From IMG/VR virus record IMGVR_UViG_3300033388_005498, positions 1-36,390 of that record: a stretch of 36,390 nt of DNA; one strand, given 5' to 3'. A program made the translations under genes and the position numbers. Source of the DNA: a virus. The notes below the pieces were generated by a model. The model worked only from the letters and a program-made list of their open reading frames with translations, did no database searches and was not told the DNA's origin. This document shows positions 1-36,390 of this stretch, in pieces; the stretch's first letter is position 1, and each line of letters starts with the position of its first letter.

Positions 1-35
1 AGCGGCCCATGTGATGCGCCCCCAGAGAGGGAAAT

Positions 36-203
36 GTGAGTGGGCATTGTCATACTGGGTCTTTAGATTGGATGAATTGTCCTAAATGCAACCCTAATGT
101 TAAGGCAAAATTAGTTGGTGTTGTTGTTCGTGATTGTAAAAAATGTGGAAAACAATTTGTGACCAAATCTAAAAAGAAGAAGTGTAAAAAATGCAGAAAA
201 TAG
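36..203 (+). CDS. Small zinc-ribbon protein (55 aa)
   Basis: The frame is open from a stop at 12-14 to TAG at 201-203. GTG at 36 follows a purine-rich GAGAGG and is the likeliest start; ATG at 72 is an alternative that would remove a Cys/His-containing N-terminus. The product has paired cysteines (CPKC, CKKCGK and a terminal CKKC) in a very lysine-rich background, as in small phage zinc ribbons that bind nucleic acid or protein. The stop overlaps the ATG of the next gene, which supports translational coupling. No specific function can be assigned. Confidence 0.55.
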   Translation: MSGHCHTGSLDWMNCPKCNPNVKAKLVGVVVRDCKKCGKQFVTKSKKKKCKKCRK

Positions 204-499
204 CAAAAAACTTTAAAAAGTGGAATTTCAACTTCGTACAGATAGAACGTAAGGGGAAGTATGCTATTTATGAGAAATATATGGTTAATCCTCCAGAACC
301 AGATAAGAATGATGAAGAGAACCCAAGTATTGGCTTCGAAGTCATCGTTATCCAAAAGCAAAAGGAGCACGAAAGATTTGATCAAATATTTCCAGCCAAA
401 GAACTTTATCCATCATCGGAAACGTGGGGTACATACGGACACACTTTCTGCACTCTAAACGGTGCGTATAAAAAATATAAGGAGTTATGTAATGGGTGA
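191..499 (+). CDS. Hypothetical protein (102 aa)
   Basis: ATG at 191 overlaps the end of the upstream zinc-ribbon gene. The protein is soluble, rich in charged and aromatic residues, and begins MQKIAKNFKKWNF. It has no cysteine pairs, membrane segment or recognisable catalytic motif, and I do not recognise the family. Its 3' end overlaps the next gene by a few bases, consistent with a tightly packed phage operon. Confidence 0.6.
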   Translation: MQKIAKNFKKWNFNFVQIERKGKYAIYEKYMVNPPEPDKNDEENPSIGFEVIVIQKQKEHERFDQIFPAKELYPSSETWGTYGHTFCTLNGAYKKYKELCNG

Positions 500-683
500 T
501 ACAATGTTTTTAGATGTTAGTAAGAAAATGATCAGGTTTGTTACTATTGTTTTGTTTATGGTAGTAGCATTCTTTATTGGATTCTCAACAGGTTTTCTTG
601 TTGGTTTTATGTCAGATGCCTCGTTCTTTATTCAACCACAGCCTCAAATTGAGCAACAAGAGAGTGATAATGTACATTTATAG
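492..683 (+). CDS. Small single-pass membrane protein (63 aa)
   Basis: ATG at 492 follows GGAG at 481-484 and overlaps the previous stop, so it is preferred over the upstream ATG at 462. After a short basic N-terminus there is one long hydrophobic segment (about residues 13-38, rich in Val, Phe and Gly) and then a polar, Gln-rich tail. This is a typical phage inner-membrane peptide. It could affect the host envelope or superinfection, but nothing in the sequence decides this. The stop is TAG. Confidence 0.55.
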   Translation: MGDTMFLDVSKKMIRFVTIVLFMVVAFFIGFSTGFLVGFMSDASFFIQPQPQIEQQESDNVHL

Positions 684-843
684 GCACAAGAATGGAACAT
701 ATCATTTTAAGGTTGATTGGGCAGTAGATTCTATTGGATCCGCCGACTATTTTGATTCTCCCTTTGTTGATGAATGGAAATACTTTGATTCTAGAAAAAA
801 AGCAGAGGAATGGATAAAAAATGATAAAACAAAACGAGCCTAA
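670..843 (+). CDS. Hypothetical small protein (57 aa)
   Basis: The ATG at 670 (MYIYRHKNGTYHFKVDW) overlaps the end of the membrane-protein gene. An in-frame ATG at 577 would lie deep inside that gene and encode non-protein-like residues, so it is rejected. The product is small, aromatic and soluble, with a charged C-terminal helix. No family is recognised. Confidence 0.5.
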   Translation: MYIYRHKNGTYHFKVDWAVDSIGSADYFDSPFVDEWKYFDSRKKAEEWIKNDKTKRA

Positions 844-870
844 TTTCGTAAATGATATCAGGAGGTAATT

Positions 871-1023
871 ATGAATGATATCTTAAATGAAATTGAGGAA
901 ATAGCAGAGAAAGCTTTGTGTTGTAAAAATGTACCATATAAGGTACAGAAACTTCTCAGTCAAATTATCGTTAGGGCGAGGCCACATGAAAGCACAACCA
1001 GTAATAATAGTGGGAAGAAATAG
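871..1023 (+). CDS. Hypothetical small protein (50 aa)
   Basis: It has a near-perfect Shine-Dalgarno (AGGAGG, seven bases upstream) before ATG 871 and ends at TAG 1021. The sequence begins MNDILNEIEEIAEKALCCKN, a short amphipathic helix with two adjacent cysteines, followed by a polar Ser/Asn tail. The last third is overlapped in another frame by the next gene. The function is unknown; the strong RBS is the main argument that it is real. Confidence 0.45.
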   Translation: MNDILNEIEEIAEKALCCKNVPYKVQKLLSQIIVRARPHESTTSNNSGKK

Positions 1024-1219
1024 AGCGAACGACATGTTTTTTATAGTCAACGATCAAACCACGGAGGATCATCCGTGGTATCAAGGATCTAAGGACGAAG
1101 CTAAGGTTCGTGACATCGTTAGCCCAAAGGTCTTTCCATCTAAGTTGCAAGCCAAAAGAATTGTTAGTTTATTAACGAAAGAATGTTATACCACCGATTG
1201 GTGGACAGAAGGTTATTAG
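986..1219 (+). CDS. Hypothetical protein (77 aa)
   Basis: ATG at 986 (MKAQPVIIVGRNRANDMFF) follows a purine-rich GGGCGAGG and overlaps the preceding small gene. A longer frame from 929 lacks an RBS. The protein looks like a compact beta-rich fold with a Trp-rich end (TTDWWTEGY). The family is not recognised. It ends with TAG, followed directly by a perfect palindrome at 1227-1238. Confidence 0.55.
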   Translation: MKAQPVIIVGRNRANDMFFIVNDQTTEDHPWYQGSKDEAKVRDIVSPKVFPSKLQAKRIVSLLTKECYTTDWWTEGY

Positions 1220-1226
1220 ACATTAA

Positions 1227-1238
1227 CGGACATGTCCG
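1227..1238. promoter_or_regulatory. Perfect 12-bp palindrome CGGACATGTCCG before an RBS
   Basis: CGGACATGTCCG reads the same on both strands and ends two bases before an AGGAGG at 1241-1246. It could be an operator for a dimeric repressor, or form a small RNA hairpin beside the ribosome binding site. Which of these applies cannot be decided from sequence. Confidence 0.35.
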
Positions 1239-1278
1239 AAAGGAGGTACCTATGATGGCCAGATAAAAGGAGGTCGCC

Positions 1279-1452
1279 ATGGGAAAAACCCAAGTTAAAA
1301 TAATTACCCAGCGCGGTAAGAATACACGTAAGGGTAAGAAAAATCGTAAACACGGTAGAGATTTAGTTAAGTGTGAGAGGTATCGTGCAGCGGGACGTCG
1401 TGAAGCTAATAAACAAAAACGAGCTGATAAACGTGCCAAGAAACGTACCTGA
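1279..1452 (+). CDS. Highly basic small protein (57 aa)
   Basis: ATG 1279 has a strong RBS (AAAAGGAGGTCGCC). About half the residues are Lys or Arg (for example QRGKNTRKGKKNRKHGR, then RAAGRREANKQKRADKRAKK). Proteins of this size and composition are common in tailed phages and are presumed to bind nucleic acid. The gene is preceded by a four-codon micro-ORF (1252-1266, MMAR) with its own perfect Shine-Dalgarno, which may be a leader. No catalytic motif is present. Confidence 0.65.
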   Translation: MGKTQVKIITQRGKNTRKGKKNRKHGRDLVKCERYRAAGRREANKQKRADKRAKKRT

Positions 1453-1690
1453 CGTTTGCCAACTTAAGGCTTGGTCGGGATACGATGGGTCGCTTAAGAG
1501 GCTCTGATTCGAATGTGGTGCCGTTAGGGCTTAGTACCCCTGTATCGGTATAATAGGAAGGTTTCTTATCGCTCGTGATGGGTGGTTGATTCCTACCGAA
1601 ACTCTTGATGCATCCAAACGGCCAGATCTTACTTATTATAGATCTGAGCTTAGCCAGTTTGAGCCTGGCCATTCGAACTAAGGAGGGATT
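1453..1690 (+). ncRNA. Structured RNA region with a tRNA-like shell
   Basis: No convincing ORF lies here on the + strand. 1509-1515 (TCGAATG) and 1670-1676 (CATTCGA) pair perfectly like an acceptor stem. 1653-1669 is an ideal T-arm, with a GCCAG/CTGGC stem and TTTGAGC loop. 1518-1537 can form a D-arm (GTGC/GTAC, with GGG in its loop). About 95 extra bases, with at least two further hairpins, separate the D-like and T-like arms. One is AGATCT/AGATCT at 1624-1645; the other is GGTGG/CTACC inside GTTTC/GAAAC near 1561-1602. It may be an interrupted or decayed tRNA, or another structured RNA. The RBS of the next gene starts directly after it. Confidence 0.4.
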
Positions 1691-2155
1691 ATGTGGGATG
1701 ATTTAATCAAGTTTAAGCTACCAAGTGTAGTAGATCTTAAGGATAAAGCCTTATCATGTTCTTTTCTATCAGAATCCTTGATAGACATAACAAATAACTT
1801 CCTAGATTGGGCTCAACACGAGTCAAACGCAAAAGCAAGTGTGAATGAGTTAAAGATGATCATATCTGGCTTGGAAAACGCATATGAACGCGATTTACAG
1901 AAGAAATTGGCCCAAGACTTTGATAAAATACCTGTAAAACAACAGAGAAACCGTGATCTACAGATTGGGTGGATTTTAAACAATGATAAAGACTTTACAA
2001 TCGCAAATGAGCTTATAATTGACAATAAACTCAAATTAGTTGCAAAACAGCATGATTTAGACCTAATACAGTCCAGAATGAGCGCTGCCAAGCACGTTTT
2101 AGATGTAGGAAGGTCTATATTGTCTGCAATGAAGGAAGAGCTTAGAAACTTATGA
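1691..2155 (+). CDS. Coiled-coil protein, paralog of the gene at 19919 (154 aa)
   Basis: ATG 1691 has a strong AGGAGG RBS. The product is almost entirely helical, with heptad-like spacing. It is a diverged paralog of the 157-aa protein at 19919-20392: both contain FDKIP followed by R-x-[RK]-DL-x(3)-W and end with [IL]DVG-x(6)-[NS][AS]MKE. The position of the partner beside SSB and DnaB suggests a DNA-metabolism role. The helical layout loosely recalls T4 UvsY-type recombination mediators. That link is inference, and this copy could have taken on another role. Confidence 0.6.
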   Translation: MWDDLIKFKLPSVVDLKDKALSCSFLSESLIDITNNFLDWAQHESNAKASVNELKMIISGLENAYERDLQKKLAQDFDKIPVKQQRNRDLQIGWILNNDKDFTIANELIIDNKLKLVAKQHDLDLIQSRMSAAKHVLDVGRSILSAMKEELRNL

Positions 2156-2442
2156 AAGAAAAGATAGAACAACTTCAGGAAGGTAAAAGAGTTACCATTA
2201 AGCCAAAAGGCAACTCTATGTATCCCATTATTAAGTCAAAACAAACGGTTTTAGTGGAACCTACAAGGTTAAAGGATTGTGAAGTGGATGATGTTGTTTT
2301 ATGTAAAGTTAAAGGCAAAGTCTACTTACATTTAATAAAAGCCAAAGATAAAAAACGCGGCGTCCAAATATGTAATAAAAAAGGCCGTATTAACGGATGG
2401 ACGAAAAAGGTTTATGGCAAAGTATCAGTTATATTCGAATAA
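2152..2442 (+). CDS. LexA/S24-like (signal-peptidase fold) protein (96 aa)
   Basis: Residues 16-36 hold the signature of the S24/S26 peptidase fold, KPKGNSMYPIIKSKQTVLVEP, with the nucleophile-position Ser in GNSM. After it come a DDVVLCKV strand and an ICNKKGRINGWT segment that recurs in stand-alone phage members. There is no DNA-binding HTH, so it is not a full repressor. The catalytic Lys is not obvious, so the fold may be non-proteolytic. It overlaps both neighbours by a few bases or more. Confidence 0.6.
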   Translation: MKEKIEQLQEGKRVTIKPKGNSMYPIIKSKQTVLVEPTRLKDCEVDDVVLCKVKGKVYLHLIKAKDKKRGVQICNKKGRINGWTKKVYGKVSVIFE

Positions 2443-2779
2443 AGAGCCAATTTATGTTCCAAACTATATAACCAATATAGCAGACACACTGTTTGCTAAA
2501 GTTGCAAACGTAGTAAAGGATAAAAATTTGGAAACGTTAAGGTACATACCCCATTGGAGGGTAAAGAAGTTTAGAGCACAAAGGCTTATGGTTTATATGT
2601 TGGAAATTCAACAAGCCATAGTTATATTTCCATGGTGGAGACCTAATTTCCTTGTACCACTGTGTGTTAAGTGTGGTGGGCTTACATATCCCGTACACGA
2701 AGCATTTGAAGATAAGAATGCTTTTTATATGTGTTATAATGATAAATGTGATTTTATTATGCATACAAATTATAAGTGA
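2414..2779 (+). CDS. Zinc-ribbon hypothetical protein (121 aa)
   Basis: ATG 2414 overlaps the upstream gene by 29 bases. The N-terminal 80 residues are basic and aromatic, with no known motif. The C-terminus carries CVKCGG (about residues 83-88) and CYNDKC (about 106-111), a four-Cys zinc ribbon. A nucleic-acid or protein interaction role is likely, but the family is not recognised. Confidence 0.55.
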   Translation: MAKYQLYSNKEPIYVPNYITNIADTLFAKVANVVKDKNLETLRYIPHWRVKKFRAQRLMVYMLEIQQAIVIFPWWRPNFLVPLCVKCGGLTYPVHEAFEDKNAFYMCYNDKCDFIMHTNYK

Positions 2780-2785
2780 GGCCAG

Positions 2786-3637
2786 ATGAAATTTGCATTA
2801 ATTGGTGTTGCTGGATATGTTGCAAAAAGACATTTAAAAGCTATTAAAGATGTTGGTGGTGACCTCATTGCCTGTTTAGATCCTCATGATTCTGTCGGGA
2901 TCTTGGACAGCTACTTCCCAAAAGCATCATTCTTTACAGAGTTTGAAAGATTTGATAGACACCTTGAGAAATTAGCGAGATCTGGTGAGGGGGTTGACTA
3001 TGTTTCCATTTGCTCACCTAACTATTTACATGATGCGCATGTTAGGTTTGCAATGCGTATAGGGGCTCACGCTATTTGTGAAAAGCCCCTCGTTTTAGCC
3101 CCATGGAATATTGAGGCCCTCAACCAGATTTCTGAAGAGTACGGTAAAAACATTTATACAATTCTTCAGCTAAGACTTCATCCAGAGGTAATTAAGTTAA
3201 AAAAAGAAGTCGAACAATCTAACGAGCGCTTTGATGTTACTCTACATTACTGTGCTCCCCGAGGGACTTGGTACCAATACTCGTGGAAAGCTGACATTGT
3301 TAAAAGCGGTGGCATGGTTACGAATATCGGGATTCACTTGTTTGACGTTCTCATGTATATCTTTGGGGAATGCACAGGCAATAAAGTTGTCTATAACAAA
3401 TTTGATACAGCAAATGGTACGCTGAAACTTAAGAAAGCAGACGTTGACTGGCAACTGTCTACTACGGGAAAGGCAATGAGAGTTCTGCAGATCGAAGATG
3501 AATTCATTAACTTATCAGAAGGCATGACGGGACTACACACACAAAGCTATCAACATATTCTAAAAGGCAAAGGCTGGTCTCCAGATGATTCGAAGCCAGC
3601 TATAAGTGTAGCATATAATATAAGGATATCTTCATAG
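2786..3637 (+). CDS. WlbA/WbpB-like Gfo/Idh/MocA oxidoreductase (283 aa)
   Basis: This is an NAD-dependent nucleotide-sugar dehydrogenase of the Gfo/Idh/MocA superfamily. The N-terminal Rossmann motif GVAGYVAKRH (7-16), the ICSPNYLHDAH strand (75-85), the signature CEKPLVL (98-104, catalytic-site Lys100) and the second-domain KSGGMVTNIGIHLFD (173-187, His184) all fit. The pattern most resembles WlbA/WbpB, which oxidises the 3-OH of UDP-GlcNAcA in the route to diacetylated 2,3-diamino sugars of O-antigens. The length is slightly short for the family. It is followed with a one-base overlap by a glycosyltransferase gene. The aminotransferase and acetyltransferase partners are not in this window. 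Confidence 0.85.
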   Translation: MKFALIGVAGYVAKRHLKAIKDVGGDLIACLDPHDSVGILDSYFPKASFFTEFERFDRHLEKLARSGEGVDYVSICSPNYLHDAHVRFAMRIGAHAICEKPLVLAPWNIEALNQISEEYGKNIYTILQLRLHPEVIKLKKEVEQSNERFDVTLHYCAPRGTWYQYSWKADIVKSGGMVTNIGIHLFDVLMYIFGECTGNKVVYNKFDTANGTLKLKKADVDWQLSTTGKAMRVLQIEDEFINLSEGMTGLHTQSYQHILKGKGWSPDDSKPAISVAYNIRISS

Positions 3638-4323
3638 TGGATGTTACAGCCATTGTTGTTTTTTGTTGTACACCAAAATTAGTTGAACCGTGTCTTAGTT
3701 CTTTCAGAAGATACTACCCGAATATGAGGCTTGTTATAATCGATAATTCTAAGGTTGATAATTGTGGCGAAGGGCCACAATGTGCTAAAGCTTTAAGAGA
3801 ATATTGTAAAAAAGATAAAAACGCTGAATTACATATTATGCCTTTTAATATTGGCCACGGCTTTGGACTTCATTATGGGATGCTTGAAGTAAAAACAAAA
3901 TACGCCTATATTTTCGAACCAGACGTTGATCACCTTAAAAAAGATTTAATAGAAAACATGATCAGTGTCGTGAAAAAAGAAACTTATGGTGTTGGTTATT
4001 TGTTTAATACTACTTACTGTGAAGGCCATTATACTACGGGGATTCCATATAACGGTAAAGGGGAGCGTTTAGAGACAATGAAAATGATATGGTTGTATTC
4101 CAGCTTAATTGTTACTAAAAGATATTTTGACTTTCTTCCATTCGACTCTGATGATGGGTCAAATGCAGTTCCATTACACAAGTCGTCACAGTCAATCCAC
4201 GACAGCGGTGATGATGCATATGTTAGATTTAATGTAAATAACTATGTTATACATAAAGAACATGTTGGTACTAGGCATATAATAGGCATACCAACAACGG
4301 AGAATAAATGGAATTTATGGTAA
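3637..4323 (+). CDS. Family-2-like glycosyltransferase (228 aa)
   Basis: The start is GTG 3637, sharing one base with the upstream TAG. The N-terminus shows the GT-A pattern: a strand (TAIVVFCCTP), RLVIIDNS at about 31-38, a nucleotide-binding NIGHGFGLHYGM segment (about 72-83), and a DxD-like EPDVDH (about 94-99). This matches GT2 enzymes that use nucleotide-sugars. With the adjacent WlbA-like gene it is likely to transfer a modified sugar to a surface or virion acceptor. The acceptor is unknown. No membrane segment is visible, so it is probably cytoplasmic. Confidence 0.75.
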   Translation: MDVTAIVVFCCTPKLVEPCLSSFRRYYPNMRLVIIDNSKVDNCGEGPQCAKALREYCKKDKNAELHIMPFNIGHGFGLHYGMLEVKTKYAYIFEPDVDHLKKDLIENMISVVKKETYGVGYLFNTTYCEGHYTTGIPYNGKGERLETMKMIWLYSSLIVTKRYFDFLPFDSDDGSNAVPLHKSSQSIHDSGDDAYVRFNVNNYVIHKEHVGTRHIIGIPTTENKWNLW

Positions 4324-4796
4324 TTAACAGACAAATGGCACAAGAAGGTGCCTATAAGAAGCTTTTAAAAGAGTTTGTCATGGTGTCTATGTACTCTCCA
4401 GAGCTTGGGGAAGCTATATTACCAGTATACACCCAATTATCGGCAATTTTGCGGATAAAGTGCCACGATGTAGATTACAGTAAAACGGGTGAGATAACGG
4501 CACAACGCGGGTTTGAGGACTATGATGAAATAACAAAATTTGACGAAAAAATGGCCTCTGATATTATTAACTTCGTTTCAGAGCATGCGCCGAAGAATGT
4601 AGTTGTACATTGTGATGCTGGCCTTAGTCGTAGTCCTGCTGTCGCAATGGCTTTATCAGAAATATTTAATTATGGCGCTAGTTCACCACAATTCTTCGTG
4701 AGATCTTATGCTGGTGGCATGCATCTCTATAATAAACATATATATAGAACAATACTCGAAGTAGGCGAAAAACTGATGAAAGGCGATTTATCTTGA
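4308..4796 (+). CDS. Dual-specificity/tyrosine phosphatase-like protein (162 aa)
   Basis: The Cys-based phosphatase P-loop CX5R is complete (HCDAGLSRSPAVA; Cys102, Arg108, with the following Ser). An Asp-rich segment upstream (DYSKTGE, then EDYDE) may supply the general acid. Small phosphatases of this type occur in many phages and may act on host phosphoproteins, nucleotides or RNA ends. ATG 4308 has a GGAGA site and overlaps the glycosyltransferase gene. The substrate cannot be told from sequence. Confidence 0.8.
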   Translation: MEFMVINRQMAQEGAYKKLLKEFVMVSMYSPELGEAILPVYTQLSAILRIKCHDVDYSKTGEITAQRGFEDYDEITKFDEKMASDIINFVSEHAPKNVVVHCDAGLSRSPAVAMALSEIFNYGASSPQFFVRSYAGGMHLYNKHIYRTILEVGEKLMKGDLS

Positions 4797-4891
4797 AAAC
4801 GTTCTTAAAAATACTTATGTGGGTAGGCGTTTGTTATCTTCTATTTAGACTATCACAGTGTTCACATGATTTCCTGATGTTAACAGTATGA
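4793..4891 (+). CDS. Tiny membrane peptide (32 aa)
   Basis: The start is TTG 4793, overlapping the previous stop (TTGA), with AAGG upstream. The peptide has a single hydrophobic helix (about residues 4-20, with Trp and Tyr) and a short polar end. Its stop overlaps the ATG of the next gene, so it fits the coupled chain of this operon. Length alone makes it uncertain. Confidence 0.35.
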   Translation: MKTFLKILMWVGVCYLLFRLSQCSHDFLMLTV

Positions 4892-5031
4892 AGTGTATAT
4901 ATCTCGGGAAATCGGAGAAGTGCAAGAAACCAGCTCCATGGAGATCTGGTACAGGCAGCTTCTATTGTGACACACACAAGAAAGAGCTTGAAAAATCAGG
5001 CATGAAGTTTCAAAAAATCAAAGGAAAATGA
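4888..5031 (+). CDS. Small Cys/His zinc-binding protein (47 aa)
   Basis: ATG 4888 overlaps the preceding stop, and its stop (TGA 5029) overlaps the next ATG. The sequence has a C-x(8)-C ... YCDTH pattern (Cys3, Cys12, Cys27, His30), which fits one zinc knuckle, with a Lys-rich C-terminus. Its small size and perfect ATGA junctions argue for a real coupled gene. The function is unknown. Confidence 0.5.
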   Translation: MKCIYLGKSEKCKKPAPWRSGTGSFYCDTHKKELEKSGMKFQKIKGK

Positions 5032-5321
5032 ATATGAATCGTTCAGATTTTGTAAAAAAGCTTCCTTTATTACTGACTGGATTACTATTTATACCGAACA
5101 TTACCAGTAATACTAGACGAGTTGAGCATTATAATGACGGATGGAAGGGCATTGACTTCAAAAATGTAAAAAAGGATATGTATATCCAAATGTTTGAATC
5201 TGATAATAAACCAGTAATAATGGGGTGGAAAAACGGAAATCCAATGTATGGAGCCAGGGCCATAAGTGATGCATATATTGGTAAATCTGGAGTACTTACA
5301 TTTGAGTCAAAAATATTGTAA
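5028..5321 (+). CDS. Hypothetical protein with N-terminal hydrophobic segment (97 aa)
   Basis: ATG 5028 overlaps the previous stop. A basic start (RSDFVKK) leads into a hydrophobic stretch (LPLLLTGLLFIPNI, about residues 12-25) that could be a signal peptide or anchor. A polar beta-type domain follows. No lipobox Cys is seen. It may be exported or membrane-tethered; the family is not recognised. Confidence 0.55.
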   Translation: MNMNRSDFVKKLPLLLTGLLFIPNITSNTRRVEHYNDGWKGIDFKNVKKDMYIQMFESDNKPVIMGWKNGNPMYGARAISDAYIGKSGVLTFESKIL

Positions 5322-5333
5322 TAGGAGAATTAT

Positions 5334-5837
5334 CTGCGAAGGAACCATTATGACAACAGGGATTGCCTTAAAATAGGTGAAAATGCGGAAAAAAGCTTTA
5401 TAAAATTAGCGATAGATAAAGGTTATTTCATAAGAAAGTCCAATGCGGGCGAAGACTCACATTATCACTGGGATGTTCTTCTAAAAAACAACTGTAAAGT
5501 TGATGTGAAGGCCATGAAACGCATACAACGTTCTGACGACAACGTTCAGGATGAATGGACTTGGGTTGAGCTTCACGGAGTACGACCAAAGGATGATGGG
5601 TGGTTACACGGGGAGGCAAAGCTAATAGCCTTTGAAATTAGGGATAGTTTTTTGATAGTTAAAAGGCTAGACTTAATTGACCTTGTTCACAGATATGTGA
5701 ACTTTGATCTCACGGCGAACTATGCTAGAGAAGCTCAGTATAAGGAATATCAACGTAAAGGCAGGGCCGATAAGATTACATTAATCGAAACTGAAAAACT
5801 TAAAGAAATTTTGTATAAAGAATGGAAAAAAACTTGA
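5334..5837 (+). CDS. PD-(D/E)XK-type nuclease, apparent CTG start (167 aa)
   Basis: The frame opens after TAG at 5322 and contains no ATG, GTG or TTG until GTG 5505. A perfect Shine-Dalgarno AGGAGA (5323-5328) sits five bases before CTG 5334. Starting at 5334 gives a complete nuclease-like core: Glu16/Glu19 in GENAEKSF, HWD (45-47), VDVKAMKR (56-63, the D-x-K pair) and Glu79 in WVELHG. A GWLHGEAKLIAFE segment (89-101) follows, as seen in small phage PD-(D/E)XK proteins. A start at 5505 would delete most of the catalytic half. Its role may be DNA processing or host DNA degradation. Confidence 0.6.
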   Translation: MRRNHYDNRDCLKIGENAEKSFIKLAIDKGYFIRKSNAGEDSHYHWDVLLKNNCKVDVKAMKRIQRSDDNVQDEWTWVELHGVRPKDDGWLHGEAKLIAFEIRDSFLIVKRLDLIDLVHRYVNFDLTANYAREAQYKEYQRKGRADKITLIETEKLKEILYKEWKKT

Positions 5838-5862
5838 CTTTTGTAATTTCGTTCTGTATATT
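5834..5862 (+). promoter_or_regulatory. Sigma70-type promoter for the RNA/tRNA unit
   Basis: TTGACT (5834-5839), a 17-base spacer and TATATT (5857-5862) predict transcription from about 5869. The -35 overlaps the end of the nuclease gene. The box pair is nearly identical to three other promoters in this window (10863 minus strand, 10876 and 13487). Confidence 0.75.
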
Positions 5863-5868
5863 ACTACG

Positions 5869-6334
5869 ATCTTTGAAAATAAAGACCTGAGTTAGGAGTG
5901 GCCGCTTCTAACGATGGTTGAGTGAGGTGACTGAATGATCGGTATGCAATGAGCCGATAAGGTACGTTGTCAGGAAGATGTTCCGCCGTACTTGGTAGCC
6001 CGAGTATGCGAATCGCTTCGTAGCGGGACAACGGTATTTTCATTTGTTTGAACTAGACTTGAAATCTATGTTCTTACAGACCAGTCACTGTATAGTCTGC
6101 CAGAGGAGTAAAATCTATTCTGGTTCCTTCGGGAAAGCCTGTGGAAATTACGAGTAATGATGCAGGCAGGCTTTAAATGTAACGGTTGCTGTAACGGCTA
6201 CATGAGGTTACTCCGTGTTAGGCGGGCATGTAGAGAGAGCAGAACTATGGACACATGGAAAGTCGTGGCTATTATAACAATTACTCTGGAAATTGCGCGT
6301 ATGGTAAACCGCGCCCTCACTCTTTTATATATAA
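5869..6334 (+). ncRNA. Long structured non-coding RNA upstream of tRNA-Thr
   Basis: About 465 bases without a credible gene, starting at a strong promoter and running into tRNA-Thr. Perfect or near-perfect helices follow one another. They are 5891-5898/5905-5912 (8 bp), 5960-5966/5987-5993, 6134-6141/6167-6174 (AAAGCCTG/CAGGCTTT) enclosing ATTA-CGAG-TAAT, 6198-6204/6227-6233 (CTACATG/CATGTAG), and 6295-6299/6310-6314. A TTCG-capped hairpin lies near 6123-6135, and TGTAACGG is directly repeated at 6179 and 6190. I cannot match it to a named RNA. GOLLD-type RNAs are a known class of large phage RNAs near tRNAs, but similarity is not shown. Confidence 0.5.
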
Positions 6335-6409
6335 GCTCCTTTAGCTCAATCGGCAGAGCTGGTGATTTGTAATCATCAGACGAGTGTTCGAATCATTCAA
6401 GGAGCTCCA
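6335..6409 (+). tRNA. tRNA-Thr (anticodon UGU)
   Basis: It forms a full cloverleaf. The acceptor is GCTCCTT/AAGGAGC, the D-stem GCTC/GAGC, the anticodon stem GGTGA/TCATC with loop TTTGTAA (anticodon TGT, reading ACA), and the T-arm GAGTG-TTCGAAT-CATTC. The discriminator is T, with an encoded CCA at 6407-6409. The 3' acceptor strand AAGGAG and the terminal A of CCA are also the Shine-Dalgarno and first base of the ATG of the next gene. Confidence 0.95.
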
Positions 6410-6738
6410 TGAAAACACAAACACTTTTAAAGATTAAAACTCCAGTTGGTGCCGCTACTTGGCATGAATATCCAATGTCTATGATTCTTCAAAAGATGTG
6501 TAGAAAAGTTGGTGCCAATTATTATAAGATAAATTTTTCTTCCAACGATTGGTATCGACAACACCAATGGCTAAGAGAAGAAGAAGAAGAGTTCCAAATA
6601 TGGATGACTGAATTTCTTAAACGAAAAGATGTCAGAGGACATTTTCGTTTGAATAGCCGTACAACTAAAAAAGAAAGGAGTAAGGTCGCACACGACTTTA
6701 CTTGGAACCACGGATGGAAAACTTATTCTGGATCATAG
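6409..6738 (+). CDS. Hypothetical phage protein, start fused to tRNA CCA end (109 aa)
   Basis: ATG 6409 uses the A of the tRNA CCA as its first base, and the acceptor-stem AAGGAG (6399-6404) is its RBS, four bases upstream. The protein has an acidic central helix (WLREEEEEFQIWMTEFLKR, about residues 54-72) and a basic C-terminal part ending in FTWNHGWKTYSGS. Proteins with a similar W-E/F-W helix and a closing GWKT are common in phages, but I know no function. It overlaps the next gene. Confidence 0.7.
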   Translation: MKTQTLLKIKTPVGAATWHEYPMSMILQKMCRKVGANYYKINFSSNDWYRQHQWLREEEEEFQIWMTEFLKRKDVRGHFRLNSRTTKKERSKVAHDFTWNHGWKTYSGS

Positions 6739-7214
6739 CACCGCTCTCGCATATATTGTGGGCAATTGCTGTAATGTTCAATGCTTGTGCAGATGCTCTT
6801 CAATATAAATACAGCACTTCTGTATTTTCTCTATTTAAAAAAGGGTCTTTTAATGAATGGTATTTTCGAGATCCTGATGATACTTGGCGGAGAAAATATA
6901 ATAGTACAGAAGACCATTCTATGCAAAGAAAAAAACTTCTTGGAATACAGATACCAGCCGTTTTTTTCGATGGTTGGCATCTATTCAAAATGTTAAGACA
7001 GTTTTTTACATTTCTGACTTTCATGGCATGCACCGTATCAGGTACGACATGGGTTTACTATGAGATATATACATCAAACGATGTTATACTTTATTCATGG
7101 ACAATTATAGGCGTAAGCCTTATTGTGTTCATGATGGTAACAAGTGGAACTCATGAATTATTTTTTAAGCATATTTTAATGAAAAAGAATTACTCTAAAA
7201 GGGGTATAAAATGA
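6714..7214 (+). CDS. Multi-pass membrane protein (166 aa)
   Basis: ATG 6714 (MENLFWIIAPLSHILW) is preferred; a TTG at 6702 lies further inside the upstream gene. Hydrophobic segments fall near residues 3-25, 97-118 and 127-148, with a polar, basic region between the first two (YSTSVFSLFKKGSFNEWYFRD). It probably sits in the host inner membrane. There is no holin-specific signature and lysis genes are elsewhere, so its role is unknown. Confidence 0.6.
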   Translation: MENLFWIIAPLSHILWAIAVMFNACADALQYKYSTSVFSLFKKGSFNEWYFRDPDDTWRRKYNSTEDHSMQRKKLLGIQIPAVFFDGWHLFKMLRQFFTFLTFMACTVSGTTWVYYEIYTSNDVILYSWTIIGVSLIVFMMVTSGTHELFFKHILMKKNYSKRGIK

Positions 7215-7453
7215 TAAAGTTTTTAACCAAAGAAGAACTGCAGATTATTACCGATGCTTTACTATTTGCCTCCACATGTGACATCGATGCTGATTTTAGC
7301 GACGATAGTTATCTTGATCGGATGGTGGATGTCGCTGAAAAGCTAAAATCCAATCCATCTCAACGACTATCAATTTATGTTGGTGGCAAATTTGAAGATG
7401 AAAAACGTGCAAAACGAATCGGTAAAAACTTTCATATAAAACATGAAAAGTAA
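7211..7453 (+). CDS. Hypothetical protein (80 aa)
   Basis: ATG 7211 has an AGGGG site and overlaps the upstream stop. The protein is small, acidic at first (TCDIDADFSDDSYLD) and basic at the end. It appears helical and soluble. No family is recognised. It is overlapped by the methyltransferase start at 7443. Confidence 0.6.
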   Translation: MIKFLTKEELQIITDALLFASTCDIDADFSDDSYLDRMVDVAEKLKSNPSQRLSIYVGGKFEDEKRAKRIGKNFHIKHEK

Positions 7454-8114
7454 AAGCCACGTAAAATGTCCAATATGTAACACTGCAAATCTTCCTCATA
7501 TAAATAATTACCATATATGCAGGACTTGCAATTCCTTTTACCTATTCCCCATAAAAACCAAAGACTATACTGACGGATTTTGGGATGCCTTTTATTCTCA
7601 ATTCTATATAGATTCCGATAGGATTTTAGATTGTCATGATTTAGTCAACGATAATAAACATCTTTTTACTGAAGATGTCTTAGAGATAGGGTCTGGAATA
7701 GGTTATTTCATAAGGGCTTTAAATGAGATGAATATCTCTAATATTGGTATTGATAACAATCGTTCAGCTATTACATATGCTAAATTATATAATAAAGCTA
7801 ATATAGAATACTTTGACGTTGAAAATCCATTTGATATGGTTAAAATGGACGATCGAGTAAGGGTTAAAACGGTTTGTATATACAATACACTTGAGTGTTT
7901 TAGAACACCAGTACAGACGATGAAGTTCATTAAGCGCTTTGCTAAGGCTTATATACATATTATTGTAAGTAGTCAGAGCGTTCACTCTATAACTTCTACT
8001 AACTTTTGTATGTATAATGAAGACACAATACGAGTCCTAGCAGCTAATATCGGCTGTATAGTAGAGAGGATTATAAAGGATGGAGAGAAGCTTGATGTCA
8101 TACTCAAAATATGA
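7443..8114 (+). CDS. Zinc-ribbon class I SAM methyltransferase (223 aa)
   Basis: An N-terminal zinc ribbon (CPIC at 9-12, CRTC at 26-29) is followed by the SAM-binding motif I VLEIGSGIGYF (79-89) and IGIDNNRSAITYAK, where the acidic residue would bind the ribose. The order of zinc ribbon then Rossmann methyltransferase is that of small sugar or metabolite methyltransferases (Methyltransf_23-like). Given the sugar genes nearby, a deoxysugar is one possible substrate; nucleic acid or protein cannot be excluded. Confidence 0.75.
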   Translation: MKSKSHVKCPICNTANLPHINNYHICRTCNSFYLFPIKTKDYTDGFWDAFYSQFYIDSDRILDCHDLVNDNKHLFTEDVLEIGSGIGYFIRALNEMNISNIGIDNNRSAITYAKLYNKANIEYFDVENPFDMVKMDDRVRVKTVCIYNTLECFRTPVQTMKFIKRFAKAYIHIIVSSQSVHSITSTNFCMYNEDTIRVLAANIGCIVERIIKDGEKLDVILKI

Positions 8115-8292
8115 TCCTTTAAAATTAAAAAAAAGTACAAAACACGCTGCTAAAAAAGGCCAATCTTTATTTGGAAAGCCTTGCATGTTTCCAAAAGGAT
8201 TTACCCTATTCAAAGTTCATAATAACACTAAGGATAGGGATGGTTGGGGCGTTTATCAGTGGATAAAAGATGACTCGACAACCAGTGCATAG
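8095..8292 (+). CDS. Hypothetical small basic protein (65 aa)
   Basis: ATG 8095 (MSYSKYDPLKLKK) has GGAGAG seven bases upstream and is preferred over ATG 8080. It overlaps the methyltransferase end. The protein is Lys-rich with a central QSLFGKPCMF segment. A similar KQSLFGYPY occurs in the next small ORF, so the two may be distantly duplicated. The function is unknown. Confidence 0.5.
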   Translation: MSYSKYDPLKLKKSTKHAAKKGQSLFGKPCMFPKGFTLFKVHNNTKDRDGWGVYQWIKDDSTTSA

Positions 8293-8527
8293 CGGAATCC
8301 ATAAAAAACAATCACTATTTGGTTATCCATATATATCTATACATCATGATAACCGCTTGTACCTATATTGGGAAGGTACAAATGAACTTATAAGAACAGG
8401 AGACACATTAGATGCCCACATCGCGACCAGAACCAGTACCATTTATCGTGAACAAAATAATAACCCTCAAACCAAGAACAGTATTAGATGTAGGAATAGG
8501 CTTCGGAAAATGGGGTTTTTTAGCTAG
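8270..8527 (+). CDS. Possible small protein overlapping the next methyltransferase (85 aa)
   Basis: ATG 8270 overlaps the previous gene's end. Residues 1-47 (containing HKKQSLFGYPYISIHHDNRLYLYWEG) look protein-like. The last 38 residues lie in another frame over the well-supported methyltransferase at 8412 and look non-native. It could be a real short gene with a long 3' overlap or a chance ORF; without it, 8293-8411 would be non-coding. Confidence 0.35.
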   Translation: MTRQPVHSGIHKKQSLFGYPYISIHHDNRLYLYWEGTNELIRTGDTLDAHIATRTSTIYREQNNNPQTKNSIRCRNRLRKMGFFS

Positions 8528-8966
8528 AGAATATACTGATATCTGGCTTAATCATTGTAATGACGTTGATGGTTATAAAAAGGAAAATTGGAAAAGTACA
8601 GTTGATGGAATTGAGATCTTTGATGGATACATAGAACAGTTACAACGAGAAATTTATGACAACATATGGATAGGAGATGCATGTGAGTTAATTCCAGCTC
8701 TTCGTACAAAATATGATATGATTATCGCATCTGACATGTTAGAGCATATGGAAGGTGAAAAAGGCTATGACTTACTTAGTTCTATCAGAGATAAGTGTCA
8801 TAATGCATTTATAGTCACTCCTATAAAAGTGTTGGCCCAGGGCCCAGTTTATCAAAATCAAAACGAGATCCATGTTCATGAGTGGACAAAGGAACAACTA
8901 GAAAATTGGGGAACCGTTACAGTAGCTGGGGGAGCACATATACTTGAAATTCACAACAACACTTGA
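8412..8966 (+). CDS. Class I SAM-dependent methyltransferase (184 aa)
   Basis: ATG 8412 follows AGGAG nine bases upstream. Motif I is VLDVGIGFGKWGF (24-36), then VDGIEIFDGY with an acidic residue for SAM ribose, and YDMIIASDMLEHME as motif IV. The last resembles the SDxLEH loop of small-molecule and lipid methyltransferases rather than the DPPY/NPPY of DNA N6/N4 enzymes. The substrate is unknown; it may belong with the glycan-modifying genes. It ends overlapping the HNH gene. Confidence 0.75.
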   Translation: MPTSRPEPVPFIVNKIITLKPRTVLDVGIGFGKWGFLAREYTDIWLNHCNDVDGYKKENWKSTVDGIEIFDGYIEQLQREIYDNIWIGDACELIPALRTKYDMIIASDMLEHMEGEKGYDLLSSIRDKCHNAFIVTPIKVLAQGPVYQNQNEIHVHEWTKEQLENWGTVTVAGGAHILEIHNNT

Positions 8967-9303
8967 TAATCTGTGGAGAGATGTTGTAAAGATTAAAGCG
9001 GGTCACCAGTGTGAGCGGTGTACTCGCCAAGAAGAACTTCATTCACACCACATCATTAAAAGAACTTACCACCCAACAAGATTAGATCTAAATAACGGTA
9101 TATGCTTATGCGCTATCTGCCACAAGATTGCACATGATCACGAGGATATGTTTAGGTTGTGGGTCGCTAAGAAGCGCCCATTAGAAGCATTAGAAGCCAA
9201 AAAACATTCAACCGAGAAATTAGATTTATATCTCATAGAAGCTTACCTATTAGGCGCTAAATACGCTTACACAAACTTCCCTAAACTATCTTTATACCCG
9301 TAA
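8944..9303 (+). CDS. HNH endonuclease (119 aa)
   Basis: The start is TTG 8944, with a GGGGAG upstream. A zinc-stabilised HNH core is present: CERC (23-26), HSHHIIKR (33-40), a long beta-hairpin spacer and CLCAICHKIAH (54-64). The enzyme would nick or cut DNA in a metal-dependent way. Free-standing HNH genes of this size are often mobile homing endonucleases. It is the last gene before a terminator and a long non-coding stretch. Confidence 0.85.
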   Translation: MKFTTTLDNLWRDVVKIKAGHQCERCTRQEELHSHHIIKRTYHPTRLDLNNGICLCAICHKIAHDHEDMFRLWVAKKRPLEALEAKKHSTEKLDLYLIEAYLLGAKYAYTNFPKLSLYP

Positions 9304-9315
9304 AGGTATAATTTT
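9292..9315 (+). terminator. Rho-independent-type terminator (first of a tandem pair)
   Basis: TTATACC (9292-9298) and GGTATAA (9305-9311) form a 7-bp stem around the HNH stop codon, followed by TTTT. Exactly 40 bases on, TTTATACCCGTTCAGGTACATTTT (from 9331) is a decayed copy with a shorter stem. The tandem arrangement looks like a duplicated terminator. Confidence 0.5.
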
Positions 9316-9426
9316 CGCTATTTTCTATTTTTTATACCCGTTCAGGTACATTTTGGACGGGCTTCTTGCCAAACTCTATTTTATTAAACTTATGTTTTGT
9401 TTCTACTTATACTTTAATTACAACTT

Positions 9427-9455
9427 TTTAAGTATCAACTAATCTAATATATAGT
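9427..9455 (+). promoter_or_regulatory. Weak promoter candidate for the 9.5-kb RNA
   Basis: TTTAAG (9427-9432), 17 bases, TATAGT (9450-9455). The -35 is poor and the area is AT-rich, so chance is possible. It is placed suitably for the structured region that follows. Confidence 0.3.
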
Positions 9456-9461
9456 TTAACT

Positions 9462-9948
9462 AATAAAAGGGGATGCAAGGCTAGGGCTATAGTTTTAGAA
9501 GATCAGTAACTCGCAGTCGTGTACTCTAAGGATCAAAATGTTCTTCCAGTAACATTTTTAACTAGGGTGCTCCACACGACCGCTTTGATGTATCTGTTCC
9601 CTGTAACCATGTGCTCACTTTATGTTCTTAGGAACAATACAAAAGTGAACACAATAGAACTGATAGACACTCGTAAAGTGAACTCGGTCTATGCTAATAT
9701 CCTCACAGGAAACTTAGATACATAAGTAACTGTTGTTTAAAGATTTATCTATTCTGAAGGATTAGACACAATTAGCCATTGCTGTCTTACGGGGAAGAAA
9801 AAAAATATAGTCGGTTTGACCTACTACCGATAAGGGTAACGAGAAGGTTCTTGTTGAGGAAAGGTTTATCCTAGTTTCTCGTTCCGCCCGCGTCCTTTCA
9901 ATTTGTAACCAGCGTTATGGCAAGCTCTTTTAGATACTGTGAGCTTTT
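9462..9948 (+). ncRNA. Structured non-coding RNA candidate
   Basis: 9304-9929 holds no convincing gene. Strong helices cluster here. 9610-9621/9642-9653 form a 12-bp stem with one mismatch, capped by TGTTC-TTAG-GAACA (9623-9636). Others are 9663-9668/9687-9692 (ATAGAC/GTCTAT), 9764-9772/9778-9787 (AGACACAAT/ATTG-C-TGTCT), a TCGGT/ACCGA hairpin near 9812-9832, and AACGAGAA/TTCTCGTT near 9838-9885. AAAGTGAAC occurs twice (9642, 9674). A hairpin with a short T run closes it at 9922-9948. The 68-codon ORF at 9519 crosses these helices and is not believed. The RNA family is not recognised. Confidence 0.45.
9922..9948 (+). terminator. Terminator-like hairpin after the 9.5-kb RNA
   Basis: AAGCTC (9922-9927) pairs with GAGCTT (9941-9946), followed by a TTTT run that overlaps the last stem bases. 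It lies within the last codons of the convergent minus-strand gene, so it would stop rightward transcripts from running against that gene. Confidence 0.35.
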
Positions 9949-10370
9949 GAGTCAATATTAACGGGGACGTTTAATTCATTCCAGCACGCCTTGCAGTACA
10001 ATTCGTAATCTGGAAGCCTAAATTCTTTTATAAACTTAATGTTTTTACAGAACATATACAAATATCTTGTTCTCGTATTACATTTACTACATTTGTATTC
10101 TTTAGATTTTCTTAGTTCGTACCACATAAACTTGAACCAATCCATCTTATTTTTGTCTTCTTCGAACTTCCACTTTAAGTAGTCCCGTTTTCTAGGACTT
10201 AACCTATCAAATTTTTTTTTAGTAATAAAGACTATTTCTAAATCTTTTTGATATTTTTTTAAACAAGTTCTAAAGATGACAAATTCTCTATCGTCCAGCT
10301 TCAAGTTAGGAAGGGACTCTTGTCGTGTCTTCCTGATTTCCCATCGTTCTTTTGATTTATTAATGATCAT
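9930..10370 (-). CDS. Zinc-binding hypothetical protein (146 aa)
   Basis: On the minus strand, ATG at 10370 follows an AGGGG site. The protein is very basic in its first 95 residues (RWEIRKTRQE, KKYQKDLEIVFITKKKFDRLSPRKRD). It ends with a split zinc ribbon, CSKCNTRTRY and YCKACW. This suggests nucleic-acid binding. It is the second gene of a short leftward unit headed by tRNA-Met. Family not recognised. Confidence 0.6.
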   Translation of the reverse strand: MIINKSKERWEIRKTRQESLPNLKLDDREFVIFRTCLKKYQKDLEIVFITKKKFDRLSPRKRDYLKWKFEEDKNKMDWFKFMWYELRKSKEYKCSKCNTRTRYLYMFCKNIKFIKEFRLPDYELYCKACWNELNVPVNIDSKAHSI

Positions 10371-10395
10371 CTATAAATACCCCTAATTGCAAAAA

Positions 10396-10740
10396 TCAAA
10401 ATGGTATGTTTTTTTCAAGATTTTTAAAGGCTTCAACGGCTTTAGCTACATTCTCTTCAACATCAGGTTGAGTCTTAGACATAAGCGTTTGTTTCTTTAA
10501 AGGTTCCTCCGCCATCTTTTTAAAGGTCATTCTAACTATTGTTGAAGGATTATACCATGTTGAGTTTCCATTTGGAGTTTCGACCATTATTCCTTTTTCA
10601 TGAAAGATTCCAGCTAAATGGTCAGGCTCGCCTCTCCACTCTTGTTCTATCTTCATAGTAGTGCCCGAGATAGGATCAAGTACATAATATGTAACCTTAT
10701 GCATTGGTGTCGTATGTGTTTTTGCTGATTGTCCATTCAT
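10396..10740 (-). CDS. Hypothetical protein next to tRNA-Met (114 aa)
   Basis: ATG at 10740 (MNGQSAKTHTTPMHKVTYYV) lies two bases past the discriminator of tRNA-Met. A longer frame to 10863 would run through the tRNA and is rejected. No Shine-Dalgarno is visible; Met at codon 13 is an alternative start. A beta-rich N-terminal domain (KVTYYVLDPISGTTMKIEQE, then WYNPSTIVRMTFKK) is followed by a charged tail. The family is not recognised. Confidence 0.55.
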   Translation of the reverse strand: MNGQSAKTHTTPMHKVTYYVLDPISGTTMKIEQEWRGEPDHLAGIFHEKGIMVETPNGNSTWYNPSTIVRMTFKKMAEEPLKKQTLMSKTQPDVEENVAKAVEAFKNLEKNIPF

Positions 10741-10742
10741 AG

Positions 10743-10818
10743 TGGTGGGGGTGTGATTTGAACACACGATCTCTGGCTTATGAAACCAGCGGGAACGTCC
10801 TGACTTCCCTACCCCACT
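10743..10818 (-). tRNA. tRNA with CAU anticodon (Met or Ile2)
   Basis: The minus-strand cloverleaf has acceptor pairs 2-7 (GTGGGG/CCCCAC), D-stem GGGA/TCCC, an anticodon stem CTGGT/GCCAG with loop TTCATAA, a variable loop AGATC, and a T-arm GTGTG-TTCAAAT-CACAC. Position 1-72 is A opposite C, a mismatch. The three G:C pairs typical of initiators are absent from the anticodon stem, so an elongator Met or a lysidine-type Ile2 tRNA is likelier than fMet. CCA is not encoded in the normal place (CTA follows). Confidence 0.85.
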
Positions 10819-10834
10819 AATTGTGAAACATCTA

Positions 10835-10863
10835 AGTATACGGAATTTTTTTTCAAAAGTCAA
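10835..10863 (-). promoter_or_regulatory. Sigma70-type promoter of the leftward tRNA-Met unit
   Basis: On the minus strand TTGACT (10863-10858), 17 bases, TATACT (10840-10835). Transcription would begin about ten bases before the tRNA. The -35 lies back to back with that of the rightward promoter at 10876. Confidence 0.75.
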
Positions 10864-10875
10864 GAAAAAAATAAC

Positions 10876-10904
10876 TTGACTTTATAAAATCTTTTTCATA
10901 AATT
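10876..10904 (+). promoter_or_regulatory. Sigma70-type promoter of the rightward unit
   Basis: TTGACT (10876-10881), 17 bases, TAAATT (10899-10904). The predicted start of transcription is at or next to ATG 10911, so the mRNA may be leaderless. Same consensus as the other three strong promoters. Confidence 0.6.
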
Positions 10905-10910
10905 AACAAC

Positions 10911-11378
10911 ATGGGTATAAATACTGTTTGGTCGGGGCCATCCCCGAGACAAGTATCAAGAAAAAGAAAAACAGACTCTCTAATGCAGGGCAAGCTTAAG
11001 GATGGAATGTGCAATATAGATGTAAATGACCGTAAAGCAATGTTCACCTTCCATAACAAAGGCAAGAGTACTAAGGGAGAGGTTGCGCTGGCTGGGTGTG
11101 ATGTATCGATGTCTGCACAGGTAGCTGGTTCTGTCAACACATCTTTTTTTATAAAACTGTATTTAAATGATTTTGAAAGCGCCTTTCCAAAAATAGAAAT
11201 CGGCTCTCTTTTTCATGACTGGGATATTACAATGAGTATCGGTGCTATTAAAGGGCGGGCCACAATAGAAGCTATAGATATATGCCAAGAGATGGATACA
11301 ATTCAAGGGATTGGATCAATGCGTACATATGCTTATGGCGGAACTAGATATGTAGAAATAAATGGAGGAATAAGATGA
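10911..11378 (+). CDS. Hypothetical protein, possibly from a leaderless mRNA (155 aa)
   Basis: ATG 10911 sits seven bases after the -10 box of the promoter, with no room for an RBS. The next in-frame ATG (10983-10985) also lacks a clear RBS. The first 25 residues are basic. The rest is a beta-rich domain (KAMFTFHNKGKSTKGEVAL, then MSIGAIKGRATIEAIDI) without known motifs. The stop overlaps the ATG of the epimerase (ATGA), so it heads the sugar-gene operon. Confidence 0.6.
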   Translation: MGINTVWSGPSPRQVSRKRKTDSLMQGKLKDGMCNIDVNDRKAMFTFHNKGKSTKGEVALAGCDVSMSAQVAGSVNTSFFIKLYLNDFESAFPKIEIGSLFHDWDITMSIGAIKGRATIEAIDICQEMDTIQGIGSMRTYAYGGTRYVEINGGIR

Positions 11379-12331
11379 AAGTTCTTTTATTAGGTGGTGG
11401 CGGTTACTTAGGAACTCGTTTAGCAAGTTTTTTAAAGTCTTTAGGAATGAGTATAACTGTTGTTGACTTGTTTTGGTTCGGTAACTATGTAGCCCCAAGA
11501 ATTAAAACGATTCATGGAGATGTTTCCGATGTTTCTGTGGATCAGTATACAAGTTTTGATGCAGTCGTTTATTTGGCTGGTCTTTCAAATGATCCAATGG
11601 CCGAGTTTAGCCCAAGATTAAATTACATACACAATGCATCATATCCAATGCTTTGTGCTACAAAGGCAAGGGACGCTGGGGTGAAAAGGTTTGTATTCGC
11701 CAGCTCGTGCTCTATATATGGCAAGGGCCACATGTGTGGTGAATATGATAGTATAAAAACAGACTATCCTTACGGTATATCTAAATGGCAAGCAGAACAG
11801 GGCTTAGAACTTCTCGAGACCGAGGACTTTAAATTGACGTTCTTACGCAAAGGGACACTCGGTGGCCATTCGGAGAGAATGAGGTTTGACATCGCGGTTA
11901 ACAGAATGTTTAAAACAGTTATAATGGACAACAAAATCACGGTATATGATCCAAATGCATTCCGACCACTTCTCGACATGGATGATGCTCTCAGGGCATA
12001 TGCAAGCGCTGTCACTGCTCCCCCTCATATCAAAGGCCCATATAACATCGTTTCCGAAAACGTAACCATACTGGAATTGGCAATGAGAATAAAACAATAT
12101 ATGGAAAGCGAAAAGATGGCCGATGACATATTTATCAACAACTTGGAACAAAAGGAAATGCGTGATTACAGTGCCAATTGGAATAATGCGATGAATGATC
12201 TTGGATTTTCGGGTAATAATGCACTGGAACATACCATCGATGAATTATGGAAAAATCGGGATAGGTATGATTATGACGATCCTAATACTGTAAATATAGA
12301 AATTTTTGCAAAAATACAGGATGAATTATGA
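11375..12331 (+). CDS. NAD-dependent epimerase/dehydratase (extended SDR, 318 aa)
   Basis: This is an extended short-chain dehydrogenase acting on nucleotide-sugars. GGGGYLG (7-13) is the GxxGxxG dinucleotide motif. AVVYLAGLSNDPM holds the NAD-proximal strand; SSCSIYG carries the catalytic Ser and YPYGISK the Tyr-x3-Lys pair. A C-terminal substrate domain with FRPLLDMDDALRAY matches GalE/RmlB/WcaG relatives. Epimerase, dehydratase or reductase chemistry cannot be separated by sequence alone. ATG 11375 has GGAGG and overlaps the upstream stop; RmlD-like follows with a four-base overlap. Confidence 0.85.
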   Translation: MKVLLLGGGGYLGTRLASFLKSLGMSITVVDLFWFGNYVAPRIKTIHGDVSDVSVDQYTSFDAVVYLAGLSNDPMAEFSPRLNYIHNASYPMLCATKARDAGVKRFVFASSCSIYGKGHMCGEYDSIKTDYPYGISKWQAEQGLELLETEDFKLTFLRKGTLGGHSERMRFDIAVNRMFKTVIMDNKITVYDPNAFRPLLDMDDALRAYASAVTAPPHIKGPYNIVSENVTILELAMRIKQYMESEKMADDIFINNLEQKEMRDYSANWNNAMNDLGFSGNNALEHTIDELWKNRDRYDYDDPNTVNIEIFAKIQDEL

Positions 12332-13167
12332 GAATAGCTATCATTGGTTACACAGGTATGCTTGGTAACGATCTTTTTACCTATCTTACAGCCAAGCAAC
12401 AAGAGGTTCTTGGCCTTAGTCACGAGGATATAGAAGTTACAGTTCCGTCCTCATTTGAAGTAATGGACGACTTTAAGCCAGAAATCATAATCAATACGTC
12501 ACAGTGCAATGTTGAGGACAGCGAAGCCGACCCGAAGAGAGCCCTTGAGATCAATGCGGGGGGAGCAGGGAACGTGGCAAAGTATGCTCAAAAATCTGGT
12601 GCCTCAGTAATTCACTTTAGTACTAATTATGTTTTTGATGGTTCTAAGAACATCTATCTTAATGAAGACGAGAAACCTTCGCCAATTAACATGTATGGTG
12701 TTTCAAAGTTAGCTGGTGAATACATGGTAAAGAATTATTGTGAGAAGCACTTTATAATAAGAACTTGTGGTTTATATAGTAAAATCCAAACTAGAAAGGG
12801 CCCTAGTCATATTCATGATGTGATCCTTGCTGGTAAGGATAAGTCTATTGACGCCGCTGGCAATTATTATTTTTCCCCTACTTGGACTTTACAGGTTTGT
12901 AAGGGTTTGGTACATCTGTTTGATGCGGGGGAGTATGGACTTTATCATATGACGTCCACTGGTGATTGTAGTTACTACGATTTTGTGAGTTTGATCGTAG
13001 AGGAACTCAGGCTTCCCGTCGAGGTTGTAAAGGTTGATATTGAGCTTGTGAATACTCCGCCACGTAGTTTGCTACATAATAAGAACCTTGAAGTTGTTGG
13101 ATTAAACAAAATGGATTTTTGGAACAGTGCCTTAAAGAGATGCTTATTAAATTTTGAGGTAGCATGA
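12328..13167 (+). CDS. RmlD-like dTDP-4-dehydrorhamnose reductase family protein (279 aa)
   Basis: An SDR of the RmlD subfamily, with GYTGMLG (7-13), the INTSQCNVEDSEADPKRA segment after the fourth strand, FSTNYVFDG and the active-site YGVSKLAGE. Late in the chain PPRSLLHNKNLE matches the RP-x-YS-L-D/N-x-x-L signature of this family. Family members reduce the 4-keto group of dTDP-sugars. With the upstream epimerase it probably finishes a deoxysugar nucleotide. The rhamnose route itself is not shown, because RmlA-C are absent from the window. Confidence 0.85.
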   Translation: MRIAIIGYTGMLGNDLFTYLTAKQQEVLGLSHEDIEVTVPSSFEVMDDFKPEIIINTSQCNVEDSEADPKRALEINAGGAGNVAKYAQKSGASVIHFSTNYVFDGSKNIYLNEDEKPSPINMYGVSKLAGEYMVKNYCEKHFIIRTCGLYSKIQTRKGPSHIHDVILAGKDKSIDAAGNYYFSPTWTLQVCKGLVHLFDAGEYGLYHMTSTGDCSYYDFVSLIVEELRLPVEVVKVDIELVNTPPRSLLHNKNLEVVGLNKMDFWNSALKRCLLNFEVA

Positions 13168-13484
13168 GCCTTGTTAATATGCTTGGAGGTATTGCTGCAA
13201 GTATTAGTGGGCTTGGTAATGTATTTGCTACCTCGACACAAGCCGTTAAGCAAACCGCTCTTAGTACGCAAAATCTTTCAGATGTAATGACAATGTTTGT
13301 TGTACCGATGTATAGGGGTAAGAGACGGTCTCTTTTTAAATGTGATTTTGCTACTTGGGGATCTTCACAGAATATGAAGAGTAGGCATGTTACGGTTGAT
13401 GGTTTATTTAAAGAAGATTTTGTATCACCGACATTTACTGGTACAGTCTCGACCTCTTCCACCAGCACAACGAGTACAATATAA
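13164..13484 (+). CDS. Hypothetical protein with Ser/Thr-rich C-tail (106 aa)
   Basis: ATG 13164 overlaps the reductase stop. The first 50 residues are small and hydrophobic (MLGGIAASISGLGNVFATS). A middle domain holds FKCDFATWGSSQNMKSRHVTVDG, and the protein ends in a low-complexity Ser/Thr tail (STSSTSTTSTI). The same kind of tail is on two proteins at 27758 and 27999 and on the major tail protein, so it may be a virion component encoded away from the structural block. Function unknown. Confidence 0.6.
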   Translation: MSLVNMLGGIAASISGLGNVFATSTQAVKQTALSTQNLSDVMTMFVVPMYRGKRRSLFKCDFATWGSSQNMKSRHVTVDGLFKEDFVSPTFTGTVSTSSTSTTSTI

Positions 13485-13486
13485 AT

Positions 13487-13515
13487 TTGACTTTTAAATA
13501 AAAAGGCCGTATATT
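13487..13515 (+). promoter_or_regulatory. Sigma70-type promoter
   Basis: TTGACT (13487-13492), 17 bases, TATATT (13510-13515), starting two bases after the stop codon of the Ser/Thr-tailed gene. It predicts transcription from about 13522 into the small-gene, dUTPase and replication operon. Confidence 0.75.
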
Positions 13516-13525
13516 AATGAATATA

Positions 13526-13642
13526 ATGGATAACAAAAGAGGGAAAATAAGAACATTGATATTCAAGTGGTTCTTTATGGGATTTTTTACCAGTATAACT
13601 TTGTTAATAATAATCATACTTTATATTTTGGAGGTGTTATGA
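13526..13642 (+). CDS. Tiny membrane peptide (38 aa)
   Basis: ATG 13526 lies just after the predicted transcription start (about 13522); ATG 13517 in the same frame is upstream of it. The peptide has a basic N-terminus (MDNKRGKIRTLIFKW) and one long hydrophobic helix rich in Phe, Leu and Ile. No RBS is visible, so it would be near-leaderless. Its stop overlaps the ATG of the next gene, which has a good RBS inside this ORF. Real but tiny, or a chance ORF. Confidence 0.35.
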   Translation: MDNKRGKIRTLIFKWFFMGFFTSITLLIIIILYILEVL

Positions 13643-13836
13643 GAAAAGTACTTAGTGTCGGTACCATCATTGAAAATGCAGAGCCTAGTGATGACATTAA
13701 AATCGCTATCAACGATGAAGATATTGATGGATTCTTTGTTCTCTCCGCTGATTCTGGAAAGAAGGAATATCGGTTTATCGCAAAGAAAGAAGACTTTCGC
13801 TCAATCATGAAAGCTGTATTAGATGAAAGCGAGTGA
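13639..13836 (+). CDS. Hypothetical protein (65 aa)
   Basis: ATG 13639 (MRKVLSVGTIIENAEP) has a GGAGG RBS six bases away and is chosen over a longer frame from 13567. It is a compact acidic protein with alternating strands and a C-terminal helix (KEDFRSIMKAVLDES). The family is not recognised. It overlaps the next gene by 14 bases. Confidence 0.65.
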   Translation: MRKVLSVGTIIENAEPSDDIKIAINDEDIDGFFVLSADSGKKEYRFIAKKEDFRSIMKAVLDESE

Positions 13837-14047
13837 TATCTGTGGTACTTACGAAGAAGATCAAATTTGGTTTAATGGAGAACGTCGTACTATATGTTCT
13901 TATTGGGATTTGGATACTCCTGGTTTGTGTCGAAATAATTTATATAATGTTTGTCGTGTTAAACTGATAAAATCTGGCATAACAGATGGATGGTTACTAA
14001 CCTTTATGGAAGATATGGGGTGCGTCCTTGTTAAAGAAAATCTTTAA
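13823..14047 (+). CDS. Hypothetical Cys-containing protein (74 aa)
   Basis: ATG 13823 overlaps the gene before it. Five cysteines (ICGTY, ICSYWD, LCRNN, VCRVK, GCVLV) are spread along a beta-like fold, not in zinc-ribbon pairs. The sequence looks like a small SH3-type or barrel domain. Function unknown. Its end overlaps the dUTPase start by 20 bases. Confidence 0.6.
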   Translation: MKASDICGTYEEDQIWFNGERRTICSYWDLDTPGLCRNNLYNVCRVKLIKSGITDGWLLTFMEDMGCVLVKENL

Positions 14048-14456
14048 GCTTCAGAATAAGTTTAATGAACTTGTCCTTGATAAGATAAATAGTGCTGGTT
14101 TTTGGGATGCGCTTTGTGAAAAGAATGGTTCTGGAGTTTCTAAAAGTCTTAAAACTATCTGGCTTCTTAAATTCAATCGCGCTCAAATGCATGAGTCGAT
14201 GGAATTCGAGGATTCTCTACCGTGGAAGTGGTGGAAAAAGTCTGAGATAAATGAGCAGAATGCTAAGGTTGAGATTGTTGATGAACTTCATTTCTTAATT
14301 TCCAAATGTCTTGTTCTTGGTATGACCGCGGAAGAACTTTACGATCTATATCAGAAGAAACTTAATCTTAATTTTAAGCGCCAGAATGAAGGTTATCTCA
14401 CTGGCGAATATCAGAAAATTAAAAATGGCAAGGAAGACAATGAACAAATCAAGTAA
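14028..14456 (+). CDS. Dimeric (all-alpha) dUTPase (142 aa)
   Basis: It hydrolyses dUTP to dUMP and PPi, keeping uracil out of phage DNA and supplying dTMP synthesis. The all-alpha NTP-pyrophosphatase pattern is clear: a first helix with E-x2-E (MHESMEFE, about residues 54-61), PWKWWKK (65-71), then VEIVDELHFLIS (81-92) with the second E-x2-D metal site, and RQNEGY near the end. The start is TTG 14028; no better start exists near it. dNMP kinase at 21070 belongs to the same nucleotide pathway. Confidence 0.85.
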   Translation: MLKKIFKLQNKFNELVLDKINSAGFWDALCEKNGSGVSKSLKTIWLLKFNRAQMHESMEFEDSLPWKWWKKSEINEQNAKVEIVDELHFLISKCLVLGMTAEELYDLYQKKLNLNFKRQNEGYLTGEYQKIKNGKEDNEQIK

Positions 14457-14646
14457 GTGGACGACAGATTCTGCAGAGACTTTTGTTTTTAGAAATTCTG
14501 ATGTAATTAAAACTAAACTTGGATCCATTTTGGTAAAAAATACCAGTGCTGGTAATGGTGTGCTTGGTGCTATAGACTACTTAGTAAACTATAGGAAGTA
14601 TTATATAACTATGGTTACGGAGGAAAGATTTGAAGAGGAGCGTAAA
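14440..14646 (+). CDS. Hypothetical protein (74 aa by first start), approximate 3' end
   Basis: ATG 14440 (MNKSSKWTTDSAETF) has AAGGA six bases upstream; the frame continues to the stop at 14662-14664. It overlaps the dUTPase end and the next gene's start. The protein is small, with a Ser/Thr-rich first part and an acidic helical end (TEERFEEERKDV). No family is recognised. The end given here stops short of the true stop at 14664. Confidence 0.4.
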
Positions 14647-14664
14647 GATGTTCACAAACAATGA
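14647..14664 (+). other. True 3' end of the ORF starting at 14440
   Basis: The reading frame from ATG 14440 continues through these 18 bases to its stop codon at 14662-14664, overlapping the start of the gene at 14648. The full gene is therefore 14440-14664 (74 aa), ending in the residues DVHKQ. Confidence 0.4.
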
Positions 14665-14854
14665 TATCCTTAATATTATGTTAAACAACGGTATGGAATA
14701 TATTATGGATAATGTTCCGATGAAGCAGATTGAAGACGAGAAGTTCCGTACATTAATTGCGGAGTATCTTGACCTGAGAAAGAAGATGGTGCAGTATATA
14801 ATTGAGGGCTCAGTAAAGAAAGATAGTGGTCAAATAGAATTGGATTTAAAGTGA
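14648..14854 (+). CDS. Hypothetical small helical protein (68 aa)
   Basis: ATG 14648 (MFTNNDILNIMLNNGMEY) has GAGGAG seven bases upstream and is preferred to ATG 14630. The protein is acidic and helical, with LIAEYLDLRKKMVQYI in the middle. The function is unknown. Its stop overlaps the GTG of the formyltransferase. Confidence 0.6.
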   Translation: MFTNNDILNIMLNNGMEYIMDNVPMKQIEDEKFRTLIAEYLDLRKKMVQYIIEGSVKKDSGQIELDLK

Positions 14855-15510
14855 TTGGCGTAATAACATACGATCACCCTCACAGGAAGACATATGACAC
14901 ACTGTGTTTACTAAAGGCTAAGGGTTATCATGATGTATCTATAATACTTTTACCATGGGAAGAGCGAAAAGGATTTGTTCCACTATATAAACACAGGCCG
15001 TATGGAACATCTGTTGATCCAGAATTAGTGATAAAAAGTTTTCAGTATTATGTGTATGATGCAGATGTTTCGCCTGATTGTGATGTGTATCTTATTGCTG
15101 GTGCTGGTATTTTAGGTGAGCCATTTTCTACTAATGGGAAGACAATAAATGCCCATCCAGGATATTTACCGAACGTTCGAGGGCTTGATGCGTTAAAATG
15201 GGCAATACATGAAGGCCAGCCCATAGGTGTGTCAACTCATATAATAGATGAAAAGCCTGATGCTGGGAAGATTCTCGATCGTCAATACGTCCCTATATAC
15301 TCAAATGATACTTTCCATGCTCTCGCTCAAAGACAGTATGAGATGGAGATTGAAATGCTGGTTAGGGCCATAGAGTTGTTTAAGAATAAAAGTTTTGTTT
15401 ACGAACCATTTGAAGGTGATTTAGAGCGGTATCCCTCTCATATGAGAATGCCGAAAAATAAAGAAATTCATCTTCTAAGTAAGTTTCAGAAGTTAGTGGA
15501 GAAATCGTGA
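14851..15510 (+). CDS. Formyltransferase-fold protein (219 aa)
   Basis: GTG 14851 overlaps the upstream stop. The N10-formyl-THF transferase core is well kept: YLIAGAGIL (80-88), INAHPGYLPNVRGLDA (99-114, with catalytic Asn100 and His102), VSTHIIDEKPDAGKIL (127-142, with Asp137). This fits PurN, Met-tRNA formyltransferase and sugar N-formyltransferases. It lacks the C-terminal tRNA-binding domain of Fmt. In a genome with several nucleotide-sugar enzymes, N-formylation of an amino-sugar is an attractive but unproven role. Confidence 0.8.
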   Translation: MIGVITYDHPHRKTYDTLCLLKAKGYHDVSIILLPWEERKGFVPLYKHRPYGTSVDPELVIKSFQYYVYDADVSPDCDVYLIAGAGILGEPFSTNGKTINAHPGYLPNVRGLDALKWAIHEGQPIGVSTHIIDEKPDAGKILDRQYVPIYSNDTFHALAQRQYEMEIEMLVRAIELFKNKSFVYEPFEGDLERYPSHMRMPKNKEIHLLSKFQKLVEKS

Positions 15511-15665
15511 TACCTCTTCTAAACAAGTGTGTTGTAAATGCATGTAGCCCACGGAACAGACATAGGTGGATATGTAGGGTTCTCGTCCTTTTAATAATTC
15601 TGTTCATTCCTATTTTTCTTTTTATGCTTTCTATTGCACTTCCTATATGGATGAAAGGTTGTTGA
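15507..15665 (+). CDS. Small membrane protein (52 aa)
   Basis: GTG 15507 overlaps the formyltransferase stop, and the gene ends directly before TTG 15666 of the nuclease gene. A basic, Cys-containing N-terminus (NKCVVNACSPRNRHRW) leads to one hydrophobic helix (about residues 24-47). No strong RBS is seen. Perfect fit between neighbours supports it. Function unknown. Confidence 0.4.
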   Translation: MIPLLNKCVVNACSPRNRHRWICRVLVLLIILFIPIFLFMLSIALPIWMKGC

Positions 15666-16838
15666 TTGTTTAAAATACTACATACTGCAGATAGTCATTT
15701 TCAGCAGAATAGGCTGGACGAATGTGTTGCTAATGCTAATTTTATTACAGAACATGCTCTTGAGCATGAGCCAGATATAATCGTACATGCTGGTGATTTG
15801 TTCCATAAGAATACTACGATCAATTCGCCAGAATATTTGGCTGCTGTTGATTTTATTAAAGGCCTGTCATACATCGCTCCTGTAATTATAATTAGGGGAA
15901 ATCATGATCCAAATGGATGCTTGAGTGTGCTTGATAAAATGGAAGATGTATTTACCTTTGATGAAATGACAACGTTTAGATATAATGACATTACTCATGT
16001 TGAATATCCTTATATAATAGAGTTTGGATTAATTCCCTACCAAAAAACTACATCGCTTTCGGGTGATACTGTAGAGAAGGCCCACGTATCTACTGCAAAA
16101 GACATAAAGAAATTCATAATCAAGTTTGCTAAAGGCTTTAAAACAAAGGATTATGCTGACGATAGAGACCATTTAAAAATAATAGTGGCCCATATTTCTG
16201 TGGCTGGTGCTGAGCTTGCTAACAGTGAGCGTATCTTGGGTAATGAGGTTATGGTTTCTCCTCAGGATCTTCTTAAAGAAAACATAAATGCAGTTATGCT
16301 TGGTCATATACATAGAAATGATCAGGATATATTAGAGGGTACGCCAGTGGCGTATAGTGGATCACACTACAGGACAAGGTTTGGCGAGACAATGGAACCA
16401 GGGTTCTGTTTTTGGAGTTTCGATATGAAGGATGAAAAGTGGATTGGTGCAAAGAAAGAGTTTATTAGGACGCCAGCTCGTGATATGGTCAAGTGGGAAC
16501 TAACAACAGAAGAAACAATGGAATATATGAGTACTGGTGAATTCCCGTTTGAGTTACTTCCAAATGCTGATATGAAAGTTGTCTTTTCAATACCAGAGGG
16601 AATGTCCTCTAAGCTTGATAAAGAGAAATTTAAAGAAGGATTTGATTTTGAGAAGTATAATTCTACAATTAAAGTTTCAACTATCGTGGAGCCGCGGGCA
16701 AGTGTAAGAAGTGTGGATATAGCGAAGATGAAAACGAAAACCGATATCTTTACCGAGTGGGCTGGTGTATCAAAAGTTAAGCTCACCAAGACAGTAAAGG
16801 CAAAATTTAATGAGTTAGTTGAGCAGTTTGATGATTGA
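15666..16838 (+). CDS. sbcD: SbcD/Mre11-like exonuclease subunit (390 aa)
   Basis: This is a calcineurin-like phosphoesterase of the Mre11/SbcD/T4 gp47 type, acting with an SbcC/Rad50 ATPase in end processing and recombination. All metal motifs are present: HTADSH (6-11), HAGDLFH (41-47), RGNHD (77-81), AHIS (175-178) and GHIH (213-216). The C-terminal capping region is shorter and diverged. The start is TTG 15666. No SbcC/gp46-like gene with Walker motifs is present in this window; such partners are usually adjacent. Confidence 0.9.
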   Translation: MFKILHTADSHFQQNRLDECVANANFITEHALEHEPDIIVHAGDLFHKNTTINSPEYLAAVDFIKGLSYIAPVIIIRGNHDPNGCLSVLDKMEDVFTFDEMTTFRYNDITHVEYPYIIEFGLIPYQKTTSLSGDTVEKAHVSTAKDIKKFIIKFAKGFKTKDYADDRDHLKIIVAHISVAGAELANSERILGNEVMVSPQDLLKENINAVMLGHIHRNDQDILEGTPVAYSGSHYRTRFGETMEPGFCFWSFDMKDEKWIGAKKEFIRTPARDMVKWELTTEETMEYMSTGEFPFELLPNADMKVVFSIPEGMSSKLDKEKFKEGFDFEKYNSTIKVSTIVEPRASVRSVDIAKMKTKTDIFTEWAGVSKVKLTKTVKAKFNELVEQFDD

Positions 16839-16995
16839 TGTTTACCAGTATATTACGTCGAAGTCTTTGGATGGATATAAGTTCATTTCAGGGGCTGGCC
16901 TGTCTTATCATGGCCTTAATGAAGAGGAAAAGATAAGTAAACCAGAACACAGAACACCAATAATAATTTATGGAGATAATGGTGAGGGCGATTAA
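16831..16995 (+). CDS. Hypothetical small protein (54 aa)
   Basis: ATG 16831 overlaps the nuclease end by eight bases. It encodes MIDVYQYITSKSLDGYKFIS and an acidic, Gly-rich end. It is short, soluble and unrecognised. Its stop overlaps the next small gene by 17 bases. Confidence 0.45.
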   Translation: MIDVYQYITSKSLDGYKFISGAGLSYHGLNEEEKISKPEHRTPIIIYGDNGEGD

Positions 16996-17128
16996 GTGGA
17001 AGAATGGTACCTATTATATAATATCATCTTGGTCAAAGAGAAGGAAGCAAGTTTCCTTGTTTGCTGAGAAAAGGGATTCTATGGCTGATTACGGCAAATA
17101 TTTTACTTACTGTTATAAGGGAGAATGA
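16979..17128 (+). CDS. Hypothetical small basic protein (49 aa)
   Basis: ATG 16979 has GGAG close upstream. The product (MVRAIKWKNGTYYIISSWSK...) is basic and aromatic with a YCYKGE end. It ends one base before the next ATG (17129). No family is recognised; short, but its RBS and fit between neighbours favour it. Confidence 0.5.
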   Translation: MVRAIKWKNGTYYIISSWSKRRKQVSLFAEKRDSMADYGKYFTYCYKGE

Positions 17129-17614
17129 ATGGAATACAATAAAACTGATATTAAATATTCGAAAAACTTGATTAATGACATTTTAGTTAGTATATTAGGT
17201 GTACCGAAGAAATATCAGGGAGGAAGGTCTTTCGGAGGGTACTGGTCACTTATGAATAAGTGGATATACAAAGACAGATATGACCTACAGTATATCTACT
17301 TCGTGATCAGCAGACTGGAAAAAAAGGAAATGAAGATGAACACTGGGTTTGTAGAAGGGGCCCTGCGGAGTAGTAATTGGATCGACTCCTATAATCCAGA
17401 AGAGCATAAACTACCAGCGGGCGGACAGAGAGACAAATTACTTAATGCTGGCCACACAATAGAGACACTTCCAGCACACCTACTTACTAGGGAAGAGCGG
17501 AAACAGAGAAAAGAAGTAACGGTTGAGGCGGTTAGCGGAGTGACGGACACACAGAGGGAGGCATTGACAGGGCTTCTCACACAGACAGGAGGTGCATTTG
17601 GAAGTAAAAAGTGA
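17129..17614 (+). CDS. Hypothetical protein upstream of DnaB (161 aa)
   Basis: ATG 17129 has GGGAG upstream. The N-terminal half is basic and helical (KYSKNLINDILVSILGVPKKY, then YIYFVISRLEKKEMK). The C-terminal half is low-complexity and polar, with TREERKQRKEV. A gene just before a replicative helicase could encode a helicase loader or a primosomal factor, but no ATPase or known loader motif is present, so this is only positional. It overlaps the DnaB start. Confidence 0.5.
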   Translation: MEYNKTDIKYSKNLINDILVSILGVPKKYQGGRSFGGYWSLMNKWIYKDRYDLQYIYFVISRLEKKEMKMNTGFVEGALRSSNWIDSYNPEEHKLPAGGQRDKLLNAGHTIETLPAHLLTREERKQRKEVTVEAVSGVTDTQREALTGLLTQTGGAFGSKK

Positions 17615-18938
17615 AGTAGAGATAATCGAACGTGGGTTTTTAGGGGCAATTTTAATGGATCCAGATAATATGGATTTACTAATAAATGTAAATAGCGATT
17701 GGTTTACATCTAATGGAAGAGCATTAATATTCAATACTATGAAAGATATTTATAGTGCTGGCAGGACTATTGATGCTATTACTATTAGATCAAGAATCGC
17801 TGGTTCTAAAGTTGAATATAAGAACGAAACAATTGAAGATGTATATTCCATGCTTAAAGACGAGGATATTAATCCAGCAAACTTTACATCATACCAAGAA
17901 AGTCTAGAAGAGAAATTTTTACAGAGAACAATGTCATTATCATTAAGAGCTTCAGTTTCAAAAGTACAGGACGCTGAGATAGGCTCTATCAAAGAAGTAA
18001 TTGATGAAGTCGAGGGTGATCTATTTAAAGTTTCACAAAGCAGTGAATCATTTAATACAACAATAAGGTTGGGCAACGTTGGCGTAGAATACATGAAGAA
18101 GCTCAAGGCTATAAGAGAGAGTGGACAACAGCCATTTGTTGCTGAAACTGGTTTAAGAGATATAGATAAATTGATAGGTGGATTTAGTGAGGGAGAATTT
18201 ATATTACTTGCGGCTCGCCCTAGCATGGGTAAGACAGCGTTGGCTTTACAGATTGCGCGTAATAATATCGCTAAGGATCGTGCTGTGGGCTTTATCTCTC
18301 TTGAGATGTCTCAAGAGGGCATCTTCCTTCGTCAACTCAGTTCTATATCGAAAATAAATAGTATGAGAATACGGTCTGGTCAGATAACTAAAGTTGAATT
18401 TGACTATTTAGCAAAGGTTTGGAGCGATATAAATGCTGATCCTTTCTATATAGATGATAAAGCGCCTTTAAATGAGGCGTCTTTAAGGGGAATAGCCAGA
18501 AGAATGGTTGCGCTTTATGATGTCAAATTTTTGATTGTTGACTATCTACAGCTTATGGATTCTAGTAAAGATAAGGAAAACAGGCAGCAAGAGATATCGT
18601 CTATATCAAGGGCATTTAAAAACCTATCAAAAGAACTAAACATACCAATTATGGCTTTGTCACAACTATCAAGAGCGGTTGAGGGAAGAAACCCGCCGAG
18701 GCCGATGATGTCTGACTTGCGTGAGTCTGGCTCATTGGAGCAGGATGCGGATGTAATCCTTTTTATATACAGACCAGAATATTATAATATAGATGCCTTT
18801 GCAGATGGATCGCCCACTACTGGATTGGCAGAGATAATTGTGGGTAAGGCAAGAAATGCCGAAACAGGTTCTACTAATACGGTTTTCATAAAAGATACAG
18901 GAAGATTTGAAAACCTAGCTAGGGAAAACATAAACTGA
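17598..18938 (+). CDS. dnaB: DnaB-like replicative DNA helicase (446 aa)
   Basis: The start is TTG 17598, five bases after AGGAGG (17587-17592); GTG 17592 overlaps that site and is less likely. An N-terminal DnaB domain (RGFLGAILMDPDNMDLL) and linker precede the RecA-type core. The core has Walker A LLAARPSMGKTALAL (about 203-217), FISLEMSQE (H1a), Walker B FLIVDYLQLMDS (about 313-324), ALSQLSRAVEGR (H3) and RESGSLEQDADVILF (H4). The hexamer unwinds the phage fork. The SSB gene follows 12 bases later, forming a replication block with SbcD and the UvsY-like candidate. Confidence 0.95.
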   Translation: MEVKSEVEIIERGFLGAILMDPDNMDLLINVNSDWFTSNGRALIFNTMKDIYSAGRTIDAITIRSRIAGSKVEYKNETIEDVYSMLKDEDINPANFTSYQESLEEKFLQRTMSLSLRASVSKVQDAEIGSIKEVIDEVEGDLFKVSQSSESFNTTIRLGNVGVEYMKKLKAIRESGQQPFVAETGLRDIDKLIGGFSEGEFILLAARPSMGKTALALQIARNNIAKDRAVGFISLEMSQEGIFLRQLSSISKINSMRIRSGQITKVEFDYLAKVWSDINADPFYIDDKAPLNEASLRGIARRMVALYDVKFLIVDYLQLMDSSKDKENRQQEISSISRAFKNLSKELNIPIMALSQLSRAVEGRNPPRPMMSDLRESGSLEQDADVILFIYRPEYYNIDAFADGSPTTGLAEIIVGKARNAETGSTNTVFIKDTGRFENLARENIN

Positions 18939-18950
18939 AAGGAGTTTACT

Positions 18951-19391
18951 ATGAATGTAAACAACGTAACAATGGTTGGCCGTTTAGGTCAGGATCCAGA
19001 AGTCTCCGCCCTTCAAAATGGCGATACTGTATGCAACTTTTCTATTGCCATGACGGAGTATTACAAGAAAGACGATCAAAAGGATTTTAGCGAAGAGACC
19101 ACATGGATCAGTGTTACCGCTTGGAGAAAATTGGGTGAGCGGGCGGCAAGGTTTGCACAGAAAGGTACCGAAGTAGCGGTGCAAGGTAAGTTGCGGGAAA
19201 AGAAATGGGAAGATAAGGAAACTGGAGCGAAACGTTCCCGCGTGTATGTTCTGGCTAATAAACTTGATTTTGGTGAAGGCCGCATTAAGGTGGACAAGGA
19301 CGCTAAACAGGCTCCGCCTGCCAATCAAGATGCGCCCGCTAACGCAGATGGGCAAGCTAAAACGGAAGACGAAGATGATTTGCCTTTTTGA
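18951..19391 (+). CDS. ssb: Single-stranded DNA-binding protein (146 aa)
   Basis: It has a bacterial-type OB fold: NVTMVGRLGQDPEV (5-18), CNFSIAMTEYY, TTWISVTAWRKLGERAARFAQKG and VQGKLREKKWEDKE. A disordered Ala/Asp-rich linker and an acidic DEDDLPF tail follow, the tail that recruits replication and repair partners. A good AAAGGAG lies before ATG 18951. It coats ssDNA at the fork beside DnaB. Confidence 0.95.
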   Translation: MNVNNVTMVGRLGQDPEVSALQNGDTVCNFSIAMTEYYKKDDQKDFSEETTWISVTAWRKLGERAARFAQKGTEVAVQGKLREKKWEDKETGAKRSRVYVLANKLDFGEGRIKVDKDAKQAPPANQDAPANADGQAKTEDEDDLPF

Positions 19392-19424
19392 AGGGTAGAA
19401 TAATGGAACTTTACCATTCTAATT

Positions 19425-19463
19425 GCGTATACCTCTTTAACTATAAAATAGAGAGGTATATGT
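19425..19463 (+). promoter_or_regulatory. RNA hairpin masking the HNH ribosome binding site
   Basis: 19429-19439 (ATACCTCTTTA) pairs with 19449-19459 (TAGAGAGGTAT) over 11 pairs, with a nine-base loop, and can extend outward by two to four more pairs. The Shine-Dalgarno GAGAGG (19451-19456) of the HNH gene at 19465 is fully inside the stem. The hairpin would block translation from transcripts that include it. Confidence 0.65.
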
Positions 19464-19464
19464 T

Positions 19465-19941
19465 ATGAAAAAGAGATGTAAAGAATGTGGTGAGATTAAA
19501 GATATTGGATGGTTTTACAGGGCTGGTAATATAGACGGCAGATCCAATGAGTGTAAGGTTTGTGCAAGGGCTCGTGTTAAGGTAAGAGAGATTAAGCGTA
19601 AGGAAGATCCAGAGTGGGTAATTAAAGAACGTGTTAGGAACCGTGAAAAGTATCACCGCTTGTATAAGGGTAATGGTCAAAATGGCACGAGCGAGGCTAA
19701 AGCAGCGTGGATAGTACGAAATTCTATAAAGCGTTCGGCTCACAATCTAGCAAGAAATGCTTTGCGAAGTGGGCAATTAGAAAAAAAACCATGTGAGATT
19801 TGTGGTAACGAAGATTCAGAGATGCATCATGATGATTATTATAAACCAATAGATGTTAGATGGTTTTGCAGAAAACATCACAACTCACATCACGTAATCA
19901 TTAGGGAGAAAGAACTCCTTGGAAGAGAAAAAGTGGTCTGA
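19465..19941 (+). CDS. HNH endonuclease with zinc fingers (158 aa)
   Basis: The N-terminal zinc finger (CKECG, CKVC; Cys5, 8, 30, 33) and a basic linker give DNA contact. The C-terminal HNH core has CEICG, a MHHDDY histidine pair and CRKHHNSHH. This layout fits mobile, free-standing homing endonucleases that sit between conserved genes, here between SSB and the UvsY-like candidate. Its RBS is locked in a strong hairpin (19425-19463). The next gene starts at TTG inside its end. Confidence 0.85.
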   Translation: MKKRCKECGEIKDIGWFYRAGNIDGRSNECKVCARARVKVREIKRKEDPEWVIKERVRNREKYHRLYKGNGQNGTSEAKAAWIVRNSIKRSAHNLARNALRSGQLEKKPCEICGNEDSEMHHDDYYKPIDVRWFCRKHHNSHHVIIREKELLGREKVV

Positions 19942-20392
19942 TTTAGCACAGTACGAATATCCCGAGGCGGCTGGAATGGTCGCCTCTAAGGATATTATTA
20001 AAATGCTCCACGATCGGTTGATTACAAAGGTCAATCTATTGGCGTGGAATGCTCAATTTATAGCAGATCTTGAAGTAGAGGTTAGTGCTATCAACGCTGC
20101 TATTAGTGTTATTGAAACTAAGAAACACCATCTTGTCAATTATCATTTAACTAAGTCATTCGATAAGATTCCAAACTACTATAAACGCAGCAAAGATTTA
20201 ATGGCTTCGTGGATTGAGGAAAATCTAATAAAGAATGATCTTATGACTTTTAATGATAAGGTTGAGAAATATAATGGAGAGTTCATAAAAATTCAAAAGG
20301 ACTTACTCACTTATAAGTACAAGTATGAGGTATTGCAGAAGTCGATTGACGTCGGCATATGTCTTGTTAATTCCATGAAAGAACATGAATGA
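19919..20392 (+). CDS. Coiled-coil protein, UvsY-like candidate (157 aa)
   Basis: The start is TTG 19919, within the HNH gene's end. The protein is all-helical; its middle holds SFDKIPNYYKRSKDLMASW, and its last part reads LLTYKYKYEVLQKSIDVGICLVNSMKEH. It shares these landmarks with the 154-aa protein at 1691. The final helix, with Y-K-x-K-x2-V/Y-L and a closing basic turn, loosely resembles UvsY, which loads the recombinase on SSB-coated DNA. The place beside SSB and DnaB fits, but homology is not proven. Confidence 0.5.
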   Translation: MEEKKWSDLAQYEYPEAAGMVASKDIIKMLHDRLITKVNLLAWNAQFIADLEVEVSAINAAISVIETKKHHLVNYHLTKSFDKIPNYYKRSKDLMASWIEENLIKNDLMTFNDKVEKYNGEFIKIQKDLLTYKYKYEVLQKSIDVGICLVNSMKEHE

Positions 20393-21101
20393 CGATCTGT
20401 ATAACATAATGCGTGAGCAGGATAAAAAAGTCAAGCAAGCAGAGTTTGACACAAGAAGAACTATTTTTTTAATTGCTTTTCTACGCGTGATAGAGGTGCA
20501 TGAGCATTCTATACATACGGCCAGACACTCTGATCGTGTGGCAACTATCTCTCATTTGATTGGGAAGACGCTGGGGTTGCCAGACAGAGAACTTGGCCAA
20601 TTGTGGCGATGTGGGCTCCTTCATGATATTGGAAAGATAGGACTATCTTCTGATGTTATATTGTCTGATAAAAGACTTTCAAAGAAGGAGAGAGAAAGGG
20701 TTAAGATGCACCCTGCCTATGGTGCCAGAATTTTAGAGGTCGCCCCGTTTTTTAAAGTTGAGTCACTCGTTACAAGGCAACACCATGAGTGTTTTGACGG
20801 TAATGGATATCCTGATGGTATTAAAGGCAAAAATATACACTTGTTTGCAAGGATAATACACGTTGTAGATGTATATGATGCCCTTGTTGCTTTTCGTGGA
20901 TATAAGGATTTATGGGGTGAAGGAAAGGCTGCTAATTACGTTGCTCTCCAAAGTGGAAAAATGTTTGATCCAAAGATAGTCAAAGTGTTTTTAGCAGCAA
21001 TGGAAACAGAAAGATTCCAAGGTTTGTATAATGACCCTGAGGTTTATTCAGTCTATAAGGAGATGATAGATGAAGGTGCTACTAGTGGGAGTGTCGGGTA
21101 A
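20385..21101 (+). CDS. HD-GYP domain phosphodiesterase (238 aa)
   Basis: It has the HD-GYP signature with all ligands in place: ARHSDRV (47-53), LLHDIGKIGL (78-87), HPAYGARIL (109-117), HHECFDGNGYPDGIKG (133-148) and ARIIHVVDVYDAL (155-167). The family hydrolyses cyclic dinucleotides, chiefly c-di-GMP to pGpG or GMP and in some members 3',3'-cGAMP. There is no receiver or sensor domain and no membrane segment; the first 30 residues are a charged helix. It is unusual in a phage replication operon, and might blunt host c-di-GMP signalling or CBASS-type defence. ATG 20385 overlaps the upstream gene. Confidence 0.9.
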   Translation: MNDDLYNIMREQDKKVKQAEFDTRRTIFLIAFLRVIEVHEHSIHTARHSDRVATISHLIGKTLGLPDRELGQLWRCGLLHDIGKIGLSSDVILSDKRLSKKERERVKMHPAYGARILEVAPFFKVESLVTRQHHECFDGNGYPDGIKGKNIHLFARIIHVVDVYDALVAFRGYKDLWGEGKAANYVALQSGKMFDPKIVKVFLAAMETERFQGLYNDPEVYSVYKEMIDEGATSGSVG

Positions 21102-21696
21102 GGCGGGGCATGGAAAAGATACCTTGTCTGATATAATATTCAATTCTTTTGAAAAAGATGTTGATGTTGGGAAAAAGATTTATTTTGCTGGTATGTTAAA
21201 AGATCTTGCTCAGAGGACTTTTGATTTAGCTGATCATAGTTTGTGGGATGAGAAAGGAAAAGAAGAACCTATAGAACACTTGGGTGGTCTTACTGGTGGA
21301 GATGTTCTACAGAAGTTCGGTCAGGCCGTTCGTGTTATATATCCAGATATGTGGGTATATCATTATCTAAGGGCTGTTGGTTTTAGTATTGCTGAGTTTA
21401 GTAATGTGGATAGAATGATTATCTGCTCACCAGACGTAAGACATGTAAATGAATTTGAGACTATAATGAATTGTTATAAAGGCAAGATTCCAGGCCCAGG
21501 AATTTCTTTTAAATCTATGCTTGTTCGTACTGTCAGGCCAGGTCATAAGGCAAAGAGAGATCCAAACCATCCATCTGAAATAGCGTTAGACAATGAAGAC
21601 AGGTGGAATCATATTGTTGTTGCTGAAAATTTAGCGCAGCTTGAATATGCAGCAAGTCCAATAATAGCAGATATTAAGGAATACTTTAACATCTAA
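21070..21696 (+). CDS. Deoxynucleoside monophosphate kinase (208 aa)
   Basis: A P-loop kinase: the N-terminus has GVSGKAGHGKDTLS (7-20, Walker A with Lys16). FAGMLKDLAQRTFDL and a DVLQKFGQAVRVIYPDMW segment follow, and the latter recalls T4 gene 1-type dNMP kinases. These phosphorylate dNMPs from host DNA breakdown or synthesis to dNDPs. It pairs functionally with dUTPase at 14028. It overlaps the HD-GYP gene by 32 bases. Confidence 0.75.
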   Translation: MKVLLVGVSGKAGHGKDTLSDIIFNSFEKDVDVGKKIYFAGMLKDLAQRTFDLADHSLWDEKGKEEPIEHLGGLTGGDVLQKFGQAVRVIYPDMWVYHYLRAVGFSIAEFSNVDRMIICSPDVRHVNEFETIMNCYKGKIPGPGISFKSMLVRTVRPGHKAKRDPNHPSEIALDNEDRWNHIVVAENLAQLEYAASPIIADIKEYFNI

Positions 21697-21735
21697 TTTT
21701 TTTATAGTATCATGTGAAAGTTTTCACGAGGGTTT

Positions 21736-22137
21736 ATGCCAAGTTATAAATATGCGGAAATATCGAATAGCGACAAAATAGATTTTTATTCAGAAGAAGA
21801 CGGTTTGTGGGGAGACTACAAAAGGATGCACGAATTCGTTCAGTGGAGATTTATTAAAACTGTTGCCAGAAGATACCTATCATCAAAACATTATCAAATA
21901 TTTGTACTGCAAGGCGAGAGAGGCTTTAAACAAGAGGACTTGGGAACAGCGATGGGATGTTCAAGACAGCTTGCGGTATATCATTTGAAGCTTGGGTTAG
22001 AGGTATTAAGGGATGTATTTGCAATTTTTTTGCAAAATAGGGTATATATGAGGGGTGGTTTTCCAGCACATTGTGAATACGAAAACCAACTAAGGAGAAA
22101 TTTGTATAATGACAGATTCAGAGAGACCAAAAACTAA
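21736..22137 (+). CDS. Helix-turn-helix protein, possible small terminase or regulator (133 aa)
   Basis: Residues about 50-92 contain a sigma-region-4-like HTH: SSKHYQIFVLQGERGFKQEDLGTAM followed by CSRQLAVYHLKLGLEVL, where the second helix would read DNA. Small phage HTH proteins here, just before terminase genes, can be transcription regulators or small terminases. A GTGAA/TTCAC hairpin precedes the gene (around 21714-21727). A putative late-promoter motif lies inside its 3' part. Confidence 0.55.
   Translation: MPSYKYAEISNSDKIDFYSEEDGLWGDYKRMHEFVQWRFIKTVARRYLSSKHYQIFVLQGERGFKQEDLGTAMGCSRQLAVYHLKLGLEVLRDVFAIFLQNRVYMRGGFPAHCEYENQLRRNLYNDRFRETKN
22018..22057 (+). promoter_or_regulatory. GGGTATATATGAG repeat element, copy 1 (late-promoter candidate)
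   Basis: TTTGCAAT, a T run, TTGCAA and then GGGTATATATGAGGGG (to 22055) recur almost unchanged at 28328-28367. This copy is inside a coding region, upstream of the terminase genes. TTGCAA (22019-22024) with an 18-base gap to TATATA would be a weak -35/-10 pair. A phage-specific late promoter is a possible role. Confidence 0.4.
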
Positions 22138-22300
22138 ATTTAAATGCGCGAATACTAAGTGCGCTGCTCATGATCGTTTCGTTATAGGGCCAGTATATCT
22201 TCATAAACAAAAGAAATACTGTCTTCCTTGTTATAAAAAACTCATAGCTAGACTTCCAGCTATAGCTAATCGTGAGACAAGACCAATATATATAGCATAA
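22109..22300 (+). CDS. Small zinc-binding protein (63 aa)
   Basis: ATG 22109 has AAGGAGA upstream. The first Cys pair is CANTKC (with CAAHD after it), the second YCLPCY, giving a four-ligand zinc finger. The rest is basic. It lies between the HTH gene and the small terminase candidate. It may bind DNA near the packaging machinery; function not known. Confidence 0.6.
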   Translation: MTDSERPKTKFKCANTKCAAHDRFVIGPVYLHKQKKYCLPCYKKLIARLPAIANRETRPIYIA

Positions 22301-22303
22301 ATT

Positions 22304-23197
22304 ATGTCAAATTCTATAACAGAAGAGACCACAGAGGGTCTCAATCTAAATCCAGATATAGATAGCTTTGATATACCGAAAGATGATTATCAAAAGATAC
22401 TCAACGGTATGTTCATGGCTTTCCTTGGAAAGGTAAAAGATTGTGACTCAGAAGCCACTACGGAAGCGTATTGCAGAAAGGTATTAAAACAATGTTCTAG
22501 TTGTTTTAAACCAGATGGTAAGATATGGAGAAAGCCGCCAGGTAAGGACGCTGCTGATTGGTATGAAAAGCTTGCTCTAAGACTTAAGGTTTTCGGGTAT
22601 GATATTACTACCCAGTCTTTGATAGGTAGAAGAGAATCAAAAATCTCCTCAAAGATTAAGGATCTTAATAAAAGAGATAAGAAAGATGTTGATCCAAATG
22701 ATCGAACATTTACCCTGCAGGAGCAGGCAATATTTGATGAATTTAAGGAGAAATTCAGAAAAGATTTTCCTAGTTCTACTACCACCGCCGACGAGCTAAT
22801 GATTGAAAGACTTGCTTTCTTATCTGTGCTTAACGCAAGGGATATAAAGCTTGTTTCCCTCAGTAGAGATCTTACAAAAGAAATAAAAGATCTTACGGAG
22901 AGCCTTGGCGTTTCAGGCAAACAGAGGCAGGCCGTTATGGGAGATGATAATAGCGGTACTCTTGAGCAATTGAGCATGAAATATAGAAAGACTTTAGCTG
23001 AGCATATTGAAATTGAGTCTTTTTGGAAGTTCGAAGAGATGAAGAGTGTTGTAAATGCCGTGGAGCGTGGGACTACAGAAGAATTTTTGGCCATGTCTTG
23101 GTATAAGATTTTGTATGGTGATATGGTTGGTGATAAGCCAGCAACATATGATGGTGTCAAAAAGTTTATAAAGAAGGGATTCCATGAGCGAGGTTAA
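22304..23197 (+). CDS. Putative small terminase subunit (297 aa)
   Basis: The gene sits immediately before the large terminase and overlaps it by 14 bases. Residues 125-165 (TFTLQEQAIFDEFKEKFRKDFP) and the following helical part, with LTKEIKDLTESLGVSGKQRQ, resemble the long helical oligomerisation regions of large TerS-like proteins. A charged, Lys-rich N-terminal region precedes it. There is no clear HTH. The assignment rests mainly on position and helical content. Confidence 0.55.
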   Translation: MSNSITEETTEGLNLNPDIDSFDIPKDDYQKILNGMFMAFLGKVKDCDSEATTEAYCRKVLKQCSSCFKPDGKIWRKPPGKDAADWYEKLALRLKVFGYDITTQSLIGRRESKISSKIKDLNKRDKKDVDPNDRTFTLQEQAIFDEFKEKFRKDFPSSTTTADELMIERLAFLSVLNARDIKLVSLSRDLTKEIKDLTESLGVSGKQRQAVMGDDNSGTLEQLSMKYRKTLAEHIEIESFWKFEEMKSVVNAVERGTTEEFLAMSWYKILYGDMVGDKPATYDGVKKFIKKGFHERG

Positions 23198-25022
23198 ACT
23201 ATCCCGAGAAGAATTGTTTCTCATGCCTCAAATGTATCTTTTCTATAGGCATTACCCAGTATTGGCTATTCGTGATCTGTTAGGAATAACTTTATCTACA
23301 CATCAAAGGTTAGATTTGAGGTTAAACTGGCAAACAGAAGCCAGGGATATTATAAGAATCTTCTCCCGTGGTATGTCAAAAACTTTTGGTGAAGCAATAT
23401 TTGCTATTTTGTCATGTGTTTTATATCCAAGGTTAAAAGTTCTCTCGCTTGGAGCTGAAGGTTTTCGGCAGGGCAAGATGATTCTTGAAGAGGCCGAAAG
23501 TATTATTCGATGTGAGAAGGATGGTCAAGAGGATGATGGTTTTGTAAGGGCTATGGTTAACACTGGTGGTAAAAGATTGTCTGGTAGCCTTATACGTAAG
23601 GATCCTGACCTTTGGAAGATTGAATTTCTTAATCGTAGTGTTATTGGCACTGCCCCCCTTGGCGCTAAGGGTGAAGCAATTCGTGGTTTTCGTGCAAACA
23701 TTACACAGGTTGATGAGCGCCGCGGCCTAAAGAAAGAAATAAAAGATCGTGTTATACGTCCATTCTCTATTATAGATTACAACGTCATAACACAAAAAGC
23801 AGAGTATGAGAATAAGAATATAGATTCAGGAACTCTTCAATACGCGGAAGATGATTATACGAAGGAACTTGAAGAGTATATGCGCCTCATAAAAGAGGGT
23901 AGCCAGAAACATCTTGTTGTTAAGTTTATCTACCCCGATGCCTTTGACGAGGCGGAAGAGGGCGATGATTACAAGTATGATTGTAAGTATTTCAATAAAA
24001 AGTTAAAGTTTTGGAGCGTTCCTTATGGTATCAGGGTTGACGATATTGAAGGAGAGCTTGACAAGATAACTACAGATATTGAATCTTGGCGTAGTGAGCA
24101 CTTGTGTGTTCCGATGAGGGCAACTGGTGATTACTATTCATTTGCATTAATAAATTCCGTTGGTCAGAAGAGAGTTTTTACCGATGAACAATACATGGAA
24201 TTAACAAAAGCAGATGAAGAGAATTCTACAATGTATCTTCGCCCTAAGTTAAAATGTAAAGATCCTTGTATTCTCAGTGTTGATGTCGCTAGGGAGCATG
24301 ATATGACGGCATTTACTGTTACTAGGATGGGCCCGCTTTCTGAGGAAATATGGAACCCTGTTATTCAGGAAGGCAAAACGAAGTATTGTAATACTATATG
24401 GGCCTATCAAGAAAAGCACATGCAAGATACTGACACAGCCATTAAGATCTATGAGATAATGGATATGTTCGAAAATATAGTTATTGTAGCCATGGATAAG
24501 CGTGGTGGCGGATCGAGTGTTAGGGATCAGTTATATAGGATTGTCAAGGAGGGCATTGCGCCTGACTATGAGATACTATTTGATCCAAATGATGATGATG
24601 AGGGTGGTATTGCAGATTTGTTAAAAGATAAACGTGGTCAGATGACAAGTTTTAATGATAGGCTTCGCCTTGTATCATATTCAGATGAAGATAATACTAA
24701 GGTTAATAGGAGCCTCAAGACTGCGATGGGTGAAGAAAGATTTTACTTTTGCGGTGGTGATGAAAAGGTTGATGAGGAAATACAGTTTGTTCGTGATTAT
24801 ATTAATGTCGCACCTCGTCAGTTTAGGATGATTAAGATAAAGCCTACTAAAAATTGGCTTAACTTTACAACTCCTAATCCAGATGTGGACTTGAAGGATA
24901 TGTATTCCTCTACGGTCTATGGTTGGGGAGAGATAATGAAATTGATACATGAAAGTGACATCCCAAAACAATCGCCAGCAGCGACCATTGCGCCAGTAAT
25001 AACTGTGAAAAGAAGAGGATAA
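23184..25022 (+). CDS. terL: Terminase large subunit (612 aa)
   Basis: The packaging motor. The N-terminal ATPase has a modified Walker A, FSRGMSKTFGEA (60-71), and Walker B with catalytic Glu in ITQVDERRG (173-181). The C-terminal RNase H-like nuclease has ILSVDVAREHDMTAF (about 366-380) and VIVAMDKRGGGSSV with the further acidic residues. The length matches T4-like and headful-type large terminases. It threads DNA into the prohead at the portal encoded next. Confidence 0.95.
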   Translation: MSEVKLSREELFLMPQMYLFYRHYPVLAIRDLLGITLSTHQRLDLRLNWQTEARDIIRIFSRGMSKTFGEAIFAILSCVLYPRLKVLSLGAEGFRQGKMILEEAESIIRCEKDGQEDDGFVRAMVNTGGKRLSGSLIRKDPDLWKIEFLNRSVIGTAPLGAKGEAIRGFRANITQVDERRGLKKEIKDRVIRPFSIIDYNVITQKAEYENKNIDSGTLQYAEDDYTKELEEYMRLIKEGSQKHLVVKFIYPDAFDEAEEGDDYKYDCKYFNKKLKFWSVPYGIRVDDIEGELDKITTDIESWRSEHLCVPMRATGDYYSFALINSVGQKRVFTDEQYMELTKADEENSTMYLRPKLKCKDPCILSVDVAREHDMTAFTVTRMGPLSEEIWNPVIQEGKTKYCNTIWAYQEKHMQDTDTAIKIYEIMDMFENIVIVAMDKRGGGSSVRDQLYRIVKEGIAPDYEILFDPNDDDEGGIADLLKDKRGQMTSFNDRLRLVSYSDEDNTKVNRSLKTAMGEERFYFCGGDEKVDEEIQFVRDYINVAPRQFRMIKIKPTKNWLNFTTPNPDVDLKDMYSSTVYGWGEIMKLIHESDIPKQSPAATIAPVITVKRRG

Positions 25023-25025
25023 AAT

Positions 25026-26711
25026 ATGGCTAAGCAGGAATGGTCTAAGGAAGAAAGATTACAGTTTTCGAAAGAGATATTCGATAAAGCTAAATCTATG
25101 GGCCTTGGTGTTGAACATCAGCCAGATAAATACGGCGGATTTCTCACAATAAATCCCAATGTTAAAAATAAGGAAGCAAGCCATGTTGAGTGGCAAGTCA
25201 GTAAGAACGGTGATGTTCATATGGCTGGCACACTTCCAAGCAATACAAAATCTGGATATAATTTTTTAGTTGATGCTAAGGACTATGAGGCCGATAATAT
25301 AGAGCGGCGAGACAAGATTCTCCTAAGCAGAAAAGCAGTTAAGTACGAAGGCATAATAGCTACCGCGATGGAAGCATTGGTAGAAGTCCCGACCTTGGGC
25401 GGGTGGTACATTAACTGTAATGATGAGGATCTTCGGAAGCTCTGTTACTATTGGGCCAAATGGTTTAATTCGATGGGTGATAATGGCGCCATTCATTCGG
25501 ACGAAATGACTGTTCAGACTGTTGGTGGAATAGAGTTATTCTCAATGCATTGTCTCTGGCAGTTATACCAAGATGGAGATTCAATCTTTTCTGAACAATG
25601 GGAACATATTCCAGTCCCAGAGTTAGGTGGGAAACGCTTTAATCTTCCTTCTAAGTATATCGACCATGATGTAGCTGAGTGTGAGATATCAGAATCCCTT
25701 GCCAGTATGGGTGTTGAGGTCATTCGAGTTGAGATGGATGACGATGTTAAGGCTGTTATTGATGGTGGTGGTGAGTTATCTGATGATCAAAAGCTTTTGC
25801 GTGACACAATCCCCGAAGAGCTCTTGAAGAAAATGAAGGAAACTACGGAAACAAAGTTTATCCTTCCTTCTGAATTCACAACACATTTTACCAGAAAAAA
25901 CAATGAGCGTGATGCATGGGGTCAGCCCTTTACCATTAAGTGTTTTCCAGCTCTAGCATATAAGCATAGATTGAGAAATTTGGATCTAGCTACAATTGAC
26001 GGTCTTGTTCAAAGGGTTTGGATTGTAAAGATTGGTATGGAGAATGAAAAACATCCTTTGGCCACACCTGATAATGATCGTGTTTTACTGGCTGTTTCAG
26101 CATTTCAAAAACTCCAGACTCAGAATTTCTTAATATGGAGCGGGCCCGATTTAACTACTGAGGAGTTTGGTTCTTCCCAGAATAATGTTTTAGGTCTTTC
26201 CGATAGATATAGCAACGCTGATTATGATATACTGTCGGCTCTTGGTGTTCCCCGTGTTTTGATTGATGGCGGTGGCACTGGAGCCTCTAAGGGTATAGAG
26301 GGTTATGCTAAAACCATAGCTCAGATGGAAAGATATCAGATAATGATTGGGCGTTGGATTGAGTCTAAGCTTCGTCAGATAGCCGTAGAGAACAACTTTA
26401 AAGATGAGTTTCCAACGTTTCATTGGAACTTTCTTAAAATGCGGGATCAGGACAAGGCTAAGAATATTGTTTCTAAGGTTTACGAAAATGGTGGCATGGG
26501 TATTCGTAGTTATCTTAATATGTCTGGAATGGCTGCTGACGATATGATACTTGAAGCTCAGGACGAGAAAACTAAGAATCTTAAAGATACTTTACCCGAA
26601 CCAAACATTCCTTTCTCAAAGCCTGGTGACAGAGAAGGCGTACCAGATGGTGATGGTGATAATCCTGATTCAAAAAAACCAGACCCAGATTCTAATAGGG
26701 AGACAGATTGA
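25026..26711 (+). CDS. Portal protein (561 aa)
   Basis: Position directly after TerL and length fit a portal. A conserved-looking core has LSALGVPRVLIDGGGTGASKGIEGYAKTIAQMERYQ (about residues 405-440), as in portal proteins where the wing and stem helices follow. The C-terminus is low-complexity and Asp/Pro-rich. Twelve copies would form the DNA gate at one capsid vertex and bind the terminase. It overlaps the HNH gene by four bases. Confidence 0.85.
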   Translation: MAKQEWSKEERLQFSKEIFDKAKSMGLGVEHQPDKYGGFLTINPNVKNKEASHVEWQVSKNGDVHMAGTLPSNTKSGYNFLVDAKDYEADNIERRDKILLSRKAVKYEGIIATAMEALVEVPTLGGWYINCNDEDLRKLCYYWAKWFNSMGDNGAIHSDEMTVQTVGGIELFSMHCLWQLYQDGDSIFSEQWEHIPVPELGGKRFNLPSKYIDHDVAECEISESLASMGVEVIRVEMDDDVKAVIDGGGELSDDQKLLRDTIPEELLKKMKETTETKFILPSEFTTHFTRKNNERDAWGQPFTIKCFPALAYKHRLRNLDLATIDGLVQRVWIVKIGMENEKHPLATPDNDRVLLAVSAFQKLQTQNFLIWSGPDLTTEEFGSSQNNVLGLSDRYSNADYDILSALGVPRVLIDGGGTGASKGIEGYAKTIAQMERYQIMIGRWIESKLRQIAVENNFKDEFPTFHWNFLKMRDQDKAKNIVSKVYENGGMGIRSYLNMSGMAADDMILEAQDEKTKNLKDTLPEPNIPFSKPGDREGVPDGDGDNPDSKKPDPDSNRETD

Positions 26712-27160
26712 TAGAACGAACCTGTAAACAGTGCGGTAAGAAATTTATGGTTTGGCCCAATGATTTAAAAAAACGGAAGTGTATATATTGTTCTGTGGAA
26801 TGCTCTGTGGACTCTCAGCGTCTTAGAAAAGAAATTGAATGTCAATATTGTGGTAAAAAGGTTGAGCTTTGGCCAAGTAGAATGAAAAATGGTAAGGGAA
26901 AATATTGTTCTCAAACCTGTTATTCTAAAGATACAACTATTCATTTTGATGGTAAAAGATTTTTAAACACAAAAAGACAGGTGGCAAGAAGAAAAGCTTT
27001 AAAAGCATTTGAGCCGATATGTGTTGTTTGTGGTAAGCCAGAAGAACATTGTCACCACAAGGATTGTAATCCAGCAAACAATGACATTACAAACTTAGTT
27101 TTATTATGCGAACCATGCCACATCGATATTCATAGAGAGATAAGAGAAAGGGCTGGGTGA
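26708..27160 (+). CDS. HNH endonuclease with three zinc fingers (150 aa)
   Basis: The start is TTG 26708, overlapping the portal stop. Two N-terminal treble-clef-like units (CKQCGKKF...CIYCSVEC and CQYCGKKV...YCSQTCY) precede a C-terminal HNH core (CVVCGKPEEHCHHKDCNP, then LLCEPCHIDIH). The fingers probably read DNA and the HNH part cuts it. Like the two other HNH genes here it looks like a mobile insertion, placed between portal and endolysin. Confidence 0.85.
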   Translation: MIERTCKQCGKKFMVWPNDLKKRKCIYCSVECSVDSQRLRKEIECQYCGKKVELWPSRMKNGKGKYCSQTCYSKDTTIHFDGKRFLNTKRQVARRKALKAFEPICVVCGKPEEHCHHKDCNPANNDITNLVLLCEPCHIDIHREIRERAG

Positions 27161-27165
27161 GGCGT

Positions 27166-27729
27166 ATGAAACTTCGTATCGTATTAGATGCGGGGCATTA
27201 GCTTGGGGGAAAAGACTCTGGGGCTATAGGCTTTAATGGCACCAAGGAAAAAGATTTAAATCTTATATACGCAAAGAAGTTGTTTGATATTCTTGAAGAA
27301 GATATAAGATTTAAGCCAATACTAACTCGAAATGACGACACTTACCTGAAGTTGTCGGAGAGAGCAAGGATAGCAGAGGACGGTGACGCCCATGTCTTTC
27401 TTAGCATACATTGTAATGCAAGCGTATCGCGTAAGCCCAACGATGTGCAATTATATTATTACAATGCTAAAAAAGATAAACCTCTGGCAAATGCTTTATT
27501 TCAAATGGTAGATAAGATAGACGGGTTCACTTCTAAATGGTCAAGAACTATATTTGGGAACTTCTATGTCTTAAGGAAATTAAAAGATACAAGTATTCCC
27601 GCATGTTTAATAGAAATTGCATTTATATCAAATTTAGAAGATGAAGTAAGACTAAACAATCTGAAATTTCAGGATACATTCGTTAAAGAGATAACGAACG
27701 GTTTACGGGCTTTTATTTTATTGAGTTAA
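27166..27729 (+). CDS. N-acetylmuramoyl-L-alanine amidase (endolysin) with in-frame amber
   Basis: ATG 27166 has GTGAGG upstream. The frame reads MKLRIVLDAGH, then TAG at 27199-27201, then LGGKDSGAIGF and EKDLNL, continuing to TAA at 27727. It has all amidase_3 features: zinc ligands His11 (DAGH), Glu28 (KEKDL) and His82 (SIHCN), and catalytic Glu150 (IEIAF). It would cut the amide bond between MurNAc and the peptide. A product starting at TTG 27280 would lack two zinc ligands. So the gene is broken, misread in sequencing, or expressed by amber readthrough. Confidence 0.85.
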
Positions 27730-27731
27730 AA

Positions 27732-27745
27732 TCTTAACGTTAAGA
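27732..27745. promoter_or_regulatory. Perfect 14-bp palindrome next to an RBS
   Basis: TCTTAACGTTAAGA is fully self-complementary and its right end touches the GAGGAGA ribosome binding site of the gene at 27758. It could be an operator or an RNA hairpin that limits access to the RBS. AT-rich palindromes arise by chance, so confidence is low. Confidence 0.3.
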
Positions 27746-27757
27746 GGAGAAATCCAA

Positions 27758-27967
27758 ATGAGTAACAAACTATATCCAACTGGCAAGTCTATTACAATAA
27801 ACTATGCCGACAAGTTGAATGTTGCTGATGCTAGCGATAAAGATCAGATAAAAACGATCACTATCGAAGACCTTATTAATAAAATAGGTCTTAGTACTAG
27901 CACCAGCACAAGTACGTCAAGCAGCACAAGTACAAGTACTTCCAGCACATCCAGTACAACTACGTAA
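27758..27967 (+). CDS. Ser/Thr-tailed small protein, copy 1 (69 aa)
   Basis: ATG 27758 has GAGGAGA. Residues 1-45 are a compact domain (MSNKLYPTGKSITINYADKL, then DQIKTITIEDLINKIGL). The last 24 are only Ser and Thr. The same domain with a tail twice as long follows at 27999, so the pair is a tandem duplication. The place among structural genes suggests a virion surface or fibre part, which is inference. Confidence 0.75.
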   Translation: MSNKLYPTGKSITINYADKLNVADASDKDQIKTITIEDLINKIGLSTSTSTSTSSSTSTSTSSTSSTTT

Positions 27968-27998
27968 TTAGATTAGCTTTTAATGAGGAGAAATTAAA

Positions 27999-28283
27999 AT
28001 GAGCAACAAATTATTTCCAACTGGCTTATCGATTACGTTAGATTATTCTGATAAGCTAAATCTCGGCGATGCTAGTGATAAGGATTCGATAAAAACGATC
28101 ACTATCGAAGAGCTTATAGACAAGCTAGGTCTAACAACAAGTACAAGCTCTAGTACTTCTACTACTAGTTCTAGTACAAGTACTACTAGTTCCAGTACAT
28201 CGAGTTCTACGAGTTCAAGCTCAAGTACGAGCACTACGTCAAGTAGCACCAGTACAAGTTCAACATCGTCTACAACTACGTAA
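27999..28283 (+). CDS. Ser/Thr-tailed small protein, copy 2 (94 aa)
   Basis: ATG 27999 (given as MSNKLFPTG) has GAGGAG upstream. The first 45 residues match copy 1 closely (PTG-x-SIT, ASDKDxIKTITIEELIDKLGL). The tail runs about 49 residues of Ser and Thr alone, ending SSTTT. At DNA level it is built of agt/acn/tct-type repeats that could change length without a frameshift. A strong terminator follows at once. Confidence 0.75.
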   Translation: MSNKLFPTGLSITLDYSDKLNLGDASDKDSIKTITIEELIDKLGLTTSTSSSTSTTSSSTSTTSSSTSSSTSSSSSTSTTSSSTSTSSTSSTTT

Positions 28284-28289
28284 TAAAAT

Positions 28290-28313
28290 AGCCCTCATTT
28301 TGGGGGCTTTTTT
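28290..28313 (+). terminator. Rho-independent terminator
   Basis: AGCCCTC (28290-28296) and GGGGGCT (28302-28308) form a 7-bp stem with an ATTTT loop, followed by a T run. It ends the unit with the amidase and Ser/Thr-tailed genes, before the head operon. Confidence 0.85.
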
Positions 28314-28327
28314 ATCTTTTTTTTATT

Positions 28328-28367
28328 TTTGCAATATTTTTTGCAATCCAGGGTATATATGAGAGGT
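28328..28367 (+). promoter_or_regulatory. GGGTATATATGAG repeat element, copy 2 (late-promoter candidate)
   Basis: TTTGCAATATTTTTTGCAAT then CAGGGTATATATGAGAGG lies between the terminator and ATG 28373 of the head operon, the expected place for a promoter. It matches copy 1 at 22018-22057 at most positions. The GAGAGG at its end may also serve as the RBS. Confidence 0.5.
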
Positions 28368-28372
28368 ATTTT

Positions 28373-29956
28373 ATGGAAAATGAACTGACTTATTTTAAAG
28401 CTGAGTTAAAAGTGATGTATCCAGATCTATCAGATGCTAATCTTCATGCTTCTGCGATGACTATGATCAAGCGTAGGTGGAGAAAAGAGAAGGACGGATG
28501 GAAGATGCGTGGCGGTATGGTATCTCAGATCACCAAAGAAGAGTACTTTAAATTAGAAATAAAAAGACCCAGCATGCCTAATAAGCCTGATTTTAGTAAA
28601 CAACAGGAAACTGCTTGTGCTGACTTCAAAGGATATCCTTATAGTTTTCGGTTGCATGGAACTATGGAGATGATTGACGAGGCGCAAGTCCCATCCCAAT
28701 TAGAATATATCAAAAGTGGTAAATCAGATTTTAAGAATGCTCGTCCAAATGATTATTTGTTATTGAAGAGCGTTCTCTGCACAAGCTTGCCGTTTGTCAA
28801 CGCAAATGGTGATGCTTTCGATCCCGCCGATTTAAAGGAGGCCGTGGAATCTGGACAACTAGATAGATATCAGCCCGCTATCGTTGACTGGAGACATGAC
28901 TTTCAAGTTTATGGTACGACTATAGGTGCCGAGATTGTTGATAAAAAAGTAGAAGTAGAAGGCTTTGGAAAACAAGAAGTGAAACAGATTATTGTATACA
29001 GCATATTCCACTCTTGGTTATTCCCAGATAAAGCAGAAAAGCTTCGTAAGTGGGCCGAAAAAGGAATTTTAACTTTTTCTATGGCTTGTGGCGCTGAGTC
29101 TATTGAATGGAAGAGTGAAGATATGGTACGTGTATTGAAAAAACCACATTTTGTTGCCAATTCTATCATTCCTCCTGATTCTGATCCAGCGGACGAAAAT
29201 GCAACGCTGATAAAGATGGCTAACAAGCAAGAGGAAGACATTCCTGTTGTGTATTCGAATTATGCACAAATACCTGAGGGTGTTACGTGTGCATGGTATA
29301 ATGAACAAAATGAATCTGTAAATAATACAGGAGAAGACATGGATTACAAAGAGCAATATGATGCGCTACAGTTAAAGTTGGTTGAAGTAGAAAAGGCTAA
29401 TGAAATATTAGTAAAAGCCAACGCTGATTTGGAAAAAACTGAAGCGGCTAAGAAAATCGAAGAGCTGACGAAATCTATAGAAGCCTTAGAACTTAAGGTT
29501 GAAGAGATGACAAAAGCTTCTGAGAAATTCGAGGCGGATATGTCTGCTAAGCAGACAGAACTTGACACTGCAACAACAGCGCTAACAGAGGCTAATGAGC
29601 AGTTGAAAGAATTGCGTTCCGTTGAAGTTGAGCGTATCAACGAGGAGCGTAAAGCTGAAATCGCTAAAGTAATTGGTGATGATGAGGAAAAGATTGAATT
29701 CTGGCTCAGTAAGTACCAAGCTACTATAAGTGACGAAGGTAAAATAGTTGATCCGAAAGAAGATTTTGAAGCTACAATGGCCGCTATTCCCGTTGCACCC
29801 GAGAAAGAATTGACTGCAGAGGAAAAAGAAGCCAAAGCGAAAGCCGAAGCTGAGAATGTCAAGAAATCGGAAAAAACTAAACGGTCTGAGGAAGAAGTCG
29901 TTGTGGCAACTAAGAAAGCTGAAGAAAAAGGCATCCTTAGTAACGTAATGGCATAA
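28373..29956 (+). CDS. Capsid maturation protease fused to scaffold (527 aa)
   Basis: The N-terminal part (about residues 85-290) is a prohead-protease-like domain, with LLLKSVLCTSLPFVNANGDAF, a candidate His175 in DWRHD and a candidate Ser236 in ILTFSMAC. From about residue 320 on it is a long, highly charged coiled coil (KLVEVEKANEILVKANADLEK...), as in scaffolds, with an acidic/basic alternating end. An internal RBS and ATG (29339) would give the scaffold alone. The protein would shape and then clear the prohead core. Confidence 0.75.
   Translation: MENELTYFKAELKVMYPDLSDANLHASAMTMIKRRWRKEKDGWKMRGGMVSQITKEEYFKLEIKRPSMPNKPDFSKQQETACADFKGYPYSFRLHGTMEMIDEAQVPSQLEYIKSGKSDFKNARPNDYLLLKSVLCTSLPFVNANGDAFDPADLKEAVESGQLDRYQPAIVDWRHDFQVYGTTIGAEIVDKKVEVEGFGKQEVKQIIVYSIFHSWLFPDKAEKLRKWAEKGILTFSMACGAESIEWKSEDMVRVLKKPHFVANSIIPPDSDPADENATLIKMANKQEEDIPVVYSNYAQIPEGVTCAWYNEQNESVNNTGEDMDYKEQYDALQLKLVEVEKANEILVKANADLEKTEAAKKIEELTKSIEALELKVEEMTKASEKFEADMSAKQTELDTATTALTEANEQLKELRSVEVERINEERKAEIAKVIGDDEEKIEFWLSKYQATISDEGKIVDPKEDFEATMAAIPVAPEKELTAEEKEAKAKAEAENVKKSEKTKRSEEEVVVATKKAEEKGILSNVMA
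29339..29956 (+). CDS. Nested in-frame scaffold (205 aa)
   Basis: Codon 323 of the protease gene is ATG 29339, preceded by AGGAGA (29328-29333) with five bases between. Starting here gives a protein made wholly of the coiled-coil scaffold part (MDYKEQYDALQLKLVE...). This is the arrangement of lambda C/Nu3 and other phages, where the scaffold is also made separately from a start inside the protease gene. Confidence 0.5.
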   Translation: MDYKEQYDALQLKLVEVEKANEILVKANADLEKTEAAKKIEELTKSIEALELKVEEMTKASEKFEADMSAKQTELDTATTALTEANEQLKELRSVEVERINEERKAEIAKVIGDDEEKIEFWLSKYQATISDEGKIVDPKEDFEATMAAIPVAPEKELTAEEKEAKAKAEAENVKKSEKTKRSEEEVVVATKKAEEKGILSNVMA

Positions 29957-30001
29957 TTTTTTTATCGTTTATTAACTTTTAAATCTTTATGGAGAAATTA
30001 A

Positions 30002-30490
30002 ATGCTTACATTTTTAAACCCTAAGGCCGAAGACAAACAGCCTGCAACTGCTGGTGAAGAATTGACGCAGGGTATGTGGGTTACTGAAACTGGCCTGAGT
30101 GCAACAACTGGTCTGCCTACTTTAATGAAGGTAGACAGTGATGGACTGGCAAAGTATGCTCGCCACTTGATTTATCTTGTGTCGAAATACCCCGTTGATA
30201 TTGAATATGCCGACTCTACATGGGAAACCATAGATTCTGGCGACGAAGTTATCAGAAATGGTAATCAAGGTGGATTGCTTGTGGAAGACAGTACTCTAAA
30301 TGACAATAGTACAACTTCCGATTGGGAAAACGCCACTTTTGGTGATTTGCTTGTACTTAACACTGATGGTTTTTTAACAATCGTTGGTGCTGGTGATGCT
30401 AATACTGCCAGAACACACATTGCTAAGTTTGTTCGTTACGTAAATGGTATCGTTTGGTATGAGACCGTTGGTAGCAACTACACAGCATAA
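30002..30490 (+). CDS. Putative head decoration protein (162 aa)
   Basis: It lies between the protease/scaffold gene and the major capsid gene, the usual place of lambda D-like decoration proteins. ATG 30002 has GGAG upstream. The sequence is beta-rich, with a Gly/Thr-rich first part (KQPATAGEELTQGMWV) similar to small capsid-stabilising proteins, and a long middle loop. The assignment rests on position and composition. Confidence 0.6.
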   Translation: MLTFLNPKAEDKQPATAGEELTQGMWVTETGLSATTGLPTLMKVDSDGLAKYARHLIYLVSKYPVDIEYADSTWETIDSGDEVIRNGNQGGLLVEDSTLNDNSTTSDWENATFGDLLVLNTDGFLTIVGAGDANTARTHIAKFVRYVNGIVWYETVGSNYTA

Positions 30491-30527
30491 TAATTAATAT
30501 TTAAACCCTTAATAGGAGTATGATAAA

Positions 30528-31544
30528 TTGCTGATAAGTAATTTGAAATATGACAAAGAAGCGTTTGACTGGAAACAAGTTGCTTTCCAGAACGCTGCGG
30601 GACAGGAAGACAAAGCTCTTGCTGCTCGTTTCACCAGCCGCTCTCAGTGGGATGATGCCATGAAAGAGGAAACACAGAATCTTTTTGCGGATATCGACCC
30701 TACTAATAACACTAAGAGCATCGATAAGCTGGACGCTATAGCTGAAAAGGTATTTGAAAAAGTGAAGAAAGTTGTCACAACAAATAACCCTGTTCCTTTA
30801 ATGTATGATGTAAAGAAGGGCCAGCTTGGCAAACAACTCGAAGCCCATGAAATACAGGGTGGAAGAGTTTATAATAGGACATATGGCGGATATATGAATA
30901 TCAGTCAGTTGAAACATGTCGTTTACACGATTAGCTCCCGTCCTGCAACTGTTCATTTTCAACTTCCGATCGAACAGTTAAAGGTTGGCCGTTATACTGT
31001 GGCCGATTTGGTTTTTGCTGCGTCTCAGGCAATAATCCGTTATAAAACTGCTCTTGCTTATGACACATACGTAACTGCTTATACATCTGGTAGTACTGGA
31101 TATGTCACTAATGCAAGTAATGCCGCGATCACTAAAACTGTTATTGACAACGCAACTGACGCCTTGGCTGATTTTGATGTTGACAGTATCACTGTTTTTG
31201 GTCGTTATTCTAAATTAACACCGCTGATGGATTTCACTGGCTATGCTGATGTTGCTCTTGAGGAAATGCGTAAATCTGGCGTTATCGGAAGATACCGTGG
31301 ATCTAACATTCTTCGCGTGAAATATGATGTTGATGAAGTTTATGCGACAGAGGCTTTTGGGGACTCAAGTTTATTCTTGCTTTCCAACGAAAAGAACTTT
31401 AATCGCTATGTTGAGACTGAACCCTTGACAAAGAATCAGTGGATCGATCCTTCTGATAAAACTATGCACATGACCTTTTCCTTTGAAGATGGCGCAGCCA
31501 TTTGGAAATTGAAATATGGTCACAGGATCTATAACGTTGGCTAA
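30528..31544 (+). CDS. Major capsid protein (338 aa)
   Basis: It comes after the decoration gene and is followed by a terminator, as expected for a highly expressed capsid gene. The start is TTG 30528 after AGGAG. The C-terminal half has HK97-fold-like features: a helix-strand region SITVFGRYSKLTPLMDF, a Y-G-rich spine and SSLFLLSNEKNFNRYVETEP. The N-terminal helical part (about residues 1-100) could be the delta domain removed on maturation or an N-arm. Confidence 0.8.
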   Translation: MLISNLKYDKEAFDWKQVAFQNAAGQEDKALAARFTSRSQWDDAMKEETQNLFADIDPTNNTKSIDKLDAIAEKVFEKVKKVVTTNNPVPLMYDVKKGQLGKQLEAHEIQGGRVYNRTYGGYMNISQLKHVVYTISSRPATVHFQLPIEQLKVGRYTVADLVFAASQAIIRYKTALAYDTYVTAYTSGSTGYVTNASNAAITKTVIDNATDALADFDVDSITVFGRYSKLTPLMDFTGYADVALEEMRKSGVIGRYRGSNILRVKYDVDEVYATEAFGDSSLFLLSNEKNFNRYVETEPLTKNQWIDPSDKTMHMTFSFEDGAAIWKLKYGHRIYNVG

Positions 31545-31577
31545 TGTTGAAAGACATAATCTAACACCGTAAATTAT

Positions 31578-31612
31578 TAGGGGCGATGCTATGGTGTCGC
31601 TCCTATTTTTTT
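31578..31612 (+). terminator. Rho-independent terminator after the capsid gene
   Basis: TAGGGGCGA (31578-31586) pairs with TCGCTCCTA (31597-31605) in a 9-bp stem, followed by seven T. It probably caps the abundant capsid transcript. Confidence 0.85.
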
Positions 31613-31630
31613 AAAGAAAAGGAGTATATC

Positions 31631-32410
31631 ATGAGTAGAAAGTCTCAATTAAATATCTTAAAAAAGGACGAACTTGTTGGTAATATCATGGATCTTGAAA
31701 CACAGATCAGCGAGTTATCAAAAAAAGTAGAGACAGGTTCTATTGAAAAAGACGTTCAAACATCTGTTGAATCTGCTAGCATGCAAGAATTGCTAGAGCA
31801 AAATAGGCGTTTGAGAGAAGAACTTGATCGGAAAAAAGAATCCGATAAATTTGTTTTTATTGAATGCCAATCCAAGGGTCGTGTATGGTTACCAGCTCCT
31901 GAATCTAGGAGTGGGGATCCAGCCGATCGTGAGAAGGGTAGGATGTTAAAAGGTAATAAGGCCTTTGCTGTTATTCCAGCTTACTGGATGCTTGATTTTA
32001 TTGCCAATGAAAATCCAGCTCTTAAGGATGGCGAGATTATTATTAATAATTCCCGAGGTAGAGCGTTAAATCCGAACATTGTGTTTGTTGATTTTGATCT
32101 ACCAGATGAATTCCTTGCCGCCTCCATAAAGACCGTTGATATTGAACGGCTTGTGAAGAAGGCTGACAATGGCATTTATGACTTTATAAAAGCTCATAAA
32201 ACTGAACGGAATATACTTAGCAGGGCAAAGGGAGTTGTTGATGAGGCTACCACCAAGGAAGAGGAAAAGGATGAGAAAAAGCAAGACCAAACTCTCATTT
32301 CTTTTTTAACAAGCGTTTCTATACATATAGATGAAATCCTCAATCCCAATAGGGAGGCAGAGGGCGCCGCTAGGAAAAGAGAAGAAGAAATTTTACTAAA
32401 AACGGTATAA
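31631..32410 (+). CDS. Hypothetical head-region protein (259 aa)
   Basis: ATG 31631 follows AAGGAG. A coiled coil at the start (ELVGNIMDLETQISELSKKVE, then LLEQNRRLREELDRKK) leads to a globular middle (KFVFIECQSKGRVWLPAPESRS, then NKAFAVIPAYWMLDF) and a charged, helical end. An upstream ATG at 31586 lies inside the terminator and is rejected. It may be a head or neck protein by position; family not recognised. Confidence 0.6.
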   Translation: MSRKSQLNILKKDELVGNIMDLETQISELSKKVETGSIEKDVQTSVESASMQELLEQNRRLREELDRKKESDKFVFIECQSKGRVWLPAPESRSGDPADREKGRMLKGNKAFAVIPAYWMLDFIANENPALKDGEIIINNSRGRALNPNIVFVDFDLPDEFLAASIKTVDIERLVKKADNGIYDFIKAHKTERNILSRAKGVVDEATTKEEEKDEKKQDQTLISFLTSVSIHIDEILNPNREAEGAARKREEEILLKTV

Positions 32411-32425
32411 GGATTAAAGACTATC

Positions 32426-32878
32426 ATGCCGCAAATATCAGAAGCGATCGCATATCAATTAATGAAAGACCTGTGGAGGAGAGATACTGCATACGAGCTA
32501 ACCGATGCGTTGGCTTGGAAGTATTTTAAGACCGCTGTCTATCATGTTGAAACTATAGATTACATAAAGGACAATGAGTGGGACGTTGCAGTAGATAACA
32601 AGATTACATTTACTACAACGCCGACAAATGCCTCTTATATGCTGTATATATACCGAGCTCTTGACGATCTTTTAGTTGCTACTATAAGTGGTAAGCTGGA
32701 GGATGAAAAGCTCGGCGTTCTATGGCGCTCAGGGATGGACTCAATAAGCACTGCAACGGCAGGGAGAGTTCAAAAAAGCATGAGTGAGGATTTTGCTCAG
32801 AGATATAAGGACGCTTTGCAAAAGATAAAAACCGCTGGTCTTACTATTTGGCGATACGATATTTTTGATGACCTTTAA
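32426..32878 (+). CDS. Putative head-tail connector (150 aa)
   Basis: Small helical protein in the position of the portal-adjacent adaptor (gp6/gp15-like). It has AYELTDALAWKYFKTAVYHVET, a strand hairpin (NKITFTTTPTNASYMLYIYRALDDLL) and a long C-terminal helix ending in TIWRYDIFDDL. The assignment comes from gene order (capsid, adaptor, stopper, completion, tail tube), since no decisive motif is visible. Confidence 0.55.
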   Translation: MPQISEAIAYQLMKDLWRRDTAYELTDALAWKYFKTAVYHVETIDYIKDNEWDVAVDNKITFTTTPTNASYMLYIYRALDDLLVATISGKLEDEKLGVLWRSGMDSISTATAGRVQKSMSEDFAQRYKDALQKIKTAGLTIWRYDIFDDL

Positions 32879-32895
32879 TCCCATAGGAGCTTGAG

Positions 32896-33390
32896 ATGAT
32901 AGATAGTCTTGCTAGTTTATGGGAAACCAACGTGAATAGGTTCTACACCGATTCGAACGATAAGGTGACTATTCACTATAAACCCACCAGAACAGGCTCC
33001 AATGTTCGCTACGACGAATTTTACAATGAGAGCACTAACCCTGCAGACCCTTCAAACATCGGTGTTACAGAAGAAGCGACAGACACGACTGAGGCATACG
33101 GTAAAGTACACCTTGATTTATATGGTGCATCTATTGGGGGGGCAGAGGCAGATCAACAGATCGAGATAGGGAAGTTTTCCCAGTCAGATGCTCTTGTTAC
33201 TTGTTTACTGAGCGGAGTACAAACATCTGCTTCTGGAGAGCCAATAAGAACGAGTTTTCATGGATCAACATATGTTGTTATCGATAAAGATAAACAAAGA
33301 TATAAGGTTGATGGGATAAAAACTAGGGGCATGGCTGGCTCTTATTTGGTGGATGTTTTTTTATCGCTTACCAATAAAAAGGACTTATAA
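32896..33390 (+). CDS. Putative head-closure/neck protein (164 aa)
   Basis: ATG 32896 has GGAG upstream. It is beta-rich, with KVTIHYKPTRTGSNVRYDEFYN and a late STYVVIDKDKQRYKVDGIKTRG barrel-like part. The position after the adaptor suits a stopper or head-completion protein. Function by synteny only. Confidence 0.5.
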   Translation: MIDSLASLWETNVNRFYTDSNDKVTIHYKPTRTGSNVRYDEFYNESTNPADPSNIGVTEEATDTTEAYGKVHLDLYGASIGGAEADQQIEIGKFSQSDALVTCLLSGVQTSASGEPIRTSFHGSTYVVIDKDKQRYKVDGIKTRGMAGSYLVDVFLSLTNKKDL

Positions 33391-33391
33391 T

Positions 33392-33664
33392 ATGAGGCAT
33401 AAGGATTGTTTGAATGAACAACGAGCCGCTACAAGGGAATTATTAACAGTTTTCGAAGATATTTGTAAACGGTACAGCGTTCACCCTAAAGACTATAATG
33501 CTTTTAGGGCTATGTTAAAATCAAAGATGTTTCGCATCATGAACATTTGGCATTTATTTTTCGCCACAGTTGTTGATGCAAAATTTCACAAGAAGGTTAA
33601 TGAGGATGGAGAAGATCCCAAGACTCATTTAAAGGAAGATAATGGCCAGAATACAGGACAGTAG
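33392..33664 (+). CDS. Hypothetical small helical protein (90 aa)
   Basis: ATG 33392 (MRHKDCLNEQRAATRELL) follows an AAAAAGGA site and is chosen over ATG 33353 inside the upstream gene. The protein is helical and basic, with SKMFRIMNIWHLFFATVVDAKF in the middle. Function unknown; the place suggests a neck or assembly role. It overlaps the next gene by 23 bases. Confidence 0.55.
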   Translation: MRHKDCLNEQRAATRELLTVFEDICKRYSVHPKDYNAFRAMLKSKMFRIMNIWHLFFATVVDAKFHKKVNEDGEDPKTHLKEDNGQNTGQ

Positions 33665-34181
33665 AAATATAATTTTATCTATGAAAGATTATATTGAGTC
33701 GCTACTTACGGTTGATGGCTATTCTTTTACTTTTGTATCAGATTGGAATTTGGGTAAAGAAATTGTACTTCCTGTAGACTATACTGACCCAGATACACAA
33801 GTTGCTTTGCCTGCGGGTAAAATAACTATTTTGAGCAGACCCCCTGGAAAATTTATTGAGATAGGCGGGTCAACTAAAGAGGCAACTTACTTCATTAGCA
33901 TTCTTATTCGAGGTGAATCAGAAGGAAGCATATCTGATCTACTCGACTTTTTTCATAATAAACTTGAGGGAGATCATAGTGTAATAGGGGACGTGCTTTT
34001 GCCTATTAAGGATTTCACCGATACTGGCTACCCAAGCGAATATGCGCCAACGATTTATACATTGGAAATAAATGACGTTAGATCGAGACGAATGCTGGAA
34101 TTTGATGCTACTAATATTGCTGAAAGGTATTCTGGAAACGTAAGCGTCTTCGGGAGTTTACTGAAATCTCGCGGAGAATAG
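33642..34181 (+). CDS. Putative tail-completion/neck protein (179 aa)
   Basis: ATG 33642 overlaps the previous gene. The fold pattern (an N-terminal helix, MKDYIESLL, then strands YFISILIRGE, then helices SISDLLDFFHNKLEG, then a strand YTLEINDVRSRR) is like tail-terminator or neck proteins that cap the tail tube. It lies where such a gene belongs. No decisive motif. Confidence 0.55.
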   Translation: MARIQDSRNIILSMKDYIESLLTVDGYSFTFVSDWNLGKEIVLPVDYTDPDTQVALPAGKITILSRPPGKFIEIGGSTKEATYFISILIRGESEGSISDLLDFFHNKLEGDHSVIGDVLLPIKDFTDTGYPSEYAPTIYTLEINDVRSRRMLEFDATNIAERYSGNVSVFGSLLKSRGE

Positions 34182-34182
34182 A

Positions 34183-34749
34183 ATGAGAGTATTAATTGTT
34201 TCAGAAAATTTAACACTTATTAGAAATATGAGAGAGTGGTATTCTAGAAGAATTAATCACGGATCTCTTATAATTGATCATGCCGTTACTACAGAAGAGT
34301 CTAAAGAATACATAGAGAGGTATGATTATGATCATATATTTCATAACGGACTGTATGTTATAGATGCTATAGAGAGGCATCAACGCGGTGCCGAAGTTTG
34401 GAATATTGGTAATATGAATAATGAATACCAAAATGTATTAGATGTTAATAGTAAAAAAAGTTTCTCTAATATTTTTAATAAAAAATATTTGCAATCAGGG
34501 GTTAATATAGGAGGGGCATTCGCCGTTATGACTGTTTTGGTAGGAATGGTAACATGGGCAGTGACTCTTCGGGCTGATGTTGATAATGATATCAAGGATA
34601 TGGGTGATGTTAAAGTCATCATAACCGAGATAAAAACAGATCAAAAAGACATTTCAAAAGAATTAAATGAATTGACAACGGCTTTCAAGTATGTCTATAA
34701 GGATGAAATTGAAAAAGCCAAAAAAATAACAGGAGTTAGTAATGATTAA
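34183..34749 (+). CDS. Receiver-like domain fused to a membrane helix and coiled coil (188 aa)
   Basis: Residues 1-75 have a CheY-like alternation: MRVLIVSENLTLIRNMREW, a middle IIDHAVTTEESKEYIER and YDHIFHNG. The phospho-acceptor Asp set of true receivers is not kept. A hydrophobic helix follows at about 107-131 (VNIGGAFAVMTVLVGMVTWAVTL) and then a polar coiled coil. It could be an anchored adaptor, or a holin-like or spanin-like factor, though it sits among neck and tail genes. It overlaps the major tail gene by eight bases. Confidence 0.5.
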   Translation: MRVLIVSENLTLIRNMREWYSRRINHGSLIIDHAVTTEESKEYIERYDYDHIFHNGLYVIDAIERHQRGAEVWNIGNMNNEYQNVLDVNSKKSFSNIFNKKYLQSGVNIGGAFAVMTVLVGMVTWAVTLRADVDNDIKDMGDVKVIITEIKTDQKDISKELNELTTAFKYVYKDEIEKAKKITGVSND

Positions 34750-36067
34750 TCATTATGATAAAGTTTGGTACTGTGACCAGTGGGTAATCACGAGGTTACA
34801 GTCTACTAGTTGGGATCAAGAAATTAGCGATGAAGATGTCGAGGAGATTGGAAATCCTGGTATCATCGAAACTATTATTGATCCGATTGTACCTAACACT
34901 GTTACCTTAAACACAAATGATTGGGGAGCAACCGACTTTATAGCTCAGGTTATGGGCTCGGAAGCTGACGTTGATGGCGCTGGAAATCCTTATGATAGTG
35001 CCAGTGGAAATCGTAACTCATGGACAGTAACTAGTGCTGATATGAATGTCCAAAAGTGTGATCTCATCGTTCAGGCCCAAGATACTCAGTTCGAGAGACA
35101 TAGTACTTGGATTCCCAATGCTGCTATTACTTCTGCAAACTGGGCGTATAGTGTTGATGGTAACGCAACTGAAAATGTTACCCTTCGTGGTGACGCTGAC
35201 CGACATTTGTTCGGTGAGTTTCAAGATGCTGGTGTTTTAGTTCTGGGATATGCTTCTGGAACCACAGCAGCATGTACCGATGCGGGCGTTGGCGCTGCAG
35301 CCAGAACTGCATTATTTTATTCTGTAAATGGAACTATTTATGATGATAGCGATATTACCTCTCTTACTGGTACTCCCGCTGTATTGACAGTTACTACTGG
35401 TGGAAGATTTTCCGTTGGTGACAGAATTAGAGTTTGCTATTTTGAAGATAGTCCAGGAACTATGGAACAATTAGATACATCAGAACTTGGTGCTATCAAG
35501 GGTTCTTATGTTGTTGCGGGCCTTGGCGCTCAGTCGGTAGTTGGAGCCGCAACAAAAACTCTTCGCTTGCAGTCTGTTGATGTTACATCAACGCCTACTC
35601 GGGAAGATATAAAAGAAATTGGAACTGAACAGTTGGTTGATACGCTTATGATTAAACATGAGGTTTCAATCGAAGCTACGGTTCTTGAAGAGGACATGGA
35701 AAACTTTGCAAGAATGCATGGTGTCACTGGTTCTGAATGGACAGATAGAGCTAGCACTGGCGTTGTTACAAAGCTTACCGATTCTATTGGTGTTGCTCAG
35801 GAGCTTTATGTTAGAGTATATGACGCTAGTGATCAGGGCACTTTGCTCAAAACATTAAATTGTACTGATTTAAGACTTTTAAGGAGTCCCTTTAGTTTAG
35901 ATGTTGGTGGGCAGTCAAGTTATACATTGTCATTTCGTGGCGATAACTGGAGCTGGGCTGGTGAGGGTGCTGTTGGTAGGTTGGTTAACGCTTATCCATC
36001 TATCTGGGATGTTGTACCTGGTGGAACTTCTACATCTACCTCTACAACTACTACTACAATTACGTAA
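34742..36067 (+). CDS. Major tail protein with Ser/Thr-rich C-tail (441 aa)
   Basis: It follows the neck genes and is ended by a strong terminator, as a highly expressed tube gene is. It is beta-rich, with repeated Gly/Thr/Ser/Asp turns; one part, AVLTVTTGGRFSVGDRIRVCYFED, looks like an added barrel domain. The end is GGTSTSTSTTTTTIT, the same kind of tail as on proteins at 13164, 27758 and 27999. The tube or sheath identity cannot be separated; a tube protein is likelier. Confidence 0.65.
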   Translation: MINHYDKVWYCDQWVITRLQSTSWDQEISDEDVEEIGNPGIIETIIDPIVPNTVTLNTNDWGATDFIAQVMGSEADVDGAGNPYDSASGNRNSWTVTSADMNVQKCDLIVQAQDTQFERHSTWIPNAAITSANWAYSVDGNATENVTLRGDADRHLFGEFQDAGVLVLGYASGTTAACTDAGVGAAARTALFYSVNGTIYDDSDITSLTGTPAVLTVTTGGRFSVGDRIRVCYFEDSPGTMEQLDTSELGAIKGSYVVAGLGAQSVVGAATKTLRLQSVDVTSTPTREDIKEIGTEQLVDTLMIKHEVSIEATVLEEDMENFARMHGVTGSEWTDRASTGVVTKLTDSIGVAQELYVRVYDASDQGTLLKTLNCTDLRLLRSPFSLDVGGQSSYTLSFRGDNWSWAGEGAVGRLVNAYPSIWDVVPGGTSTSTSTTTTTIT

Positions 36068-36078
36068 GAATAATTAAC

Positions 36079-36116
36079 GGGATTGCCTCTTATACAAGGG
36101 GCAATCCCCTTTTTTT
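36079..36116 (+). terminator. Rho-independent terminator after the major tail gene
   Basis: GGGATTGCC (36079-36087) pairs perfectly with GGCAATCCC (36100-36108), followed by a run of T to 36116. Confidence 0.9.
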
Positions 36117-36136
36117 GAAAAGAAAAGGAGCGTGTT

Positions 36137-36390
36137 ATGTCTGACGAAAAAGACGTTGGGATAGAACATAAGAAACAGGAAATAGAGGTAAAAGATAATG
36201 CTAAGCTTGAGGAAGTTTTGCGTGGTTACCGCATCCTCTATTTTGATGAAGAGCATTTTCTCGCCAAACAGTTTAAAATAAACTCCATCCGTATTTATGA
36301 CAAATCTGTCTTATCTATTTCTCGTTATGGTGACGAGCTATTCACCCGCACAAAAAATAAGTTACAAAAAGACCCAGATATGCTTACTCA
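36137..36390 (+). CDS. Partial gene, probable tail-assembly protein (84+ aa)
   Basis: ATG 36137 has AAAAGGAG upstream, and the frame stays open to the window's end. The seen part begins MSDEKDVGIEHKKQEIEVK and goes on to YRILYFDEEHFLAKQFKINSIRIY. The position directly after the major tail gene is usual for tail-assembly chaperones, which are often made with a programmed frameshift. That cannot be tested because the 3' end is missing. Confidence 0.55.
   Translation, partial: MSDEKDVGIEHKKQEIEVKDNAKLEEVLRGYRILYFDEEHFLAKQFKINSIRIYDKSVLSISRYGDELFTRTKNKLQKDPDMLT

Follow-up and report, generated by a model that had tools for sequence, protein, structure and literature searches.

A Fixed-Spacing DNA Element at Conserved Places in an Uncultured Phage and Its Relatives, the Probable Core of a Phage-Specific Late Promoter

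A directional element of about 27 bp with one fixed spacer, TTTRCA-N5-GGGT-WWWW-RT-RR, recurs at conserved places in an uncultured phage and its relatives. It is probably the core of a phage-specific late promoter, at which host RNA polymerase would act together with a phage factor, perhaps the helix-turn-helix (HTH) protein encoded at 21736-22137. The initial annotation had already suggested that its repeats may be late promoters used with a phage factor; the conserved copies support this reading, and its factor part is plausible.

Definition and Conservation of the Element

The window, that is, the whole stretch of DNA analysed, comprises positions 1-36,390 of IMG/VR record IMGVR_UViG_3300033388_005498. 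It was compared with four related contigs (G001, G002, G003, and G004; 141 kb for all five), of which G001 and G002 are its close kin and only G003 and G004 provide hard tests of a profile. A search for TTTGCA-N5-GGGT found four near-identical 27-bp copies in the window, starting at 22029, 28340, and 34488 on the forward strand and at 10393 on the reverse strand. With their upstream boxes and the nearest terminator, they are placed as follows.

10367-10393, reverse strand: copy 4, ending on the ATG of ORF 9930-10370
22018-22055, forward strand: copy 1, with an upstream TTTGCA at 22018 and the core TTTGCA-N5-GGGTATATATGAGGGG at 22029-22055
28290-28308, forward strand: intrinsic terminator just upstream of copy 2
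28328-28366, forward strand: copy 2, with an upstream TTTGCA at 28328 and the core at 28340-28366
34488-34514, forward strand: copy 3, inside ORF 34183-34749 and 254 nt before ORF 34742

The initial annotation had described two repeats of about 40 bases, one within a coding gene (ORF 21736-22137) and one intergenic before ORF 28373, together with a weaker look-alike at 34488. Both repeats are present and so located, and the 13-mer that they share, GGGTATATATGAG, is exact at 22040-22052 and 28351-28363, its sole matches at fewer than two mismatches. The supposed look-alike is instead a full member, found also in the sole relative covering that place, so that all three forward copies (22018, 28328, and 34488) stand; the reverse-strand copy at 10393-10367 had been missed.

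The 13-mer alone, searched at up to three mismatches, turns up no more often than chance predicts (10 times, with 11.3 expected). TTTRCA cores with a spacer of 5 occur 16 times in the five contigs, and at each other spacer from 0 to 15 the core is seen at most twice in the 141 kb. In 200 dinucleotide shuffles, cores with a spacer of 5 average 0.48 and never exceed 3. The longer element pattern is absent from all 200 shuffles and, with two mismatches allowed, recovers the identical 16 sites. Profile scores are bimodal, with 24-39 bits at the 16 sites and at most 9.4 at all other positions. When one contig is left out of the profile, its sites still outrank every other position, by at least 15 bits in four contigs and by 3.3 bits at the weakest G004 site.

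TTTRCA and GGGT are conserved as strongly as the AT-rich octamer at the 16 sites, which were gathered by this very core, making its invariance there a matter of construction. The octamer is placed as rigidly as the boxes, TTTRCA lies only 8 bp from it, and no comparably conserved -35 accompanies the element. The element lacks palindromic symmetry, with 4-12 of its 27 positions self-complementary. The window, G001, and G002 alone have a second TTTGCA 11-13 bp upstream, and only at copies 1 and 2; the tandem box was dropped as an obligatory part because it is found at 6 of the 16 sites. The element also occurs in a TTTACA/TTAATATA form.

Placement of the Copies

The genes and the predicted RNA near the four copies are listed below.

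9355-9895, reverse strand: predicted large structured RNA, downstream of copy 4
9930-10370, reverse strand: 146-aa protein carrying Cys pairs, encoded after copy 4; G001, G002, and G003 have similar ORFs by eye
21736-22137, forward strand: 133-aa HTH protein, sigma-region-4-like, candidate reader of the element
22109-22300, forward strand: 63-aa ORF with the first start codon after copy 1; no family match
23184-25022, forward strand: terminase large subunit (phrog_9, E 7e-4; phrog_15503, unknown function, E 7e-11)
25026-26711, forward strand: portal protein (phrog_2739, E 1.7e-13)
28373-29956, forward strand: first head-block gene, directly after copy 2; no family match, role by position only
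30528-31544, forward strand: probable major capsid protein, by position and a remote Slash_37 match (phrog_16565, unknown function, E 8e-22)
34742-36067, forward strand: ORF after copy 3, the putative major tail gene of the initial annotation; no accepted match

Copy 1 lies within the 3′ end of the HTH gene, with the next start codon 80 nt downstream. The element is present at this place, in the HTH gene before the terminases, in all five contigs, with a doubled TTTGCA in three of them. Copy 2 is situated between the intrinsic terminator and the ATG at 28373 in all four contigs covering the place; the core begins 31 nt past the terminator stem in the window, and an equivalent hairpin and T tract occur in four contigs. 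Copy 3, ahead of a tail-side gene, is found in both contigs covering it. The place of copy 4, on the reverse strand behind tRNA-Met, carries the element in four of five contigs, the copy being absent from G002 although the gene is present, and one further site stands before a membrane-protein gene in one contig. The promoter reading had been made to depend on further copies before late genes, and the motif search found more of them, at conserved places across the five contigs.

According to the ORF list, a same-strand start codon follows within 400 nt at 12 of the 16 copies. At copy 2 of G001 and G002 the ATG is visible and the ORF runs off the contig, copy 3 of G004 lies 430 nt from the contig end, and no ORF of at least 50 aa follows the reverse copy of G004.

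The Element as a Probable Late Promoter

Since the usual -35/-10 layout is missing, the element can probably be used by host RNA polymerase only with the help of a phage factor. Copy 1 would drive the packaging genes (the small ORF, a 297-aa ORF, terminase, and portal) and, because it sits in the proposed factor's own gene, the packaging genes downstream would fire once the factor had been made. The position of copy 2 between terminator and start codon in four of four contigs implies a separate transcription start for the head genes at this point, and copy 2 would serve these genes beyond the terminator. Copy 3 would serve the tail-side block, and the reverse-strand gene, which has its own reverse-strand copy, would be transcribed from copy 4 along with the structured RNA behind it. 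Among the observations that count against the promoter reading, G002 has the reverse-strand gene but not the copy, the reverse-strand genes have another possible promoter, and an AT-rich octamer acting as a -10 box would place the start past the reverse-strand gene's ATG (at column 23 or 26).

Several known systems offer partial parallels. RinA of staphylococcal temperate phages is described as a DNA-binding activator of the late operon, with its binding site in a DNA repeat region immediately before the terminase genes, and here too a DNA-binding gene with repeated TTTGCA boxes precedes the terminase genes (PMC9867676). The layout of RinA/ArpU genes, an HTH gene by the terminase genes with the element, is seen in five of five contigs. 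The present case differs from RinA as that source portrays it in its several dispersed copies, which would act on several operons, and in the location of copy 1 within the regulator gene itself.

The consensus of the T4 late promoter octamer is TATAAATA, which the octamer here, T-WWWW-R-T-R, resembles. T4 late promoters are described as conserving only this 8-bp box, with no conserved -35, on either strand, and as using small phage factors (PMC2988020). The element shares the lack of a conserved -35 and the occurrence on either strand, and would likewise depend on a small phage factor, but differs from that description in that upstream TTTRCA-N5-GGG is conserved as much as the octamer. No relative of gp55 or gp33 was found among the window proteins scanned, which represent part of the ORFs of a contig that is itself a fragment. 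In Mu, several dispersed C-dependent late promoters are reported to use one phage activator and host RNA polymerase, an arrangement like the dispersed elements and single proposed factor here (PMC4461284). The likeness to Mu is drawn from this arrangement, and no Mu C relative was found among the proteins scanned.

Distant relatives identified by protein include Bacillus Slashvirus phages (terminase and capsid) and Microcystis phage MaeS (capsid), at about 25% identity. The order terminase, portal, capsid-like is common to Slash and the window, and if genomes of this group resemble that of Slash they would be about 80 kb when complete. In tblastn the terminase matches those of Slash-type and SPbeta-type phages (24-29% among the 20 records listed of 41), and the capsid candidate is 25% identical to Slash_37 of Bacillus phage Slash, annotated as hypothetical. 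The ORF at 34742-36067 has no PHROG match and one Pfam match below cut-off (DUF6209, E 0.02). Around these genes, 15 kb of Slash sequence and 16 kb of MaeS sequence contain no match to the element at up to three mismatches.

Alternative Readings

An unlikely alternative holds that the element is not a promoter core but an operator, through which the HTH protein or another regulator activates or represses ordinary nearby promoters. In its favor, the tandem TTTGCA boxes of copies 1 and 2 resemble repeated half-sites, RinA is reported to bind a DNA repeat region upstream of terS (PMC9867676), the reverse-strand copy ends on a start codon, and a sigma-70-like match lies upstream of tRNA-Met. Against an operator, the conserved block takes in the rigidly placed octamer, and orientation towards the gene is constant wherever a gene follows. 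Moreover, none of the four copies is overlapped by a sigma-70-type match (TTGACA/TATAAT, 16-18 bp apart), and shuffled sequence yields as many of these matches (44 observed against 43.6 in 21500-36390; 5 against 5.0 in 9300-10900).

It is quite improbable that the element is the promoter of a T7-like single-subunit phage RNA polymerase, with a contiguous block of about 20-27 bp and a start in the purine run after TATATAT. Such a promoter would suit an element that is contiguous, directional, AT-rich and then purine-rich, usable inside genes, and free of a comparably conserved -35, but no complete ORF of polymerase size is present in the 36-kb window or the 38-kb G004, both contig fragments, whose largest complete ORFs (612 and 614 aa) encode the terminase.

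The block might also work as RNA, as a 5′ end, processing, or antitermination signal of late transcripts begun further upstream, which is very improbable. The purine run of copy 2 (GAGAGG/GGAGA), 6-8 nt ahead of the ATG, is consistent with a ribosome-binding site, so at least part of the block is probably transcribed there. The short distance from the terminator stem to the copy 2 core leaves little space for another promoter, the TTTRCA-GGGT spacing is exact at 16 sites, and the purines are kept at copies 1 and 3, which have no close gene start.

Coincidence or conservation at the protein level can practically be dismissed: copies 1 and 3 lie in coding genes with conserved peptides, but non-coding sequence holds copies 2 and 4 as well as the G004 site at 3919, and the shuffle and profile tests contradict it. 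Of ten contig pairs, two show a clear excess of synonymous identity at copy 1 (p 0.014 and 0.0019, against 0.07-0.9 for the remaining eight), and copy 3 has no excess (6/12 against 59/90, p 0.91). In support of the promoter reading, one word placed in one frame gives the G004 proteins at copies 1 and 3 a common peptide, YLQ-x-GVNI-(x)GG. The best BLASTP segment between them spans 39 columns ending on this peptide (E 1e-4, one comparison); the others have E values of 0.39 or worse.

An archaeal reading, suggested by a Tfx-like match of an HTH protein and the BRE/TATA layout of archaeal promoters, was rejected since at copies 2 and 4 the TATA-like run stands too near the start codon and since the ribosome-binding sites and intrinsic terminators look bacterial.

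The HTH Protein as Candidate Factor

For the favored late promoter, the HTH protein is perhaps the likeliest candidate for the phage factor and would recognize TTTRCA...GGGT. AlphaFold predicts helices at residues 25-47, 50-60, 66-73, and 77-105 with low confidence (mean pLDDT 55.8), and the best 50 of 256 Foldseek matches are mostly sigma factors (best E 0.072). The window protein has no hit in PHROGs, Pfam, or NCBIfam, and no match in a phage collection. Weak matches were each obtained for one of the five HTH proteins: Sigma70_r4_2 (E 0.14), sigma70-ECF (0.012), Tfx (7e-4), PRK03975 (4e-4), phrog_351 sigma factor (0.015), and phrog_10086 HTH (0.0044). NCBIfam, Pfam, and PHROGs include RinA/ArpU models, and none so named is among the matches of the five proteins in these databases.

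RsoA is described as a stand-alone sigma region 4 protein that partners SigO (PMC10141391), and the small region-4-like HTH protein could similarly be half of a two-part sigma factor. Unlike the RsoA/SigO pair as described, no region-2 partner was found among the proteins scanned, and TTTRCA is far closer to the octamer than a sigma -35 box would be.

The first box reads TTTACA at all five G004 sites and TTTGCA at all 11 sites of the other contigs. By simple counts, conservation of the HTH segment (residues 57-92) equals or exceeds that of the N-terminus for the window, G002, and G003 (27-31/36 against 37-43/56) and falls below it against G004 (14-16/36 against 32-37/56). Leucine codons TTA:TTG stand at 99:47 in G004 against 62:59 in the window, and of 51 TTG codons for conserved leucines in eight window genes, 18 have TTA as their G004 counterpart. 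Drift may account for part of the base switch in G004, and co-variation of factor and sites, when tested, was weakened by this codon drift.

A more elaborate joint claim is speculative and, taken whole, rather doubtful. A stand-alone sigma-region-4-like protein would read TTTRCA 8 bp from a T4-like octamer, an architecture that would be unlike the late promoters compared here; specificity would have switched from TTTGCA to TTTACA across the regulon together with the recognition helix in one lineage; and one promoter would make an undescribed large structured RNA late.

The Reverse-Strand Unit

No counterpart of the 146-aa Cys-pair ORF occurs in G004. Downstream of it, positions 9304-9932 have a fold z of -2.9, and the predicted structured RNA shows two-sided changes at 21 of 101 pairs in three sequences, against 2-6 in slid controls; it has no Rfam match. 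A sigma-70-like match of 10/12 at 10863-10835, just before tRNA-Met, is another possible promoter for the reverse-strand genes, with no terminator match in between.

Searches Beyond the Five Contigs and Significance

Wide IMG/VR scans queried GGGTATATATG or the doubled TTTGCA, leaving out variants such as GGGGTTAATATAG, and returned 23 and 36 stretches, three of each being contigs of two relatives. The other 20 and 33, inspected in sequence, have no element-like continuation and include many copies of one locus; they were rejected as members. Against named phages, blastn of the copy 1 region returned 15 records with E values of 0.3-4 and query coverage below 80% throughout, taken as chance. 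A terminase profile search of bacterial genomes found no relative, the long motif form has no match in bacterial genomes, and the literature search found neither the 13-mer as text nor anything on promoters of these phages.

Ultimately, for a group of phages in which most proteins have no family match, the element provides a well-defined consensus by which late genes can be recognized. Copy 4 leads to a structured RNA that gene-based annotation would overlook, and the group offers a natural case in which a factor and all its sites may have switched specificity together.

Relatives of the Virus

The window, a 36,390-bp virus record, carries terminase and portal genes of phage type. Exact and protein searches of IMG/VR yielded four other contigs related to it. 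Terminase identity to the window's is 97% in G001, 86% in G002 and 85% in G003, and the G004 capsid protein is 85% identical to the window's. Named phages are distant, identity being about 25% for Slash-type Bacillus phages and for Microcystis phage MaeS.

Related IMG/VR contigs
G001 (L006): 3300033153_008176
G002 (L007): 3300031566_000453
G003 (L029): 3300011118_001943
G004 (L035): 3300027917_000091

A Repeated Element with a Fixed Core

The initial annotation had described two similar sequences and a weaker third as possible late promoters. All three are present: TTTGCAATTTTTTTGCAAAATAGGGTATATATGAGGGG at 22018, within ORF 21736-22137; TTTGCAATATTTTTTGCAATCCAGGGTATATATGAGAGG at 28328, in the gap ahead of ORF 28373; and the third site at 34488. 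At the three equivalent places in G004, TTTACA-N5-GGGT is followed by TAATATAG or ATTAATAG, and these sites showed which positions of the element are truly fixed. The alignment of sites fits TTTRCA-N5-GGGT-WWWW-R-T-R-R.

Allowing at most two mismatches, the 24-column pattern is found at 16 places in the five contigs, against 2 for a reversed control pattern. These 16 places are also the only ones with the core TTTRCA-N5-GGGT. Other spacers give core counts of 0, 0, 0, 0, and 2 (spacers 0-4) and 0, 1, 0, 1, 1, 0, 0, 1, 0, and 0 (spacers 6-15), the sequence downstream of these off-spacer matches being unlike the element; when the five contigs were shuffled 200 times with dinucleotide content kept, the core averaged 0.48 occurrences (maximum 3). 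A 27-column profile scores the 16 sites at 24.5-39.0 bits and all other positions at 9.4 bits or less. When each contig in turn was left out of the profile, its own sites were still top-ranked in all five cases; the demanding ones are G003 and G004, because the window, G001, and G002 are closely related. The element set is real, discrete, and directional.

Leave-one-contig-out profile: lowest own site/best other position (bits)
Window: 29.1/8.2
G001: 32.5/10.7
G002: 36.2/5.9
G003: 21.2/6.2
G004: 7.6/4.3

Places of the Element

Copies of the element (window positions unless stated) and their occurrence among the contigs
22029, plus (S1): within the gene for a helix-turn-helix (HTH) protein, next start 77-80 nt downstream; 5/5 contigs
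28340, plus (S2): after an intrinsic terminator and ahead of the first ATG in the head block; 4/4 contigs reaching the place (G003 is left out, as it stops in the portal gene)
34488, plus (S3): 2/2 contigs (window, G004)
10393, minus (M, copy 4): directly after tRNA-Met or the small gene following it; 4/5 contigs
Extra copy, G004 3919: 45 nt upstream of a 114-aa ORF

The M locus is covered in G002 and lacks the element; the reverse-strand gene there has a TTG start overlapping the stop of the preceding gene. The 114-aa ORF has the look of a membrane protein and, by eye, resembles a holin. A same-strand start lies within 400 nt of the copy at 12 of the 16 sites in the ORF list. At S2 of G001 and G002 an ATG is visible in the sequence and the ORF extends off the contig, S3 of G004 has the contig end 430 nt away, and M of G004 is without an ORF and leads into a structured RNA.

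Several other genes of the window merit mention. An HD domain protein (20385-21101; HD_5, E 3e-29) adjoins the replication genes and has a counterpart in each of the five contigs. ORF 19465-19941, absent from G001, is HNH-like by eye. ORF 26708-27160 matches an HNH endonuclease family (phrog_1271), and its equivalents differ in length (window 150 aa, G001 194, G002 379). Within the packaging block, 27280-27729 encodes an N-acetylmuramoyl-L-alanine amidase (Amidase_3, E 3e-25) of 149 aa, versus 185 in G002 and 184 in G004. The tandem small ORFs 27758-27967 and 27999-28283 share near-identical starts (MSNKL.PTG.SIT) and have Ser/Thr-rich low-complexity tails; ORF 34742-36067 has a Ser/Thr run at its end.

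Coding Constraint at S1 and S3

Of ten contig pairs, two have identical codons at conserved residues more often within S1 than elsewhere in the gene: window-G002 (11/13 vs 37/77, p 0.014) and G001-G002 (12/13 vs 36/77, p 0.0019). In the remaining eight pairs p is 0.07-0.9, and for S3 the counts are 6/12 vs 59/90 (p 0.91). Synonymous conservation alone is therefore no proof of a DNA signal, which is proven by the non-coding copies and the profile. In G004, the peptides YLQLGVNIEGG (S1 protein) and YLQSGVNIGG (S3 protein) are alike because the same DNA word is read in the same frame. The best BLASTP segment between these proteins, 39 columns ending on the shared peptide, is 18/39 identical (E 1e-4, calculated for a single comparison; next segment E 0.39), and short local copying of DNA may account for the likeness.

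A Predicted Structured RNA Behind the Reverse-Strand Gene

Predicted structured RNAs at the M locus
9355-9895, minus, window: large, behind the reverse-strand gene and near tRNA-Met; covarying helices, closing outer helix (9895-9355)
L083:5938-6574 (G001) and L085:657-1178 (G002): equivalents
L088:5910-6171 (G003) and L090:4902-5226 (G004): different-looking RNA, same locus

None of 20 shuffles folds as well as 9304-9932 on the minus strand (z -2.9). Of the 101 pairs predicted from the window, G001, and G002, two of them close relatives, 21 are changed on both sides in the alignment of these same three sequences; controls with partners slid by 1-3 columns give 2-6, and shuffles average 8.0, none of 500 reaching 21. 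The tally of further pair types stands out less, 32 of 500 shuffles reaching it. The G003/G004 form (z -3.1 and -2.9) has 38 predicted pairs. Six of them carry changes on both sides, and three of the six belong to a 5′ hairpin common to both contigs, where the changes are compensatory. Ahead of this RNA stand a sigma-70-like match in G003 and the late element in G004.

Rfam at gathering scores gave no match except tRNAs in the window, L083, L085, L087 (a further stretch), L088, and L090, and relaxing the cut-off to E 10 around the locus, for the window and G004, brought only poor, chance-level matches. A blastn search of phage records with both forms found nothing. Large phage RNAs such as GOLLD and ROOL occur near tRNAs. 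The window RNA resembles such large RNAs (PMC12286853) by size and tRNA neighborhood only.

The Element as a Probable Promoter and Its Candidate Factor

None of the sigma-70-type matches overlaps the four window copies. A sigma-70-like match at 10863-10835 (minus; TTGACT-N17-TATACT, 10/12), just ahead of tRNA-Met and with no terminator match after it, may serve the reverse-strand genes as a second promoter, so that they need not rely on copy 4 alone; such matches are no commoner there than in shuffles.

The hints on start position conflict. A start at the GGG is hinted at in that it spares both the reverse-strand gene's ATG (element column 23 in the window and G001, column 26 in G003) and the ribosome-binding purines of S2. 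Another hint points to a start just before column 32, where the RNA hairpin of the G004 M copy begins; TTGACT-N17-TATATT 11 nt upstream of the same hairpin in G003 would favor it. If the octamer (columns 14-21) were a -10 box, the start, near column 27, would fall past both the ATG and the purines. The octamer is similar to the T4 late box, a sequence placed roughly one helical turn ahead of the transcription start and not accompanied by a conserved -35 (PMC2988020); unlike the element, T4 late promoters are without the TTTRCA-GGG part.

The HTH protein encoded at S1 has predicted helices at 25-47, 50-60, 66-73, and 77-105 (mean pLDDT 55.8). Foldseek against solved structures gave 256 matches at an E of 10 or lower. 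Sigma factors and isolated sigma region 4 make up most of the best 50 of the 256, the top match having E 0.072; with SigR region 4 the target-normalized TM-score reaches 0.78 across 59 columns. Searched by profile, solved structures yielded only weak matches, the best an archaeal regulator (E 0.08). The window protein has no match in the family libraries or among 50,697 phage records, and its relatives have weak single matches to Sigma70_r4_2, sigma70-ECF, Tfx, PRK03975, phrog_351, and phrog_10086. As raw counts, identity to the window protein in the HTH segment (57-92) is 27/36 in G002 and 29/36 in G003, and in the N-terminal part 41/56 and 37/56; in G004 the counts are 14/36 and 32/56. TTTACA stands at 5/5 G004 sites and TTTGCA at 11/11 in the other four contigs. 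The divergent G004 segment and sites would fit a joint change of factor and sites, only suggestively, because there are five contigs and G004 drifts generally to TTA codons. That the HTH protein reads the element is conceivable, at somewhat below even chances.

The nearest functional parallel is RinA, a late activator described as binding DNA at a repeat region that lies upstream of terS (PMC9867676). The initial annotation was right, on the conservative side; the element set has the behavior one would expect of phage late promoters. The element is best read, with good probability, as a promoter used with a phage factor, both parts of that claim taken together.
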